Positions 1 through 64,000 of a DNA stretch of 64,000 bases are shown piece by piece; within the stretch, counting starts at the first letter, position 1, and each line of letters opens with the position of its first letter. The stretch covers positions 2,796,501 to 2,860,500 of the forward strand of contig NZ_CP061091.1 in assembly GCF_017654485.1 (NCBI RefSeq). The letters run 5' to 3'. Origin of the DNA: Roseomonas marmotae (GTDB taxonomy: Bacteria; Pseudomonadota; Alphaproteobacteria; Acetobacterales; Acetobacteraceae). A program made the translations under genes and the position numbers. The notes beneath the pieces are model-generated. The model was given only the letters and a program-made list of their open reading frames with translations. It had not been told where the DNA came from and searched no databases.

Positions 1-434
1 AAGAACGATCAGGAAAGCGGCGGGGCAGCAAGCCTCGCAGCCTGCCGCGTTGGACAGGCTGAATCAGGCGAACGCCGATGAGGCGGCTCCTTGACCAGCC
101 CTGCTCGCGGCGGACAGGCCCGGATGGGAGCATCTCATCCATGCCACCAGCTCCCGAAGCCTGTTCCGGCCGCTCGGACATTCAGCCCAGAACATCGCTT
201 TCGCGTCCGGCGCCGCAGGCCGCTGGTTCTTCAGGTCTTATCGGTCCAGCTGCGCCGAAGTCACACCGGCGACCGCTTCCGCCCATGCCTTCGCTGGGGA
301 TTGATACCCCGGCGTGCGCTGCCAAGGCGCGGTGGGCAGCCGGAATCGAACATAGAGGCTCATCGGCACGATAAGCATCAGCCGGCGACGCCGAGGGCCT
401 ACCGTCACAGGCGCCCCTTCAGTAGAACACGGCC
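1..434. other. Left-edge stretch without a recognisable gene
   Basis: Open frames here overlap one another and are low-complexity Arg/Pro/Ala translations typical of shadow frames in GC-rich DNA. A short tRNA T-loop-like string lies near 331-352 on the minus strand, but no tRNA can be folded around it. I see no promoter or repeat I would defend. Confidence 0.5.
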
Positions 435-854
435 ATGGATAACAGCATGGCGACCAAGCCCTACAGCAAGCTCAAAGGCGACCCCTACCGGGCGTACGAG
501 GAACTGCCGGCTGAGGTACGCCTCGCCTTGCAGGAAGCCCTGGTGGATTGGTGCCCCCTGCGCGCCCGCGAATGGCATCTTCACCTGCTGCGTCAGCAGC
601 GGCTGCGGCCGGCGCAGGCGGCGTCCTTCCTCGTCCAGACCATCCGCGGACAGGATCATGCCGAGGTAGCCGCCTTCGCGAGGACCTGGCCGACAGGCGC
701 TCAGACCTATCCGCACCTCGCCGCCGGCGCGACGCTCCAGCGTTATGCCGGGATAGAGGGCATCCCTACAGCCGAGCCAATTCTCATCACTCCGGCGAAA
801 GCAAAGCCTAAGGCTCAGGCCAAGCGTCAGGCAGGCCGCCGCCGCCGGCGCTGA
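435..854 (+). CDS. Small basic protein, possibly DUF6525-like
   Basis: A 139-residue soluble protein. The core, about residues 13-90, has the pattern GDPYRAYEELP followed by helices and a DWCPLRAREW segment. This resembles the short alphaproteobacterial DUF6525 family (GDP-x6-LP, then a Trp-Cys/Ser-Pro motif), but the match is from memory and weak. The last 20 residues are a Lys/Arg-rich tail (ending GRRRRR) that could bind nucleic acid. An alternative start is the second Met at 447; neither start has a convincing ribosome binding site. No function is known. It stands alone, convergent with the hydrolase at 941-2026. Confidence 0.55.
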   Translation: MDNSMATKPYSKLKGDPYRAYEELPAEVRLALQEALVDWCPLRAREWHLHLLRQQRLRPAQAASFLVQTIRGQDHAEVAAFARTWPTGAQTYPHLAAGATLQRYAGIEGIPTAEPILITPAKAKPKAQAKRQAGRRRRR

Positions 855-940
855 GGGCGGCGCGGGTCATTGGCCCGGCTGGCATCGCGCCGTGCACCGA
901 AAAGCGGAGGTGCCCGGCGCGATCAGCATCTCCGGCCAGG

Positions 941-2026
941 CTACCGGGCGCCCGGTTCAGGAAGATCAGCCAGAAACCGCTGCAACTCGGCAGCCCAGAA
1001 GCGGGCGAAGCCGGTGGTGCCATGCCCCCGCGTTTCGGTACTGGCCGGGATCAGGTACAGGCGCGCCCTCGGCATCTTTGCCAGTGCCTGCTCCATCAAT
1101 CCGGTCTCGGGCGGGTTACGCTCATCATCGGCGGAGTTGATCGCGAGCACCGGCACCTGGATGCGTTCCAGGCCTTGCGGGTTGTAGTCGCGCGAGGCGT
1201 TCCATTGATACATCACGTCGTTGGCATCGCCCGACAGGGGCGTGGCCAGGCGGGCATCCAGCAACTTGTCAGCAGCCTCCCGCGTCGGTGCCTGCGCCTG
1301 AAAGGCCAGGGTGCCGCCGCTGGTGGCGATGCCGAAGAAGGCATTGGCCACCTGCACGGCGCGCGGCTGGGTTGTGTAGTCGCCGCCCTTCCACTCCGGA
1401 TCCTTGCGCACGGCGTCGATGATCATCCGGCGCAGCATCCAGTTCCGGCTGGACATCTCGGTTGGCTGCGACGCCATCGGGACCAGCGCATCGGCCATCT
1501 GCGGATAGGTCGTGCCCCAGAGCCAGGCGTGCATCCCTCCCATCGAATTACCCAGTACCAGCCTGAGGTGCGGAATCCGCAGGCCCTCGGTCACCAACCG
1601 ATATTGTGCCAGCACCATGTCTTCATAGTTGTACTCCGGAAAGCGGGCGCGCAGCCCGTCGGATGGTTTGGAGGAGCGGCCGGCGCCAATCGAATCGGGA
1701 ATAATGATGAAGTACTTTTGCGCATCCAGCGCGCCACCCGGCCCGAACAGCGGCTCAGCGAAGGGAGCCGTTAACACGCTGGCAGCAGAGCCGGCGGTGC
1801 CGTGCAGCACCAGTACCGGCTGGCCGGTTGGCTCGCCGATCGTGGTATAGGCGAGGCGCAGTTCCGGCATCACCTCCCCGGTGTGGAAGCGGAAGTCCCT
1901 GGCGATCCACTCGCCTTGCTTCGGCTCCGGGTAGCTGGCGGCACGGGCTTGCGGTGTACCAAGCACCAGCAACAACCCGAACAACAGCCCGGCTCTGACG
2001 GCGAGCCTGCGGCGGATCTCAGCCAT
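941..2026 (-). CDS. Secreted alpha/beta hydrolase, MetX (homoserine acetyltransferase)-like
   Basis: 361 residues. The ATG at 2026 is chosen because it follows a strong GGAGG site and begins a clean signal peptide: basic MAEIRRR, a Leu-rich core, then a cleavage region near TPQARAAS. The frame continues upstream without a signal. The nucleophile elbow is GNSMGG, the acid is probably in NSADDERN, and the catalytic His in TRGHGTT. The sequence between resembles the MetX/homoserine O-acetyltransferase branch of alpha/beta hydrolases. An exported protein is unlikely to make methionine, so this is more likely a periplasmic esterase or acyltransferase of unknown substrate. Nothing links it to its neighbours. 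Confidence 0.8.
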   Translation of the reverse strand: MAEIRRRLAVRAGLLFGLLLVLGTPQARAASYPEPKQGEWIARDFRFHTGEVMPELRLAYTTIGEPTGQPVLVLHGTAGSAASVLTAPFAEPLFGPGGALDAQKYFIIIPDSIGAGRSSKPSDGLRARFPEYNYEDMVLAQYRLVTEGLRIPHLRLVLGNSMGGMHAWLWGTTYPQMADALVPMASQPTEMSSRNWMLRRMIIDAVRKDPEWKGGDYTTQPRAVQVANAFFGIATSGGTLAFQAQAPTREAADKLLDARLATPLSGDANDVMYQWNASRDYNPQGLERIQVPVLAINSADDERNPPETGLMEQALAKMPRARLYLIPASTETRGHGTTGFARFWAAELQRFLADLPEPGAR

Positions 2027-2844
2027 TCGGTCCTCCCTCCATCGGATGCCGGTTCTGCCCGGCGTTTTGATGGCAAAACTATCTACCTCGCCGGAAATCG
2101 AGGCAAGCATGCCGCACAGATCCAAGCTGGACAGGCCGCCGGACTTCTCTGGATGATGGATGCGACAGGGATCGGGCAATGCCTCGTGCGGGCGTCCGGC
2201 AACCGCCCCGTCGCAGGGCCATTCCGCTATTTGGAACCTTCATGAACCGCGCCAACCCGCCCGACGGTGCTACGGGTTGGCGTGCTTCCGGCATAGGCAC
2301 GGCTCGGCTGCCCTGGTCCTGCAGCATCCGCTGCCCGCACATCCTGTCCATTTGGTGATCCACAGATCTGTCCCCGCAATCGCAGGACAAGTTCGGGGCT
2401 GATGCGGACTCGCGGCGGGCCGTCAGCGCAGCGCCAACTCCTGCAGACAGGCATCGAGCAGATAGAGGCGGCTAGCCGCGGCCTTCAGCTCAAGGCCCAT
2501 GTATAACCAGTAGAACAGCGGCACAGCGACATTGAGTGTGGATATGGAGCCTCTTGCGCAGACACGTCATCCAGACATGCGCGCACCTCGCCGGGAAATC
2601 GAAATTCGACCGCACAGGCGTTGGACTCTGTATGGCCGTCCACCGCCTGACCACGCTTCTGGCCCCGCCAGCGTCGATCAGGGCACCTGGGCCGGATTCC
2701 CGTCGAAGCGTCCTCCATGGGGTCAGGCGCTTTTCCTGGGTGATGGGCCAGGGACAGGCACATACCGCTCGAAGGCCGGCTAGGCGCGGCGCGGCGGATG
2801 GGCTTAGGCTTCCATCAACGATACAAGGTGGAGGAAGCAGGGAT
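2027..2844. other. Long intergenic region without a confident gene
   Basis: About 800 bases between two divergent genes. The frames are short and overlapping on both strands. One minus-strand stretch near 2410-2520 reads as a plausible hydrophobic-aromatic C-terminus (PLFYWLYMGLELKAAASRL) but is closed by a stop immediately upstream, so it may be the stub of a lost gene. The promoters of both neighbours must lie here; I could not pin them down. Confidence 0.45.
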
Positions 2845-4467
2845 ATGGGCAACCTTCCCGAGAGCGCGGATTACGTGGTCGTTGGCGCCGGCTCGGCCGG
2901 CTGCGCCCTGGCGGCACGGCTGTCCGAGGATCCCTCGGTGCGCGTGGTACTGCTGGAGGCCGGTGGCAAGGCCATGAACCCGTGGCTGCATGTGCCGATC
3001 GGCTATGCCAAGACCATGTACCACCCCACCCTCTCCTGGAATCTGATGACAGAACCGGAGCCTGAACTGGAAGGGCGCCGGATCGCCTGGCCACGCGGGC
3101 GGGTGCTGGGCGGGTCCTCCGCCATCAACGGGCTGCTTTATGTGCGCGGCCAGCAGGAGGATTTCGACCATTGGCGGCAGCTTGGCTGTACCGGCTGGTC
3201 CTTCGCCGACGTGCTGCCCTATTTCCGGCGGGGGGAGGACCAGCAGCGCGGCGGCGACGCATACCACGGCACCGGCGGGCCGCTGGCGGTCAGCGACCTC
3301 GGGCTGCGGAGCCCGCTGACCGATGCCTTCATCGCCGCCGGGCAGGAGATCGGCCTGCCGCGGAACGACGACTTCAACGGCGCCAGCCAGGAAGGCGTCG
3401 GCCCCTTCCAGGTAACGGCACGCGGCGGCTGGCGGTGCAGCGCCGCCACCGCCTATCTGCGCCCGGCGCGCAGGCGGCGGAACCTGGTGGTGGTGACGGA
3501 TGCGGCGGCCGAGCGCGTCCTGCTGGAGGGCCGCCGCGCCACCGGCGTCGCCTTCCGCCACGCTGGCGTGCCACGCAGCATCCGCGCGGCGCGGGAGGTG
3601 ATCCTTTGCGGCGGCGCCATCGCCTCCCCGCGCCTGCTGATGCTCTCCGGCATCGGGCCGGCAGAGGAGTTGCGGGACCAGGGCATCACGTCCCAGCACG
3701 ACCTGCCGCAGGTCGGGCGCAACCTGCAGGACCATTTCCAGGCGCGCATGGTCTTCCGTTGCAGCCGGAAGGTCACGCTGAACGACCATATGGCCAGCCT
3801 GATCGGCCGCCTCGGCATCGGCGCGCAATTCGCCTTCCGGCGCACGGGGCCGCTGACCATCAGCGCCGGGGTGGCGGGCCTGTTTGCCCGCGTGCTGCCG
3901 GAGAGCGCCTCCCCGGACACGCAGTTCCACTTCATCCCCTTCTCGGCCGACAAACCTGGCGGCGGGCTGCATGCCTTCTCCGGCTTCACCATCAGCACCT
4001 GCCAGCTTCGGCCGGAAAGCCGCGGCACCATCACCCTTTCGGGGCCCGATCCCGCGCTGCCGGCTGTGATCCGCGCCAACTACATGAGCACCGAGCTGGA
4101 CCGCCGCTGCATGGTGGAGGGGCTGAAGCTGATCCGCCGCGTGGCGGAGACCAGGGCGCTGCGCGAATGGATCTCGGCCGAATACTTCCCCGGGCCGGAA
4201 TGCCAGGGTGACGAAGGGCTGCTGGCCCATGCCCGCCGCGCCGGCACCACCATCTTCCACCCCACCAGCACCTGCCGCATGGGCGGCGATGCCGGCGCGG
4301 TGGTGGACCCCGAACTGCGCGTGCGGGGTATCGAGGGGCTGCGGGTGGCGGATGCCTCCATCATGCCGACCGTCGTCTCCGGCAATACCAATGCCGCCTG
4401 CATCATGATCGGCGAGAAGGCGGCAGACCTGGTGCGCGGCGCCGCCCAGGCGCGTCAGGCCGCCTGA
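2845..4467 (+). CDS. GMC family oxidoreductase (choline dehydrogenase-like)
   Basis: 540 residues. It starts at the ATG at 2845 behind a GAGGAAG site; the open frame extends about 300 bases upstream but only as low-complexity sequence. The N-terminal FAD site is DYVVVGAGSAGCALAARL with an acidic LLEAGG at the end of strand 2. The GMC signature follows as GRVLGGSSAINGLLYVRG. The C-terminus carries the active-site His in FHPTSTCRMGG and the closing VADASIMPTVVSGNTNAA. It oxidises an alcohol (choline, alkanol or aryl alcohol) with FAD; the substrate cannot be read from sequence. It is followed 23 bases later by a small monooxygenase, probably in the same transcript. Confidence 0.9.
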   Translation: MGNLPESADYVVVGAGSAGCALAARLSEDPSVRVVLLEAGGKAMNPWLHVPIGYAKTMYHPTLSWNLMTEPEPELEGRRIAWPRGRVLGGSSAINGLLYVRGQQEDFDHWRQLGCTGWSFADVLPYFRRGEDQQRGGDAYHGTGGPLAVSDLGLRSPLTDAFIAAGQEIGLPRNDDFNGASQEGVGPFQVTARGGWRCSAATAYLRPARRRRNLVVVTDAAAERVLLEGRRATGVAFRHAGVPRSIRAAREVILCGGAIASPRLLMLSGIGPAEELRDQGITSQHDLPQVGRNLQDHFQARMVFRCSRKVTLNDHMASLIGRLGIGAQFAFRRTGPLTISAGVAGLFARVLPESASPDTQFHFIPFSADKPGGGLHAFSGFTISTCQLRPESRGTITLSGPDPALPAVIRANYMSTELDRRCMVEGLKLIRRVAETRALREWISAEYFPGPECQGDEGLLAHARRAGTTIFHPTSTCRMGGDAGAVVDPELRVRGIEGLRVADASIMPTVVSGNTNAACIMIGEKAADLVRGAAQARQAA

Positions 4468-4490
4468 ACCCTCCCCGGAAAGGACAGACC

Positions 4491-4799
4491 GTGATCCATG
4501 TCATCGCCGTCATCACCGCGAAGCCCGGCCAGCGGGAGGCGCTGCTGAAGCTCTTCCGCGCCAATGTCCCGGCCGTGCGGGCCGAGGATGGCTGCATCGA
4601 ATACGCCCCCGTCATCGACGCCCCGGGCTTCGGCGGGGCGCAGGCGCCGCTGGGGTCGGATACCTTCGTGGTCGTCGAGAAATGGGCCAGCCCGGAGGCG
4701 CTGAAGGCCCATGCCGTCGCGCCGCATATGGTGGCCTATGGGGAGGCCTCGCGCGACCTGACCGCCAACCGCGCGATCCATATTCTGACAGAGGCATGA
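4491..4799 (+). CDS. Antibiotic biosynthesis monooxygenase (ABM) domain protein
   Basis: 102 residues starting at a GTG at 4491 behind GGAAAGGA. The single ABM ferredoxin-like domain shows the usual layout: IHVIAVITAKPGQ, then EDGCIEYAP, then VVEKWASPEALKAHAVAPHM. Relatives (YgiN type) act on quinols or small aromatics without cofactors, or serve as small accessory enzymes. The tight spacing to the GMC oxidoreductase suggests a two-gene operon for oxidising a small organic compound. The substrate is unknown. Confidence 0.85.
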   Translation: MIHVIAVITAKPGQREALLKLFRANVPAVRAEDGCIEYAPVIDAPGFGGAQAPLGSDTFVVVEKWASPEALKAHAVAPHMVAYGEASRDLTANRAIHILTEA

Positions 4800-5520
4800 G
4801 CAGCCGGGAAGCCGCCGCGCGGGTGGCGGCGCTGCCGCTGCCCCGAAAGGTGAACGGCGGGTGAGGCCCTGTCTGGCGGGGAAGGCGCGAGTGACCGGGC
4901 AGCAGGGGGCGGCGGCGGATCAGCCATCCTCCTGGCACTCGCTTCACTATACCAAAACCGCATAACCGCATCGCCGGCTGAAACGGCAAACTCCTCTGCA
5001 TTCAAGAAGGCATCGGCAGCGAGGTGAGCCAGCCTGATCATGGTGTGGAGATACAGCGGTATGTTTGAGGCCAACTGGCGGGCACCGGAAGGGTGCCTGC
5101 TGCCAGATCCGGTTATCCGGAAAGGCAGGCCCAGTCAGGGTTCCCGGCGAGGTGAGAAATCGCTCGGGTGCCGCCCACCGCACCCGGGGCCGCGGGAGCC
5201 TGCCCGGCAGCACCCATACCGGACCCGCTCCCGCAGGGGATCGCCACAAGGAACCCGCAGCGGGCCGGTTGCCTCAGCATCGACTTGCAGGGGGCCGTGC
5301 TTCGGGTGGGAAAGCCTCGCCTCATGTGTCGCCCTGTGATCCCTAAGATGCACCGCAGTCCGATGGCAAGACCCCGGGATAGCTCCTCCTCCAGCCCCGC
5401 GGGAGGGGCGGCACCGAACGCGCATCGGATGCCACCAGTCAGCAAGAATGCCCGACGCCATAAGGAACTCACAAAAATGGCGGGAGACAGACCGCAAAAT
5501 CTGCCAATGGGGCAAGCCGC
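4800..5520. other. Intergenic region, no gene recognised
   Basis: About 720 bases. Several short frames exist on both strands but all look like shadows. A GC hairpin-like inverted repeat (GCCGCC to GGCGGC, 4811-4830) lies just after the ABM gene but lacks a T-run. The base composition shifts toward AT at the right end, where the foreign-looking genes at 5521-7312 begin. Confidence 0.5.
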
Positions 5521-6021
5521 ATGACAGAAGACAGGGTAGCGGCTCTTGAGTGGCTACAGCAGGTGGCCGGGATCCGAATACCTGGCCGCGGTACCGCTGC
5601 CTCCGACAAAGCGGTGCCACTCCACACGTTCATCCCCCGCTGGGACAAGGCGCTGACGGAGGCGGAGGAGAATGTTGCCGCGGGCATCCAGGCCTTCCTC
5701 GGGCTTGACGAAGTGCAGCAGGACCCTCGCTTCACGCAGGTCGAGAAAGTGGTGCACGGCTATGCTGATCGCATTCCTCAATTCGGCCGCGCCCTGCATG
5801 ACGCCATCGGCGCCGCCGGGAATCAGCCTGACGCCATGCGGTTGCAGGCGGTCGCTCAAATCATCAGCGGCTATCAGGAAGTCTTGGATGCCAGTGGCCT
5901 GAGCGAGGCGGAAGAGGTCATGAACGAAATCGATATTGAATTTTCCAGCCACAGCCTGCTGAGCACAACGCTGAAGCAGTTACTCGACGAGGTACAAAAT
6001 GCCAGCAAAGCGCAAGCATAA
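5521..6021 (+). CDS. Uncharacterised helical protein, first gene of AT-rich insert
   Basis: 166 residues, predicted soluble and mostly helical, of no family I recognise. The N-terminus, ALEWLQQVAGIRIPGRG, resembles that of the unrelated-locus protein at 29458-30195 (KKRWLSEVLGVRFPRP). Each precedes a larger uncharacterised gene. The middle, with PRWDKALTEAEENVAAGIQAFL, looks like a helical bundle. There is no signal peptide or membrane segment. The stop overlaps the start of the next gene by 23 bases, which implies coupled expression. A role as chaperone, adaptor or immunity partner for the downstream protein is possible but not shown. Confidence 0.7.
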   Translation: MTEDRVAALEWLQQVAGIRIPGRGTAASDKAVPLHTFIPRWDKALTEAEENVAAGIQAFLGLDEVQQDPRFTQVEKVVHGYADRIPQFGRALHDAIGAAGNQPDAMRLQAVAQIISGYQEVLDASGLSEAEEVMNEIDIEFSSHSLLSTTLKQLLDEVQNASKAQA

Positions 6022-7312
6022 GGAATCAGAAAAGGTTGACACCGTCCTGCGTGCCTCGAAGCGCAACAAGGGCAATAACATTTATTATTCAAATGAGACG
6101 ATTTTCGAAAGTATCGAGAGTAGTTTGCACATCTATAAAGCAAAAGCGGAAGCGTCCGAAGGTTGGGATGGACGTTGGGATGACGATTTCAAAATTCTCT
6201 TCGAAGGCGCAAAAAAAGCTCTGGATGAAATCCCCGGAGAGCATACTGACATAATGGTCCGATCTGACGAGACTCCGGAAATAAAAATTCAGCTGCAAGG
6301 TCTTATAAACGACACCAAAATACTAAAATCTGGCGCATTTAAAGCGTTATTTGATACAATTCAATGGATTGATAAGGGCTGCAAGGGAAAACGCCCTAAT
6401 GGCCCCAGTGGCATGGGCGACTTACAGATAAGAAACAATGCCCTGTCTGGACGGCCTGATTTCGCCGAAGAGACGCAGAGATACGTCGAGATAAAACCAA
6501 GCCAGGCTCGCCGTCATGTTATTGCATGGCATAACATCCGTTCTTTTATAAACAGTAATTTGATGGATCCAAATGACGGCCTTGAAAATAAATACACAAT
6601 AGACGAATTAAAAAAAGATCTGGAAGGTTTACCGGACCATATAAGGAAATCATTCGATCCTACGACCGGCGAAAAAAGGAATATACTTGACGAACCAATC
6701 CGAATACAAAAAAGGGACCCGGAACGCGCTCTGCTCATGGCCGCGTATGCCATGAACAGCAATCCAAACAATCTTTGGGCTGGAAGCAGCTGGGAAAACA
6801 GCACCATCAATGCTTCAAGCGAATCAGTTATAAAGCGGATTGAAAAGATTAAAAATCTTGAAGATTTGAGAAATTTTGGCAATATCGAAATTAAAGATCC
6901 TTCGCGCATCAATAAGGAAGCTCATGATTTAGCTGCCTCTATCATAAATATATATTTGGAAGACAATAAAAATACCCCGCTAAATGGAGCGGATGTGCAG
7001 TCAATAGACGATTTAAAGAAAAATATTCTTGAAACCGTGATATCCGGCTTCGAGATGGATATTCTGGGCGCCTACAAAAATCCGGTCATGTGTCCAACGC
7101 AAAAGGAGGATCCTGAAGCACTGAGAGCTCGGGCAAATGAGATATGGGAGATCGGTTCCATCGTTACGAGGGCAACCGTTCTGGGAGGACCAAAACCCTC
7201 CGGAGATGAGGTCCGACGAGTCATGAAATTTTTCCTCACATATCCGCCGGACATGGAGAAACACGTCAAGACGGGTCTATTCACCCAGATTCCAAAGCCT
7301 GCCCAAACCTGA
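5999..7312 (+). CDS. Uncharacterised AT-rich protein with an RRHVIAWH motif
   Basis: 437 residues starting at 5999 behind GACGAGG. The gene is visibly AT-rich (many aaa, ata, aat codons) against GC-rich neighbours, a sign of recent transfer. The N-terminus is Lys-rich (MPAKRKHKESEK). Around residues 155-180 the protein reads YVEIKPSQARRHVIAWHNI; a dense Arg-His-x-x-x-x-His cluster like this may be catalytic or nucleic-acid binding. The C-terminal third contains MCPTQKEDPEALRARANEIW and LTYPPDMEKHVKTG. No signal peptide or membrane segment. I do not recognise the family. A toxin or effector with the upstream small protein as partner is one reading; confidence in that is low. Confidence 0.7.
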   Translation: MPAKRKHKESEKVDTVLRASKRNKGNNIYYSNETIFESIESSLHIYKAKAEASEGWDGRWDDDFKILFEGAKKALDEIPGEHTDIMVRSDETPEIKIQLQGLINDTKILKSGAFKALFDTIQWIDKGCKGKRPNGPSGMGDLQIRNNALSGRPDFAEETQRYVEIKPSQARRHVIAWHNIRSFINSNLMDPNDGLENKYTIDELKKDLEGLPDHIRKSFDPTTGEKRNILDEPIRIQKRDPERALLMAAYAMNSNPNNLWAGSSWENSTINASSESVIKRIEKIKNLEDLRNFGNIEIKDPSRINKEAHDLAASIINIYLEDNKNTPLNGADVQSIDDLKKNILETVISGFEMDILGAYKNPVMCPTQKEDPEALRARANEIWEIGSIVTRATVLGGPKPSGDEVRRVMKFFLTYPPDMEKHVKTGLFTQIPKPAQT

Positions 7313-7491
7313 AACGTGACAACGTCACCATTACCTGACGTTGGCCGCAGGACATCAACCTGCCCCCGTAGCCTGGACCTCCAATGGGCAGGTTCATCCA
7401 TCGGGAAGGGCGCTCTCAGCGCCGGCGCATCCTGCTGACATCCGGGCAGCCAGCGGGATGCCGGCAATCTGGACGCCGAAGCCGGCGCCAC

Positions 7492-8193
7492 TTAACTGCA
7501 CCGCCGCCACCGCCCCTGCTCCATGTGGAAATGGTCCCGGTGCGCGGCGTTGTACTCCGGCCCCAGCACGGCGCCGAAGAAGCGGCAGGCGCCATCCCGC
7601 ACATCCCGCAGGAAGGCGGCGGGGGCGTCCTCCCCACCCCAGTCCCGGGGCAATCGCACCTCCCGTCCATTGGCCAGGGTGAAGCCGGCGATGTCGATGG
7701 CATTGGCGCTGGCATGCTGGCTGCGGCGCCCGGCGGCGCGGCCATAGACATTGCGGCAGGCGAAGCTGCCGAGGTGCCGCACGCCCGTGACGTGGCTGTC
7801 GAAATGCGCCCGCGCCGCCGGCTGAAGGGCATGGCGCTCGAACATCAGCCAGGCGGCCGCCACCGGGCAGGTCACCACCGGGCGGGCGGGGCTGAGCACC
7901 GCGCTCTCCCCTTCCAGCCGCATGGTATCCACCAGCGGGCAGCCCTCCGCCGCCTCCCGGTCCGGCAGCCGCTGCGGGCTGAGGCCGGAAGCCGCGAAGG
8001 CGGCGAAGCAGGCTTCCGGCTGTATCTTGATCCGCGCCAGCTTCCACCGGGTCATCAGGTTGGGCTCGGCGCGGAAATCCAGCGGCGCGCGAGGGTCCCA
8101 TTCAGGCGGCAGGCGCAGCACGCCGCCCAGATAGCCCCCTACCAGGGCCAGGGGCGCCAGAAGCAGCAGGGTCAGCAGGAGGCGGCGGATCAT
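7492..8193 (-). CDS. Extensin-like C-terminal domain protein
   Basis: 233 residues. The N-terminus has one hydrophobic segment (RRLLLTLLLLAPLALVGGYLGG), either an uncleaved signal anchor or a signal peptide. The rest is the bacterial extensin-like domain, with the family hallmarks SQHASANAIDIAGF and HRDHFHMEQG and paired cysteines near CPLVD, TCPVA, FACRN and GACRF. The His/Asp residues look like a zinc-peptidase-type site (relatives resemble D,D-peptidase folds), but the family's activity is not established. It probably acts at the cell envelope. It is divergent from the M20 hydrolase. Confidence 0.85.
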   Translation of the reverse strand: MIRRLLLTLLLLAPLALVGGYLGGVLRLPPEWDPRAPLDFRAEPNLMTRWKLARIKIQPEACFAAFAASGLSPQRLPDREAAEGCPLVDTMRLEGESAVLSPARPVVTCPVAAAWLMFERHALQPAARAHFDSHVTGVRHLGSFACRNVYGRAAGRRSQHASANAIDIAGFTLANGREVRLPRDWGGEDAPAAFLRDVRDGACRFFGAVLGPEYNAAHRDHFHMEQGRWRRCS

Positions 8194-8318
8194 CGGTCAA
8201 CAGATGGCCCGGGCCTGGCCGTGCTGGAAGCCATTGCGACAGTTTGTCACCGCCACCCCTTGCCAGTCTGCCGGCGCCGCTCCAACCATGTGACCAACCG
8301 TTCCGCAGGATGGCCTTC

Positions 8319-9488
8319 ATGCCCGTATTGAACCGTATCGCCGACTTCCATGACGAGATGACCGGCTGGCGCCGCGACTTCCACCAGCACCCCGAGCTGG
8401 CCTTCGAGGAAGTGCGGACCAGTGGCATCGTGGCCGACAAGCTGCGGGAATTCGGGGTGGATGAGGTCATCACCGGCATCGCCAAGACCGGCGTGGTCGG
8501 CGTCATCCGCGGCAGCGCCCCCGGCGGCGCCATCGGCCTTCGCGCGGACATGGACGCGCTGCCGATCCTGGAGGAATCCGGCGTCCCCTATGCCTCCCTG
8601 ACGCCGGGCAAGATGCATGCCTGCGGCCATGACGGCCATACCACCATGCTGCTGGGCGCCGCCCGCTACCTGGCCGAGACGCGCAACTTCGCCGGCACGG
8701 TCTATCTGCTGTTCCAGCCGGCCGAGGAGAATTTCGGCGGCGGCCGGGTGATGGTGGAGGAAGGCATCTTCCAGCGCTTCCCGATGGACCGCGTCTTCGG
8801 CATCCACAACTGGCCCGGCCACAAGGCGGGCGAGTTCCTCTGGCGCGTCGGGCCCGTGATGGCGGCGGTTGGCAATATCGACATCACCATCACCGGCAAG
8901 GGCGCGCATGGCGCCATGCCGAATAATGGCAACGACCCCATCGTCATCGCCTCGCAGATCGTCTCAGCCTTCCAGAGCATCGTGGCCCGGAATGTGGAGC
9001 CGCTGGAATCCGGCGTCGTCACCATCGGCCATATCAAGGGCGGCCATACCCACAACGTCATCCCGGAGACGGTGCTGATGCAGGGCACCGCGCGCTGGTT
9101 CAAGCCCGAGATCGGCGACCTGCTGGAGCAGAAGGTGCGCGACCTCGCCACCGGCATCGCCACCGCTTTCGGCGCCGGGGCCGATGTCACCTTCACCCGC
9201 CTCTATCCGGCGACGGTGAATGAGGAGGCCTCGACCGAGCTGGCCAAGCAGGCGGCGGCGGCCGTGGTGGGCGAATCCCGTGTCGTCTTCATGGAAAAGC
9301 CGACCATGGGCGGAGAGGATTTCAGCTTCATGCTGAACGAGAAGCCCGGCTCCTATCTGATGCTGGGCGGCGGCCGGAGCGGGACCGACCCGCAGGTGCA
9401 CCACCCCAGATACGACTTCAACGACGAGATCCTTCCCATCGGCGCCAGCTACTTCGCGACGCTGGCCGAGCGGCTGCTGCCGCGGTGA
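8319..9488 (+). CDS. M20 family amidohydrolase (hippurate hydrolase-like)
   Basis: 389 residues. The start at 8319 has AGGA eight bases upstream; the Met at 8310 is too close to it. The protein is a zinc aminoacyl/peptidase of the M20D type. It has HPELAFEEVRTSG, RADMDALPI, the metal-binding HACGHDGHTTMLLG, an EEN pair after FQPA, HTHNVIPETV in the lid domain and GGEDFSFM near the end. Such enzymes release amino acids or indole-acetate from N-acyl conjugates; the substrate here is unknown. Its TGA overlaps the GTG start of the next gene (GTGA), so these form an operon with the cupin and SRAP genes. Confidence 0.9.
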   Translation: MPVLNRIADFHDEMTGWRRDFHQHPELAFEEVRTSGIVADKLREFGVDEVITGIAKTGVVGVIRGSAPGGAIGLRADMDALPILEESGVPYASLTPGKMHACGHDGHTTMLLGAARYLAETRNFAGTVYLLFQPAEENFGGGRVMVEEGIFQRFPMDRVFGIHNWPGHKAGEFLWRVGPVMAAVGNIDITITGKGAHGAMPNNGNDPIVIASQIVSAFQSIVARNVEPLESGVVTIGHIKGGHTHNVIPETVLMQGTARWFKPEIGDLLEQKVRDLATGIATAFGAGADVTFTRLYPATVNEEASTELAKQAAAAVVGESRVVFMEKPTMGGEDFSFMLNEKPGSYLMLGGGRSGTDPQVHHPRYDFNDEILPIGASYFATLAERLLPR

Positions 9489-9817
9489 AGATCCCGGCCC
9501 TTCCCTTCACCGCCGTCGACTGGACGGCGGTGGAGCCCACGCGCCACCCGGGCGAATCCGGCTTCGCGCTGTGGCGGACCCGCATGATCGGCGACATCCG
9601 CGTGCGGCTGGTGGAATACTCGCCGGGCTATGTGGCGGACCACTGGTGTGACCGGGGGCATATCATCCACGTCGTCTCCGGCGCGCTGGTCAGCGAGTTG
9701 AAGGACGGGCGCCGGCATGAGCTGACGGCGGGGATGAGCTACATGGTCTCGGATTTTGGCGACGCGGCGCATCGCTCCGTTACCGAGACCGGCTGCACCC
9801 TTTTCATCGTGGACTGA
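9485..9817 (+). CDS. DHCW-motif cupin fold protein
   Basis: 110 residues starting at GTG 9485, translationally coupled to the M20 gene by a GTGA overlap. A single cupin barrel with ADHWCDRGHIIHVVSG, the motif that names the family, followed by SELKDGRRHELTAGMSYMVSDF and a late His. The His residues would bind one metal ion. The family has no proven reaction; it often sits beside hydrolases and may be a small sensor or isomerase. It ends just before the SRAP gene (4-base gap). Confidence 0.85.
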   Translation: MKIPALPFTAVDWTAVEPTRHPGESGFALWRTRMIGDIRVRLVEYSPGYVADHWCDRGHIIHVVSGALVSELKDGRRHELTAGMSYMVSDFGDAAHRSVTETGCTLFIVD

Positions 9818-9821
9818 GCCG

Positions 9822-10547
9822 ATGTGCGGTCGCTTCTTCCTGCAACGCGACCCGGCGGGGTTGGCGACCTACTTCGAGACGCAGGGCGCGCTGCCCAACC
9901 ATCCGGCGTCCTACAATGTCGCGCCGACGCAGGATTCCCTGGTGGTCCGGCGCAATCCGCTGGACGGCGCCAGGCATCTGGGCGTGCTGCGCTGGGGGCT
10001 GGTGCCGCGCTGGGCCAAGGATACGTCCGGCGCCGCCAAACTGATGAATGCGCGGGCGGAAGGCATCGCCGAGAAGCCCTCCTTCCGCGATGCCTTCGCC
10101 AAGCGGCGATGCCTGGTGCCGGCGGATGGCTTCTATGAGTGGCGGCAGGAAGGGGCGCGGAAGCAGCCCTATGCCGTGGCCCTGGCCTCGGGCGAGCCCA
10201 TGGCGCTGGCAGGCATCTGGGAAGGCTGGCAGCAGCCGGACGGGCAATGGCTGCGCACCTTCTCCATCATCACCACCGAGGCCAATGCGAAGCAGGCGCT
10301 GGTGCATCACCGCATGCCCGTGATCCTGCCGCCCGAGCTCTGGCCCGCCTGGCTGGGGGAGGAGGAGGCCTCGCCCGAGGAATTGCAGGATTTCCTGCAG
10401 CCCAGCCCACCGGAGGAACTGGCCTGCTGGCCCGTTCCCGCCCGTGTTGGCAAGTTCAGCGAGAATGATGCCGGGCTGATCGCCCGTGACCCGACGGCGG
10501 ACCCGCCGCCGGAACTGAACGACCCCTCGCCCTACGAGCCGCGATAG
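9822..10547 (+). CDS. yedK: SOS response-associated peptidase family protein (YedK/HMCES)
   Basis: 241 residues. The start at 9822 gives the obligatory MCGRF: after Met removal, Cys2 becomes the catalytic nucleophile that forms a thiazolidine link to abasic sites in single-stranded DNA. Other family marks are MNARAEGIAEKP, DGFYEW, HHRMP and the W-rich core. The length matches the family. It shields abasic sites at replication forks. It is third in the M20-cupin-SRAP operon, a link that looks positional rather than functional. Its last 16 bases overlap the convergent uraH gene. Confidence 0.92.
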   Translation: MCGRFFLQRDPAGLATYFETQGALPNHPASYNVAPTQDSLVVRRNPLDGARHLGVLRWGLVPRWAKDTSGAAKLMNARAEGIAEKPSFRDAFAKRRCLVPADGFYEWRQEGARKQPYAVALASGEPMALAGIWEGWQQPDGQWLRTFSIITTEANAKQALVHHRMPVILPPELWPAWLGEEEASPEELQDFLQPSPPEELACWPVPARVGKFSENDAGLIARDPTADPPPELNDPSPYEPR

Positions 10548-10882
10548 GTCGAATAGGACCAGGGGGAGCAGAGCAGCGGCACGTGGTAGTGCCCCTGCCC
10601 TTCCTCCAGCCCGACATTCAGCGCCACCACGTCCAGGAAACCAGTGGCCTGCCCGCGCGCGCGGAAATAGGCGCCGATGGCGAAGCGCAGCTCGTAGCGC
10701 CCGGGGACGAAATCCGCTGGCGAGAGCAGCGGCGCGTCGGTGCGGCCATCGGCATTGGTGATGGCGCGCGTCACCCGCACCGGCTCAGGCAGCATGCGCC
10801 AGAGTTCCACCGCCACCCCGGCGGCGGGGACGCCGGCGGCGGTGTCCAGCACATGGGTGGTCAGGGCGGAAGGCTTGCTCAC
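10532..10882 (-). CDS. uraH: 5-hydroxyisourate hydrolase
   Basis: 116 residues, the transthyretin-related hydrolase of urate breakdown, turning 5-hydroxyisourate into OHCU. It begins with LTTHVLDTAAGVPAAG and ends with the diagnostic YRGS; the conserved Arg lies in PGRYELRF. No periplasmic signal is seen, so the protein is cytoplasmic. Its ATG overlaps the stop of the upstream flavoprotein (4 bases), so both are made together. The convergent SRAP gene overlaps its 3' end. Confidence 0.93.
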   Translation of the reverse strand: MSKPSALTTHVLDTAAGVPAAGVAVELWRMLPEPVRVTRAITNADGRTDAPLLSPADFVPGRYELRFAIGAYFRARGQATGFLDVVALNVGLEEGQGHYHVPLLCSPWSYSTYRGS

Positions 10883-12303
10883 CGGATGGATTCCTCCGCC
10901 AGCTCCCCGGGGATCAGGGAGGTCAGTTCCCGCACGTCATAGGCGCGCAGGGCCGCCAGATGCTTCTCCGCATCCTCCCGCCACAGCGCACGGCAGATGC
11001 CGTCGGCGAGGCGTGGCACGCCGTATTTCATGCCGCTGATGCTGGCGCCCGAGAGGCCCATGGAAAGCGTCGCCGCATAGGTGATGCAGTGGATGCGGGA
11101 GAGCCAGGGCATCCTGCCTGGCTCCTTCTCCTGGAAGGAGAAATCATCGGACAGATAGGGCGAGGCGGCGCAAAGCGCGCTCTCCTCCCCCGGTGGCGGC
11201 GTGAAGGCATCGCCCCAGAGGCGGATACTGGAAGCGAAGGGTGCCAGTTCCGGCCGCAGCCCCAGGTCGAAGGTGCTGCCGGTGCCGAGGATCACCGCAT
11301 CGGCGCGGAAGCTGCCGCGCGGGGTATCCAGTTCCACCTCATCCCCCGCCAAGCGCGCGCCCTGCACTGGCGCGCCCATGGTGATGGAGAAGCGCGGGTC
11401 CTGCGCCACGCGGTCCCAGCTTTCCTGTGGCGGCGGCTGGTTCAACTCGAAGATGTGGCGGATGAAGCGCCACTTCAGCAGATCCGGCAGGCCATGGTGC
11501 TGCCCCAGGAAACCCGCCTGCTCCATCCAGCGGAAGGGGTTGATGCGCGGCATGCGGGCGCGCCGCACCAGCATCCTCGCCCCCGCGGCGCCGGCTTCCA
11601 GGGCCGTGGCCAGATTGTCGAAGGCCGAGGCGCCCGCGCCCACCACCAGCAGCCGCTTGCCGGCCAGCGCCGCGAAATCGATCTCCTGCGCCGTATGCAG
11701 CACCTTTTCCGCCGGCAGGGCGTCGAAGGGCGGGGGCGTGACCCAGGCGCCGGAACCGTCCATGCCCGTGGCCAGCACGAGGCGGCGGGCGCGCAGCACC
11801 ACCTCGCCTTCCGGCGTGGCGAAATGCAGGCGCAGCAGCGCGCCCTCGCCCTCGATGCGCGTCAGTTCATGCTGGTGGCGCAGCGGCAAATCCAGCACGC
11901 TCGCATACCAGTCCAGGTAATGCTGCCAATCCTGCCGGCCAATCTTGTGCAGGCGGGCCCAGGCCTCCTCGCCATCCCGCGCCTCGAAAAAGGCGCGCGG
12001 CGTCAGGGCGGGGATGCCGAGATCGGGCCCCGTGACATGCTTGGGCGTCCGCAGGGTCCGCATGCGCGCGAAGGTGGTCCAGACCCCGGTGCCACCGGGC
12101 GGGGCGCGGTCGAAGACAGCGGTATTGGCCACTTTCTGCCGCCGCAGGGCGAAGGCCGTGGCCAGTCCGGTCTGCCCGCCACCGATGATGGCGACATCCA
12201 GCACGCCATCGGCGGCGGGAGGCACCCAGTCATGCGCGGGATAGTCCAGATACTCCAGCTGCCGGCGGAGGCTGTCTTCCAGGGCGTGCAGGGCAGCGGG
12301 CAT
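10879..12303 (-). CDS. FAD/NAD(P)-binding oxidoreductase, flavin monooxygenase-like
   Basis: 474 residues from the ATG at 12303 (a GTG at 12342 is possible). The first dinucleotide-binding motif is AIIGGGQTGLATAFAL at about residues 38-53, followed by GGTGVWTTFARM. A second Rossmann motif, LLVVGAGASAFDN, lies near residue 215. This two-domain plan fits a flavin-containing monooxygenase or a lysine/ornithine-hydroxylase relative. Because it is translationally coupled to uraH, a role in purine or urate oxidation is attractive (the bacterial urate hydroxylase HpyO is a flavoprotein), but I cannot confirm that family. No classical uricase is in this window. Confidence 0.85.
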   Translation of the reverse strand: MPAALHALEDSLRRQLEYLDYPAHDWVPPAADGVLDVAIIGGGQTGLATAFALRRQKVANTAVFDRAPPGGTGVWTTFARMRTLRTPKHVTGPDLGIPALTPRAFFEARDGEEAWARLHKIGRQDWQHYLDWYASVLDLPLRHQHELTRIEGEGALLRLHFATPEGEVVLRARRLVLATGMDGSGAWVTPPPFDALPAEKVLHTAQEIDFAALAGKRLLVVGAGASAFDNLATALEAGAAGARMLVRRARMPRINPFRWMEQAGFLGQHHGLPDLLKWRFIRHIFELNQPPPQESWDRVAQDPRFSITMGAPVQGARLAGDEVELDTPRGSFRADAVILGTGSTFDLGLRPELAPFASSIRLWGDAFTPPPGEESALCAASPYLSDDFSFQEKEPGRMPWLSRIHCITYAATLSMGLSGASISGMKYGVPRLADGICRALWREDAEKHLAALRAYDVRELTSLIPGELAEESIR

Positions 12304-12363
12304 GGGGGCCTCGGGGCAGGGTGCGGCGCAACATGACGCCACGCCCCTGCCCCGCGCAATGCC

Positions 12364-13311
12364 TCAGGCGCCGGCGGCGTCCAGCGTGGCCATGGCATCG
12401 GCGTCCAGCTTCAGCCGCACGGCGGCGAGCAGCTCCTCCAGCTGCGCCAGCGAGGTGGCGCTGGCGATCGGCGCCACCACGGCGGGCCGCGCCGCCAGCC
12501 AGGCCACCGCCACCTGGGAGGGCTTCACGTTGAGCCGCGCCGCCACCTGGTCCATCGCCGCCAGCAGCTTCAGCCCGCGGGGGTTCAGGTAGGTAGCGCC
12601 GATCTTGGCGCCGCGCGGGCTCTTCGAGAGGTCGGCCTCGCTGCGGTATTTGCCGGTGAGGAAGCCGGCGGCCAGCGTGTAGTAGGGCGCGACGGCCACG
12701 CCCTCCGTCACGCAGAGATCCTGCAGCGCGCCCTCGAACTCCCGGTCATAGAGGTTGTAGAGCGGCTGCAGCACCGAGTAGCGCGGCATGCCCGTGGTAT
12801 CGGCGGTGGTGAGCGCCTCCTCCAGCCGCGCGGCCGTGAAGTTGGAGGCGCCGATGGCCCGCACCTTGCCCGCCCTGATCAGCGAGTCGTAGGTCTCCAG
12901 CACCTCTTCCATCGGGGTCTCGGTATCGTCCCGGTGGGAGTAGTAGAGGTCGATATGGTCGGTACGCAGGCGCTTCAGCGAGGCCTCGACCTGCCGCAGC
13001 ACGCGTTGGCGATTCAGGCCCTTGCCGCCATTCGTCAGCTCGGCGCCGGTCTTGGTGGCGATCACCACCTTGTCGCGGCCACCGCGCGCGGCGAGCCAGT
13101 TGCCGATGATGGTCTCCGATTCGCCGCCCTGGTTGCCGGGCTTCCACTGCGAATAGACATCGGCGGTATCGATGAAGTTGCCGCCGCCCGCCACGAAGGC
13201 GTCCAGCAGCTTGAAGGACTGTGCCTCATCCACCGTCCAGCCGAAGACATTGCCACCAAAGCAGAGTGGCGCGACCGAGAAGCCGGTCTTGCCTAATGCG
13301 CGCTGTTCCAT
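12364..13311 (-). CDS. Aldo/keto reductase
   Basis: 315 residues, a full-length NADPH-dependent TIM-barrel reductase. The catalytic tetrad is visible as Asp and Tyr in DTADVYSQW, Lys in VVIATKTG and His in LYYSHRDD. The C-terminal cofactor loop is APIASATSLAQLEELL. The start MEQRALGKTGF is typical of the YajO/Tas subgroup, which reduces aldehydes or sugars. It sits 60 bases upstream of the flavoprotein-uraH pair on the same strand and could be transcribed with it; no functional link is evident. Confidence 0.9.
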   Translation of the reverse strand: MEQRALGKTGFSVAPLCFGGNVFGWTVDEAQSFKLLDAFVAGGGNFIDTADVYSQWKPGNQGGESETIIGNWLAARGGRDKVVIATKTGAELTNGGKGLNRQRVLRQVEASLKRLRTDHIDLYYSHRDDTETPMEEVLETYDSLIRAGKVRAIGASNFTAARLEEALTTADTTGMPRYSVLQPLYNLYDREFEGALQDLCVTEGVAVAPYYTLAAGFLTGKYRSEADLSKSPRGAKIGATYLNPRGLKLLAAMDQVAARLNVKPSQVAVAWLAARPAVVAPIASATSLAQLEELLAAVRLKLDADAMATLDAAGA

Positions 13312-13350
13312 GCGGGAATCCCTGGTGTGCGGGCGGCGGGACGTCGCCCT

Positions 13351-14226
13351 TCATCCAGCCAGATGCGCCCGTCTCCGCCAGCGCGCAAGCAGCCCGTCCA
13401 CCGGCCCCGCCAGCAGCGAGAAGACCCAGGCAGCACCCGCCACCAGCACGATGGCCGGGCCGCTGGGCAGGTCCAGATGATAGGAGAGCAGCAGCCCCGC
13501 CACGCTGGAGAGCAGCGCGATCCCCACCGCCGCATAGGCCATGCCGCCGACGCTGCGGCCCCAGTGCCTGGCGGCCACGGCCGGCAGCATCATCAGCCCC
13601 ACTGCCATCAGCGTGCCCAGCGCCTGGAAGGCGGCCAGCACGTTCAGGACCACCAGGCCGAGGAAGAGCATGTGCCAGACCCCGCCCCGAACCCCCGCCG
13701 CGGCGGCGAAGGAGGGGTCGAAGCATTCCACTACCAGCGGCCGCCAGGCGAAGGCCAACGCCAGCAGCGTCACGCTGGAGACGCCCGCCATCATGAAGAG
13801 TGCGGGGTCATCCACCCCCAGCACGCTGCCGAACAGCAGGTGTGACAGTTCCACCGAGCCGGCGCGGGTCGAGATCAGGGTCACGCCGAGCGCCAGCGCC
13901 ACCAGATAGAGCGCGGCCAGGGCCGCATCCTCCCGCCCCCCCGTGGCGCGGGAGATGGCGCCGGCACCCAGCGCCACCACCAGCCCGGCAACCAGGCCAC
14001 CGATGGACATGGCCGTGACGGAGAGCCCCGCCACCAGGAAGCCGGCGGCGATGCCGGGCAGGATGCCGTGGGCCAGCACGTCGGCCGTCAGGCTCATGCG
14101 CCGCAGCATCAGGAAGACGCCCAGCGGCGGCGCGGCGAGGGAGAGCGCGAGGCAGCCCACCATCGCCCGGCGCAGGAAGCCGAACTCGACGAAGGGGCCC
14201 CAGAGCAGATCAGCCAGCCACATCAC
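13351..14226 (-). CDS. znuB: Metal ABC transporter permease (ZnuB-like)
   Basis: 291 residues, a membrane protein of the ABC-3 family with about eight hydrophobic segments, including LALSLAAPPLGVFLMLRRMSLTADVLAHGILPGIAAG, the conserved first half of the family. It forms the channel for Zn2+ (or Mn2+) uptake with the ATPase encoded just upstream; the two genes overlap by 4 bases. A Zur-like box in front of the operon favours zinc. The periplasmic binding protein ZnuA is not encoded in this window. Confidence 0.88.
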   Translation of the reverse strand: MMWLADLLWGPFVEFGFLRRAMVGCLALSLAAPPLGVFLMLRRMSLTADVLAHGILPGIAAGFLVAGLSVTAMSIGGLVAGLVVALGAGAISRATGGREDAALAALYLVALALGVTLISTRAGSVELSHLLFGSVLGVDDPALFMMAGVSSVTLLALAFAWRPLVVECFDPSFAAAAGVRGGVWHMLFLGLVVLNVLAAFQALGTLMAVGLMMLPAVAARHWGRSVGGMAYAAVGIALLSSVAGLLLSYHLDLPSGPAIVLVAGAAWVFSLLAGPVDGLLARWRRRAHLAG

Positions 14227-14954
14227 GCTGCGTCGCGCGTGCAGGTTCCGGCTTCGTCCATCCAGGCCTCGGCCATCATGCGCGCGCGCAGGCGGTTGCC
14301 GGGGGAGAGCGCCTCAGGCGTCGGTCCCCAGGCGATGGCCTCGCGGGCCAGGAGCAGCGTCTGCGGGAATTCCCGCTGCACCATGTCCAGGTCGTGCAGC
14401 ACGGCGATGACGGTGCGGCCTTCCCCGTGCCAGCGGCGCACCAGGCCCAGCAGGTCGGTGATGGTGCGGGCATCGAGGGCGTTGAACGGCTCATCCAGCA
14501 GGATGACCGGCGCGTCCTGCACCAGCAGCCGGGCGAAGAGCACGCGCTGGAACTGCCCGACAGAGAGGCTGCCGATCGGGCGGCCCGCAAAACCTTCCAG
14601 CCCGACCGCGGCCAGGGCCTCCAGCGCACGGGCGCGCTCGGCCGGGCGGATGGCGCGGAAGGCGCCGGCACGGGACCAATGACCCAGCTGCACCACATCG
14701 AGACAGGAGATCGGAAAGCTGCGGTCGACCGCCGCCGCCTGTGGCAGCAGGGCCATGGAGTCACGCGGCGCCAGCAGCCGCCCCCCATCCGGGCGGTGCA
14801 GCCCGGCAATGGCGCGCAGCAGGGTGGATTTGCCGGCGCCATTGGGGCCGACGATGGCCGTCAGGCTGCCTGGCGCGAAATGGCCGGAGACGTGATGCAC
14901 CGCCGGGCGGCGCCCGTGGCTCAGCGTCAGGTTGTCCAGCCGGATGTCCATCAT
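14223..14954 (-). CDS. znuC: Metal ABC transporter ATP-binding protein (ZnuC-like)
   Basis: 243 residues. Walker A is GPNGAGKST, the ABC signature is LSVGQFQRV, and Walker B is VILLDEPFNALD with the switch His in AVLHDLDMV. The sequence is of the metal-uptake branch that pairs with ABC-3 permeases. Its ATG overlaps the stop of a 43-aa membrane peptide upstream, and its stop overlaps the permease start, so the three form one tightly coupled operon under the Zur-like operator at 15086-15100. Confidence 0.9.
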   Translation of the reverse strand: MMDIRLDNLTLSHGRRPAVHHVSGHFAPGSLTAIVGPNGAGKSTLLRAIAGLHRPDGGRLLAPRDSMALLPQAAAVDRSFPISCLDVVQLGHWSRAGAFRAIRPAERARALEALAAVGLEGFAGRPIGSLSVGQFQRVLFARLLVQDAPVILLDEPFNALDARTITDLLGLVRRWHGEGRTVIAVLHDLDMVQREFPQTLLLAREAIAWGPTPEALSPGNRLRARMMAEAWMDEAGTCTRDAA

Positions 14955-15082
14955 GCGCCGAGCGCCCAGAACACGCCGCCCCAGAGCAGCGCCAGCAGCA
15001 GCATGGCCAGCACCAGGCGCGCGCCGGTGCCGGCGGCCAGCGCCAGCGGGTCTTGCGGCAGGAAGGGTCGGGTCGGGCTCAT
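14951..15082 (-). CDS. 43-residue single-pass membrane peptide heading the zinc transporter operon
   Basis: A small gene. Translation gives a Pro-rich N-terminus (MSPTRPFLPQDP), then one hydrophobic helix at about residues 22-43 (RLVLAMLLLALLWGGVFWALG). Its TGA overlaps the ATG of znuC by 4 bases, the same coupling used between znuC and znuB. Its ATG lies only three bases from the Zur-like palindrome, so the peptide is the first translated product of the zinc-regulated message. Only a weak GAG is available as ribosome binding site. I know no named family. It could assist the ABC-3 permease or regulate translation of the downstream genes. Confidence 0.65.
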   Translation of the reverse strand: MSPTRPFLPQDPLALAAGTGARLVLAMLLLALLWGGVFWALGA

Positions 15083-15085
15083 CTC

Positions 15086-15100
15086 TGTTATGTCATAACA
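15086..15100 (-). promoter_or_regulatory. Zur-like operator of the zinc ABC transporter operon
   Basis: The sequence TGTTATGTCATAACA has perfect 6-base arms (TGTTAT and ATAACA) around a 3-base centre. It matches the core of proteobacterial Zur boxes and stands directly before the first gene of a zinc-type ABC transporter. Zur with bound zinc would block transcription here. Its closeness to the ATG suggests a very short or absent leader. The DUF445 gene on the other side starts about 100 bases away and may not be affected. Confidence 0.7.
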
Positions 15101-15200
15101 TCACATCGGCCCGGTGCAAGCATGATCCGCCACATCCCTGCTCTCCGTGCGGCGATGAGTAACAGGGCAACGGGGGACGGGCCCGCGCGGTTTCTGGGGT

Positions 15201-16529
15201 ATGAATTTGCCGCTAGCCTCCCAGGCGATGGATGCCACCCCCCCGCCCCCTCCCCCCGCCCACCCACAGGACCCGGAGGTCGCGCTGCGGCGCAACCTCC
15301 GCCGCTACCGCGCCTTTGCCGGCGGATTGCTGGTGCTGATGGCCGCGCTGATGCTGGGCGCCTATTGGCTGCCGCCGGGCTATGCCACCGACCTGTTGCA
15401 GGCGGCCTCCAAGGCCGGGCTGGTAGGCGGGCTGGCGGACTGGTTCGCGGTTACGGCGTTGTTCCGCCACCCGCTGGGCCTGCCCATCCCCCATACCGCC
15501 ATCATCCCGCAGCAGAAGGAGCGGCTGGGGCGCGGCCTGGGCCGTTTCGTGGCGAACCACGTCTTTACCGAGGCCGAGGTCAGCCGGGTGCTCGCCCGAA
15601 TCGACGTGGCCGCCATCCTGCGCCGCCTGCTGGAGGACCCGGCCACCACCCGCCCGGCGGCCGAGGCCCTGGCCTCCAGCCTGCCGCGCCTGCTGCTCTC
15701 CCTGGAGGATGGGCGGGCACGGCGGCTGCTGGTGCGAATCCTGCCCCGCATCGTCTCCGGCCCCGCGGCGGCGCGGATGCTGGCGCGGCTGCTGCGGACG
15801 CTGATGGCCGGCGGGCAGCACCAGGAGGTCTTCGGGCTGGCACTGCAACAGGTGCGCCTGCTTCTGGCCAGCAAGGAGGAGAGCCTGCGCGAGGCCATCC
15901 AGGCCCGCGTGCGGACGGAAGGCGGCGCGCTGGTGGGCTGGCTCGCCGGTGCCGCCGTGGCGCGTCGCGTGCTGGGTTCGCTGAACCAGGAGCTGGAAAA
16001 GATCGAGCCCGACGACAGCGAGATCCGCGCCGCCTTCGAGGCCTGGCTGCTGACCGAGATCGACAAGCTGGAGAACGACCCGGAGCGCGCCGCCACCATC
16101 GGCCGGGCGATGCGGGAGGCCATGGCGCATCCGACCGTGAATGCCTGGCTGATGGATGTCTGGGACCGGCTGAAGAACTCCCTGGCCGCCGACGCCGCGC
16201 GGGCTGACGGGCGGACCGTGACGCTGCTTTCCGGCCTGCTGAGCAATCTGGGCAGGCTGCTGGAGCAGGATGAAAGCGCCCGGGCACGCGTGAACGGGTT
16301 GGTGGAGCGGATGCTGCGCGGCATGCTGCCCCGGGCGCAGGACCGGATCTCCGGCTTCATCGCCCAGGTGGTGGGAAACTGGGACACGGCCACGGTGGTG
16401 GACAAGATCGAGCTGCGTGTCGGCCGGGACCTGCAATTCGTGCGGATCAACGGCACCATCGTCGGCTTCCTGGCCGGTGGCACGCTCTATGCCCTGATGC
16501 GCGCGATCTTCGGCCGGGTCGCCAGCTAG
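15201..16529 (+). CDS. DUF445 family membrane-associated protein
   Basis: 442 residues (Met 10 at 15228 is an alternative start). After a Pro-rich head comes a hydrophobic segment (AFAGGLLVLMAALMLGAYW), then the family signature GGLADWFAVTALFRHPLGLPIPHTAIIP and QKERLGRGLGRFV. The middle is long and helical, and the C-terminus (NGTIVGFLAGGTLYALMRAIF) is hydrophobic. DUF445 proteins are thought to be inner-membrane proteins with a large helical domain; their function is not established. It is transcribed away from the zinc operon. Confidence 0.88.
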   Translation: MNLPLASQAMDATPPPPPPAHPQDPEVALRRNLRRYRAFAGGLLVLMAALMLGAYWLPPGYATDLLQAASKAGLVGGLADWFAVTALFRHPLGLPIPHTAIIPQQKERLGRGLGRFVANHVFTEAEVSRVLARIDVAAILRRLLEDPATTRPAAEALASSLPRLLLSLEDGRARRLLVRILPRIVSGPAAARMLARLLRTLMAGGQHQEVFGLALQQVRLLLASKEESLREAIQARVRTEGGALVGWLAGAAVARRVLGSLNQELEKIEPDDSEIRAAFEAWLLTEIDKLENDPERAATIGRAMREAMAHPTVNAWLMDVWDRLKNSLAADAARADGRTVTLLSGLLSNLGRLLEQDESARARVNGLVERMLRGMLPRAQDRISGFIAQVVGNWDTATVVDKIELRVGRDLQFVRINGTIVGFLAGGTLYALMRAIFGRVAS

Positions 16530-16651
16530 GCGGCCCGGGGCTGGCCCCTTCCTCAGCGGTCAGGATGACCACCTTTCCGACAACCCTGTGACAAACTGAA
16601 GAATTCGTGCCTGTGGCAGGCGTTATATGGCGGTTGGGGAAAGGTGCCGTC

Positions 16652-17374
16652 ATGGAAGAAACCGGGGGCGGGGTGGGAGAACTGTCGCTTGCGGCGCGGC
16701 AGGGATTGATCTGGGCGCGGCCCGGAATGCCGCCGTCCAAAACGCCGGGGCCGGGCCTGCACCCCCTGGGCATGGGAAGCGGCCAGGGGCGCGAGCGCGA
16801 CGGGCTGCTGATGATTCCGGCGGGCACCGAGGCCCCGATGCCGCTGCTGGTCCTGCTGCACGGCGCCGGGGGCAATGCGGCGGGCATGCTGCGGCTGCTG
16901 GAGCCGCAGGCGCGGCAGGCGGGCGTGGCGCTTCTGCTGCCGGAGTCTCGCGGGCCGACTTGGGATGTCGTGCTGGGCGGGCTGGGGCCGGATGTGGCCT
17001 TTCTGGATGCCGCGCTCCGCAGGACCTTCGCCACCATCGCGGTGGACCCAGGGCGGCTGGCCATCGGCGGCTTTTCGGACGGCGCCTCCTATGCCCTCTC
17101 CCTCGGCCTGGTGAACGGGGCATTGTTCCGCTGGGTACTGGCCTTTTCGCCCGGCTTCATCGCGGCGCCTGCCTTCCATGGCCGCCCGCGCATCTTCGTC
17201 TCGCATGGCCTGAATGATAACGTTTTACCGATTGACCGTTGCAGCAGGCCGCTGGTGGCGCGTCTGCGCCAGGGTGGCTATCCGCTGCGCTACGAGGAGT
17301 TCGAGGGCGGGCATTATCTACCTGAGGGCGCCGCTGCGAAGGCGCTGTCCTGGCTGAGCTCTGGCAGGAACTGA
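16652..17374 (+). CDS. Alpha/beta hydrolase, phospholipase/carboxylesterase or PHB-depolymerase type
   Basis: 240 residues from the ATG at 16652, which has AAGG nine bases upstream; a GTG at 16607 would add 15 residues. The oxyanion stretch is LLVLLHGAGGNA, the nucleophile elbow GGFSDGASYAL, and the catalytic His lies in FEGGHYLPEG, preceded by ISHGLNDNVLPI-like sequence containing the acid. This pattern belongs to small soluble serine esterases of the carboxylesterase/PHB depolymerase-like group. No signal peptide. The substrate is unknown. It is a single gene. Confidence 0.85.
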   Translation: MEETGGGVGELSLAARQGLIWARPGMPPSKTPGPGLHPLGMGSGQGRERDGLLMIPAGTEAPMPLLVLLHGAGGNAAGMLRLLEPQARQAGVALLLPESRGPTWDVVLGGLGPDVAFLDAALRRTFATIAVDPGRLAIGGFSDGASYALSLGLVNGALFRWVLAFSPGFIAAPAFHGRPRIFVSHGLNDNVLPIDRCSRPLVARLRQGGYPLRYEEFEGGHYLPEGAAAKALSWLSSGRN

Positions 17375-17612
17375 GCGCGGGCCGGCCTTCCGGCGAAGCA
17401 GCGGCGATGAGGCCGGCGCAAGCCGGGGATGGCCTGTGCGCGGCACTCGCGATCAGTCCGTCACGCACTGGACGGCGCGCGACTGCTCAACTGCATCAAG
17501 CTTAGCGGGGGTTTCGCGGATCACGTCCGTCATCCGCTGCATGATGTCGTCGGTGTTCGGGACGGCGGTATCAGTGGCCCCGGCATTGGCCACAGACCCC
17601 GGCGCATCATAC

Positions 17613-18185
17613 TCAGCTATCCTTGCGCCCTGCCGTCCGTATGACGCTACCGCTTATGCTTGCGGGCAGGCCCATGGCGGGCCCGTCGGCCAAGCGGTCT
17701 GCCCCGGCCAGAAGTCCCTCGGACGGAGGATGTTCCCCCCTCGCCTGCAACCCGCTTCCCGAGACCATGGCGCCACCGGCTATCTGCATCGCGCCGCTCA
17801 CCAAGGCTGCTTCGAACCGCTGCTGCGCGGCATTCTTTATCTCATCGGCAGCAGCCCGCAAGGCGTCCACCTGCGTCCGCAGCTCTGCCTCCCGAGCCTC
17901 CCTGGCCGCGTTCCGGCACTCCTGCGCAAGCGTCTGGAACTGCGCCATGAAGTCTTGGATATCATACAGCGTGGAGGCACCGCCGGACTGCGGCGTCCCC
18001 AGAGCGTCCGCGGCAGCAGTGGCATCGCTATCGGAAGCGGCGTCAATGGCCAAAGGCGGAGACGGCCCGGCGGCTTCAATGGATTCGATACTGGCCCCGG
18101 CCCTGCTCAGCCCGCCGGTCACCAGGTCCAGCATCTCATCATTCAGCAGCAGCGGCGTCAGATTGGCCGTCTTATCCTGCGCCAT
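17613..18185 (-). CDS. Helical protein with a double-glycine-leader-like start
   Basis: 190 residues behind AGGAG. The N-terminus reads LLLNDEMLDLVTGG at residues 12-25, which looks like the LSxxELxxVxGG leader cut by C39 peptidase transporters. The remainder is long for a bacteriocin: an Ala/Glu helix (ECRNAAREAREAELRTQVDALRAAADEIKNAAQQ) followed by a glycine-alanine hydrophobic stretch (ALVSGAMQIAGGAMVSGSG). That second part recalls type III translocator-like proteins, though no secretion genes for that system are nearby. No peptidase/ABC exporter is in the window. I do not assign a function; export by a leader-cleaving transporter is a testable idea. Confidence 0.6.
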   Translation of the reverse strand: MAQDKTANLTPLLLNDEMLDLVTGGLSRAGASIESIEAAGPSPPLAIDAASDSDATAAADALGTPQSGGASTLYDIQDFMAQFQTLAQECRNAAREAREAELRTQVDALRAAADEIKNAAQQRFEAALVSGAMQIAGGAMVSGSGLQARGEHPPSEGLLAGADRLADGPAMGLPASISGSVIRTAGRKDS

Positions 18186-18256
18186 CGGCGGCTTGCTCCT
18201 GAGCCATTCTTGGTGACACAGAGGTTAGTCTTGCTCTTCCACAACCACCAGTCGTT

Positions 18257-18471
18257 TTACGACCGGCCTGATCTCTCCTGGGGTGCTTCAATGGCAGCGG
18301 AGTGGGTGCCGGCCGCTCCAATGCCGGTCCAGACCGCGTAAGCTGTCCCAATCGGGATCTGGAGCTGCGCCATGACGGCGGCAGCGATCGCAATGCCAGG
18401 CCAGCGGGTTGCAAGCAGTTGGGCCAGCTTGAGGCCAACAGGCCCGCCGGCACAAGATAACCCCATCCCAT
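18257..18471 (-). pseudogene. Remnant of a small multidrug resistance (SMR/SugE-type) transporter
   Basis: The ATG at 18471 opens MGWGYLVPAGLL, the usual first helix of an SMR protein. The match then moves to the frame starting at 18466 (VGLKLAQLLATRWPG) and ends in QIPIGTAYAVWTGIGAAGT, the highly conserved third-helix region. The conserved membrane Glu of helix 1 is missing at the frame junction, part of helix 2 is deleted, and helix 4 is replaced by unrelated sequence. The product cannot work. It lies 13 bases after the TetR remnant, so a regulator-efflux operon decayed here. Confidence 0.7.
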
Positions 18472-18484
18472 CAACCCGCCTCGC

Positions 18485-18770
18485 TCAGAGCGTGCCGTCG
18501 AGGAGCGCGTGCAGGCCTTCCTGAACGCCGCTCCACTCCTCGTCATTGAAACCATCAAACCGAAAGCGCTTAGGAGGAGCGCGCCTTCAATGGCCAGCAG
18601 CGCCAGCTTGGCTAAACGCCCCTCCTGGGATTGCAGATCGAGGCCGCTGAACCGCTTCGTGTGCCAAGCCCTGCATTCGGCGCGAGGGTGCGAGACCTCA
18701 ATGAGGGCGGCTGTGAGCCCCAGCCGCTCTCGCGTAGCCAGCGGCGTCCAAGGCCGCCGTTAAATCGACA
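18485..18770 (-). pseudogene. Remnant of a TetR/AcrR family regulator (C-terminal part)
   Basis: Three minus-strand frames together give a TetR ligand-domain tail: LTAALDAAGYARAAG, then RLAKLALLAIEGALLLS, then WSGVQEGLHALLDGTL and a TGA at 18485. The order matches the C-terminal helices of the YxaF/LmrA-like group. The DNA-binding domain is absent and at least two frameshifts separate the parts. It directly precedes the SMR remnant. Confidence 0.5.
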
Positions 18771-18973
18771 TGCGCCCGCACGACCGTCACAGATGCACAG
18801 CTTGATCCGGTTGTTCAAGGCAATGGGTGACGGTCGACAGCGGCGCTGGCGGCTGATTGCGGCAACTACCGGCCGTCGGCCGGTTGAACACGCCAGTCAC
18901 AGCTTATCAGACTACCGCTGGCGCTGTTGCTCGCCTATCGTAATGAATGTGCACAAGTGAGAGAAGCCTCGCC

Positions 18974-19933
18974 ATGCCTGATGAACTGCCCGGCTTGATG
19001 AGTGGCGGTATCGCCGAAGTGCAGATGGCAGGAAGAACCATCCGTTTTCATGGAGATCCGGAAGAGGATTATTTCCGGCGCCTGCAGGAGTTTTATCTCG
19101 ACCTTCCGGGGCTCGAGCCATATGTCCGCGCCAACGTGCCGAGAGACGGCGTTTGCCTCGATATCGGGGCCAATATCGGTCTCACGGCCGTCCTGCTCTC
19201 GCTGCTTTGCCCGGATGGGCACGTTTATGCCTTCGAGGCGGTGCCAAGAATGGCGGCGCTGATCCGCGCGACACTCGTAGAGAACGGCATCACGAATTGC
19301 ACGGTCGTTAATTTGGCCGTGGGAGACGCCCCGGGGGAGGTACGGTTTTTCGACTCCGGGGTCGGCTCTCACGCCATTACGGACGAGCACCTCGCACCAC
19401 CTGACACCACGCTGATAGTGCCAGTGGTTACCCTTGATGATTACCTCTTCGACACTGCGAAGGTCGAGCGCGTCGACTTCGTGAAAATGGATATCGAGGG
19501 TTTCGAGCCCCGTGCCCTGGCTGGCGGCCCTCGATTCCTGGAGCGGTTCCGCCCGCCGGTCCTGATGGAGTTTAATTCCTGGCTGCTGCGGGTCGCTCAT
19601 AGCTTCAGCCCCCTCGCCTTCGCCGAAGCCCTCCGCGTCAACTTCGATGCGATGAGCATCGAGCGTGACGGAACGACGGTTCCAGTGACGGATTCCGTTG
19701 CCTTCGTCCACGACAACGTGCTTGTGCATAGATCCGTCTCGGACCTCCTCTTGCGCCTCAAGCCAGGCATGAACGCACCCAGCCTTGAGGCGATGACGGA
19801 GACGCCGAAAGAGGCGCGGCAACGGTTACGCGCAGAGGCAGCAGAGGCCGAAGTGGCGGCCCTGCGGGCTTCAACCTCCTGGCGTGTCACGCGCCCGCTC
19901 CGCGCCTTGCGGACCTTAATGAAAGCGCGGTGA
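18974..19933 (+). CDS. FkbM family methyltransferase
   Basis: 319 residues from the ATG at 18974, with a GAGAAG upstream; a GTG at 18947 is possible. The SAM-binding motif is VCLDIGANIGLTAVLLS, followed by the acidic YAFEAVP, and the family mark VDFVKMDIEGFEPRAL lies near residue 170. The C-terminus (ALRASTSWRVTRPLRALRTL) is a basic helix often found at the ends of surface-glycan glycosyltransferases and methyltransferases. FkbM enzymes O-methylate sugars or polyketides; a polysaccharide target is likely here. It stands alone among decayed genes. Confidence 0.88.
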   Translation: MPDELPGLMSGGIAEVQMAGRTIRFHGDPEEDYFRRLQEFYLDLPGLEPYVRANVPRDGVCLDIGANIGLTAVLLSLLCPDGHVYAFEAVPRMAALIRATLVENGITNCTVVNLAVGDAPGEVRFFDSGVGSHAITDEHLAPPDTTLIVPVVTLDDYLFDTAKVERVDFVKMDIEGFEPRALAGGPRFLERFRPPVLMEFNSWLLRVAHSFSPLAFAEALRVNFDAMSIERDGTTVPVTDSVAFVHDNVLVHRSVSDLLLRLKPGMNAPSLEAMTETPKEARQRLRAEAAEAEVAALRASTSWRVTRPLRALRTLMKAR

Positions 19934-19957
19934 GCCGGCGGCGGGGCGGCGTTTATG

Positions 19958-20377
19958 TTAGCTGAACCCGCTCTCGATGTGCCAACGCTGGTGATAATGA
20001 GCGCGGGAAAAGTGCTTGTGGAGGGTTCCCCTCTGGAGCGTCTTTGGCCAGCGCCGCCCGAAGTTGCGGCGGTTCAGGGCGATGATGCTGCGTTTGATGT
20101 CGAGTTCGTCCCGGCAGAGGCGATGGTTGTGCTCGGCGTCATGCCCTGCATCAGCCAGCACCGTGTCCAAAGCTATGATGGCCGCGGCTTGCCGCAGGGC
20201 GGGCGTGAAGTCCGGGGAGTCCTGGCTAGGACCGACGCCAGTGACCGCGCCGATGATCAGATGCGGGAATATCGGGCCACGGCAGCATCCGCTGCCACGC
20301 CGATCCAATTCCCGCATCCAAACTACTCGGGGAGGCCTGGACGGCCCTCCCCGCGATGCCAGCACCGCAGCTCCCAC
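19958..20377 (-). pseudogene. Transposase remnant (IS4/IS5-like DDE type)
   Basis: The readable core, about 80 residues, is VGPSQDSPDFTPALRQAA, then DTVLADAGHDAEHNHRLCRDEL, then HYHQRWHIESGFS. The Asp in LADAGHD and the Glu in RWHIES fit the second Asp and the Glu of a DDE transposase. The first catalytic Asp region is gone and a stop truncates the protein right after the Glu motif. No terminal repeats were found. A GC hairpin at 20328-20353 lies within it. Confidence 0.6.
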
Positions 20378-20439
20378 TGAGCTTGACGCGCTTCCCGTCT
20401 TGCCCGGCCGGGGAGGTGGTAGAACGGCTCGAAGGCGCT

Positions 20440-21900
20440 TCAGTGCGCCAGTGGATAGAGATACTTCACGGACGTCCTGAAGGTGAAGTTGTCGAAGTTG
20501 AAGGTGGAGATGCCCGGCGTATCCACCGTCACGATACGCGCTGCGGCCGTCTCGAAGAAGGCGCGGAAGTGCTGGCTCGACTTGATGGCGATGACCTTGT
20601 AGCGATCCATCGGCATGCCGTGCAGCTTGAGCATTTCATCATCCAGCAACTGCGACTTCAGCTCCGTCACGATGACGTCGACATTGCCGATGCGGAGCCG
20701 CGTGGACAGGCCATAGTCCCGCTCGCCACCCTTGCCCATCGGAGTGCTGGCGATGAAGCGGCAGCGGGTGTTCATCACGACTTCAGCCTCGACATCCAGT
20801 GGCGCGCCGTGCAGCGCGTCCACCTTGCCACCGAGCCGGACCCGGATGCGGGCACCCTCACCGGCCTGGTGAGCGGCGGCCACCACCTCGGCATCCGCCA
20901 GATGGGCGAAGCAGGTGCCCGCGACGTTCCGGCGCAACATCTCGGCCAGCAGCCAGGTGCCGTCGCCCGGGGCGCCCGCGCCAGGATTGTCGGAGGTCTC
21001 GTTGACGATGACCGGTGACTCCGGGCAGGCCAGGGCCGTCTCCAAGCCTTCGGCGGCGCCAGGCAGGGACACTGCGAAGGCATCGCGCTGGTTCCAGATG
21101 AAATCGGCGACGTCCCGCGTGGCCTGCTGCGCCAGGGCCTCATCATTGTCAGCGATGGCAATGACGGAGACGCAGGTGGCGGGTGAATCTCCATAAGGGA
21201 AGCCGTGATAGGCCGCGCAGTGGACGATGCCGGGCTTTGCCTCCCATTCCGCGCAGCGGGCATTCACCGCCTTCAGTGGGCCATGGAAGGTGGTGGTGGT
21301 CGGGATGACCATCGGCAGCCGCGTCAGGGCCATGCTGGGCTTCAACACGCCACGTACCATCAGATCCAGGTTGCGGATGGCGTCCCGACCCCGGTCATAC
21401 ATATCGATGTGCGGATATTCCTTGACGCCGAACAGCATGTCCGCGTTGTCGATCATCCGTTCGGTGATGTTGCCGTGCAGGTCCAGTGTCGCGGCGATTG
21501 GCAGGGCGGCGCCGAATTCCAGCCGCAGTGTCCGCAGCAGGTCGCCTTCGATATCGCCGGTGCTCTCAGCGATCCCCGCGCCATGGAGTTCGAGGCAGAT
21601 GGCATCGACGGGCGCGACCGCCTTCAGTCCTGCCAGCACCCTGCGCTTGATCTCGGACCAGGTCTCGGCACGGATATAGCCGGAGGGGCTGGTGATGGCC
21701 GCGAAGGTCGGCAACAGCTCGATGCCGCCAAGGGCCTCCGCCTCGTCGATCATGCCACCAATGTAGTCCCGCACCCCACGATGGCGGCGGAGGATCTCCG
21801 CCCCCTCGATCCAGGACCGGATGCTGAAGGCGGCCTGGTCGGTCAGTTCGCTGGAGAAGGTGTTGGTCTCGTGCGAGACCTGGACGATGGCAATGCGCAT
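20440..21900 (-). CDS. M81 family metallopeptidase (microcystin-degradation MlrC-like)
   Basis: 486 residues from the ATG at 21900, preceded by AAAGGA; a TTG at 21906 is less likely. The zinc-binding start is AIVQVSHETNTFS, followed by LELHGAG, LDLHGNITERM, ETSDNPGAGAPGDG and the C-terminal SSQHFRAFF. MlrC processes cyclic or linear peptides such as microcystin products; relatives in soil bacteria act on unknown peptides. It follows an ABC peptide-type binding protein on the same strand, which suggests uptake and hydrolysis of the same compound. A 24-base palindrome lies between the two. Confidence 0.9.
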   Translation of the reverse strand: MRIAIVQVSHETNTFSSELTDQAAFSIRSWIEGAEILRRHRGVRDYIGGMIDEAEALGGIELLPTFAAITSPSGYIRAETWSEIKRRVLAGLKAVAPVDAICLELHGAGIAESTGDIEGDLLRTLRLEFGAALPIAATLDLHGNITERMIDNADMLFGVKEYPHIDMYDRGRDAIRNLDLMVRGVLKPSMALTRLPMVIPTTTTFHGPLKAVNARCAEWEAKPGIVHCAAYHGFPYGDSPATCVSVIAIADNDEALAQQATRDVADFIWNQRDAFAVSLPGAAEGLETALACPESPVIVNETSDNPGAGAPGDGTWLLAEMLRRNVAGTCFAHLADAEVVAAAHQAGEGARIRVRLGGKVDALHGAPLDVEAEVVMNTRCRFIASTPMGKGGERDYGLSTRLRIGNVDVIVTELKSQLLDDEMLKLHGMPMDRYKVIAIKSSQHFRAFFETAAARIVTVDTPGISTFNFDNFTFRTSVKYLYPLAH

Positions 21901-21912
21901 GGGCAATCCTTT

Positions 21913-21936
21913 GCGGCCTCGCTGCAGCGAGGCCGC
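21913..21936 (-). repeat. 24-base perfect palindrome between binding-protein and M81 genes
   Basis: The arms GCGGCCTCGCTG and CAGCGAGGCCGC pair without mismatch, giving a very stable RNA hairpin in the gap between the binding-protein stop and the M81 start. There is no T-run, so it is probably not a simple terminator. A hairpin just downstream of a binding-protein gene often stabilises that part of the message and raises its yield over the distal gene. Confidence 0.6.
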
Positions 21937-21990
21937 CTCTGGCTAGCGTAAAGGAAGGGAAAGGGCGCCGGATCGGCGGCGCCCGCCCGG

Positions 21991-23571
21991 TCAGGCGAAG
22001 CGGGCGCCCCAGAAGGCGTGGAGGCCTTCAGGCACGTCCGCCAGCTTCGCCGAATATGCGGTCATGTTGAAGTACTGACCAGTGGGGATGTAGACGGCCT
22101 GCTTCAATGCGACAGCCTGGATCTCCCGCGCCAGCCGCAGCTGATCCTCAGGCTCGGACGAATCGATCCAGGCGTTTCGCAGCGCTTCGAGTTCGGGAAT
22201 ATCGGGCCAGCCAAAATAGGTCTGGCCACCGGCGGCGCGCAGCATCTGGCTGACCCCGGGATTGATCAGATCCAGCCCGTACCAGGTGGTGTGGAACATG
22301 TTCCAGCCGCCCGCCTCGGGCGCGGCCTTGCTGGAGCGGCGCTGAACCAGCGTGCCCCAGTCCGAGACCACGTAATCCACGTTCATTCCGATGCGCCGCA
22401 GCACGTCATTGGCCACTTCGCCCAGCGCAGCCAGCGCTGGGTTGTCGGTGGCCGCCATCAGCACGACCCGCTCACCCTTGTATCCGGCGGCCAGGAGCGC
22501 CTTCTTCGAGGCCTCCAGGTCGCGCGGGCCCGTGATTGCGGCCATCCCGGCGTCGTTGGCCATCGGGGTGTCCGGCGGGAACACGCCGACACCGGCGCGC
22601 CACATGCTGGGCTCCCCGGCGACAGCCGCCATGCAGTCCTCCTGCGAGAAGGCCTCCATCACGATCCGGCGGATTTCCGGGTTGTTGAAGGGCGGGTGCA
22701 GGTGATTGAAGATGCCGGTGCCGACGATGCCGAGAGGGCTGCTGCGCCGCGCCTTCAGGCTGCGCGATCCCTCCAGCAGCGGCAGCAGGTCGTTGGGCGG
22801 GTTTTCCCACCAGTCGACCTCGCCGTTCTGAAGCGCGCTCATGGCCGTGCCGGGGTCGGGCATCACCATCCATTCGACGCGGTCCACATGCGTGACCTTC
22901 GGGCCTGCCGCCCAGCTCGTGGTGCCACCGGGGCGAGGCACGTAGTCCCGGTTCTTCTCGTAGACCACCTTGGCGCCCACGATCCTCTCATCCGCCTTCC
23001 AGCGGAAGGGGCCGGAGCCGATCAGTTCCTTGATCTGCTCGCTGGAGGGGGTCTGTGCCAGCCGCTCCGGCATGATCATCAGCGCCGGGGGGCCGAGGCG
23101 CGCCAGGGCGCTCAGGATGCCCGGATAGGGCTTCTGGAGGCGGATCACGAAGCGGTCGTCGGCGGGCGCGGTGATCTCCGCGACGCGGGACATCAAGGTT
23201 CCGCCCTCCGCGTTGCGTTCGGCCCAGCGGCGGATGGAGGCCACGCAGTCCCGGCCCCGCACGGGTTCGCCGTCATGGAACTTCAGGCCCGGCCTGAGAG
23301 TGAAGGTCCAGAGCCTGCCATCATCCTCGACCGTATGGCCCTCCACCATCTGCGGCTGCGGACGCAGGTTGCTGTCGAGGCCGTAAAGCTGGTCCCAGAT
23401 CAGCAGGGCATGATTACGCGTGACATAGGCAGTGGTGAAAACCGGGTCGATGACCGTCAGGTCGCTCTGCGGCACGAAGCGGAGCGTATTCCGTTGTGCC
23501 TGCGCCAGGGCGGGGCGGGACAGGCTGGCAAGCGAACCCGCAGTGACCGCGAGGAAGGACCGACGTTGCAT
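21991..23571 (-). CDS. ABC transporter substrate-binding protein, peptide/nickel family 5
   Basis: 526 residues. The N-terminus QRRSFLAVTAGSLASLSRPALAQ is a signal peptide with a Tat-like RRSFL and an AxA cleavage site. Family-5 marks follow: LTVIDPVFTTAYVTRN, WTFTLRPGLKFHDGEPVRGRDCVASIRRW and the aromatic-rich C-terminus. It binds a peptide or similar solute in the periplasm. No permease or ATPase genes accompany it, so it must use a transporter encoded elsewhere. The M81 peptidase is downstream; a broken LysR regulator lies divergently upstream. Confidence 0.9.
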   Translation of the reverse strand: MQRRSFLAVTAGSLASLSRPALAQAQRNTLRFVPQSDLTVIDPVFTTAYVTRNHALLIWDQLYGLDSNLRPQPQMVEGHTVEDDGRLWTFTLRPGLKFHDGEPVRGRDCVASIRRWAERNAEGGTLMSRVAEITAPADDRFVIRLQKPYPGILSALARLGPPALMIMPERLAQTPSSEQIKELIGSGPFRWKADERIVGAKVVYEKNRDYVPRPGGTTSWAAGPKVTHVDRVEWMVMPDPGTAMSALQNGEVDWWENPPNDLLPLLEGSRSLKARRSSPLGIVGTGIFNHLHPPFNNPEIRRIVMEAFSQEDCMAAVAGEPSMWRAGVGVFPPDTPMANDAGMAAITGPRDLEASKKALLAAGYKGERVVLMAATDNPALAALGEVANDVLRRIGMNVDYVVSDWGTLVQRRSSKAAPEAGGWNMFHTTWYGLDLINPGVSQMLRAAGGQTYFGWPDIPELEALRNAWIDSSEPEDQLRLAREIQAVALKQAVYIPTGQYFNMTAYSAKLADVPEGLHAFWGARFA

Positions 23572-23699
23572 TCTCTACCTGCTCATCAGAGGGGTGAAGC
23601 CCGATAACTGACGTGGCGCTGCGTTCTGCAATCGCGATGATTACGAGCATGCTAAGGAACCGCCCCGACGGAATCAACAGCGCGTCGAGCCTGGCCTCT

Positions 23700-24425
23700 T
23701 GCCGCAAAGTCGATGGATGGTGGCCTGACGTGCTGGATGAGCGACATGCCGGGGCGATGTGCTGCGTGGTCAGGAACGGCAGCATCCGGACAGCGGCGGG
23801 GTCATGAAAGTCGATCCCGCTGCCATCAGCCGCTACCTGGCGAAGCTGCGGTCGAAATCGGGCTGCCCCTGTTCAGGCGCCGGGGCGTTCCCTGGTTCCG
23901 CCCCCTGCCGTCACGGACAGACATCTGGTCCAACCATCAGGGACTCCTTCGAGGAAGCGCCAGGAGGGCGCCGCGTCCATGAGTGGCAAGCTTGACGCGG
24001 TGCGGGACGCGCAGTCAGGGACAGGAATAGGCAGAGGCTGCCTCAGCCACTTCGTCTCCCAGCCAGTCCACGCCTTCCTGGCGGCACATCCGGCATCCGG
24101 GTTCAAGTCGGGGCTTCTCGGCCGATGCCTTCGGGTCGCCAGAGGGGCTGCTGGATATCGGCCTCGCCTACAACCCGGCGCCGAAGGCCAGACTGAAGTT
24201 GCGGCACGTCAACCTGTGCCGGTCCCGTCGGTGGCCATGGGCGGGAACCCCGGCTCCGGATGACCCGAATCCTGATGATCAAAGATGTCGCCGCTTATCC
24301 CGTCGGCCTTCTGCCCGGCTACGGCCTCAGGAAGCTTGTGTGGAGTGCCGAGTATCTGGAGTGGTCAAGATCCAGCCAATCGTCGCGAGGAACTCACTAT
24401 CCGCGTTCCGGAGCGACCTGAACCC
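23700..24425 (+). pseudogene. Frameshifted LysR family regulator
   Basis: Pieces of a LysR protein appear in order across several frames. They are VVRNGSIRTAA, AAISRYLAKLRS and EIGLPLFRRRG (the DNA-binding domain), then a linker with LSHFVSQPVHAFLAAHP, LLDIGLAYNPAPKARLKLRHV, KDVAAYPVGLLPGYGLRKLV, EYLEWS and IQPIVARNSLSAFRSDLN (the ligand domain). At least four frame changes are needed, so no regulator is made. It points away from the binding-protein gene, the usual layout for a LysR and its target; the M81/binding-protein pair has probably lost its regulator. Confidence 0.72.
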
Positions 24426-24452
24426 CCTCTGATTCTCCGGAAACCACCTCTG

Positions 24453-24474
24453 ATGTAAAACGTCTCCTTTACAT
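24453..24474. promoter_or_regulatory. Palindromic operator overlapping the TetR start codon
   Basis: ATGTAAA and TTTACAT form perfect 7-base arms eight bases apart. The right arm includes the first two bases of the ATG at 24473. It is the natural autoregulatory site for the TetR gene that follows. There is no Shine-Dalgarno sequence in front of that ATG, so the message may be leaderless. Confidence 0.6.
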
Positions 24475-25030
24475 GACAGCGATAGACAAGCGGGCAGAGA
24501 TTGTTTCTGGCGCTGCGGATGCTTTTGAGGCCGAAGGCTTCCGAGGCACCAGCGTTGACAAGGTACTGGCGCCATCGGGCGCTTCCACCCGCACGCTCTA
24601 CAAGCATTTCGGCTCCAAGGACGATTTGGTCCTGGCCGTTCTTGAGGACCGGCACCGTTGCTTCAAGGAGCGTCTCGAAGCCGCATCTGGCAGTGCCGAC
24701 GCGGTTACCACCCTGTTTGACACGCTGCGGCATTGGCTGGAGCAGCATGGCGCGCGGGGGTGCATGCTTCTGCGCGCCCGTGCCGAGTATTCGGGGGCCA
24801 ATGAAGAGATCGTTGCTCTCGTGCGCCGCCAGAAGGACGAGTTTTGCCGTATCATCGACGCTCGCGTTGCGGCAGTCATGGGGCGGAACGACAACAGGCT
24901 CGCGACGCAGATCTGGCTCCTGTTCGAGGGCGCGACAGCGGCAGCCAGTGTCGCTGACCTGGCGGTCGTCGACGAGGCCGCGGCTGCGGCGGCCTCGCTG
25001 ATCAACGCCGCACGGCGGGATGCAGCATGA
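24473..25030 (+). CDS. TetR/AcrR family transcriptional regulator
   Basis: 185 residues. The N-terminal helix-turn-helix is the standard TetR type: IVSGAADAFEAEGFRGTSVDKVLAPSGASTRTLYKHFGSKDDLV. The C-terminal ligand domain resembles AcrR-like C-terminal families (RGCMLLRARAEYSG, IWLLFEGATAAASV). It overlaps the MFS gene by 4 bases (ATGA), so it very likely represses its own operon through the palindrome at its start codon. The inducer is presumably the compound the transporter exports. Confidence 0.9.
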   Translation: MTAIDKRAEIVSGAADAFEAEGFRGTSVDKVLAPSGASTRTLYKHFGSKDDLVLAVLEDRHRCFKERLEAASGSADAVTTLFDTLRHWLEQHGARGCMLLRARAEYSGANEEIVALVRRQKDEFCRIIDARVAAVMGRNDNRLATQIWLLFEGATAAASVADLAVVDEAAAAAASLINAARRDAA

Positions 25031-26196
25031 AAGGCGGCCGCAACCTCGTCGCCGCGGCCTTCGCGCTGACGGCCTTGTCCTACGGGCTGGGCCGGTTCGC
25101 TTACGGTCTTCTTCTGCCGCAGATCCGGGAGGACCTGGCACTCAGTTCGACGGCTGCCGGATGGATCGGCGGCGGCGCCTTCGCGACGTATTGCATCGGC
25201 ATCGTCCTTGCCTCCGCGGCCGGATCGAGACTCGGGGAGCGGAACATGGCCATGCTCGCAGGGCTTGCCGCGACACTTGGCATGGGACTTGTCGCCCTGG
25301 CTTCGTCTGTGCCGGTGCTGGCAGCCGCCATGGCGCTCGCCGGGCTCAGCACGGGGCTAACCTCGCCACCGCTTGCCTTGGCTGTTGCGCGCCGATTTGA
25401 CGAGCACAACCGCGCGAAGGCGAATGGGATGATCAATGCAGGAACGGCGGCAGGAATCGTGCTTTCCGGCATCGCGGCAACAGCTTTCACGGCAGCCTGG
25501 CGCGAGCTGTATGTGCTGTTCGCCCTGATCGGCGCCGCAGTGACGACCTGGCTGCGATTCGCCCTGCCAGCCATTTCGTCTGGGCAGAAGGTGGATGAGG
25601 GAGCCTCGCAGCACCTGGCAAGGCCTGGGCTTGTGAGCTTATGCGCGGCCGCCTCCCTGATGGGTGCATCGAGCACCGCGGTCTGGACGTTCGGTGCCGA
25701 CCTGCTGCGTGCCGAACTCAGCTTGTCGGAATGGCATGTCGCGTTCGCCTGGATCATGCTCGGCTTCGGCGGACTTGTTGGCTCTTCGACCGGCATCCTG
25801 GTGAAGCGCTTCGGGATCGGTCCGGTCCATCGTCTGGCACTTCTTGGAATGGCTCTTTGCTACGGCATGCTCGTGGTCGCGGCATCGGCGCCACTGCTCG
25901 CATTGGCGGCGATGTCTCTGTTTGGAGCCGCCTACATCGTGTCCAGCGGCGTTTTGTTGATCCGGGGGACCTTTCTCCTGCCGGACCGGCCTGGCCTTGG
26001 GCTTGGTATCCCGTTTCTGGCAATCGCAGTCGGACAGGCCATAGGCGCGCCGGTCTTCGGGGCCGTACTGGACAGTGCAGGCGCCGGAACGGCGCTATCT
26101 ATGTTTGCTGCGATGGCTTTCTGGGCGATGATCTGGGGTTTGGAAGACGTCGCTTCTCCGCAGGAATGTGAGGAGCCAAATGGTTCAGCCCCGTAG
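25027..26196 (+). CDS. MFS transporter, YbfB/YjiJ-like
   Basis: 389 residues with about twelve hydrophobic segments. The start AAFALTALSYGLGRFAYGLLLPQIREDL is characteristic of the YbfB/YjiJ branch of the major facilitator superfamily. Loop 2-3 has GSRLGERNMA and the second half begins LVSLCAAASLMGASSTAVWTFGADLL. Substrate unknown; efflux of a small organic compound is likely given the TetR partner. Translation is coupled to tetR by an ATGA overlap. Confidence 0.9.
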   Translation: MKGGRNLVAAAFALTALSYGLGRFAYGLLLPQIREDLALSSTAAGWIGGGAFATYCIGIVLASAAGSRLGERNMAMLAGLAATLGMGLVALASSVPVLAAAMALAGLSTGLTSPPLALAVARRFDEHNRAKANGMINAGTAAGIVLSGIAATAFTAAWRELYVLFALIGAAVTTWLRFALPAISSGQKVDEGASQHLARPGLVSLCAAASLMGASSTAVWTFGADLLRAELSLSEWHVAFAWIMLGFGGLVGSSTGILVKRFGIGPVHRLALLGMALCYGMLVVAASAPLLALAAMSLFGAAYIVSSGVLLIRGTFLLPDRPGLGLGIPFLAIAVGQAIGAPVFGAVLDSAGAGTALSMFAAMAFWAMIWGLEDVASPQECEEPNGSAP

Positions 26197-26734
26197 CCAA
26201 GCATGGTGCGGCCTTCACGTCCGAATTGGGGTAGGGGTGACAGGCATATGCTGAAGACAACGATCCTTCTTTCGGCCAGACGCGGTCGTGCTGCTCCGTT
26301 TGTCACTTGGGCTCCCGCGAATGGCGCCCACTGCTCACCTGGCCGCCCGACCTCGCCACCACTTGTCCAGGCTGCCTAGCCGGGGCCGCGCATCCCGCCC
26401 TGGCACCGAGGCACCACCAATCGAGCGAGGCTGACCGGCACGGGACACGGATCGTGCCATATCAACTGTGCATTCGCGGTGCCTCAGAGGGGCGTGCAGA
26501 ATGACAGTGCCCGCTGGAGCATATCAGCAGGATGTTATGGAATGACCGCATGCCGTGAAGCCGCAGACTGGGGCCAGAGTTGGCTTCTTCGGTCACAATA
26601 GTTTCTCAGATTCGGGGCCAGGCGCGCCACACCTCCTGCCAGGATGCCCGGCGGGGAGCAGCCCCGTCACCACGCGGGACGCGACCATTGGCACCAGCTG
26701 GATATGGCCTCCGCATGCTCCGAGGATTTCTGCA
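26197..26734. other. Intergenic region ahead of the unknown four-gene module
   Basis: About 540 bases. The frame of the next gene stays open to 26555 but that upstream part is not protein-like. No inverted repeat or clear promoter was identified. The start of the module's transcription must lie here if its genes form an operon. Confidence 0.5.
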
Positions 26735-28456
26735 ATGCCCTTGATCCACAACCGTGCGAATGCGACCCGGTATCTCAAGCTAATCCTTGCCACGAAGGGA
26801 AAAGAGGCGGCAATCGGCTTCGGCTGCGGATGGCTCACGTCGAATGTCCCGCTGCTGCACGTCAAGCGCACGGCGAGCCCGGGAGGATTGGGCAACGAGC
26901 TCAAGAGCAGCGAATGGAAGGGCGACATCAAGCCGAACGGCAAGCCTGCGCCCAAGATCGCTGCCACCGGATTTCTGCAGCTCGAAGGTGAGACGCTGAT
27001 CATCCGCTGCCGGGGCAATGCCGGCCAAGCGCCTCGCCTGCTGCGCGACTACTTCGTACGGGGCTTCAAGTTGAAGCCAGCCTGGAGCAGCGTTTCGGTC
27101 CGCGAGCAGACCGATGCAGACGCCGCCCTGGCTTCGACCATGCCAGCCGAAGAGGAAGCCTTGCGCGCCGTCTCCGAGGAGGCGCTACGCCGGGCCCAGG
27201 ACCAGGCGGATGGGGGGGAGGACAGCGAGGAAGTCGTCCTGCAGGACACGCCGCCCGCAGAGCTGGAGGCTGCGGCTCCTGATCAGGCGGCCACCGCACC
27301 GGCCGAGGAACCAGCTACGGCCAGCACCACAGAAGCGGCGGAGGAGGCGTCAACAGAAGCGGTGGGTGCTGAGCCGGACGGCCCAGGGTTGACGCCCGGT
27401 CTGGCGGCGGGCGTCGCAAGCCAAGCCGCCCGCATCTCCGATCACGTCCAACAGCTGGCGCCGAAAATCGGTCTCGCAGTTGAGGCTGAAGGGCAAGATA
27501 TCGCAGACAAGATCTCGAACTGGCTGGAAAGCGCGGTCGCAGCAGCCCCTCCCGGCGAGCAGGAAAGAACGCTGGAGAATCTCAGCGTCCGGCTGCTGCT
27601 GATGCTGTCCTATACGGACAATCTGCGGACGCTGATCACTAATGAGGCGCCGGAAAAGAAGGCGAAACGCGGTGCGGGCCGCCCATCCCGGGCCAGAGAT
27701 GCCGGAACCAAGCGGCTGATCCGGCTGGAGGACATCGCGGATGGGCCGATGACCGCCGAAGAACTGACCGACCTGCTCTATCACGAGGCCCTCACTCTTG
27801 CCGAATTGAAGCCTTTCCCCTTCGACCTGGCTGGATACAGCAAGGCGAAGCTGCGTGAGCATGTCGGCAGCATGTGGCAGGAGGGGCTGACCGGAACGGC
27901 GCTGCTTCAGCAGGCGGAGAAGGTGCGCAAGAACATGCAGGGCCTTTTCCGCACGGATAAGGGGATCGCGGTGGCGCTCGGGTTGCAGCCATCAGCCCGG
28001 CAAACGCAGGAACAGGCTCTGGCGGCCCTCGCTGCGCGCATCGCGACACGCTGGTCCATCATGCAGAACGAAGCCACGGCCTCTCTGGAGTCCCTTAAGC
28101 TGAAAGCCGATGCGGAGCTGAAGGAGGTGGACCAAGACTACAGCGTCGGGGCCCTCGGCGGCACCTGGAATGATCCCGATGCCGCCGTATCCAGGCTGGT
28201 TACCGGCGATCTCGACCACCTCATCGCCGATATTGCCTCAGGCATCAGAGAAGGCCGCGAAGCCGCCGTCGCATCGGCCGAGAAGATGGTCGCCGACCGC
28301 ACAGCCCTGGTGGAAAGCGACCCCATGCTTCGCCTGCTGGACGAGGCGCCCTTCGCCGACGGTGCCGGCCTGCGCGATACAGCAATTGCGACGCTCGGGC
28401 AGATTTCTGCCATGCTGGCAAACCTGCGCAGCGCCGCTTCGCTCCAAGCCGCGTAG
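26735..28456 (+). CDS. Uncharacterised 573-residue protein, first gene of the unknown module
   Basis: Starts at 26735 with CGAGG nine bases upstream. Residues 1-130 look like a compact folded domain (RYLKLILATKGKEAAIGFGCGW, then VKRTASPGG and RGNAGQAPRLLRDYFVRGFKLKPAW). Residues 140-240 are an Ala/Glu-rich, low-complexity linker. Residues 250-570 are helical, with KKAKRGAGRPSRARD, a basic GRP segment that could bind DNA in an AT-hook-like way, and MTAEELTDLLYHEALTLAELKPF. No signal peptide or membrane segment. I do not recognise a family. It is co-directional with the next three genes, with gaps under 100 bases. Confidence 0.75.
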   Translation: MPLIHNRANATRYLKLILATKGKEAAIGFGCGWLTSNVPLLHVKRTASPGGLGNELKSSEWKGDIKPNGKPAPKIAATGFLQLEGETLIIRCRGNAGQAPRLLRDYFVRGFKLKPAWSSVSVREQTDADAALASTMPAEEEALRAVSEEALRRAQDQADGGEDSEEVVLQDTPPAELEAAAPDQAATAPAEEPATASTTEAAEEASTEAVGAEPDGPGLTPGLAAGVASQAARISDHVQQLAPKIGLAVEAEGQDIADKISNWLESAVAAAPPGEQERTLENLSVRLLLMLSYTDNLRTLITNEAPEKKAKRGAGRPSRARDAGTKRLIRLEDIADGPMTAEELTDLLYHEALTLAELKPFPFDLAGYSKAKLREHVGSMWQEGLTGTALLQQAEKVRKNMQGLFRTDKGIAVALGLQPSARQTQEQALAALAARIATRWSIMQNEATASLESLKLKADAELKEVDQDYSVGALGGTWNDPDAAVSRLVTGDLDHLIADIASGIREGREAAVASAEKMVADRTALVESDPMLRLLDEAPFADGAGLRDTAIATLGQISAMLANLRSAASLQAA

Positions 28457-28553
28457 CCATGCTGCAGGTGCGCCGTGACCGTACCCAGCCACATCCTGAC
28501 GGTTCTTTAGATATGACCGGGAGGGCAGAGGAACAATCGGTGACCAGATCCAG

Positions 28554-29369
28554 TTGCTATTCAAAGTTGTCACGCCGTATGGCTCGATAGCTGTTGAGGA
28601 TCATCGTGGAAATGGAACGCCGATTCTGCTGATTCACGGTAACTCCTCCTGCCGCGGCGTCTTCCTCCGGCAGACCCAAAGCACGCTTGCCGAAAGCCAC
28701 CGTCTCATTGCCATCGACCTGCCAGGGCACGGTCAGTCAGATGACGCGCCTGACCCCGTTAACGGTTACACGCGGCCGGGACTCGCAGATAGCATCATTG
28801 AACTCCTGACGGTGCTTGATATCGGCGAAGTCATCCGCATGGGGTGGTCGCTGGGTGGGCACATCGGCATCGAGATGCTCTCTCGCTTCAATGGAGTGAA
28901 AGGACTCATCATCACCGGCACGCCGCCAGACCGGCACGGTGGCATGGCAGAGGGATTTGTTGCCCTGCCCCAAACAGGCCTGGCAGGCCGCAGGGATCTG
29001 TCCGAAGCAGAGATCGATGATTTTGCACGCATGATGTTCGGAGAGCCGGTTGAGCCATTTCTGCGCGATGCCATACGCCGCGCTGATGGACATTGCCGGC
29101 AACGCCTCTTTGAGGCCGCACGAGCGGGATATGGAGTTGACCAGCGCCTCGCGCTTGAGAACACTTCGGTGCCCGTTGCCGTCATCAATGGCGATGGCGA
29201 TCCCTTGATCAAGCTGGATTATATCGATGGCGCTGCCCATGCGAGGCTTTGGCAAGGGAGGTGCCACCGCCTGAGTGGCGTTGGTCATGCCGCCTTCTGG
29301 CACGCGGCGGATGAGTTCAACTCCATGCTCTTTCGCTTTGCACGGAACGTTGAATCCAAGGCCGTGTAG
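28554..29369 (+). CDS. Alpha/beta hydrolase
   Basis: 271 residues from a TTG at 28554; the frame has no ATG or GTG upstream, and the only purine-rich stretch (GAGGGCAGAGGAA) is about 20 bases away, so the true start is uncertain. The fold is clear: PILLIHGNSSCRGVF (oxyanion), AIDLPGHGQSDDAP, nucleophile elbow GWSLGGHIGIEML, acid in INGDGDPL and His in SGVGHAAFWH. Soluble; substrate unknown. It is third-party to the helical proteins around it but shares strand and close spacing, so it may be the catalytic part of the same module. Confidence 0.82.
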   Translation: MLFKVVTPYGSIAVEDHRGNGTPILLIHGNSSCRGVFLRQTQSTLAESHRLIAIDLPGHGQSDDAPDPVNGYTRPGLADSIIELLTVLDIGEVIRMGWSLGGHIGIEMLSRFNGVKGLIITGTPPDRHGGMAEGFVALPQTGLAGRRDLSEAEIDDFARMMFGEPVEPFLRDAIRRADGHCRQRLFEAARAGYGVDQRLALENTSVPVAVINGDGDPLIKLDYIDGAAHARLWQGRCHRLSGVGHAAFWHAADEFNSMLFRFARNVESKAV

Positions 29370-29457
29370 TCGCGCAGAGGGAAGTCGAAGGATGCAACAG
29401 GCCTGTCGTCGGACTCAATAGCATGATCACCCCCCATCTGATCCCGGGAACGAAACT

Positions 29458-30195
29458 ATGCCGGCTGCAGTGAGTAACATGCTGGAGAAGAAACGTTGGC
29501 TGAGCGAGGTGCTCGGCGTCAGATTCCCGCGACCGGCTGCCGGGGATCCGGCCGCCGCGGCCGTCATGGACCTGATGGACAGCGTCATGGCGGACCTCCC
29601 TGCGCTGCGGCAGCGCGACGCCGATCTGGCGGCACGGATCGAGACGGTTCTCGCGACGGCCCGTGCCGAGCTCGGAGGGGGTGCCGCCGACCGCGCGCTG
29701 CGGCTCCTGGATGGAGCCAGCAAGGCCATCGCCAACTCCGCCGCACAGGCCCGCGCCAGGGACGTGGCGGCGGCGATGCCCGAAGGCACGGTCGGCCGCG
29801 CCGTCGACGGATTGGAGGCAGCCCGGCGACGCTGGGCGACGGCGCGCCTGCGCTCCATCGACGGTCTCAACGCACTAACAGGAGTGTTGCGCCAACAAGA
29901 GGACCCCGACCTGCACGACATCGCCGACCGCATTGATGGCATCGTCACACGTCTACCGGACGCGCTGGACAATGCCCTTGCCGCACTCGCCGCAACGATG
30001 GCGGCGGCGGGGAGCGATCCGGCGCCGTTGCGGCGCCGTGTCGAGGCGCTGCTGAGCACGGCGTCCGCTTTGCTGCACGACGATGCGACCGCACTCGCGG
30101 CGTGCGAAGCCAACCCCTGGGGCATCGCCGTCGCGCTGCGTGTGCCGCTCGCGGATGCTATCGCCGACGTCCAGGACGCGCTGCGGGCCATTTGA
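29458..30195 (+). CDS. Uncharacterised helical protein with WLxxVxGxRxP start
   Basis: 245 residues, Ala/Leu/Arg-rich and almost wholly helical. Near the N-terminus it reads KKRWLSEVLGVRFPRP, which closely resembles EWLQQVAGIRIPGR in the protein at 5521-6021. The rest (ALRQRDADLAARIETVLATARAEL, DRALRLLDGASKAI, and DVQDALRAI at the end) looks like a helical bundle. No membrane segment or signal. It ends 45 bases before the 1298-residue gene, so the two are surely co-expressed. It could be an adaptor or chaperone for the large protein. A second possible start is the Met at 29479. Confidence 0.72.
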   Translation: MPAAVSNMLEKKRWLSEVLGVRFPRPAAGDPAAAAVMDLMDSVMADLPALRQRDADLAARIETVLATARAELGGGAADRALRLLDGASKAIANSAAQARARDVAAAMPEGTVGRAVDGLEAARRRWATARLRSIDGLNALTGVLRQQEDPDLHDIADRIDGIVTRLPDALDNALAALAATMAAAGSDPAPLRRRVEALLSTASALLHDDATALAACEANPWGIAVALRVPLADAIADVQDALRAI

Positions 30196-30240
30196 TCCAG
30201 GCGCACGCCCCGTGCTGCCGTCTCGCTGGAGGAAGCTGGC

Positions 30241-33200
30241 ATGCCCAGTGACGTGGATATCAAGGAATGGATAGTGAGGTGGGGCTACAACCCGCTGCCC
30301 GAGCACTCTCCGGTGCCGCGCAGCGTGCGCAGCGTGCGCAGCGCGGCCGGGGACCTGCAAGGCGTTGATACCCCCCAGCACGCTGATGCCACGCTCGCCA
30401 AGCCGCTGGCGCGGTCGATCGCCGACCGCATGCGGAATCGGTGGGCCATCGACCGCACCGCCACGTTCGACCAGATCTCCGGCGTCGCCACCTCGCGCGC
30501 TCGCCAGAAAGAACTCGCCAGCATCGCCGGCGACAAGCACCCCCTGGTCATCACCTACGGCCTGCGCACGATCACCGACCTCACGCCGGCGGCAGACCGC
30601 GCCGGAATTCGCATCGACAGCGATTTCAGCTCGCCTTACAGCCGCGACGAGCTTGACTTGCACGATAAGAAGGACAAGCCGGTCGAAACAGCGTTCCGGA
30701 AGGTCTATGAGAAATACAAAGGTCCCGAGTTGCCAGAGTACGACGAGAACCGCGTGTTCTTCGTCAATTCGGGCAGGGTCTTGGACAAGCTCACGGCCGT
30801 CGGCGGTGCGGACTGGACGGCGCCCGATGGCACGAAGGTGCTCGGCGACGACCACAAAGCGAGCTGCCACTTCGTTCGGGAGGGGTTCCACGCCCTGATC
30901 ATTGATCCGCCGTTCGGGAGAAAGGAGGAGAATCGGCGCAAAGCCTTGTCGGGCAACCTGCTGCCCGGCACAGGCGCCACGCCCTCGACCTACAAGATCG
31001 TCCGCTTGCTCTTCCCAGAGGGATCCGATCCACTCGAGGATACCAGGCTGCGGGATGAGGATGCCGATACGGACGCCCAATCCAAAGCGCTCGCCGCGTC
31101 CGAGAACCTCACGCGCCTGGAGGCGCTGCCTCGTGATCACCCGATGGAGACCATCGCTGGCGCCGCGGCGAAGATGGTGAGGGGGCTTGAGAGGGCGCTA
31201 GACTCGGTTTCCCCGGAGCGCGCCGAGAAATGCAGGCACAACAGGCTGATCGCGGCGGCGCTCAAGCAGATCGAGCAGCTCATGGCGACCATGCCGTCCT
31301 ACATGGACGACATCCCGCGCTTCTCGCGCCTGTTCGACCTTCTGGTCGATGAGGTCTACCTGGCGCTCGCCGTGGCCAAGCCGTACACGCTGGCGAGCTA
31401 CCAGGCAGCCGCGGCCGGTGCCCTCGCGCGGCGCGCACCGACGCTGAATACGCTGGAGGAGGAGGGCGTCACCGTCGATACCTTCCTGCTCTCCAGCGGC
31501 ATGGACACGATGGCGTCTGCCACCCTTGCGGCCAAGGCGGCGCTTGGAGATCGCGGCGGTAAGGTGAACCTCATGGAGTCCATGACGAAGGCGAACCGCA
31601 AGAAACGCGGCGCGAACTACTTCGAGGTCCAGACCAACATGTTCGGCGAGGACGCGATCGACAGCGTGGGCCCCCTGATCATGGGCACGCTCAATCCGTC
31701 CACGCCGACGCAGCAGATGACGCCTGGTGCCAAGCAGGAATGGGATGTTCAGGCCCTGATAGACGGCATCAACGCCCGTCTCGATGCGCCTCCTTTGCCT
31801 GCCACGCCCGAAAACCCGTCCATAGCCATCATCGACATCACCGTCGAGAAGGGCGCGGAGCAGGAAGCCGAGCTGGAGCAGATCATCAAGGCCTTCGACG
31901 AGAAACTTGCCGAGGGATCGCTCCAGATCGTGCTGTGCAAGAGCTATCAGAAGTTTCCGAGCCTCGGCAGCGGCAAGGCGATGGCCGGCGGTGTCAGCCT
32001 CATCGGCAAGGCCGGGCCGACACGGGACGGGCTCGCCACCAGCCTGAAAGAAACGCAGGACGCGGAAAAGGTGATGGACGGCGATGAGGCGCAACTGGTT
32101 GTCCATTTCGTCACCCATGAGGATGAGATGGAACGCCCGATGCTGGCCCGCGCGGCCAAGAACGCTGATTTCGTGCGCAAGATTCTGGGCGATCTGGGCG
32201 GCGAGAGATTCCTGTATGCCGAGGGTCTTCCTTTCTTGGCGATCCCCGACGATCAGATTCAGTTCGGCAGTCCGGCCGGCAAGATCGAGCCGGGAACGCT
32301 GCTGCAAGACATGGGCTTGGAGAACCGCTTCAGCTTCGGCTTCCAGAATTCGAGCTGCCTGCCCTTCCCTAAAGGTGTGCGCATCGCCGTCGGCCAGGAG
32401 AGCGAGGCCGAGCTGACGGAGAAGTTCTTCGCCCCGTTGCGCCTGATCGGAGAGCATGCCAGGTCCCCCACCCTCGTGACGCCGGAACGTCTCGCGGAGA
32501 TCGCCGGGGATGCCGCCACCATGGCCTGCCGCGAACTTGCAGACCGCCTGCGCGCCGTGGACAGAACCGACCCCAAGGCGGAAGCGCGGTGGCGGATCGA
32601 CATCGTGGCGAAGCTGCTGGCAGCGGGTGCAATCAGCCGCGATCAGGTGGAATACGAACCGGGCATGTTCGATGACAAGGCCAAGATCGGCCTGGACGAA
32701 GGCGCCCCGGTCGCTGGCGACGTCAGGCGCGTGCTTACGGAGGACAATCCGAACGCCATCAACGACCTGTTGTTGTCGCTGCTTGACAGCCTCGGTAATG
32801 GTTCGCTGCCGCCCGGTTTCGATCTGCCGGCGGATAAGCGGCTCGGCGTGCAACTCGCCCTGGTGACCCGTTACACGGGGGCGCTGGTCGATGACGGGCT
32901 GCGTCTGGACGATGTGGCGGCACGGCGGAAGGCGGCGGAGGCCGGAACGCCGCTGGTCGCGGAGACCGACAGCAACCTGCTGCATGCCAACATCCAGCGC
33001 GGCTGGCGGACGGAGCGCGCGATCGGCGTCGCACCGCAGGGCATGGAGGCGTCTAAGCTTCCGAACATCGTCGCAAGCTGTGCGCTGACGAGCGCAAGGT
33101 TGTTCAAGCATGACGAAGGGATGAAGTCCTTTGCCACGCTTGCTGATCTCTTGATCGAGAACGGCCTCGACCAGCTGAGCCCGGAAGCGCAGCAAGGAAT

Positions 33201-34137
33201 CCTGCGCCAACGTGCCGAGGCCGCGTTGCAGCTAGACTGCCAAAACACAACGGACACCGACGCCATTGACGCCGCAGTGGCGACGATCAAGCGCAGCGTC
33301 GGCAAGCTGCCTTATCGCGAGGGTGCCGCCGCCATACTGAAGGGCCCGGCGATCGCGGAGGTGGTGAATGGCTGGGGTGACTCACCAAAGGAAAGCGACA
33401 CCCTCGCACTGAACCGGATCATGGAGGCGATCGCCGCCCGCCTCGACCTTCAGGCCCGAGTGGACCTGCTGATGACGCTTCTTGACTCGGTGGAGGCGCA
33501 GAAGAAGCTTCCTGAACTGCAAATAGACATCGAGAAGTGCGAAGTGTCCATCAAGGAATCCACGAAAATAAAGAAGGAATACAAGAAGGCAAAAGACGAA
33601 TACACGGTCGATGATAACGGCGAGAAAATCCGGGTATCCGAAGAGTACGGTAATGCGCGTAAGGAGCTGAAACTATTGATGAAGGAGGCAAAGCCGAGCG
33701 ACGCCGAAGGCTCGGAAAGGCACAGAGCGAAAATTGCCGAAGCGAATAAGATAGTGGAAGACCTTAAGACTTTGATGGCTCACATGAAAGCGGAAGAAAA
33801 TTATAGAGCGATCATAGATGTCATCGAACAAGCGGACGGCCGCATCAAAGAAAAAGAGAGCCGCATCGAGGCACTGAAGGCGGAGCAGGACGCCATAACC
33901 TCGCTGCGCGCGCCCCCCACTATCCTCGTCCGGGCGCTCAAGGACGCGCTGGAAGCCGCGCTGGAGGCCGCGGGGAAGGAGCCGACCCTGGCCTCGGCGG
34001 GTCCGCTTGCCGCCACCAGGCTGGGAAGAGTGACGGGCGACACGGGCGGTCCGGCAGCCATGACGAAAGAGGAGTTGGAGGCGATCAGGGCATCATTCGA
34101 CATGGCAAAAGCCCGCATAGCCGCGCTCTCGCCGTGA
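30241..34137 (+). CDS. 1298-residue multidomain protein with a probable fold-type I PLP domain
   Basis: Starts behind a strong GGAGGAAG. Residues 1-330: unknown domain with a 9-base tandem repeat (RSVRSVRS). Residues about 410-720 fit fold-type I PLP enzymes: FLLSSGMDTMASATLAAK (cofactor-phosphate cup, Ser418-Ser419-Gly420), AIIDITVEKG (Asp532 for the pyridine nitrogen), KSYQKFPSLGSGKAMAGG (Lys571, or Lys567, as Schiff-base lysine) and NSSCLPFPKGVRIAVGQ. Residues 720-1070: helical, unknown. Residues about 1080-1220: charged coiled coil with visibly lower GC. This domain mix matches no protein I know. Partner of the 245-residue protein upstream. The PLP call is my inference from motif order. 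Confidence 0.8.
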   Translation: MPSDVDIKEWIVRWGYNPLPEHSPVPRSVRSVRSAAGDLQGVDTPQHADATLAKPLARSIADRMRNRWAIDRTATFDQISGVATSRARQKELASIAGDKHPLVITYGLRTITDLTPAADRAGIRIDSDFSSPYSRDELDLHDKKDKPVETAFRKVYEKYKGPELPEYDENRVFFVNSGRVLDKLTAVGGADWTAPDGTKVLGDDHKASCHFVREGFHALIIDPPFGRKEENRRKALSGNLLPGTGATPSTYKIVRLLFPEGSDPLEDTRLRDEDADTDAQSKALAASENLTRLEALPRDHPMETIAGAAAKMVRGLERALDSVSPERAEKCRHNRLIAAALKQIEQLMATMPSYMDDIPRFSRLFDLLVDEVYLALAVAKPYTLASYQAAAAGALARRAPTLNTLEEEGVTVDTFLLSSGMDTMASATLAAKAALGDRGGKVNLMESMTKANRKKRGANYFEVQTNMFGEDAIDSVGPLIMGTLNPSTPTQQMTPGAKQEWDVQALIDGINARLDAPPLPATPENPSIAIIDITVEKGAEQEAELEQIIKAFDEKLAEGSLQIVLCKSYQKFPSLGSGKAMAGGVSLIGKAGPTRDGLATSLKETQDAEKVMDGDEAQLVVHFVTHEDEMERPMLARAAKNADFVRKILGDLGGERFLYAEGLPFLAIPDDQIQFGSPAGKIEPGTLLQDMGLENRFSFGFQNSSCLPFPKGVRIAVGQESEAELTEKFFAPLRLIGEHARSPTLVTPERLAEIAGDAATMACRELADRLRAVDRTDPKAEARWRIDIVAKLLAAGAISRDQVEYEPGMFDDKAKIGLDEGAPVAGDVRRVLTEDNPNAINDLLLSLLDSLGNGSLPPGFDLPADKRLGVQLALVTRYTGALVDDGLRLDDVAARRKAAEAGTPLVAETDSNLLHANIQRGWRTERAIGVAPQGMEASKLPNIVASCALTSARLFKHDEGMKSFATLADLLIENGLDQLSPEAQQGILRQRAEAALQLDCQNTTDTDAIDAAVATIKRSVGKLPYREGAAAILKGPAIAEVVNGWGDSPKESDTLALNRIMEAIAARLDLQARVDLLMTLLDSVEAQKKLPELQIDIEKCEVSIKESTKIKKEYKKAKDEYTVDDNGEKIRVSEEYGNARKELKLLMKEAKPSDAEGSERHRAKIAEANKIVEDLKTLMAHMKAEENYRAIIDVIEQADGRIKEKESRIEALKAEQDAITSLRAPPTILVRALKDALEAALEAAGKEPTLASAGPLAATRLGRVTGDTGGPAAMTKEELEAIRASFDMAKARIAALSP

Positions 34138-34434
34138 GCGAGCGTGGCTTGGTTCGAGCAGCAGCAGCTTGCGGTCCGCGCCCGCGTCAACCCGCCCCGG
34201 CCTTCACGCGGCGATAGGAGCGGACGTCGATACATCACGGCGGACCTGCCCGCAGCGCCGCTGTTGACTTCGGCTGGACGAGTGGAGGGTTGCTCACCGG
34301 CCGGGGTGGCGGGATACCGGCATCCTGCCCGGTCCGGTGCGCTACGGCCCCGCTGTCGCCACCTGCCGCTACTGGGGAGACGATATGCGCTGCCCACTGT
34401 AAGTAGCCCTTCGCGTCCATTCCGGTGCGTACCG
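34138..34434. other. Intergenic region between the unknown module and egtD
   Basis: About 300 bases between two convergent genes. I see no gene, repeat or clear terminator in it. Confidence 0.5.
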
Positions 34435-35394
34435 TCAGCTCTCCAGCAGCGAGACGGAGAACATGTCGCCAGAGTCAGTCCAGGTGGCGGCTATCCGCCA
34501 TTCGGCGGCATCCGCCAGGGCGCGGAGCTGGTCAAGGCGATATTTATGGCTGCTCTCGGTGTGGATGCTTTCTCCGGCTTCGAAGCGAAAGACGCGGCCG
34601 GCCAACCGCACGGACTGGGCATGCCGCGCCACCAGATGCATCTCGATCCTGCTGGCCACGGCGTTCCAGCGCGCCTCATGCCGGAAGGCGTGAACGTCGA
34701 AATCCGCGCCTGCCTCGCAGTTGAGGCGAGTCAGCAGGTTCAGGTTGAAAGCCGCCGTTACCCCGGCGGCATCGTCATAGGCTGCCCGCAGCACCGGGAT
34801 TTCCTTCACCAGATCGGCACCCAGCAGCATGCGCGCCCCGGCCCTCAGGCTGGTGCGGGCGCGGCGCAGGAAGGCGATGGCTTCCGCCGGCTCAAAATTC
34901 CCGATGGTTGAGCCAGGAAAGAAGCCGAGATGCGTGGTGCTGCCCTCGGCCCGCCCGGCGAGGTCGAAAGGGCAGGTGAAATCGGCTACCACCGGGCGCA
35001 CGCGCAGCGTGGGGAAGGCCTCCGCGACGCGGGAGGCCGCGGCGGCGAGCCATTCCGGCGCGATGTCCACAGGCAGGTAGACCGCCGGGGCGTTCAACTG
35101 CCGGAGCAACTGCACGGCCTTGGCACCGTCACCCGGGCCGAACTCCACCACCGCCGCACCGGGCCCGACCGCGCGGGCGATCTCCGGCCCACATTCCTCC
35201 AGAATCCCAACCTCGGTCCGCGTCGGGTAGTATTCCGGCAGGCCGGTGATCGCCTCGAAGAGCCGCGTGCCTTCGGCGTCGTAGAGCCACTTGCAGGGCA
35301 GCGTCTTGCGGGCGGCGGAAAGGCCGGCCAGGGCATCGGCCACCAGGGCGGCGCGCTGCGCCTCGGCCGGGTCGCGGGACAAGGCGCCATTCAT
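34435..35394 (-). CDS. egtD: L-histidine N(alpha)-methyltransferase
   Basis: 319 residues from the ATG at 35394, which overlaps the egtB stop by 4 bases; the frame stays open upstream inside egtB. EgtD trimethylates histidine to hercynine with SAM, the first step of ergothioneine synthesis. Visible marks are CKWLYDAEGTRLFEAITGLPEYYPTRTE, the SAM loop VVEFGPGDGAKAVQLL, FFPGSTIGNFEP and the C-terminal FRFEAGESIHTESSHKY. With EgtB it forms a two-gene operon. EgtC, EgtA and EgtE are not here. Confidence 0.94.
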   Translation of the reverse strand: MNGALSRDPAEAQRAALVADALAGLSAARKTLPCKWLYDAEGTRLFEAITGLPEYYPTRTEVGILEECGPEIARAVGPGAAVVEFGPGDGAKAVQLLRQLNAPAVYLPVDIAPEWLAAAASRVAEAFPTLRVRPVVADFTCPFDLAGRAEGSTTHLGFFPGSTIGNFEPAEAIAFLRRARTSLRAGARMLLGADLVKEIPVLRAAYDDAAGVTAAFNLNLLTRLNCEAGADFDVHAFRHEARWNAVASRIEMHLVARHAQSVRLAGRVFRFEAGESIHTESSHKYRLDQLRALADAAEWRIAATWTDSGDMFSVSLLES

Positions 35395-36599
35395 GCTACG
35401 TCTTCCGCCAGCCGCAAGCCGCTGAACTGCCAGCGCGCCCCGGGCGCGAAGAAGTTCCGGTAGCTCGGGCGCGTATGCTCCGGGGGCGTCGCCAGCGAGC
35501 CGCCGCGCAGCACCATCTGGTTGATCATGAACTTGCCGTTGTATTCGCCGACCGCCCCAGCCCAGGGCCGGAAGCCGGGATAGGGGCGATAGGCGCTGCC
35601 GGTCCATTGCCAGCAGATGCTGTCCGCATCGGCAAAGTCCGGCAGGGCGGTGGCCGCCGCCTCCCATTCCTGTTCCGTGGGCAGGCGCTTGCCGGCCCAG
35701 CGGGAGAAGGCGTCGGCCTCGTACCACGAGATATGGCAGACCGGCTGCTCCGGCTCCAGGGCACGAAGCCCGCCGAGGCCGAACTGCATCCACTGGCCGT
35801 CGCGCTCCTCCCAGTAGAGCGGCGCCTCCCAGCCTTCGGCCTGGCACATGGCCCAGCCCTCGCTCATCCAGAGCAGCGGCTGTCGGTAGCCGCCGTCCTG
35901 CATGAAGGCCAGCCATTCCCCGTTGGTCACCAGGCGATCGGCGATGCGATAGGGCGAGAGATAGGTCGGGTGCCGTGGCGTCTCGTTATCGAACGCGAAG
36001 CTGTCCCCGTCATGGCCGATATCTACGACGCCGGCCGGGCCGTCGAGCATCCGGGCCGGGCCGGCCGTGGCGGGTGGCGGCTGCCATGCGGCGTCATAAG
36101 CCGGCCGCAGCGGATTGGCGCTGAGGGCATGGAGGATGTCGGTCAGCAGCAGTTCCTGATGCTGCTTCTCATGCTGCAATCCGAGTTCGAGCAGCGCCGG
36201 AACCTCGGCCGGCGGATCGCGCAGCAAACCCGCCATGGCCTCGTCCACGGCCGTGCGGTACTCCCCCACCTCCTCGCAGGAGGGCCGTGTCAGCATCCCC
36301 CGCTTCGGGCGGGCATATCGCGGCCCGGCAGCCTCGTAGTAAGAGTTGAACAGGAAAGCGTATTCTTCCCGCACGCGGCGATAGCCGGGCAGGAAGGGCA
36401 GCAGCAGAAAGGTTTCGAAGAACCAAGTGGTATGCGCACGGTGCCACTTGGCAGGACTGGCATCGGGCATGGACTGCACGACCTGATCCTCGGGCGACAG
36501 CGGCGCCGTCAACCTATCTGTCCAGGTACGCGTGTCGCGGTAGCGGGCCGCCAGCGCATCCTTACCGGCTCCCACCACCTGGCGGTGAAAAACATTCAT
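35391..36599 (-). CDS. egtB: Ergothioneine biosynthesis sulfoxide synthase
   Basis: 402 residues from the ATG at 36599, with GGGGGAG upstream. The N-terminal DinB-like domain supplies the iron ligands (KWHRAHTTWFFE and LQHEKQHQELLL). The C-terminal formylglycine-generating-type domain has GHDGDSFAFDNETPRHP, YEADAFSRWAGKRLPTEQEWEAAA and the closing LRGGSLATPPEHTRPSYRNFF. EgtB joins hercynine to a cysteine-type thiol with O2. Translationally coupled to egtD. Ergothioneine protects against oxidative stress. Confidence 0.94.
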   Translation of the reverse strand: MNVFHRQVVGAGKDALAARYRDTRTWTDRLTAPLSPEDQVVQSMPDASPAKWHRAHTTWFFETFLLLPFLPGYRRVREEYAFLFNSYYEAAGPRYARPKRGMLTRPSCEEVGEYRTAVDEAMAGLLRDPPAEVPALLELGLQHEKQHQELLLTDILHALSANPLRPAYDAAWQPPPATAGPARMLDGPAGVVDIGHDGDSFAFDNETPRHPTYLSPYRIADRLVTNGEWLAFMQDGGYRQPLLWMSEGWAMCQAEGWEAPLYWEERDGQWMQFGLGGLRALEPEQPVCHISWYEADAFSRWAGKRLPTEQEWEAAATALPDFADADSICWQWTGSAYRPYPGFRPWAGAVGEYNGKFMINQMVLRGGSLATPPEHTRPSYRNFFAPGARWQFSGLRLAEDVA

Positions 36600-37031
36600 G
36601 GCGCCGCTCTCCCCCGGTAGCACTGCAGATCTGTCGGCTGGCCGGCAAGCCGTATCCTGATGGCCGATGGCCTCCCGAACCGGCAACGTCACTGGAGCCG
36701 CTCGGTTGCGGGAAGAGAGATCTGTTCCGGGTTACGACTGCGATGGGCCGGCGGGCTGTCCGCGACATGGCAACCGGTATGCCGCGCCCTGGGCTCGGCG
36801 GGCCGGATGCAGGATTGAAAGGCCCTTGCCTGCGCCCCCGGCTGTGCCGTGCGGCACACGGCCTGGCTGCCGCTGGGCAGCACCCGTCATGGCCCCTGGC
36901 GCTGCCAGCGCCAGGGACCATGCCAGGGGACCAGGAACCTTCGCGGCTTATGGAAGCCAAAGCTCCACGGCCCGCTTCTACCTGGGGCAGGCGCCCTGCT
37001 GATCCTGACCCGGCATCTGCGGCAGAATGCT
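36600..37031. other. Intergenic region upstream of egtB
   Basis: About 430 bases between the GntR gene and egtB, which run in the same direction. It holds a strong 16-bp hairpin at 36888-36922 (listed separately) and must contain the egt promoter. No gene is supported. Confidence 0.55.
36888..36922. terminator. Strong hairpin downstream of the GntR gene
   Basis: Sixteen-base arms with one mismatch flank a 3-base loop; the inner ten pairs are CCCTGGCGCT with AGCGCCAGGG. It lies about 110 bases after the GntR stop. There is no T-run, so it would be a Rho-helped terminator or a message-stabilising structure rather than a classic intrinsic terminator. Confidence 0.4.
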
Positions 37032-37808
37032 TCAGCCCTCGGCTCTGCCGGTCGCCAGCTTGATGTCGATGCGGACCATGTCGCCGCGGTAGATGCCGTC
37101 CGCCACCAGGATGACGCGTCCGTCCTGTTCGATGGCGACGCGCCGCACATGGGCCACCGGCGCGTTCAGCGGCATCTTCAGCCGCTCCGCCACTTCCACA
37201 TCCGCCGTGCTGATGGTCAGGGTCTGGCGGGCATCGGCGATCGTCACGCCCGGCAGGCTGGCCACCAGGTTCAGCGCCGTGCGGCTGTGCAGGTCCTCCG
37301 CCTTGACCTTCGGCCAGAGTTGCTCATCCAGGTAGACATCGGCCAGCAGGAAGGGCTGGCCGTCGCGCCAATGGCGCCGCCGGACATGGCGGTAGCTGGC
37401 CGCCGCGCTGCCGAGGTCGGTGGGCATCACCGGCGGCATGGCGCCGCCCTCGCTGCCCAGGATCTCGATCTCCGCCCCTTCCCGGGAGCGCAGCAGGCCG
37501 GACCAGTCGGTCTGCACCTCGCACCACAGGCGGTTCTGCCCCTGGCTGCGCACGAAGGTGCCCTTGGCGCGGAAGCGCTCGATCAGCCCCTCCCCCTCCA
37601 GCTGCCCCAGCGCCTGCCGGATGGTGGCGCGCGCCACGCCGCACTCGGCCGCCAGTTCCTCCACCGTCGGAATCTGCTGCCCGCTGCGCCACGCGCCGGA
37701 GGCGATGCGGCTGCGGAACAGGGTGGCCAGCTGCAGGTAACGCGGAACCGCACTGCGGTTCAGGTCCACAACACCCCGAAGGCTCGCGGCGGGTGAGGTC
37801 TTCATCAT
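37032..37808 (-). CDS. GntR family regulator with UTRA domain (HutC subfamily)
   Basis: 258 residues from the ATG at 37808, with AGGGG close upstream. The N-terminal winged helix-turn-helix is PRYLQLATLFRSRIASGAWRSGQQIPTVEELAAECGVARATIRQALGQLEGEGLIERFRAKGTF. The C-terminal UTRA ligand domain ends in HVRRVAIEQDGRVILVADGIYRGDMVRIDIKL. UTRA regulators bind small organic acids, sugars or amines. Its natural target is not beside it: the next upstream gene is a broken LLM flavoprotein, which may once have been regulated by it. An imperfect inverted repeat at 37879-37901 may be its operator. Confidence 0.9.
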   Translation of the reverse strand: MMKTSPAASLRGVVDLNRSAVPRYLQLATLFRSRIASGAWRSGQQIPTVEELAAECGVARATIRQALGQLEGEGLIERFRAKGTFVRSQGQNRLWCEVQTDWSGLLRSREGAEIEILGSEGGAMPPVMPTDLGSAAASYRHVRRRHWRDGQPFLLADVYLDEQLWPKVKAEDLHSRTALNLVASLPGVTIADARQTLTISTADVEVAERLKMPLNAPVAHVRRVAIEQDGRVILVADGIYRGDMVRIDIKLATGRAEG

Positions 37809-37878
37809 GCACCCCTGTTTGCGGCACCGGAGAGGGCGCGCCAAGCCCCCTCCGTCCGGCCGCCCATAAGACGACCCG

Positions 37879-37901
37879 TAAAGGTCAATTATCTGACTTT
37901 A
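37879..37901. promoter_or_regulatory. Possible GntR operator
   Basis: TAAAGGTCA and TGACTTTA form an inverted repeat with one bulged G and a 6-base centre, about 70 bases upstream of the GntR start. Autoregulation is common in this family. The site also overlaps the 3' end of the LLM pseudogene. Confidence 0.35.
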
Positions 37902-38700
37902 TCATCGAGACGGGAAAAACGCACAAGATACGACGCCTGTCACGCCGCCCGCTTCTCGCCGGCGGCCTCGGCCTGCCGGCACTGCAAACCACGTCCGGCC
38001 GTCCGCGGACTGCCCGTCGGATGCTTTGGGATGAAGGCATCTGGGCTGACAGGGGCTCCCGCCCCAGGCGTGGCCGACGTAAGGCCGCTTGCCGCCGGGC
38101 AGCCGAACCGATGATGCAAGAGCCTCCTGCCATCGTATCATCGATATCGCAGGACAGGCGATAGGGAGCAGGCATGTCGAAGCGCCGCCAGAGTTCGACG
38201 AACGTGTCGTGCCAGCGGGCGAAGGCGGGTGCCGCGATGCGTCGTGCCTCGGCATCGTCACGGGCGATGAGGATCATGCGCATCAGGAGGGCCGCAGCCT
38301 CATACCGGTCCTCAGCCAGATCGCGCGTAACGCCGAAGAATTCCGACTCCATCGGCACGCCGCCGCGCCCGATCCCGAGATCCAGCCGCCCAAGGCTGAG
38401 ATGATCGAGCTTGCAGAATTCCTCGAAGGCCCGCAGCGGATGACAGAGGTTCAGCAACATGACCATGGGGCCAAGCCGGATCCGGCTCTTGCGCTGGGCA
38501 GCTGCCGCGAGAAAGAGATTGGGCGAGGCAGCCAGCCCATGGCGCGTGCCGTGATGCTCGGCCGGGTGATATCCACGGAAGCCGGCTTCCTCATAGGCCT
38601 CAATGAGCCGTAGACGATCTTCGAACTGCTGCGCGACCGATGATCCCCGAATCGTCCATGTGGGCGAAGATACCGAATGATGCCCGGGAAGATTGAACCG
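37885..38700 (-). pseudogene. Broken LLM class flavin-dependent monooxygenase
   Basis: The first part is a good bacterial-luciferase-like barrel: FEDRLRLIEAYEEAGFRGYHPAEHHGT, SPNLFLAAAAQRKSRIRLGPMVMLLNLCHPLRAFEEFCKLDHLSLGRLDLGIGRG and PMESEFFGV. After RYEAAALLMRM the sequence jumps straight to IARDDAEARRIAAPAFARWH, a C-terminal element, so roughly 100 residues are missing. The tail then runs out of frame into Arg-rich junk, while a neighbouring frame carries the expected YVGHAWG-like end. It is not functional. The substrate of the former enzyme is unknown. Confidence 0.7.
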
Positions 38701-38715
38701 AATGCACCAGCACAC

Positions 38716-39118
38716 TCTAAGTTAGCGGTTCCTGTATCGCCCAGGTCGATGACAGGACGCTGACCGTCACACACTGAAGCTACGGCTGTAACCATTCCCG
38801 GTATTTCTGCTGCATCCGGGACGGCTGCGCCCACCCGTGCAGCGCAAACAGCCCGGACGCCCTTCTTCCCAAGTGCCGAGGCTGTGCTGCCTCGCCTTCG
38901 GACGGGGGGCTTCGAGCCGCCATTACAGTTGGCGTTCATGACGATGCGAGTGGCAATGATTACCGGTGAGCAGAGATGCTGACCGACCCCTATGCGCCGC
39001 CAAGTGTGGTCGAAAAAAGGATACCTCAGCACGTCCTAAGGAAGGCCCGCCAGGCGTCTTGGTCTTTCCCTTGGCCGTCCCGTGTTGGCCAGCGCAGCGA
39101 AACATCGCCGGTGCCGAA
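38716..39118. other. Intergenic region, no gene recognised
   Basis: About 400 bases between two minus-strand genes. Frames on the plus strand are shadows running into the regulator gene. No repeat or terminator stands out. Confidence 0.5.
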
Positions 39119-41698
39119 TTACAAGTGCAGCGCGACAGCGAAGGCCTCGGCCACGATCTCCTCCTCCAGAAGACTGGCCCCCTGCGCCGCGAGAAGGTCC
39201 AGCTCACCGGGCGCCAGGCGCTGGCATAGCAGCGCGAGGAACCGCTCGTGGACAGCCTGCGAGCCAGCACTCCGCACGGTTCCCCTCTGTGCATGGCAGG
39301 AGCGGACATAGCCGAAGAGACGCCCTGCCGTAGCGAGGTTGCCCTCGGCCGCCGCGATCAGCCCCAGGCTTTCCAGGTTGACGGTCACCTCATGCTGCAA
39401 ACCCATGATCCGGGCAGCGGCCAACCGCTCCGCGACGATCGGGCGCGCGCGGGCAATGTCGCCCTCCGCCAGAAGGTAGGACGCTATGGCCCCGCCAATA
39501 TGCTGTACCCAGGCGGAGCGGACCCGAACCGGCCCGAGCGAGGCCAGTGCCTCCTGTGCGACCGCGACAGCTTCGCTGACCCGGCCCGCCGCGAACTGGA
39601 CCTCAGCGATACCTCCCAAGGTCAGGGCGATGTCACGTGGGCTTCGGAGGCGACGGGCCATGGAGAGTGCCTCCTCCAGGTCAGCGCGGGCGGCATCGGG
39701 CTCGCCGCCGCGGGAGCGGGCCACGGCCCGCACCCTCAGCCAGGACACGAGAGCCTTGCTCTCCCTCCCTTCGCGCAACAGCCCACCTGCCTCTTCGAGG
39801 AGTGGCGCGGCGGCGGCAAGAGCCCCTGTGACGATGTGCTGCCAGGCCTGCCGCCATAGCGCCCGCCCGAGGTCGATCCGGCTGCCGGCGGCGCGGAGCA
39901 GCGCGACGGCCCGGCGCGACGCGTCGAGCGCCTGAACGCCCCCGGGCGCCAGCCACCCGCAGCGGCCGAGCCACAGCCGGCCAGCGACGTCGGGCGGGGT
40001 CCCCTCGTTGATCCTGGAGATCGCCAGATCAAACCAGTCGTGCAACTCGCTTGTCAGTGAGAGCTCGCCCCAGACATGCTCGGTCAGGCTCGCCAGCTCC
40101 ACCCCGAGGCGCTCATCGCCATTCGGCCCGAAAGCCCAGGCCAGGCTTGTCCGGAGATTTTCGATCTCGGGCGCATAGAGCGCGAACCAGTCGTCATCCG
40201 CCATGAACGGCCAGTCCGCCTCGGCCCGTTCATATGCCTTTGCCAGCCACCGCACCAGACGGCCCCTCACCTCCACCAGGTCGGACGCAGACAGGCGCTC
40301 CGCGGCGTAATAGCGCGTAGAGTCCAGCAGGCGGTAACGTGCCTGAACCCCTGCCAGATCCGCCTGCACCAGCGACTTGTCCACCAGCGTGGCGATCAAG
40401 CCGCAGACCTCATCCTCCCCCAACGCGCCCCCCACCACGAAGGAGGCTGATTCCGAAGTCCAGTTGCCCGCGAATGCCGATAGGCGCAGGAGAAGCATAC
40501 GCTCCGTCGGCTCAAGCAGGTCGAGGCTCCAGCCGATGGTGGCCCTCAGCGTCTGTTGCCGCGCGAGTGCCGTTCGCCGTCCCGCCGTGAGCAGGCCGAA
40601 GCGCCGCTCCAACCTTTCACGGAGTTCCGTCAGGGTCAGCGCCTGCAGCGCGGGGGCCGCGAGTTCGATGGCGAGCGGGATGCCGTCCAGCCGCCGACAG
40701 ATCTCCATGATCTCCCGCGCGTCGGCATCGCCCGGCACGAACCTGCCGAGCACCGCGCGGGCGCGTTCGATGAAGAGTTCGCTGGCCGGGTAGTCGCCAA
40801 GCCTGTCGGCCGTGATGGCAACTTCGGGCGCCGCCGCGTCCAGCGGCTGCAACCGGTGCAACCCCTCGCCCTCAGCCCGGAGGGGCTCCCGGCTGGTTGA
40901 CAGGATGGTGATGCCGGGGCAGCTTCGCAGGACCGCCTCGGCAGCATCGGCCGCCGCATGCAGCAGGTGCTCGCATCCGTCAAGCACGAGCAGTCCGCGC
41001 CTGCAGGCCAGCCAGGAGACCACCACGCGCAGCACCTCCCCGCCGCCGATGTCGATGCCGAGGGCCGAGCCGATCGTCGCCATGACGAGGCGCGAGTCCT
41101 CCACCGGGCCGAGATCGGCAAGCCAGACGCCATCCAGGTAGCCTTGGCAGGCGCGGTCGGCGACGGCCAGCGCGAGCCTCGTCTTGCCTACTCCTCCGGC
41201 GCCCACCACCGTGACGAGGCGCGTTTCGCGGAGCCGCGCTTCCACCTGTTCGAGATCGGCGTCCCGGCCGATCAACTTCGTCAGCGGGCGCGGCAGATCT
41301 CCTCGCCAGGACCCGGCCTCGCCCGCCTCCCCCGTATCGGCCGGTGCGGGGGGCGGAGTGGGCCCGGGATGCCGCGGGCTCTCGGCCGGCACTTCGGCAA
41401 CAGAGGCGACGAACCGGTACCCCCGGCCTGACAGGGTCGCGATGATGCCGCTGCCGAGAAGCTTGCGCAGGGCGGCGATATGAACAGTGAGATTGCCCTC
41501 CTCCACGACGCGGCCGGGCCAGACCAGGTCCAGCAGCTCATCCTTGGAAACGACGCGGTCCCGCCGCTCCACCAGGGCGAGGAGCAGGTCGAAGGCGCGC
41601 CCACGGATCGGCACCTCCCTCCCTTCAGCAGCAAGGATGCGTCGCTCCGGGACAAGGCGATAAGGTCCAAAGGCGAAGGCTTTCGCGACGTCGAACAT
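39119..41698 (-). CDS. Winged-helix/STAND ATPase transcriptional regulator
   Basis: 859 residues from the ATG at 41698, with GAGGAG eight bases upstream. An OmpR-type winged helix occupies residues 5-100 (FDLLLALVERRDRVVSKDELLDLVWPGRVVEEGNLTVHIAALRKLL, ending GRGYRF). Then comes a STAND/NB-ARC ATPase with Walker A VVGAGGVGKTRLA near residue 165 and Walker B GLLVLDGCEHLL. The remaining half is helical repeats of TPR type. Such AfsR/CadC-like proteins are signal-sensing activators. It faces the Ohr-like gene across a 150-base gap and probably controls that gene and the two hydrolases beyond. Confidence 0.88.
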   Translation of the reverse strand: MFDVAKAFAFGPYRLVPERRILAAEGREVPIRGRAFDLLLALVERRDRVVSKDELLDLVWPGRVVEEGNLTVHIAALRKLLGSGIIATLSGRGYRFVASVAEVPAESPRHPGPTPPPAPADTGEAGEAGSWRGDLPRPLTKLIGRDADLEQVEARLRETRLVTVVGAGGVGKTRLALAVADRACQGYLDGVWLADLGPVEDSRLVMATIGSALGIDIGGGEVLRVVVSWLACRRGLLVLDGCEHLLHAAADAAEAVLRSCPGITILSTSREPLRAEGEGLHRLQPLDAAAPEVAITADRLGDYPASELFIERARAVLGRFVPGDADAREIMEICRRLDGIPLAIELAAPALQALTLTELRERLERRFGLLTAGRRTALARQQTLRATIGWSLDLLEPTERMLLLRLSAFAGNWTSESASFVVGGALGEDEVCGLIATLVDKSLVQADLAGVQARYRLLDSTRYYAAERLSASDLVEVRGRLVRWLAKAYERAEADWPFMADDDWFALYAPEIENLRTSLAWAFGPNGDERLGVELASLTEHVWGELSLTSELHDWFDLAISRINEGTPPDVAGRLWLGRCGWLAPGGVQALDASRRAVALLRAAGSRIDLGRALWRQAWQHIVTGALAAAAPLLEEAGGLLREGRESKALVSWLRVRAVARSRGGEPDAARADLEEALSMARRLRSPRDIALTLGGIAEVQFAAGRVSEAVAVAQEALASLGPVRVRSAWVQHIGGAIASYLLAEGDIARARPIVAERLAAARIMGLQHEVTVNLESLGLIAAAEGNLATAGRLFGYVRSCHAQRGTVRSAGSQAVHERFLALLCQRLAPGELDLLAAQGASLLEEEIVAEAFAVALHL

Positions 41699-41846
41699 AG
41701 CTGAGCTCCTCACTCCTTTGGGGAATTTTGCATTTCTTTGCTCGGCCCCGCCATGCGGCGGCAGCCATCATCCGGCGGCGAGGGAGATTACACTCGGAGG
41801 GCCCGGCCGACCCACCCCAAGCACGGGCACAACGGAAAGGTGCGAC

Positions 41847-42275
41847 TTGAAAACTTTTTACACGGCCGCAGTCGACGTCGAAGGCGGCCGAGGCGGCCAG
41901 GCGACGGGGATCGGCGGGGTGTCGTGCCTCACACTCGCCGATCCCCGGGAACTCGGTGGCAGCGGAACCGGCACCAACCCCGAGCAGCTCCTGGCGGTCG
42001 CTCTGGGCGCGAGCTTCGGGAGTGCTCTCGATCTCGAGGCGCGGCAGATCGGCTGCGTGATCGAACCGCTCCGCGTGACGGCATCCGTCAGCCTAGGGCA
42101 TGGCGATTCCGACTACCACGCCATTTCGGTCGAGCTACGCTGCCACCTCCCCTCCCTGCCCCGCGGGATCGCCGAGCGCCTGCTGCGCGCCGCCCGTGAT
42201 GCATGCCCTTACTGCAGGATGATACGTGGGGATGTCGAGATCACCGTTCTGCTCGCCAGCGTGGACGAGGTCTGA
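41847..42275 (+). CDS. OsmC/Ohr family protein lacking the peroxidatic cysteine
   Basis: 142 residues from a TTG at 41847 with GGAAAGG seven bases upstream; this gives the normal Ohr length, and no ATG is available. The Ohr signature VDVEGGRGGQATG, ELGGSGTGTNPEQLLAVAL and ACPYCRMIRGDVEITV is clear. In true Ohr enzymes the segment after TNPEQLFAAG is ACF, whose Cys reduces organic hydroperoxides. Here it reads GASF, with Ser56 at that place, while the resolving Cys120 remains. It is therefore probably not an ordinary peroxidase. It lies first in a cluster of hydrolases facing the STAND regulator. Confidence 0.8.
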   Translation: MKTFYTAAVDVEGGRGGQATGIGGVSCLTLADPRELGGSGTGTNPEQLLAVALGASFGSALDLEARQIGCVIEPLRVTASVSLGHGDSDYHAISVELRCHLPSLPRGIAERLLRAARDACPYCRMIRGDVEITVLLASVDEV

Positions 42276-42538
42276 ACCGCGCAGGCTGGAAAAATTTGGA
42301 TGTTTTTGTCGGCACCACCATGACGCCGCGGCATTCCTGCATGATTTTCACGGCGAACGACGTCGGCAGCGGCGGATCCGGGCAAGGGAGAGCCGGCCTT
42401 GCACAACTGTTCCGACCGGCGATGCCTCCTCCGTGGAGCGGGTCCGGCTGCCGTCACTGACGCGGCACGCTCGCCGAGCGAGATGGCGGCCCAAGCCGAC
42501 CCCACACTCCGCCAGTCAACCAGTCCGAAGGGAGCAGG

Positions 42539-43378
42539 ATGATGAACACGGTCACAACGCCAGACGGCACGCAGATATTCTACAAGGATTGGGGCCCCAA
42601 GGACGCCCAGCCCCTTGTCTTCCACCACGGCTGGCCACTCAGCGCAGATGACTGGGATGCCCAGCTGCTCTACTTCCTGAACAAAGGCTATCGCGTCGTC
42701 GCCCATGACCGGCGCGGCCATGGCCGCTCCGCGCAGGTTGGCGAGGGGCATGACATGGACCATTACGCCGCTGATGTCGCCGCGGTCGTAGCGCATCTCG
42801 ACCTCAGGAACGCTGTCCATATCGGCCACTCCACTGGCGGCGGCGAGGCGGCACGCTATGTAGCCCGACATGGCCATGTGCAAGGGCGCGTGTCGAAGCT
42901 CGTCCTGATCGGCGCGGTACCGCCCATCATGGCGCGAACCGAAGCCTATCCCGGCGGCCTTCCGATCGAGGTCTTCGACAACTTTCGCCAGCAGCTCGCC
43001 GCCAACCGCGCGCAGTTCTACCTCGACGTCGCCAGCGGCCCCTTCTACGGCTTCAACCGGCCGGGCGTGCAGGTCGCGCAAGGCGCGGTCCAAAACTGGT
43101 GGCGCCAGGGCATGATGGGTGGCGCCAAGGCGCATTACGAGGGAATCAAGGCCTTCTCGGAAACCGATTTCACCGAGGATCTGAAGGCCATTGACGTGCC
43201 GGCACTGGTGATGCACGGCGGTGACGATCAGATCGTGCCAATCGCCGCCTCCGCGAGGCTTTCGGCGAAGCTTCTGAAAAAATCGACTCTCAAGGTCTAC
43301 GAAAATTTCTCACATGGCATGTGCACGACGCAGGCTGATGTCGTGAACCCAGACCTCCTTGCCTTCATCCAGGCCTGA
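42539..43378 (+). CDS. Alpha/beta hydrolase, non-heme chloroperoxidase type
   Basis: 279 residues; the ATG at 42542 is an equally good start behind GGGAGCAGGA. The sequence is typical of cofactor-free haloperoxidases/perhydrolases: [33 protein letters not shown], nucleophile elbow [13 protein letters not shown], Asp in [10 protein letters not shown] and His in NFSHGM. These enzymes are esterases that also form peracids from carboxylic acids and peroxide. The nearby Ohr-like protein makes a link to peroxide chemistry possible, though unproven. It is followed closely by a second hydrolase. Confidence 0.88.
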
Positions 43379-43421
43379 GCGCCGCTGCCTGCACCCTCTA
43401 TTCCCCAAGAAAGGATTTGCC

Positions 43422-44207
43422 ATGACACGACGCGAACTTATCGCCGCCAGCGCCGCGGCAGGCATCGCCAGCGCCGCACAGGCACAACCAACCAGCCAGA
43501 CCTCCTCGTCGCAGCCGGTCCGGAACGTGGTGCTGGTGCACGGCGCCTTCGCCGACGGCTCAGGTTGGCGCGGCGTGTATAACGATCTGATCGCCCGTGG
43601 CTACCGCGTCAGCATCGTGCAGAACCCGCTCACCTCCCTCGCCGACGACGTCGCCTCAACCAAGCGGGTACTCGAACGGCAGGACGGTCCGGTTGTCCTC
43701 GTTGGCCACAGCTGGGGGGGCACTGTCATCACGGAAGCAGGCGCCGACCCGAAGGTCGTAGCCCTTGTCTATGTTTCAGCTCTCTCACCCGACCAGGATG
43801 AAAACACCGCCCAGCAATATGAGGGCTTCGTAGCCCCGCCCGAATTTGTTATCGACACGCGTGATGACGGGTTCGGCTTCATCAAAGCAGAAAACTTCAA
43901 GGCTGGCTTCGCAGCCGATGCGAGCGACGCGGACGCGGCCTTCATGCGCGATTCGCAGGTTCCGATCGCCATGTCCGCCTTCGGCACCAAACTTTCCCAG
44001 GCAGCCTGGAGAAGCAAGCCAAGCTGGGCGGTGATTGCGACCGACGATAAGGCATTCGACCTTCGCATGCTGCGCCACATGGCAAGCCGTATCGGCGCGA
44101 AAGTCACCGAGGTCCAGGCCAGCCACGCGGTCTTCATGACCCAGCCGAAGGCCGTAGCAGACGTGATCGACCAGGCCGCGAAATCGGCATCGCGCAAAGC
44201 AGGCTGA
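43422..44207 (+). CDS. Exported alpha/beta hydrolase
   Basis: 261 residues from the ATG at 43422, with AAGAAAGGA upstream. The N-terminus MTRRELIAASAAAGIASAAQAQ is a Tat-like signal peptide (RRELI) with an AQA cleavage site. The mature enzyme has VVLVHGAFADGSGWRGVY, nucleophile elbow GHSWGGTVITEA and a late catalytic His in QASHAVFM. It resembles the salicylate-esterase/hydroxynitrile-lyase-like group. It is 43 bases after the perhydrolase gene and likely co-transcribed, working in the periplasm on an unknown ester. Confidence 0.87.
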   Translation: MTRRELIAASAAAGIASAAQAQPTSQTSSSQPVRNVVLVHGAFADGSGWRGVYNDLIARGYRVSIVQNPLTSLADDVASTKRVLERQDGPVVLVGHSWGGTVITEAGADPKVVALVYVSALSPDQDENTAQQYEGFVAPPEFVIDTRDDGFGFIKAENFKAGFAADASDADAAFMRDSQVPIAMSAFGTKLSQAAWRSKPSWAVIATDDKAFDLRMLRHMASRIGAKVTEVQASHAVFMTQPKAVADVIDQAAKSASRKAG

Positions 44208-44239
44208 TCCTGGCGGCACCCGACCCGGGCCATGCCAAA

Positions 44240-44810
44240 AGCAGGCGGGCGGATCTCTCAGTATCCGCTCGCCTCTGCCCGGTTGTGAGACCTCCTTGGC
44301 GTCCTCAGCAATGAGGCGTGCGCGGGCGATGTCCTCTGGTCCGGCTCGACCTTCAGGTGTTTCGGGTTTGCGGCGGGCGAGCTTTCGTCGCGCCCGGAGG
44401 CGTTCCTTGACAACCTGGCCGGGCGTCCTGCCGTCGAGGACGCGCTGGCGGCGGGCGTTGTAGGCGGCGTTGAAGCCTCGGAGCAGCTGCTCGAGCTGGG
44501 CATGGGACCAGATGGCGATGCCCAGCACCTCGCTGCCCACCCGTCCGTTGAACTCTCCACCATGCTCCGTTGAATCTCTCCACCATGCCATTTGTCTGCG
44601 GCGGTTGGACGTATGCGTCCAACCGCCGGGTGTGGCGATACGCCGCGCCGGGCTCAGCGCACACCTTGGCAAAAACGGGTGTGAAGCAACTGCCGTTGTC
44701 GGTCAGCTCGTGGGTGAGGCGGAAGGGAAAGGCCTTGGCTGCCTCGCGCAAGAAGGCGATGGCGCTGCGCGCAGTCTCGTCATCTTTCAGATGCGCCAGA
44801 GCCTCCGCTA
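44240..44810 (-). pseudogene. IS481 family transposase remnant
   Basis: The C-terminal half of an IS481 DDE transposase: DDETARSAIAFLREAAKAF, HELTDNGSCFTPVFAKVC (second catalytic Asp), NGMVERFNG (catalytic Glu) and, in another frame, FNGRVGSEVLG and LRGFNAAYNARRQRVLDGRTPGQVV. The frame changes exactly at a near-identical direct duplication of 22-23 bases (44544-44588) spanning the VERFNG codons. The N-terminal half and both terminal inverted repeats are missing. It is inactive. Confidence 0.75.
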
Positions 44811-45110
44811 AACCAGCACCCTCTCTGTCCCAAAGCGCTCAACAATGGACACCTGACAAAATGATAAAATTGACGTCTCGGCCTACAAAGATTCCCTGAG
44901 GCGCTGTTGATCTCGCCGATCAGGAGCCTCGAAATCCAGCTTCCACGCAGCGGACGGAAGATGAAGCTCAAAGCCGAAACCAACGCGGTGTAGTTCATCA
45001 TAGCATGTTTTTGATTCCACCTTCTGATCTTGGTTCTATAGAAGTCCACGGCGTCAACTGATTCTCGCGTTCTAGAAACTCCCTTTCTTTACACCAGAGA
45101 GACCAAGACA
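44811..45110. other. AT-richer intergenic region upstream of the second GMC gene
   Basis: About 300 bases with lower GC than its surroundings. It must hold the promoter of the GMC gene, but I could not identify a convincing -35/-10 pair. Remains of the former IS flank may lie here. Confidence 0.45.
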
Positions 45111-46727
45111 ATGAGCCAGACCACTCAGCCCGAGGACAAGGATCTTTCCATCCGGGCACATGAGAATCAGGCGCGGCTGAGAACCCGGCTAAAGTCTCGC
45201 TATGACTTCATTGTCTGTGGGGCTGGTGCGTCCGGCTCGGTCGTCGCCCGGCGCTTGGCCGAGAACCCGGATACCCAGGTTCTGCTGATCGAGGCAGGCG
45301 GCAGCGACGAGGTGGAGACTGTGCTGAACCCGGCCCAGTGGGTCGGCAATCTGGGCAGTCAGTCGGATTGGGGATTCCAAGCGCAACCCAACCCGCATCT
45401 CAACGGTCGTACTCTGGCGATGTCGATGGGCAAGGTTCTGGGCGGCGGATCGAGCGTCAACGTCATGCTTTGGGCTCGTGGGCATCGAGCCGACTGGGAC
45501 TTCTTTGCTTCGGAGGCAGACGACGCTGCCTGGAGCTACAGTAACGTACTCGACATCTACCGCCGAATCGAGAACTGGCAGGGCGCGCCAGATCCCGACT
45601 TCCGTGGAAACTCAGGACCGGTCTGGGTTCAGCCTGCACCCGATCCGAGTCCTATCGCATTTGCGATGCTCGACGCCGCGCGCGAGCTTGGCATTCCTAC
45701 CTTCGAGCATCCAAACGGCCGGATGATGGAGGAGCCCGGAGGCGCGGCCATTACCGATTTGCTGATCCGCGACGGCCGGCGCAACTCGCTCTACCGTGCC
45801 TATGTCCATCCTTGGCTGGACCGCCCCAACCTGACGGTCCTGACCGACACTCTTGTGCGCCGCGTGGTGCTTGATGGCCGGCGGGCCACCGGCGTCGAGG
45901 TGCTTCATGATGGTCAGATCCTGACGATCTCAGCGCGCGCAGAGGTCGTGCTATCGCTGGGCGCCATACATACGCCCAAAGTGCTGATGCACTCGGGTAT
46001 CGGCGACCGTACGGAGTTGAATCGATTTGGCATCCCTGTGGTGCAGCACCTTCCCGGCGTAGGGCAGAATCTCCAGGACCATGTATCCTTCGGCTGCCTC
46101 TGGGAGTATGCGGAACCTATCGCTCCGCGGAACAACGGCAGCGAGGCGACGCTCTACTGGAAGAGCCGCCCCGAACTTGACGCCCCCGACCTGCTCTTCT
46201 GCCAGGTCGAGTTCCCGGTCCCGAGTGAGCGGACAGCGGCCCTTGGCGTTCCGGAGCATGGCTGGACGATGTTCGCCGGACTTGCGCAGCCGACGAGCTG
46301 CGGCCGCCTGCGCTTGCAGAGCGCCGATCCGACAGCGCCCATCACCATCGACGCAGACATGATGTCTGATCCGGCAGACATGAAGACGGCCCTCGCCTGC
46401 GTTGAGCTATGCCGCGAACTGGGCAATGCGCAGGCGTTCCGTCCCTTCGTTCGTGGCGAAACCATGCCCGGGAACCTCAAGGGCGAGGCGCTCGAGACCT
46501 ATATCCGCGACTCTGCCGTCACCTATTGGCACCAGACCTGCACAGCCAAAATGGGGCACGATGAGATGTCTGTGGTTGACGCCTCACTCAAGGTCTACGG
46601 GATCGACGCTCTGCGCGTGGCGGACGGCTCCATCATGCCACGGGTAACGACAGGAAATACGCAGGCGCCCTGCGCCATCATTGGAGAACAGGCAGCGCAC
46701 ATGCTCCGTAAAGTGCACGGCCTATAG
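45111..46727 (+). CDS. GMC family oxidoreductase
   Basis: 538 residues. The FAD site DFIVCGAGASGSVVARRL and LLIEAGG start near residue 32 after a charged N-terminal extension. GMC signatures follow: GKVLGGGSSVNVMLWARGH and, later, GAIHTPKVLMHSGIG. The active-site His is in TYWHQTCTAKMG, and the end is VADGSIMPRVTTGNTQAPCAIIGEQAA. It is an FAD alcohol dehydrogenase/oxidase of unknown substrate, only distantly like the GMC gene at 2845. It is followed without a gap by a response regulator that may be co-transcribed. Confidence 0.9.
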   Translation: MSQTTQPEDKDLSIRAHENQARLRTRLKSRYDFIVCGAGASGSVVARRLAENPDTQVLLIEAGGSDEVETVLNPAQWVGNLGSQSDWGFQAQPNPHLNGRTLAMSMGKVLGGGSSVNVMLWARGHRADWDFFASEADDAAWSYSNVLDIYRRIENWQGAPDPDFRGNSGPVWVQPAPDPSPIAFAMLDAARELGIPTFEHPNGRMMEEPGGAAITDLLIRDGRRNSLYRAYVHPWLDRPNLTVLTDTLVRRVVLDGRRATGVEVLHDGQILTISARAEVVLSLGAIHTPKVLMHSGIGDRTELNRFGIPVVQHLPGVGQNLQDHVSFGCLWEYAEPIAPRNNGSEATLYWKSRPELDAPDLLFCQVEFPVPSERTAALGVPEHGWTMFAGLAQPTSCGRLRLQSADPTAPITIDADMMSDPADMKTALACVELCRELGNAQAFRPFVRGETMPGNLKGEALETYIRDSAVTYWHQTCTAKMGHDEMSVVDASLKVYGIDALRVADGSIMPRVTTGNTQAPCAIIGEQAAHMLRKVHGL

Positions 46728-46729
46728 TC

Positions 46730-47656
46730 ATGGTCAACCAGACGGGGCCCTCGGTCTACTCCGGGATCTCGGCGAACAACGAAATCCGCAAGGAAGATCC
46801 GGAGATTGCGCAGTCCATCCGACTGGACGCAGTGACACGGCATCGTCCTGCCCGCCGCTTGGACCAGAACGTCTGTCCCATGTACCCATTGACGAATGTA
46901 GCACAATCAGAAGTGGCGCCGGCGCCACCCGAATGGCCCTGCCGCCTTGGGCGCGTGCTTGTGGTCGATGGTAACCCCGGTGCGCGCAGCACAGTTCTGA
47001 CTTACCTCACACATCAATGCATCGCCTTCCGCTCCACGGCCGGCGATGTGTTGCGTTATCTGCAACGCAATCAGTTCAGTCTGGTTATCCTGGATTCCCG
47101 GCTGGAGCAATTCGACACCTTCGGCATGCTGCGCCAGATTCGATCGCGCTCGGACGTTCCCGTGATCCTGATTACAGGAGAGGGCCAGAACGATGCGGAT
47201 CGCATCATCGCGCTGGAGCTTGGCGCGGATGATATCCTGAGAGAACCGCTCGACCTTCGCGAAATGCTGGCACGCGCACGCGCCATTCTGCGGCGCCAGG
47301 AGATGGGTCGGCGGCAGTCAACCGCGGTTCGGCAAAACGGCGGCTATCGGTTCGATGGGTGGGAGCTGCATCATTGCACCAGAATCCTGAAGAGCCCATC
47401 CGGCAAGACCATTGATCTGACCAAGACAGAATACGCGCTGCTGGTAGCACTGCTCGAAGCGCCGGGTCGGCCGCTCTCTCGCGCGCATCTGATGCGGGGG
47501 ATGAGAGCCAATGAAGATATCTTTGACCGCAGCGTAGACGTTCACATATTGCGTCTGAGGCGCAAGATCAGCGCCAATTCTTCCGACAGTATCTTGATCA
47601 AGACCGAGCGTGGCGTCGGCTACATCCTGGATGCTTCAGTGGAGATCCTGTTCTGA
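46730..47656 (+). CDS. OmpR-family response regulator with an atypical receiver
   Basis: 308 residues from 46730; an ATG at 46880 that removes a 50-residue unstructured head is equally plausible. The receiver has the phospho-acceptor Asp in VILDSRL and Thr in ILITGEG. But the acidic pair is reduced (VVDGNP instead of VVDDxP) and the conserved Lys of the KP motif is Glu (DDILREPLDL). The C-terminal winged helix is normal: LTKTEYALLVALLEAPGRPLSRAHLM to IKTERGVGYIL. No sensor kinase is nearby. It probably acts without phosphorylation or under an unusual signal. Its end overlaps the convergent HxlR gene by 21 bases. Confidence 0.85.
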   Translation: MVNQTGPSVYSGISANNEIRKEDPEIAQSIRLDAVTRHRPARRLDQNVCPMYPLTNVAQSEVAPAPPEWPCRLGRVLVVDGNPGARSTVLTYLTHQCIAFRSTAGDVLRYLQRNQFSLVILDSRLEQFDTFGMLRQIRSRSDVPVILITGEGQNDADRIIALELGADDILREPLDLREMLARARAILRRQEMGRRQSTAVRQNGGYRFDGWELHHCTRILKSPSGKTIDLTKTEYALLVALLEAPGRPLSRAHLMRGMRANEDIFDRSVDVHILRLRRKISANSSDSILIKTERGVGYILDASVEILF

Positions 47657-48073
47657 GCTGGTTGCCGCCTCCAATGAATCACACACATGACCGGCATCAA
47701 AGGGAGGCGCCGCCTCCTCTTCCAGCAGGCGTAGCCGTGCTTCTTCTGGCGCCGCCTCTGCCCAGATCAAGAGCGAGTCCAGCGCGGGGCAGATGGCCTG
47801 CCCCCAGTTGGTCAGCCGGTACTCGACCCGTGGCGGAACCTCAGGGTAGACCATGCGGCTGACCACGCCGTCCTTCTCCAGCTGGCGCAGTTGTTGGACC
47901 AGCATCTTCTGCGAAATGCCAGGTATCGACCGTTCCAACTCGGAAAAACGAAGGGTCTTTCCACCGAACAGCTGGAACAGGATAACAAGCTTCCAGCGCC
48001 CTTCGAGGATGCGCAGCGCGTTCTGCACGCCTCGCGCCGCCGTGGCTGGAGTGTAGTCGGGACGCTTACCCAT
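47636..48073 (-). CDS. HxlR family transcriptional regulator
   Basis: 145 residues from the ATG at 48073, with AAGGTG upstream; a GTG at 48109 is an alternative. The winged helix is the HxlR type: LRILEGRWKLVILFQLFGGKTLRFSELERSIPGISQKMLVQQLRQLEKDGVVSRMVY, then PRVEYRLTNWGQAICPALDSL. Such proteins sense electrophiles or redox changes and usually control the divergent gene, here the short-chain dehydrogenase. The long acidic tail is unusual and lies in the overlap with the response regulator. Confidence 0.9.
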   Translation of the reverse strand: MGKRPDYTPATAARGVQNALRILEGRWKLVILFQLFGGKTLRFSELERSIPGISQKMLVQQLRQLEKDGVVSRMVYPEVPPRVEYRLTNWGQAICPALDSLLIWAEAAPEEARLRLLEEEAAPPFDAGHVCDSLEAATSSEQDLH

Positions 48074-48175
48074 CGGTGAGCACCTTACCATTTTGTGCGT
48101 ACTTGTCACGTGGAGAACTTAAGGCCAAGTCTACCTGAATCAACGCCTTTGAGTATACAAACCGATGGAGATTTC

Positions 48176-48418
48176 ATGAACTTCCCCCAGGCCGAACCAG
48201 CCGGAGGATATCGCGGCACTGTGCTGCCTTTCCTCGCCACCGATACCGCCGGGCCTGATGATCAGCACAAGTGTGGCAGCATCCATCCCATCTGCTGTAA
48301 TCGCGACTTCAGTCATGTGACAGCACAGGCGCCTATCGCCTTCATGTCGGATCAAGACACACTCCCAATCTCCACCAAGTTGAATGAGCGCAGCATCACT
48401 CGAATGAGGGCTGCATAA
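48176..48418 (+). CDS. Possible 80-residue protein upstream of the SDR gene
   Basis: An ATG at 48176 follows GGAGA, and the TAA overlaps the ATG of the dehydrogenase (TAATG), the classic pattern of translational coupling. The product (starting MNFPQAEPAGGYRG) resembles no family I know, contains several Cys and His, and its codon use is only fair. It may be a real leader-type gene, a decayed gene or chance. The promoter for both lies between 48074 and 48175. Confidence 0.35.
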   Translation: MNFPQAEPAGGYRGTVLPFLATDTAGPDDQHKCGSIHPICCNRDFSHVTAQAPIAFMSDQDTLPISTKLNERSITRMRAA

Positions 48419-49206
48419 TGGCACACATCGACTCTACCGAGTTTAGTGGAAAGGCTGTTGTCGTGACTGCTGGCACCAAAGGTGCGGGTGCGGCAACCTT
48501 CCGGCGGTTCCTGGCTGGAGGAGCAAAAGTTATTACCGCGGCACGATCTTCCCGCCCGGATTCCATTCCAGCTGGATCCTTCGTGCAAGCCGATCTCAGC
48601 ACGGCGGAAGGAATTTCACTCTTTGCCCAGGCAGCGAAGGAACGCTTGGGTCGTATCGACATCATCGCCCATGTTCTGGGTGGATCGACAGCGCCCGCCG
48701 GAGGTTTCGCCGTACTCGGAGATCACCACTGGGCGGATGAACTGAACCTGAATCTGCTGAGTGCGGTGCGGCTCGATCGGGCGCTTATTCCCGGCATGAT
48801 CGAATCTGCTTCGGGTTCGATCGTTCACACCGCCTCGATCCAGCGCAGGCTTCCTCTACACGATTCCACAACCGCCTATGCTGCGGCGAAGGCCGCCCTG
48901 GTCGCCTATAGCAAGGCTCTTTCAAAGGAAGTCGGACCAAAGGGCATCCGTGTAAACGTGGTTTCTCCCGGCTGGATCTACACTTCCGCGGCGGACGCCT
49001 TGGTGAAGCGGATTGCCGTCGGCATGGACGGGGATGAGGAAGCGGCACGTCAGAGCATCCTTGATGCCCTTGGCGGCATTCCGATCGGGCGTCCGGCACA
49101 GCCTGATGAAGTTGCTGAGCTGATCGCCTTCATCGCCTCTGAACGGGCGGCCGCCATTCATGGTGCCGAGTTCACGATTGATGGCGGCACTATGCCGACG
49201 ATCTAA
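48418..49206 (+). CDS. Short-chain dehydrogenase/reductase
   Basis: 262 residues. The nucleotide loop is VVTAGTKGAGAATFRRFL, slightly altered from the usual TGxxxGIG. The catalytic Ser lies in VHTASIQRR and the YxxxK pair in TAYAAAKAALVAYSKAL. The end EFTIDGGTMPTI is typical of the family. It reduces a carbonyl with NAD(P)H; the substrate is unknown. Divergent from the HxlR regulator, which is its likely controller. Confidence 0.9.
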   Translation: MAHIDSTEFSGKAVVVTAGTKGAGAATFRRFLAGGAKVITAARSSRPDSIPAGSFVQADLSTAEGISLFAQAAKERLGRIDIIAHVLGGSTAPAGGFAVLGDHHWADELNLNLLSAVRLDRALIPGMIESASGSIVHTASIQRRLPLHDSTTAYAAAKAALVAYSKALSKEVGPKGIRVNVVSPGWIYTSAADALVKRIAVGMDGDEEAARQSILDALGGIPIGRPAQPDEVAELIAFIASERAAAIHGAEFTIDGGTMPTI

Positions 49207-49505
49207 GGAACTCCGGATCCGACGGCGTTCAGTATGCACTCCCGGCGGCGCTTCGACTTGTTGTGCATGGGACGCGCGTCCTGGGTGACGGTGCGATTGG
49301 CATGGTCTGTGAAGCGGCGAGGGGAATCTCGGCGCATGGAACGGCTGGTGCCCTGGACAGCACGCCCGATCGCCTCGGCGGCCCGCTTGGGGGTGGGTCA
49401 AGAACACAAACTGGCTGCTTCGGTCTTGCGGGTGGTTGCGCCAGTGCGCGCCGGGGTCTGGAGCGGCTTCAGGTCAATGGCATTGTCTTGTGTCCCCATT
49501 ACCGC
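49207..49505. other. Intergenic region between convergent genes
   Basis: About 300 bases between the dehydrogenase and the hydrolase gene. Frames are short and not protein-like. No terminator hairpin with a T-run is seen. Confidence 0.5.
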
Positions 49506-50348
49506 CTAAGCCACCGTCGCGCCGTTCAGGAAGCTGAGAAGCTGTGCCGTCACCACCTCCGGCGCCTCCAGGGACGAGATATGGCCGGCGCCTGGCACTT
49601 CCACGACTTCGCAGCCCATCGCCGCAGCCATGACAGCCGCTTCCTGCGGGGGGCGCGGCTGGTCATGGCTGCCCACCATCACCAGCCGCGGGCAGTGCAG
49701 CGCATGCAGCTCACCCAGCAGGCTCCTGCGGCTGAAGATCATCCGCCCGAGTGGTACCACGCTGCTCAGCAGGCGTGAGCGTTCCCAGTCGGCGCACTTC
49801 TGTCGAAAGGCGGATGGAAGATCCGGCCGGCGCTCCGTGACGTCAGGCGCGAAGAATATCGGCACGACGGCGTCCAGCACGGCGGCTGGAAAAGCCGAGC
49901 AAGCCTCGATCGCCTCGAACATCTTGAAATAGCGTCCGCGCGTCACCTCAGGCTCCGGCCCGATAAAGGTGTCGAGGAGCGCGATGGCGCTCACGCGCTC
50001 CGGCGCCAGAAGGGCGAGCTCCACGCCCCACATCCCGCCGGCGGACAAGCCTGCGATGGCAAAGCGTTCGATCCCCAGATGATCCATCAGGAGCAGGTGC
50101 TGCCGCGCGAGGCCGACCAGGTCGACGGTCGATGAGGGAAGCACGCCGGACCCGCCATGCCCCCAAAGCTCCGGGACGATGACGCGGTACTGGCTAGACA
50201 AAGCCTCCATCTGGGGGCGCCACATCTCGGCATCCCAGAGATAGCTGTGCCCGAGCAGAATTGGCTCTCCCCTGCCAGCCTGCAGCACCCGCATCATGGA
50301 ACCGTCGATCTCGACAAAGGATTCCGTCTCGTAGGTTGTCAGTATCAT
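49506..50348 (-). CDS. Alpha/beta hydrolase
   Basis: 280 residues from the ATG at 50348, with AGGGG upstream. The sequence has ILLGHSYLWDAEMWRPQME, VIVPELWGHGGSGVLP, nucleophile elbow AGLSAGGMWGVELALL, an Asp in MVGSHDQPRPP and His in PGAGHISSLEAP. It is a soluble enzyme of the 3-oxoadipate enol-lactonase-like group. It lies 196 bases downstream of vgrG on the same strand, so read-through from the T6SS operon is possible. No export or PAAR signal supports an effector role. Confidence 0.87.
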   Translation of the reverse strand: MILTTYETESFVEIDGSMMRVLQAGRGEPILLGHSYLWDAEMWRPQMEALSSQYRVIVPELWGHGGSGVLPSSTVDLVGLARQHLLLMDHLGIERFAIAGLSAGGMWGVELALLAPERVSAIALLDTFIGPEPEVTRGRYFKMFEAIEACSAFPAAVLDAVVPIFFAPDVTERRPDLPSAFRQKCADWERSRLLSSVVPLGRMIFSRRSLLGELHALHCPRLVMVGSHDQPRPPQEAAVMAAAMGCEVVEVPGAGHISSLEAPEVVTAQLLSFLNGATVA

Positions 50349-50544
50349 TACGTCCCCTGAGCCACTGCGGCTGGACATGACCAGCCATACACCGCGGCAA
50401 CGCCGTGTATCTGGTTGGCAGCATGGCTCGAGGCGCACCGCTTCTCGAATCCGCATTTGTCATTCCGGTATCAAGAACGGCTATGGTCCTCACGCCCTCC
50501 GAAGGAAGGCAGAAAGCTCCTGTGGGTGAAGAGGGTCCGCGGCC

Positions 50545-52611
50545 TTACTGCTGGTCGCGAAGCTGTTCCTGAATCTCCGAGGTACGGCGCCGCTGAACCA
50601 GGAGTGACATCCGCTTGATCGCCGCCAGCACCGCCGGGAGCAGTTGAGGGGGATGAGGGATGGGAATGGGAGAGACGAGGAGCTTGCCGAACGAGATAAG
50701 CCTGATGTCGTGGCCCTGTACGGTGATTCCCTCTGCCCCGATCAGGATGCACTGCTCACGTCCGGGGGCGGTCACGCGCAACGCGATCCCCTGCGGCGTC
50801 ACCTCGATATGGCTGCCATACGACGTGCCAGGCACGGACGCACTTTCGAGCATCACGGCCTCCCTCGCCGAGACGATGGCGCTCACCCCGGACTGGAGGG
50901 AAAGCAGGCGCTCGACATCGACGCTGTGGTTGCGTTGGGCACGCAGGAACACATGCTCGGCTCCCGCCCGGTCCTCGAAACGGAGCTGGTTATAACCACG
51001 GGTGCCGCCATCGTCGGTTCGTGTGTGGAAGCTGGAGCGCGTGGCATGGTCCGGCAGGTTCTCGGGGGGAGGATTGTTGCCGTTGTAGACGGCGCCGACC
51101 ACCAGCGGCTGGTCGTAGTCGCCATGGAGAAAGTTCACCACCACCTCCTGCCCCACGCGCGGCGTGACCAGCCCGCCGAAGCCGCTGCCGGCCCAGCTCT
51201 GCGCCACCCTGATCCAGCAGGAGCTATTGTCGTCCCGCCTGCCCTCGCGGTCCCAGAAGAACTGCACCTTGATGCGGCCAAGAACATCGGTCGTGATGCT
51301 CTCCCCTGGGCGGCCGACCACAATCGCCGTTTGCGGCCCACCGGCCATCGGGCTCGGCATGCTCCGTGGCGGGCGGAACTGCGTGATCGCCGGCATGGCC
51401 TCGATGGTGCTGCGGTAGAGTTGCGGTGCGCTGTCATCATGCCCGGACCCTTCGCCGAGGTCGCCGATCACCTCGATTTCGGTGGCGATGGCCAGGAATC
51501 GCTCCGTGGGCGCCGGCGCCATGGCCTTGTCGGCGATGTCGAAGGGATTGGCGGCCTTGAAGACGGAACCGGTGGTGACCTGGCGCGCACTTCCCTCCAG
51601 TTGCACGCGATAGGCGCGGCAGGCGATCTCCTCAGCGCGAATGGTGGCGTAGAAATCACCGTCGCGCCGTTCCTGGTAACCGCCGGGATAGGTATAGACC
51701 TCGCTGAGGAGCATGCCGCTGCCTGGCATGGTATGGGCCTCGGTGGTGCCGATCCTGCCGCCGCCACCCCGCCGCGAAGGCGTGGCCGAAGTGCTGCTGA
51801 GCGTCGGGATGCCGCCGGTGGCCACTGGCGCGACGGGTGCCAGGGCCATCAGCTGCGCCGCCGGCTTCCCTTCGTCGTAATCATCCAGCACCACCTTGAA
51901 GGGAACGAGATCCACGGCCTCCCGCCAGTGCCAGATGATGTCGTCCAGATAACGGAAATCCTTCAGGTTCAGATGGGTCTCCACCGTATCGGGACTGGCG
52001 GCCGGATGGCTCGCCACGGTATCGACAAGCACGAGGTCATGCCGGCCCTCGGCATGCTCGAAGTAGTAGTAGATCCCGTCCTGCTGCATCAGCCGGGTGA
52101 CGAAATCCAGATCCGTCTCGTCATACTGCACGCAATACTCGCGTCGCGGCAGGCGCCCGTTGGTGCGGTCTTTGAAACCGCCACGATGTTCGCGAAAGAT
52201 GGTGGTGACGATCTGCAGGCTGGTCTTGTTCTGGAAGATCCGGCTGTTGCGGCGATGGGCCAGCCCCGCCAGCCAGGGGCGGATCTCGACCGCGTAATGT
52301 GGCTGCCGCGTTTCGTCCAGCCCGAGATATTCCAGCCGTGTGACGATCCCGTGCAGGAAACGGGTGCCGTCGTCCTGTAGTTTGAAGCCGACCGTGATCT
52401 CCTGTCCGGGCACGCGAGCGAAGTTGCGGATCGGGTCACGGCTGGCGATCTTCGCCTCGTAACGGAAAGGCTCGCCCAGGCGCTCGCTGCCCTTCAGCCA
52501 ACGAAGCCTGACGTCATGGAGCGCGAAGGCGGCTGAGGTGATGGCGGCGAAGCGGTTGTCGCGCAGCAACGAGGCGATGGGGGGCGCCTGCGGCGCATCG
52601 GCGAAAGACAT
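50545..52611 (-). CDS. vgrG: T6SS spike protein VgrG
   Basis: 688 residues, the TssI trimeric spike. The gp27-like part occupies about residues 20-400 (DETDLDFVTRLMQQDGIYYYFEH), followed by the OB-fold and gp5-like part (DVLGRIKVQFFWDREG, SCWIRVAQSWAGSGFGGLVTPRVGQEVVVNFLHGDYDQPLVVGAVYNGNN). The C-terminal beta-helix ends with a short basic tail (IKRMSLLVQRRR) that is too small to be a toxin domain. No PAAR or adaptor gene follows. It is the last gene of the T6SS operon, 21 bases after tssH. Confidence 0.95.
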   Translation of the reverse strand: MSFADAPQAPPIASLLRDNRFAAITSAAFALHDVRLRWLKGSERLGEPFRYEAKIASRDPIRNFARVPGQEITVGFKLQDDGTRFLHGIVTRLEYLGLDETRQPHYAVEIRPWLAGLAHRRNSRIFQNKTSLQIVTTIFREHRGGFKDRTNGRLPRREYCVQYDETDLDFVTRLMQQDGIYYYFEHAEGRHDLVLVDTVASHPAASPDTVETHLNLKDFRYLDDIIWHWREAVDLVPFKVVLDDYDEGKPAAQLMALAPVAPVATGGIPTLSSTSATPSRRGGGGRIGTTEAHTMPGSGMLLSEVYTYPGGYQERRDGDFYATIRAEEIACRAYRVQLEGSARQVTTGSVFKAANPFDIADKAMAPAPTERFLAIATEIEVIGDLGEGSGHDDSAPQLYRSTIEAMPAITQFRPPRSMPSPMAGGPQTAIVVGRPGESITTDVLGRIKVQFFWDREGRRDDNSSCWIRVAQSWAGSGFGGLVTPRVGQEVVVNFLHGDYDQPLVVGAVYNGNNPPPENLPDHATRSSFHTRTDDGGTRGYNQLRFEDRAGAEHVFLRAQRNHSVDVERLLSLQSGVSAIVSAREAVMLESASVPGTSYGSHIEVTPQGIALRVTAPGREQCILIGAEGITVQGHDIRLISFGKLLVSPIPIPHPPQLLPAVLAAIKRMSLLVQRRRTSEIQEQLRDQQ

Positions 52612-52632
52612 AGGCCCGCTCCCCGCGCTGCT

Positions 52633-55248
52633 TCAGGCCACCGCGGCCTGGGACGCGGCCTCGCCGAAGTCATAGGCGACCTCGCCGTGCCGCACATCGA
52701 GCCGCACGGCGCCCGGTGCATGGCTCGTGCCCTGATGCGTCAGGATGTGCCGGCTGATCGTGGGCAGTACCGTGCCAGTCAGGATGGCGTCGATCATCCG
52801 CCCGCCGCTGTCCACCTGCCGTGCGCGCGCGGCGATCAGCGCCACCACCCCGTCGCTATAGGTGAAGGGCAAATCATGCGCCTGCATCATCCGCTCGGCG
52901 ATACGGCCAAGCTGCAGGCGGACGACCCGCTCCAGTACGGCGTCGCTCAGAGGGTAGTATGGCAGCACCACCATCCGTCCCAGCAGCGCCGGGGGGAAGA
53001 CCTGACGCAGCGGCCGGTGCAGCGCCGCTTCCAGCGCCGCGGCCTCGGGCTGCGCCGGGCTGGCGCCCTCCCCCTGCGGCCGGCAGAGGCGGGTGATCTC
53101 TTCGCTGCCTATATTGGAGGTCAGCAGGATGAGCGTGTTGCGGAAGTCGATACGCCGTCCCTCGCCATCCTCCATCACGCCCTTGTCGAAGACCTGGAAG
53201 AACAGCTTGTGGACGTCGGGATGCGCCTTCTCGACCTCGTCGAGCAGGATGACGGCATGGGGACGGCGGCGCACCGCCTCGGTCAGCACGCCGCCCTGGC
53301 CGTGCCCGACATAGCCCGGCGGCGCCCCCTTCAACGAGGAGACGGTATGCGCCTCCTGGAACTCGCTCATGTTGATGGTGATGAGGTTACTCTCGCCGCC
53401 CACCAGCGCTTCGGCCAATGCCAGCGCGGTCTCGGTCTTGCCAACTCCGGAGGGGCCGCAGAGCAGGAAGACGCCGATCGGCTTGGCCGGGTCCTCCAGC
53501 CCCGCCCGGCTGGTCTGCACCCGCCGCGCGATGGCCTCCAGCGCCTGATCCTGTCCGATCACCCGGGCGGAGAGCATCGCCGGGAGAGACAGCAGGGTCG
53601 CTGCTTCATCCTTCAGGAGCCGGCCCGTGGGAATGCCGGTCCAGTCCTGCACGATGGCTGCGACGGCCTGCCGGTCCACCCGGTCCAGGACCAGGGGCGG
53701 CGCATCCGCGCTGCCGGGCGGAGGTGGCGCGTCGGACGCCTCGCCCGCGCGCCGGGCGGCGCGGGCCCGACGCAGGCACCCCACCCGCTCCAGGTCCCGC
53801 TGCCAGCATGCTTCCAGGCGCGCCAGTTCGGCGCGAGCCGTGGTGATCGCCGCCTCCACCTCGTCGCGGCGCTGGCGCCTGCCGGTGCCTTCCGCCTCCT
53901 CCCGCGCCAGGATCTCCTGCTCCAGCCCGAGCGCATCCAGTTGCCGCTGCTGGTGCGCCACCGGGTCAGGCCGCGCGTGCTGACTGTTGGCGACGCGGGC
54001 GCAGGCGGTGTCGAGCAGGCTGAGCGCCTTGTCCGGCAACTGCCTGGCGGGAATATAGCGGCGGGACAGGATGACAGCGGCCTCCACCGCCTCGTCCAGG
54101 ATCTCCACCTCATGGTGGCGCTCCAGGGACGCCACCATCCGCCGCATCATGGTCATGGCCAGTGCGTTGTCGGGCTCGGCGACCGGAATCGGCTGGAAGC
54201 GCCGGCTCAGCGCCGCATCCTGCTCGATATGACGCCGGTACTCGGCCCAGGTGGTGGCGCCGATGGTCCGCAGCGCACCCCGCGCCAGGGCAGGCTTCAG
54301 CAGGTTGGCGGCATCGCCCGTGCCTTCCTGCCCGCCGGCGCCCACAAGCATGTGGAGTTCGTCCATGAAAAGGATCACCGGGCGCGGCGCTGCCTGCACC
54401 GCCTCCACCAGCTTGCTCAACCGCTGTTCGAATTCACCTTTCACGCCAGCGCCGGCCTGGAGCAGGCTGATATCGAGCGCCAGCAGCGACACGTCCCGTA
54501 GCGACGGTGGCACCTCCCCGGCCGCGATCTTCAACGCCAGCCCTTCGACAACCGCGGTCTTGCCCACGCCGGCCTCGCCGGTCAGCACCGGGTTGTTCTG
54601 CCGCCGCCGCATCAGCACGTCGATCAGCCGGCGCATCTCCGCGTCCCGCCCGATCACCGGGTCAAGCTTGCCGGCCCGCGCACTCTCCGTCAGATCCACG
54701 GTGTAGCGCGCCAGCACTTCCGCCTGGGCGCCGCTGGCTTGTGGCACGGCGACCGGACCTGCCGCGTCTACCTCTGGCGAGCCCTGGAGGATGCGGTCGA
54801 ATTCATCGCGCAGCCGCTCCGGCCGCAGCTTGCTGAATTCGGCGGAGATACCGAGCAGGACATGCGACAGCGCGCGGCTGGAAAGGCAGGCTTCCAGCAG
54901 ATGGCCCGACCGGATTTGCCCGGCCCCATGCGCCAGGCTGGCGACGAGCCACGCCTCCTGGGCCGCGACCTCGACATGCTCGGAAAGGTCGGAGACGAAG
55001 GTGGCGCCGCGCGGCAGCCGGTCCAGCGCCCGTGTCACGTCATGGCCAAGGCGCCCCGCATCCACTTCGTATGCCGCCAGGATGCGCCGGATATCCGAAT
55101 CCGGCAGTTCCATGAGCTGCTGCAGCCAGTGGACCAGTTCCACATAGCTGTGTCCCAGAAGCTTGCAATGGGCGGTCGCTGCCTCCAGGCTGCGGAAGCA
55201 GGTGGGGTTGAGCCTGCCGAAAAGGCTCTGACGGCTGATGCCTGTCAT
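52633..55248 (-). CDS. tssH: T6SS sheath-disassembly ATPase ClpV
   Basis: 871 residues, a ClpB-type AAA+ protein. The N-terminal domain is residues 1-150. Walker A1 GEAGVGKT is at 224-231 and Walker B1 VILFMDELHML near 291. The middle domain (LEQEILAREEAEGTGRRQ to ELARLEACW) precedes Walker A2 GPSGVGKT near residue 600 and B2 VILLDEVEKAH. ClpV pulls contracted TssB/TssC sheaths apart so that subunits can be reused. Its start overlaps the tssG stop by 4 bases. Confidence 0.95.
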   Translation of the reverse strand: MTGISRQSLFGRLNPTCFRSLEAATAHCKLLGHSYVELVHWLQQLMELPDSDIRRILAAYEVDAGRLGHDVTRALDRLPRGATFVSDLSEHVEVAAQEAWLVASLAHGAGQIRSGHLLEACLSSRALSHVLLGISAEFSKLRPERLRDEFDRILQGSPEVDAAGPVAVPQASGAQAEVLARYTVDLTESARAGKLDPVIGRDAEMRRLIDVLMRRRQNNPVLTGEAGVGKTAVVEGLALKIAAGEVPPSLRDVSLLALDISLLQAGAGVKGEFEQRLSKLVEAVQAAPRPVILFMDELHMLVGAGGQEGTGDAANLLKPALARGALRTIGATTWAEYRRHIEQDAALSRRFQPIPVAEPDNALAMTMMRRMVASLERHHEVEILDEAVEAAVILSRRYIPARQLPDKALSLLDTACARVANSQHARPDPVAHQQRQLDALGLEQEILAREEAEGTGRRQRRDEVEAAITTARAELARLEACWQRDLERVGCLRRARAARRAGEASDAPPPPGSADAPPLVLDRVDRQAVAAIVQDWTGIPTGRLLKDEAATLLSLPAMLSARVIGQDQALEAIARRVQTSRAGLEDPAKPIGVFLLCGPSGVGKTETALALAEALVGGESNLITINMSEFQEAHTVSSLKGAPPGYVGHGQGGVLTEAVRRRPHAVILLDEVEKAHPDVHKLFFQVFDKGVMEDGEGRRIDFRNTLILLTSNIGSEEITRLCRPQGEGASPAQPEAAALEAALHRPLRQVFPPALLGRMVVLPYYPLSDAVLERVVRLQLGRIAERMMQAHDLPFTYSDGVVALIAARARQVDSGGRMIDAILTGTVLPTISRHILTHQGTSHAPGAVRLDVRHGEVAYDFGEAASQAAVA

Positions 55249-56300
55249 GGGGAGCTCCAGGATGTGGCGGCCTGCGCATTCGCTGCGCGAGAGGGCGCGT
55301 CCGCCGGCATGGTCGTGAGGTCATCGGCATGGCCGGGTGAACGCCGCCGCCCCAGCCAGCCGGTCCAGCCGAGGCGCCCGGCCTGGCCCAGCCGCAGCTG
55401 CGGCACCTCATCCCGGTGCAGGACCAGGTTGACCTCCCAGGCCAGCTCGTCACCGAGATAGTTGCGGATGATCCGCCCCAGCAGCGAGAGGCCCGGCGCA
55501 CCCGGGAGCAGGCGCTCATAGGCACTGAGGCTCAGTGGCCCGGCGATGACGCGGAAGCGGTGGTGATGGACCTTCAGCCGCGCGCCGACCATGGCCGTGC
55601 TGCCGAGCCGCCCATTCTGCGGGTTGCGGCCAAGCTGGCAGAGCGCCTCCCTCGGCAGCTGGACCCATTGCGGCGCGAATTCACGAAGGCGCACGGGAGC
55701 GGAGAAGAAGTCGCCCAGGATCGCTTCCAGTCCCTCGGCATTGCGGGCGTGGCTGGCAAGGCGGCCGGTGAAGTGCAACTTGACGAGGTCGGGCATCGCG
55801 TCCCGCCCGCGCAGCGAGGGCATGCCGAAGCCCGCCAGCGCGCCGAGCTGGGTGGCGAAGCGGTCCTCCCCCGGACGGTCATGGCTGACCGTCGGCTCGC
55901 TCTCCGCCCAGGCGCGGAAGAACAACGAGGCCATGCGGTGGTGGAAGATATCGGCGAAGCGCGCCAGCGTATGATCGCCGGCATGGTGCATCCGCGAGAA
56001 GACATATTCGGTGAGGTGCGTCGGCAGAGGGCCATTCGGCCCGAACATGCCGAAGCCATAGGTGAGCAGCCGCGCAGGCCCATCCGGCTCGGCCAGTTCA
56101 AGCGCGGCGATGGCACGTGGGGCGAAGGCCAGGGTCGGCTGCTGGCCAATTCGGATGACGTCCCGTGCCGGGCGCGCCGACTCGCCGAGCCGCGGCCGGT
56201 CCGGGCATTGCGCGTCGATGCGGCGCAGCGCCTGGAACAGGTCGGAGCCTTCCGGCTCCGCCGCCAGCGCCTCCAGCACGGCGCGAAGGCTATCTGCCAT
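55245..56300 (-). CDS. tssG: T6SS baseplate protein TssG
   Basis: 351 residues. It shows the TssG pattern: FQALRRIDAQCPDRPRLGESARPARDVIRIGQQPTLAFAP at the start, FGMFGPNGPLPTHLTEYVFSR and the later PVRLREFAPQWVQLPREALCQLG. TssG joins TssF, TssE and TssK in the baseplate wedge. The gene overlaps tssF by 1 base and tssH by 4 bases. Confidence 0.94.
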   Translation of the reverse strand: MADSLRAVLEALAAEPEGSDLFQALRRIDAQCPDRPRLGESARPARDVIRIGQQPTLAFAPRAIAALELAEPDGPARLLTYGFGMFGPNGPLPTHLTEYVFSRMHHAGDHTLARFADIFHHRMASLFFRAWAESEPTVSHDRPGEDRFATQLGALAGFGMPSLRGRDAMPDLVKLHFTGRLASHARNAEGLEAILGDFFSAPVRLREFAPQWVQLPREALCQLGRNPQNGRLGSTAMVGARLKVHHHRFRVIAGPLSLSAYERLLPGAPGLSLLGRIIRNYLGDELAWEVNLVLHRDEVPQLRLGQAGRLGWTGWLGRRRSPGHADDLTTMPADAPSRAANAQAATSWSSP

Positions 56301-58183
56301 CAGACGATGGCCCGCAGGCCGAGCATCATCGGCCAGCGGCGGATCTCGCCGCGCTGCAGGCTGGCCAGAACCGTCTCGGTGAAGGAATTGACGGAGACGT
56401 ATTTGGCGAAGAAGTGGCTGAGAACGGAACCGAGCGGAAAGATGCCAAGACCCTCGAAAGCCGCCTCATCCAGCGTCACCGTGATTTCCACACCACGCGC
56501 CACCGCGCTCTGCCCACGTCCCGGCAGCCGCCGGACCACCGGACGGGAGCGGATGGAGCGGATGCCGTCGATCTGCCGCAGCGCCGCGACATCCTCCGCA
56601 TCCACATACAGGCGCAGCAGCTCCCTCAGGGCCTCGGCACCCTGGGCCTCTTCCTCGTCCGAGCCGGTGATCGAGAGATAGTTCAGGGAGAGATGGCTGA
56701 CGAGCTTCCAGCCGACATCCCCCTGGGCGGGCGAGGGAAGCGGCCGGCTCGGCACGCCGATGCAGCGGACGGCGGTAACCGGGGCCCCGATCTCCAGCGT
56801 GAAGTCCGTCTCGTCCCGGCCTGGCTGCAGGAGCAGCGGCAGGTCGCGGTTGGAGCAGAGGCAGCGGATGGCGAGATGCCGGATCGTATCAGGATAAGGG
56901 GCCGCCGAGCTGTCCACCAAGGAGACGAAAGCCTCGCTGCCGATATAGCCGCTCCGCGAGCCGTTGAGGCGCTGCTGCTCCGAGAGCATCCGCTGCTCCC
57001 GGCGCAGCGTGTAGTAACTCTGATGGGTCCCGCGCCGGCCGTGCTCCCGGAGATTGTAGAAGGGGCGGAACTCCACCGGCTCCGTTGCTTCACCTTCACC
57101 GACTCCCTCCATGTCCAGGATCGAGTGCAGCTCCAGGTCAAGCCCGCGCAGCCGGTCCAGCACCACATGATGCTCATAGTGGCGGTCGCTCAGCTGGATG
57201 CGGTCCGCTTGCCTTTCGAACAGATTGATCGCTGGCGTGGCGAAGAGAGCGAAATTCTGCGGCCCTAGTTGCCGCTCCAGCCGCGGCTCCGCCCGGCGGA
57301 ACACGAAGATGATCTCCATCTCATCGCCGGAGGAACGCGCAACCGAGTCGGCGAGCCCGCTCAGTTCGACAAAGAGACCGCGCTGCGGCAGTGAAAAATA
57401 CTCCTGCAGCAGGCGATAGCCGTCGAAGGAGCGCGGCACCTGTGGCAGGAGTGCCGCCTCAGGCTCCAGGCCAACCTGGCGCAGCGCGGCCGGCGCGATC
57501 CTCTCCTGCCAGGGGAAGGGCCGCTCCGTCGGGCGCGCCACGATGTCAATGCAGTCCGTCAGCAAATGCTCGGCCGTGGCCGCGCCGATGCCGCCAGCCC
57601 CCAGGCAATGCAGCGTCAGCACACGCAAAGCCAGACGATCGAAGCTGACGCCGTTGGTCGTCTTCAGACGGACACGAAGCGCCGCGCGCGCCGCACCGTC
57701 TGGCAGGGCCAGAGCGGATACCTGGCTAGGCACGGCGTAGTAATCCACATGGCTGATCGTGAGTGGCCAGATCCGCACATCCTGCGCGGTGCGGAACTCG
57801 CAATGCGTCATCGTGCCTGGAGCCAGCTGGCTGAACAACCGTGTTCCACGCGGGATGAGGAAACCCTTGTCCAGCCGCCCCGCCTGCGGGTCCGGCATGA
57901 AACGCAGCATGGCCATGGATGGCACCGGGGCCAGGAAGTGCGGATAGACCTGTTCCAGGAGATGCTGCGTGAAGGCCGGAAAGCGTGCCTGCAGCTTGTG
58001 CTGAACCCGCGCCGCCATGAAGGCGAAGGACTCGATCAGCCGCTCCACATAGGGGTCCGCGACCTCGTCGCCCTCCATTCCAAGTCTGCCGGCGATCTTG
58101 GGAAAGGCCCGGGCGAACTCCGCACCCATGTCCCGCATGTAAGCCAGCTCGTCATTGTAAAGCCGCAGGAACTGCCGGTCCAT
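56300..58183 (-). CDS. tssF: T6SS baseplate protein TssF
   Basis: 627 residues, the full length of the family. The N-terminus (FLRLYNDELAYMRDMGAEFARAFPKIAGRLGM, DPYVERLIESFAFMAARVQHKL) and the end (LGSVLSHFFAKYVSVNSFTETVL) are characteristic. TssF is the largest wedge component. It overlaps tssE and tssG by one base each (TGATG), so the three subunits are translated in a fixed series. Confidence 0.95.
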   Translation of the reverse strand: MDRQFLRLYNDELAYMRDMGAEFARAFPKIAGRLGMEGDEVADPYVERLIESFAFMAARVQHKLQARFPAFTQHLLEQVYPHFLAPVPSMAMLRFMPDPQAGRLDKGFLIPRGTRLFSQLAPGTMTHCEFRTAQDVRIWPLTISHVDYYAVPSQVSALALPDGAARAALRVRLKTTNGVSFDRLALRVLTLHCLGAGGIGAATAEHLLTDCIDIVARPTERPFPWQERIAPAALRQVGLEPEAALLPQVPRSFDGYRLLQEYFSLPQRGLFVELSGLADSVARSSGDEMEIIFVFRRAEPRLERQLGPQNFALFATPAINLFERQADRIQLSDRHYEHHVVLDRLRGLDLELHSILDMEGVGEGEATEPVEFRPFYNLREHGRRGTHQSYYTLRREQRMLSEQQRLNGSRSGYIGSEAFVSLVDSSAAPYPDTIRHLAIRCLCSNRDLPLLLQPGRDETDFTLEIGAPVTAVRCIGVPSRPLPSPAQGDVGWKLVSHLSLNYLSITGSDEEEAQGAEALRELLRLYVDAEDVAALRQIDGIRSIRSRPVVRRLPGRGQSAVARGVEITVTLDEAAFEGLGIFPLGSVLSHFFAKYVSVNSFTETVLASLQRGEIRRWPMMLGLRAIV

Positions 58184-58695
58184 CAGAGGCTCTCAGCCCG
58201 CGCTTCCACAACGCGGATCGCATCCAGCTCCTGGTCAAGCTCAGTACGCATGATCATCCGCAGCGGCACGGGCTCTGCCCAAAGGTCCGCCTCGATGCGG
58301 AAATGCAGCGAGCCGGGACGTCGCCCTTGATCCAGAGCTTCGACATGCAGGCTGCCGGGCAGAAGTCTCGGCTCGAAACGCCGCAGGCTGGTCACGATCA
58401 TCTGCCGAAGCAAATTGAGATCCACGCCTTCCATGCTATGGCCATGCAACGTCGCAACCCCATAGTTCAACGTGCTGGCGGCGATCTGCGGGAAGGCCCG
58501 CAGATCCACCACTGAATCCAAGTGGCTCGTGTTGAGCAACCATGTCACGTCCCGCAGAATGGCTTCCCTCAGGCGGCGCACGGAAAGAACACGTTCGCTA
58601 CCGCTATCCGTTGCATGTTGCGGATGCAGGTCGGTAAGACGATCGAGCAAAGACGGTTGCACCAGATCCTGGTTGAAGGACTGAATCATCACCAT
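58183..58695 (-). CDS. tssE: T6SS baseplate protein TssE (gp25-like)
   Basis: 170 residues; the Met at 58689 could also be the start. A gp25-like lysozyme-related wedge protein: PSLLDRLTD, LREAILRDVTWLLNTSH, YGVATLHG and FEPRLLPGSLHVEAL are the family elements. It nucleates sheath assembly. It lies 54 bases after the Hcp gene and overlaps tssF by one base. Confidence 0.93.
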   Translation of the reverse strand: MVMIQSFNQDLVQPSLLDRLTDLHPQHATDSGSERVLSVRRLREAILRDVTWLLNTSHLDSVVDLRAFPQIAASTLNYGVATLHGHSMEGVDLNLLRQMIVTSLRRFEPRLLPGSLHVEALDQGRRPGSLHFRIEADLWAEPVPLRMIMRTELDQELDAIRVVEARAESL

Positions 58696-58749
58696 CTTCC
58701 TGCGGAGAATGCCAGAGCTCTTCCAGAGTATTCGTACTGCAGACGGGAT

Positions 58750-59280
58750 TTACGTCAGCTGGTCAAAGCTAGATGAGTTGGCAATCTGGTTCCAGACTCC
58801 CTCTTTCGGAGTCCCCATCGTGCCCGTCTGGTCCTGCTTGCTATAACTGACTTTGCAGGCGCCGAACCGGAAGGTCACTGTCTCCTCCGGAACCGGATCG
58901 CTGTAGGACCACTCAACCTTCTCGACTGCCATCATGTTGAACGTCCATTGCAGAAACAGGTTTGAAGTCGCTGTATTCGTGTCGGCGCCACTGGCACGGA
59001 AGAGCTTCAGTTCGACTGCATTGAAATGACAGCCGCGTCCACAGGCCACATAAAGGTGTGGCGAGGAAGTATCTACCTTCTTCTTGATAGTAAAGACTTC
59101 AAACTCCGCCTTCCCGGCACCAGCGCCACTCGTATGCGGGCCGATATGAAGCTTATTCTCCAACGAGAAGCTCCATTCATCGGCAAGTGTAATGCCGTTA
59201 GGAATGATGAGGGATTCACCTTGAGGATGAACGCTATCCTTAGATGGCCTGGTGAAGTGGAGAACAGCATCAAATGCCAT
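58750..59280 (-). CDS. hcp: T6SS tube protein Hcp
   Basis: 176 residues, the TssD ring subunit. Typical elements are LHFTRPSKDSVHPQ near the start, FEVFTIKKKVDTSSPHLYVACGRGCHFNAVELKLFRASG, FLQWTFNMMAVEKVEWSY and the beta strand ETVTFRFGACKVSY. Hexamers stack into the inner tube and can carry effectors. It lies between tssC and tssE, with short gaps on each side that could carry processing sites raising its yield. Confidence 0.93.
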   Translation of the reverse strand: MAFDAVLHFTRPSKDSVHPQGESLIIPNGITLADEWSFSLENKLHIGPHTSGAGAGKAEFEVFTIKKKVDTSSPHLYVACGRGCHFNAVELKLFRASGADTNTATSNLFLQWTFNMMAVEKVEWSYSDPVPEETVTFRFGACKVSYSKQDQTGTMGTPKEGVWNQIANSSSFDQLT

Positions 59281-59323
59281 GGTAATCCTCTAGAATGAAT
59301 AAAGTTAAAGCAGGAATTCCCGC

Positions 59324-60820
59324 TCAGATCTGTGGCGCGGACGGCAGGCGCGAAACAAGCCGCAGCGAGACGGAAAGCCCCTCCAGTTGGTAGTGAGGCC
59401 GAAGGAAGAAGCTGGCATTGTAGTAGCCGGGATTATCTTCCACTTCTTCGACCTTCACCTCGGCCGAGACGAGCGGCTTCTGCGCTTTGCTGTCCTCGCT
59501 GGCAAGTTCCGGTGAAGCAAGGATGTAGTTCTTGATCCACAGGTTGAGCCACTGCTCCACCTCGGCACGCTCCTTGAAGCTGCCAATCTTGTCCCGAACC
59601 ATGCATTTTAGGTAATGCGCAAAACGGCATACGGCGAAGATATAGGGAAGACGCGCACTCAACTCGGCATTCGCCGTGGCATCGGGGTCGGTGTATCGGG
59701 CCGGTTTACTGACGGTCTGCGCGCCAATGAACACCGCGGCATCAGTGTTCTTGCGATGCAGCAGTGGCAGAAGACCGTTCTTCGACAGTTCAGCCTCTCG
59801 ACGGTCACTAATGGCGATCTCGGTCGGGCACTTCAGGTCGACACCGCCGTCGTCGCTCGGGAAGGTATGCACCGGCAGTCCCTCGACCATTCCGCCGGAT
59901 TCCATGCCACGGATGCGCGAGAACCAGCCATAGTGCTTGAAGGAGCGTGTGATGTTTGCGCCCATGGCATACGCGGCATTGGTCCAGAGGTACTTACTGC
60001 TGTCGGTGCCGTCCGCATCCTCCTCGAAGGCGAAGGCGTCGACGGGATTGGTGGCCGCGCCGTATGGCAGACGCCCTAGTGTCCGCGGCAGGGCAAGGGC
60101 AACGTAGCGGGCATTCTCGCTCTCGCGGAAGGAACGCCACGCCGCATGCTCCGGGGTGGTGAAGATCTTGGTGATGTCACGGGGATTCGCCAGTTCCTGC
60201 CAGCTGTCCATCCGCAGCAGATGCGGTGAGGCCGCCGATATGAAAGGCGCGTGGCTGGCGGCGGCGATCTGCCCGATGGCGGCCAGAAGTTCAACATCCG
60301 GAGGCGTATGGTCGAAGGAATAGTCCCCGATCAGGCAGCCATAAGGCTCACCGCCGATCTGGCCATACTCCTCCTCATAGATCTTCTTGAACAAGGGGCT
60401 CTGATCCCAGGCAACCCCCTTGTATTTACGCAGCGTCCGCGACAGTTCCCTCTTGGAGATCGGCATGACCCGGATCTTCAATGTCTCGTCCGTCTCCGTA
60501 TTGAAAACGAGGTGGTGCAGACCGCGCCAAGCAGATTCCAGCGACTGAAACTTCTCATGATGAATGATCTGGTTGATCTGCCTGGTGAGCTTCTGGTCGA
60601 TGGCGGCGATCATCGACTGGATGGTATCAATCACATCCTCGCCGATCAGCGACGTCTCATGCAACGCCTGCTGCGCCAGGGTGCGCACGGCGCGTTCCAC
60701 GGCATTCCGCGCCTGCTCCGAGTGTGGGCGGAACTCCCGTTGCAGCAGGACCGAGAAATCGTCAGCCGCGATCATGTTGTCGCGCGCCGTGGATTTGCTG
60801 CTGGCCGAGGTCAGGCTCAT
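59324..60820 (-). CDS. tssC: T6SS sheath large subunit TssC
   Basis: 498 residues, the VipB/TssC sheath protein. Marks include IHHEKFQSLESAWRGLHHLV, GEPYGCLIGDYSFDHTPPDVELL, FISAASPHLL, FAFEEDADGTDSSKYLWTNAAYAMG and the C-terminal NASFFLRPHYQLEGLSVSLRLVSRLP. With TssB it forms the contractile sheath. Its start overlaps the tssB stop by 4 bases. Confidence 0.96.
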   Translation of the reverse strand: MSLTSASSKSTARDNMIAADDFSVLLQREFRPHSEQARNAVERAVRTLAQQALHETSLIGEDVIDTIQSMIAAIDQKLTRQINQIIHHEKFQSLESAWRGLHHLVFNTETDETLKIRVMPISKRELSRTLRKYKGVAWDQSPLFKKIYEEEYGQIGGEPYGCLIGDYSFDHTPPDVELLAAIGQIAAASHAPFISAASPHLLRMDSWQELANPRDITKIFTTPEHAAWRSFRESENARYVALALPRTLGRLPYGAATNPVDAFAFEEDADGTDSSKYLWTNAAYAMGANITRSFKHYGWFSRIRGMESGGMVEGLPVHTFPSDDGGVDLKCPTEIAISDRREAELSKNGLLPLLHRKNTDAAVFIGAQTVSKPARYTDPDATANAELSARLPYIFAVCRFAHYLKCMVRDKIGSFKERAEVEQWLNLWIKNYILASPELASEDSKAQKPLVSAEVKVEEVEDNPGYYNASFFLRPHYQLEGLSVSLRLVSRLPSAPQI

Positions 60821-61353
60821 GCTCCTTCCTCCGCGCCCGGCGAGCCGCCCACCGGATCTTCCTTCCGCGGCGCCTTCCCCAGGACTTCAAGCAGCGCAGG
60901 ATTGGCCAGCAGCCGGCCCAGCAGCTCCTCGGCGCCACTCTTGCCGTCCATGTAGGTCAGCAGGTTGGCCAGCTGCGTCCTGACCTCCAGCAGTTGCGCC
61001 AGACTATCCACCTTGCCGGCCACCGCCGCTGGTGAGAAGTCCTCCATGCTCTCGAAGGTCAGGTCGACCGGAAGCTCACCCTCGCCGGTCAGGGTATTAG
61101 GCACGCGCATGGCAACGCGCGGCTTCATCGACTGCATACGCGCGTCGAAGTTATCGACATCGATCTCGAGCATCTTGCGATCGGACACCGGAGGCGGCGG
61201 TTCCACCGGATCGCCTGCCAGATCCGCCATCACCCCCACCACGAAGGGTAGTTGCACCTTCTTCTCGGAGCCGTACAGCTCGACATCATATTCGATCTGC
61301 ACGCGCGGGGCGCGGTTGCGCGCGATGAATTTCTGGCTGCTGGAACTGCTCAT
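60817..61353 (-). CDS. tssB: T6SS sheath small subunit TssB
   Basis: 178 residues from the ATG at 61353, which has AGAAGG nine bases upstream; the Met at 61362 abuts that site and the longer frame is unlikely. The signature is RVQIEYDVELYGSEKKVQLPFVVGVMADL followed by DVDNFDARMQSMKPRVAMRVPNTL and FESMEDFSPAAVA. It pairs with TssC and carries the ClpV-binding element at its C-terminus. It sits 64 bases after tssA and overlaps tssC. Confidence 0.95.
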   Translation of the reverse strand: MSSSSSQKFIARNRAPRVQIEYDVELYGSEKKVQLPFVVGVMADLAGDPVEPPPPVSDRKMLEIDVDNFDARMQSMKPRVAMRVPNTLTGEGELPVDLTFESMEDFSPAAVAGKVDSLAQLLEVRTQLANLLTYMDGKSGAEELLGRLLANPALLEVLGKAPRKEDPVGGSPGAEEGA

Positions 61354-61417
61354 TGCGGCCATCCTTCTGGTATGATCGCGCCGGTGCGGCGCATGTTGGG
61401 GGTAGTGCCTGGCGTCA

Positions 61418-62383
61418 TCACGGCGTTTCCGCCATGCCGGCGATACTGCGGAACTGCGCGGCACCCTGAGGGGCCAGATCCAGCAGCAGGCTCATGAAAT
61501 CCTTCGATACCAGCCGCCGCGCCCGCTCCAGCAACAGCGGCACCGGACTGCCGGGCTCATGCGCGGCATACCACTGGCAGATCCGGTCGATACTGCGGAT
61601 GACATCCTGCCGGCTACGGATCTCGCCGCCTGGCAGGGCGGCCTCGGGCAGCGTGACAGGCGCGGCTTCCGTGGCTTCGGGCAGGTCCTGCTGTTGCGCG
61701 TCCAGCAGCTCCTGCATCTGCTCCAGCAAGTTGAGCAGCGGGTCCATCCGGGTTGCCTCGCTTGCCTCCACCCTGGCGCGGACAGCCTTGCCCAGCGCGG
61801 TAGTCACCAAGTGGCAGGACCGCAGATGGTTTCTGATGTCGCGCAGCGCCTGTGGGTCCGTATCCTGGAAGGCACGCGACAGGTCGTCCGATCCTGTTCT
61901 GGCGCGCTGCGCCTCAACCCAGTCACGGAATGTCACGGTGCCAAACAGGCGCGACCGCGCCAGCGGCACCCGCCGGATATCCGCCAGAAAGCCGTCGCTG
62001 TCGCACAGATTCGCCAGCGTATTCACCCGGACCGTCTGGTCGTCACTGTCCTCAGCATCGGGGCGCGGGTGGACGGCGTCCCAGAATTGCGTGACGTAAC
62101 CCAGCAGCAGCGTCAGGCCTTCATGAAGACCTGCGAATCCGGAACGGTTCAGCGCCGCGCGCGCCAGCATCACCCCGATCCGCAGGTCCTTGCTGCGCGC
62201 AGCCAGTTCCTGTCCGGTCCTCGCCACCTCGTCCCAGTCCGGCGCCTCGGGTGCATCGACGGTACCCCCGCCCTGTGCGGCAATTTCCAGCGCCATGAAC
62301 TGCAGGTCGTAATCAAGCGCCTCACCGCAGGGATCTTCCCCGGCCACAGGCATCAGCAACTGCTCCGTGTCCAACACGTTCAT
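61418..62383 (-). CDS. tssA: T6SS baseplate/sheath assembly protein TssA
   Basis: 321 residues from the ATG at 62383. The ImpA N-terminal domain is clear: LLMPVAGEDPCGEALDYDLQFMAL, WDEVARTGQELAARSKDLRIGVML and YVTQFWDAVHPRPDAEDSDDQTVRVNTLANL. The C-terminus (DRICQWYAAHEPGSPVPLLLERARRLVSKDFMSLL) is the short helical type. TssA organises tube and sheath polymerisation. It is the first gene of the leftward T6SS operon. Confidence 0.94.
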   Translation of the reverse strand: MNVLDTEQLLMPVAGEDPCGEALDYDLQFMALEIAAQGGGTVDAPEAPDWDEVARTGQELAARSKDLRIGVMLARAALNRSGFAGLHEGLTLLLGYVTQFWDAVHPRPDAEDSDDQTVRVNTLANLCDSDGFLADIRRVPLARSRLFGTVTFRDWVEAQRARTGSDDLSRAFQDTDPQALRDIRNHLRSCHLVTTALGKAVRARVEASEATRMDPLLNLLEQMQELLDAQQQDLPEATEAAPVTLPEAALPGGEIRSRQDVIRSIDRICQWYAAHEPGSPVPLLLERARRLVSKDFMSLLLDLAPQGAAQFRSIAGMAETP

Positions 62384-62628
62384 GACGCCAGGCCCCTGGT
62401 TCACTGTCGGTCCGCTGGTTTCGACGCGAGGCAGAGTGTCCCCGCTGCCTCGATCCGCCCAATGCACGGTTGGTATGCGACCATTCCAGGCGGCGCGGTT
62501 CCGCCGGCGCATGCCGTGATGCCAACAGCGCATGATGCCACCCGTCTCTTTGCCGCCACACTGCTCCAGGCCAGCTGCTGTCCAGTTCAGCCAGCGGCGG
62601 GCAATGGGCGCAGACGGAGCGGCGCAGA
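62384..62628. promoter_or_regulatory. Divergent T6SS promoter region
   Basis: The 245 bases between tssA (leftward) and tssK (rightward) must contain promoters for both operons. The sequence is GC-rich and I could not identify defined -35/-10 or -24/-12 elements or a palindromic operator by eye. Control of both halves from one region would keep the system's parts in balance. Confidence 0.5.
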
Positions 62629-63966
62629 ATGTCGTGGGACAATAGGGTGGTCTGGTCGGAGGGGCTCTTTCTCCGCCCCCAGCATTTCCAGCAGAACGAC
62701 CGTTACGTTGAAAAGCTGGTACGAAGCCGCACCGCCGCGTTGCGTGGCTATGGCTGGGGCTTCACCGAGTTACGGTTGAACCGGGAGATGCTGTCGCTCG
62801 GCCGGATCGCCGTCGAAAGCGCCAGCGGCGTTCTGGAGGATGGCACGCCCTTCAGCATTCCCGAGGACGCGGACCCGCCCGCCCCCTTCGCGGTACCGGA
62901 ACAGCTGCGGGACAGCGTGGTCTATCTGGCGCTGCCGCTCTCGCAGGCCGGCGCGATCGATACCGATGCTCGCAGCCATGCCGATGTGCCGGTGCGTCAT
63001 GGTGTCGCCGAGCGGATGCTGACTGACATCAATGCCGGCGAGCGTGAAGGCGCCGCCATTGAGGTTGCCCGCCACAACTTCCGGCTGCTGCCGCAGGAGG
63101 CCGACCGCGCCGGCTTCACCTGCCTCCCTGTGACGCGGCTGGTGGAGTTGCGGGGAGACCGGCAGGCGGTACTGGACGAGGCGTATATCCCGCCGATGCT
63201 GGATTGCGCCGCTTCCTGCGTCCTGTCCAACATTATCACTGAGGTCACCGGCCTGCTGCGACACCGGGCGGAGGCACTGGCCGCGCGCGTGGCGCAATCC
63301 GGCACGCGCGGCGTGGCGGAAATCGCCGATTTCCTGCTCCTGCAGGCCATCAACCGTCAAGAACCGCGCTTCACGCATCTCGGCGCCTCGGCCCTGGTGC
63401 ATCCGGAGACGTTGTTCGCCCTCTCGGCCGAACTGGCCGGCGAACTGGCGACCTTCGCGCGGGCAGAGAAGAGGCCGCCGCCCTTCGAGCCCTACCGCCA
63501 TGATGACCTGGCGCGCAGCTTCCAGCCGCTGCTGCGGTCCATCCGGGCGTCGCTCAGCATGGTGCTGGAGCAGTCGGCGGTGCCGATCCCGCTCCGGCAG
63601 CACAAATACGGCGTGCATGTCGCGGAAGTGGCCGACCGCACCCTTTATGCAAGCGCCGCCTTCGTGCTGGCGGTGCGGGCGGATGTGCGGGCAGAGCGGC
63701 TGCGGCGGGAGCTGCCGTCACAGATCAAGATCGGCCCGGCGGAGAAGCTGAAGGAGCTGGTCAATGTGGCGCTGCCGGGCATCGGCATCACGGCGCTTCC
63801 TGTGGCGCCGCGCCAGATTCCCTTCCACGTGGGCGTCACCTATTTCGAGATAGACCAGCAAAGCCCGCTATGGCGGGAGATGCGAACCGCGAGCGCGCTG
63901 GCGCTGCATGTGGCCGGCGAGTTCCCCAATCTGGAGATGGCGCTATGGGCCATCCGGGGGCAGTGA
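62629..63966 (+). CDS. tssK: T6SS baseplate protein TssK
   Basis: 445 residues, full length. The N-terminal shell domain begins RVVWSEGLFLRPQHFQQNDRYVEKLV, a near-universal TssK start. The middle has LPQEADRAGFTCLPVTRLVELRG and the C-terminus, which contacts the membrane complex, ends FYFEI-like (VTYFEIDQQSPLWREMRTASALALHVAGEFPNL). TssK links the baseplate to TssL/TssM, whose genes probably follow past the right edge. Its stop overlaps the next start (GTGA). Confidence 0.95.
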   Translation: MSWDNRVVWSEGLFLRPQHFQQNDRYVEKLVRSRTAALRGYGWGFTELRLNREMLSLGRIAVESASGVLEDGTPFSIPEDADPPAPFAVPEQLRDSVVYLALPLSQAGAIDTDARSHADVPVRHGVAERMLTDINAGEREGAAIEVARHNFRLLPQEADRAGFTCLPVTRLVELRGDRQAVLDEAYIPPMLDCAASCVLSNIITEVTGLLRHRAEALAARVAQSGTRGVAEIADFLLLQAINRQEPRFTHLGASALVHPETLFALSAELAGELATFARAEKRPPPFEPYRHDDLARSFQPLLRSIRASLSMVLEQSAVPIPLRQHKYGVHVAEVADRTLYASAAFVLAVRADVRAERLRRELPSQIKIGPAEKLKELVNVALPGIGITALPVAPRQIPFHVGVTYFEIDQQSPLWREMRTASALALHVAGEFPNLEMALWAIRGQ

Positions 63967-64000
63967 CCATGGGCCTGGTGCTGCGCGTGGAAGGCACAGG
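63963..64000 (+). CDS. Start of the next T6SS gene, cut by the window edge
   Basis: A GTG at 63963 overlaps the tssK stop, and an in-frame ATG follows at 63969. Only about twelve codons are visible (MGLVLRVEGT). The start would suit an FHA-domain (TagH/Fha) protein or a small T6SS subunit, but too little is present to decide. Confidence 0.4.
   Translation, partial: MTMGLVLRVEGT

Follow-up and report, generated by a model that had tools for sequence, protein, structure and literature searches.

Four co-directional genes of Roseomonas marmotae, named here A to D, may form an unrecognised cargo-and-helper set for the T6SS. They occupy positions 26735-34137 of the window, by which we mean the whole stretch of 64,000 nucleotides that was analysed (contig NZ_CP061091.1, forward-strand positions 2,796,501 to 2,860,500). 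The explanation that we favour, tentatively and with somewhat less than even confidence, is that a laterally acquired island bears a mobile T6SS accessory cassette in which A would act as helper, C as partner and D as a candidate PLP-dependent cargo. This reading draws on the position of A's family after tssM, the co-occurrence of D with TssC and the proximity of D to T6SS genes in the window and in Burkholderia arboris. It also draws on the pairing of C with D, a predicted PLP fold with invariant K571, D532 and R714, a patchy distribution, and a comparison of the island with related genomes.

Four reading frames in a probable island

As the first-pass annotation had described, all four reading frames are open on the plus strand. 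Gene A (26735-28456, +) encodes 573 aa from an ATG start; an alternative longer GTG start lies at 26555, and the related protein P0016 starts at the same methionine as the ATG. Gene B (28554-29369, +; 271 aa, TTG start) had been called an alpha/beta hydrolase and matches Abhydrolase_1 (PF00561, E 8e-19), with no NCBIfam equivalog above cut-off. Gene C (29458-30195, +) encodes 245 aa that appear helical by eye, and gene D (30241-34137, +) encodes 1298 aa, comprising a predicted PLP fold-type-I domain and a helical and coiled-coil C-terminal part. The intergenic gaps measure 97 (A-B), 88 (B-C) and 45 (C-D) bases, each one base shorter than the 98, 89 and 46 first reported. Third-position GC of 0.64-0.80 in the four frames, together with homologues of A (60% identity), C (33-34%) and D (31-51%), indicates that the frames are coding rather than chance openings. 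For A, C and D, neither Pfam nor NCBIfam gives a match above the curated cut-offs, and PADLOC gives none of significance, in agreement with the initial statement that three of the four proteins lack a known family. The GC content is uneven (A 0.649, B 0.589, C 0.709, D 0.631; whole window 0.654), which fits a patchwork. The search for sigma-70-like sites gave none, against 1.2 expected by chance; four terminator-like sites were found (5.8 expected), all of them outside the spaces between the A, B, C and D genes. A helical domain common to A and C had been suspected, but hhalign supported neither this nor homology between C and D or between A and D.

TetR and MFS genes (24473-26196, +; PF00440, PF07690) precede the block, within a stretch of 10 kb that is missing from this place in the sister species, G001. 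There, roughly 0.9 kb separates the counterparts of window stretches 20402-24420 and 34437-36666 (egtDB), one of which is inverted. For window positions 24421-34436, which contain TetR, MFS and genes A to D, blastn gave no match in the four stretches compared. In G003 and G007, egtDB was the sole match within the stretch fetched. This three-genome comparison points to the A-D block together with TetR-MFS as a probable island of some 10 kb; the block itself is rare and probably horizontally acquired. Elsewhere in the window, ARAGORN places a tRNA-Arg at 39918-39995 (-), inside a long regulator ORF (39119-41713); this may be a false call.

Gene D and its pairing with gene C

We assign approximately residues 106-745 of D (30556-32475, +) to the fold-type-I PLP enzymes, with good confidence in the predicted structure. 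The model of residues 1-1063 (pLDDT 81.7, pTM 0.84) has the fold-type-I PLP architecture in this domain; BesB (PDB 9aua), 16% identical to D, ranked first by VIA-align, and the best 50 matches listed by Foldseek were other PLP enzymes. The assignment rests on the predicted fold, after Pfam, NCBIfam, PADLOC, a PDB sequence profile that did not recognise D, and hhalign had all failed. K571, D532 and R714 are invariant across 15 sequences, and we take them to fill the Schiff-base lysine, aspartate and arginine roles of fold-type-I PLP enzymes. K571 (codon 31951-31953, +) is the presumed PLP-binding lysine by its invariance and by a weak hhalign alignment that puts it on the lysine of a SATKY motif. 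That comparison, with Cys/Met-family proteins from 4 of 30 fetched loci, those matching the lysine-motif pattern, gave a probability of 5.5% and an E of 0.007 for one comparison. PF01053 (Cys/Met metabolism PLP family) matched none of D, 11 aligned homologues, P0013, P0014 and the Burkholderia arboris protein. The invariant residues suggest catalysis, and PLP binding and catalysis are candidate activities of D, based on sequence and model. The early description of the large protein as 'PLP-like' thus holds as a lead, in the form of a predicted fold-type-I domain. The best PADLOC hit of D was JetC (E of 0.2), which falls on its coiled coil, and D was rejected as a known anti-phage system for want of a significant PADLOC match.

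D is very rare and patchily distributed. A protein search returned 12 proteins, D itself included, among the 7995 scored candidates sharing most words with it. Counts that include the window's own genome put D in 1 of 98 relatives, 1 of 385 genomes from the class, 1 of 398 from the phylum and 2 of 299 from its own family. In the family to which the Sedimentitalea genome belongs, 2 of 248 genomes have D, and in that of the Pseudoduganella genome 2 of 245 by tally; of the latter pair, G1214 has a 40-residue match alone, at E 8.5e-4, and was dropped from the D counts. The sister species G001 is without D. Scanning of genome contigs gave two D loci and the plasmid collection one record; phage records and viral contigs held no match, and a phage origin of D was rejected on that result.

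Six D loci could be read: the window, L002 (Burkholderia arboris), L003 (Sedimentitalea arenosa), L004 (Pseudoduganella namucuonensis), L015 (G890) and L018 (G1332). C lies directly upstream of D in three of them (the window, L003 and L015, with gaps of 45, 13 and 13 bases), and at L002, L004 and L018 D stands where no C was found. Transposase-like genes adjoin D in L015 and L002, and the D homologue of G1332 (L018 7776-11336, -; 1186 aa) sits alone between metabolic-looking genes, in each case as judged by eye. The five loci outside the window yielded no relative of A or B. On the strength of these six loci, C and D form a conserved pair, in which we propose that C is a small partner of D, and the four-gene unit is particular to the window's genome as far as the data go. 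The first-pass annotation had proposed a single four-gene module and had named independent occurrence of the genes in related genomes as what would speak against it. Independent occurrence is what the gene-order comparison found, with A relatives residing in T6SS clusters without C or D, and the module is no conserved unit. The C-D pair and the connection with the T6SS survive this comparison, and B is possibly a passenger.

Links to the T6SS

A T6SS cluster recognised by Pfam matches occupies 50545-63966 of the window (vgrG, clpV, tssG, tssF, tssE, hcp, tssC, tssB and tssA on the minus strand, tssK on the plus strand), with D 16 kb from vgrG and about 26 kb from tssC. A second alpha/beta hydrolase gene (49506-50456, -) directly follows vgrG on the same strand.

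Judged by its sequence relatives, A belongs to an unnamed family of T6SS-cluster proteins. A tblastn search of plasmids with A matched 47 records (Rhizobium 40, Sinorhizobium 5, Mesorhizobium 2; E down to 1e-14), and the neighbourhoods of seven, several of them near-copies of one another, were inspected. In all seven, tssM is followed on the same strand by the A homologue, at the end of a tssK-fha-tssL-tssM run. One exception to strict adjacency is a record with a 62-aa ORF between tssM and the homologue; one record has the homologue annotated as two pieces, and the gene at the tssL position of the Mesorhizobium record is named OmpA family. A profile of two rhizobial proteins matches A residues 186-561 at E 3.4e-30, the best of 1000 shuffled decoys reaching E 0.068. 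Downstream of tssM in G001 is the gene for a protein that shares 38% identity with A residues 1-121 (E 4e-26, single comparison) and is matched by a five-sequence A-family profile at E 4.9e-19. This G001 relative was not among the matches of the rhizobial-only profile and, used as query, matched no rhizobial record, so that A forms the bridge between two groups that miss each other. The one close relative of A, P0016 (60% identity), lies on a metagenome contig, and the structure model of A, with a pLDDT of 47.9, was too low in confidence for a fold search. Near tssC of G800, a 456-aa reading frame (L059 10570-11940, -) without a Pfam match is a weak match to the A-family profile (E 0.0012), and the plasmid of Rhizobium etli 8C-3 carries three annotated Ulp1-family isopeptidase genes downstream of its T6SS cluster (L053 25997-36963).

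The gene adjoining the A relative in G001 encodes a 741-aa protein (L058 14904-17126, -) with a DUF4135 match (PF13575, E 2e-34), which we take to be the LanM dehydratase domain; its sole plasmid match is a Streptomyces LanM protein. Located inside the T6SS cluster, it too is a candidate cargo, from a different enzyme class. The next gene encodes a caspase-like protein that carries a peptidoglycan-binding domain (L058 13640-14908), and such a protein ends the T6SS cluster in both species (L057 7290-8513 in the window's genome). Beyond the window, the order in the latter genome is tssM, TagF and the caspase-like gene, and the 20-kb stretch holding tssM has no significant A match. The tssM neighbourhoods of the rhizobia, G001 and the window's genome thus place the relatives of A within the T6SS cluster and A itself in the island with D. 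A would most likely act as a helper, either an adaptor or a chaperone, between the T6SS apparatus and its cargo.

A second link comes from the genomes that carry D. TssC (PF05943) occurs in all six D-bearing genomes or records (G000, G800, G801, G890, G1332 and the Burkholderia arboris replicon W01, which is one replicon of its genome) and in 34 of 95 D-less genomes, namely 6 of 15 of the same genus and 28 of 80 others (own family 13 of 30; families of G800 and G801 6 of 25 and 9 of 25). By Fisher's exact test, p is 0.003 (0.008 when W01 is left out), for six D carriers and with genome size uncontrolled. In Burkholderia arboris, about 20 kb separates D from tssC (a fragment), and D shares its strand with this gene and with tssF, tssG, clpV and vgrG. 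ORFs that come after D there were named by eye as Rhs/PAAR-like, SUKH-like and, for two of them, transposase-like. Searches with six window T6SS proteins detected no T6SS gene in the 14-24 kb around D at L003, L004, L015 and L018, and Pfam finds no PAAR, Rhs or VgrG marker domain in D or its homologues. The missing T6SS neighbours in four of six loci and the missing marker domain both count against the cassette, as does the lack of D beside the rhizobial A genes. Cargo effectors carried non-covalently need no T6SS marker domain. A further point against the cassette is that no immunity gene is recognised. We rate the T6SS link of the block as fair to good, and D as a predicted cargo candidate that the T6SS may deliver or secrete. 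The first-pass suggestion of an effector or conflict system gains from the membership of A's family in T6SS clusters, and stands as a lead in that respect. The serine/proline-rich start of the Burkholderia D, noted by eye, had raised the idea of a T3SS link, which found no support: TIGR01399 (type III export gate) exceeded its cut-off in just two of the six D genomes or records.

If the block is a T6SS cassette, C would hand over D, and A would help to load D onto the apparatus. In the recipient, D would act on an amino-acid side chain, as of methionine, cysteine, homoserine or a relative, by beta- or gamma-elimination or by beta- or gamma-replacement, and the recipient cell would be starved or poisoned. 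B may handle the product of D, act in immunity, or merely travel along. A bolder proposal, which we regard as rather doubtful, is that A represents a T6SS helper family with exchangeable enzyme cargos (LanM-dehydratase-like in G001, PLP gamma-lyase-like in the case of D) and that D is a PLP-dependent T6SS effector attacking the amino-acid metabolism of the recipient.

Competing readings and known systems

A biosynthetic role for D together with TetR-MFS and B is a strong rival, even if the full scheme seems unlikely to us. In such a small-molecule island, TetR would control the MFS exporter and A-D, a BesB-like D would make an unusual amino acid, B would tailor it and the MFS protein would export it; proximity to the T6SS would be incidental and A would have been recruited from a T6SS cluster. 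The nearest fold to D by VIA-align is that of BesB, a biosynthetic PLP enzyme, and TetR, MFS and a hydrolase share its stretch; TetR-MFS beside the block suits this scheme equally well, which we count against the cassette, and the metabolic-looking surroundings of D in L018 (by eye) agree with it. However, no MFS, TetR or B relative was found at the other five D loci, the partner enzymes of BesB were not seen in the four-gene block, A's family is encoded with the T6SS, and TssC is present in every D genome or record.

We judge it just as improbable that C and D alone form the unit, A and B being unrelated neighbours that landed in the same island and D a PLP enzyme with an internal role. The pairing of C with D in three of six loci, the absence of A and B from the other five and the uneven GC of the four genes are all as this account would have them; against it, two independent T6SS links, through A's family and through the co-occurrence of D, meet in one 7.4-kb block.

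A, C and D could instead be an internal T6SS assembly or regulatory set, with the PLP domain of D a sensor or scaffold rather than a delivered enzyme. A relatives do occur in the structural T6SS operon even where no recognised cargo gene lies beside them; D, however, is found in few T6SS genomes, 34 of the 95 D-less genomes carrying tssC, and its invariant PLP residues suggest catalysis, and we hold this account to be quite improbable. An anti-phage defence system, for which a rare, patchy multi-gene block of unknown proteins, with what look by eye like transposase genes next to D at L015 and L002, might be taken, is highly improbable given the lack of a significant PADLOC match, the absence of D from phage records and viral contigs, and a linkage that was found to be with the T6SS.

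We return to the T6SS cassette. Should D prove to be a PLP-dependent T6SS effector, T6SS toxicity would extend to the cofactor-driven rewriting of amino-acid metabolism, and A's family, unnamed in Pfam, would offer a sequence handle for further cargo genes near tssM. In the titles and abstract starts among the matches listed for T6SS with pyridoxal, PLP-dependent or cystathionine, no PLP-dependent T6SS effector appears, and those of the literature on BesB describe none of this kind; a search for DUF4135 with T6SS found no description.

Several known systems resemble parts of the block. By fold, D is related to BesB (PDB 9aua) and to the gamma-family fold-type-I PLP enzymes (cystathionine gamma-lyase, methionine gamma-lyase, CndF). 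Unlike these, it has extra helical and coiled-coil parts, a C partner and a distribution in T6SS-linked genomes, it is missed by PF01053 and by PDB sequence search, and its identity to BesB is low. A is homologous over residues 186-561 to the rhizobial protein after tssM (for example WP_004678814.1), and the starts of the two align, whereas A lies 16 kb outside the T6SS cluster, before B, C and D, at about 27% identity. The A-like gene of G001 with its DUF4135 neighbour repeats the arrangement of an A-family protein beside a large enzyme-like protein, although DUF4135 is not a PLP domain, the locus is part of the T6SS cluster itself, and B, C and D were not found there. Rhizobium etli Mim1 has the T6SS effector Re78 and the DUF2169 adaptor Re81 (PMC10215855). 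The passages of that paper on Re78 do not name a gene after tssM; A and C, unlike Re81, have no Pfam DUF2169 match, and the likeness to Re78 is one of description. As those passages present the Re78/Re81 genes (PMC10215855), they and the window have in common that cargo and adaptor genes, putative in the case of the window, are kept with a T6SS cluster.
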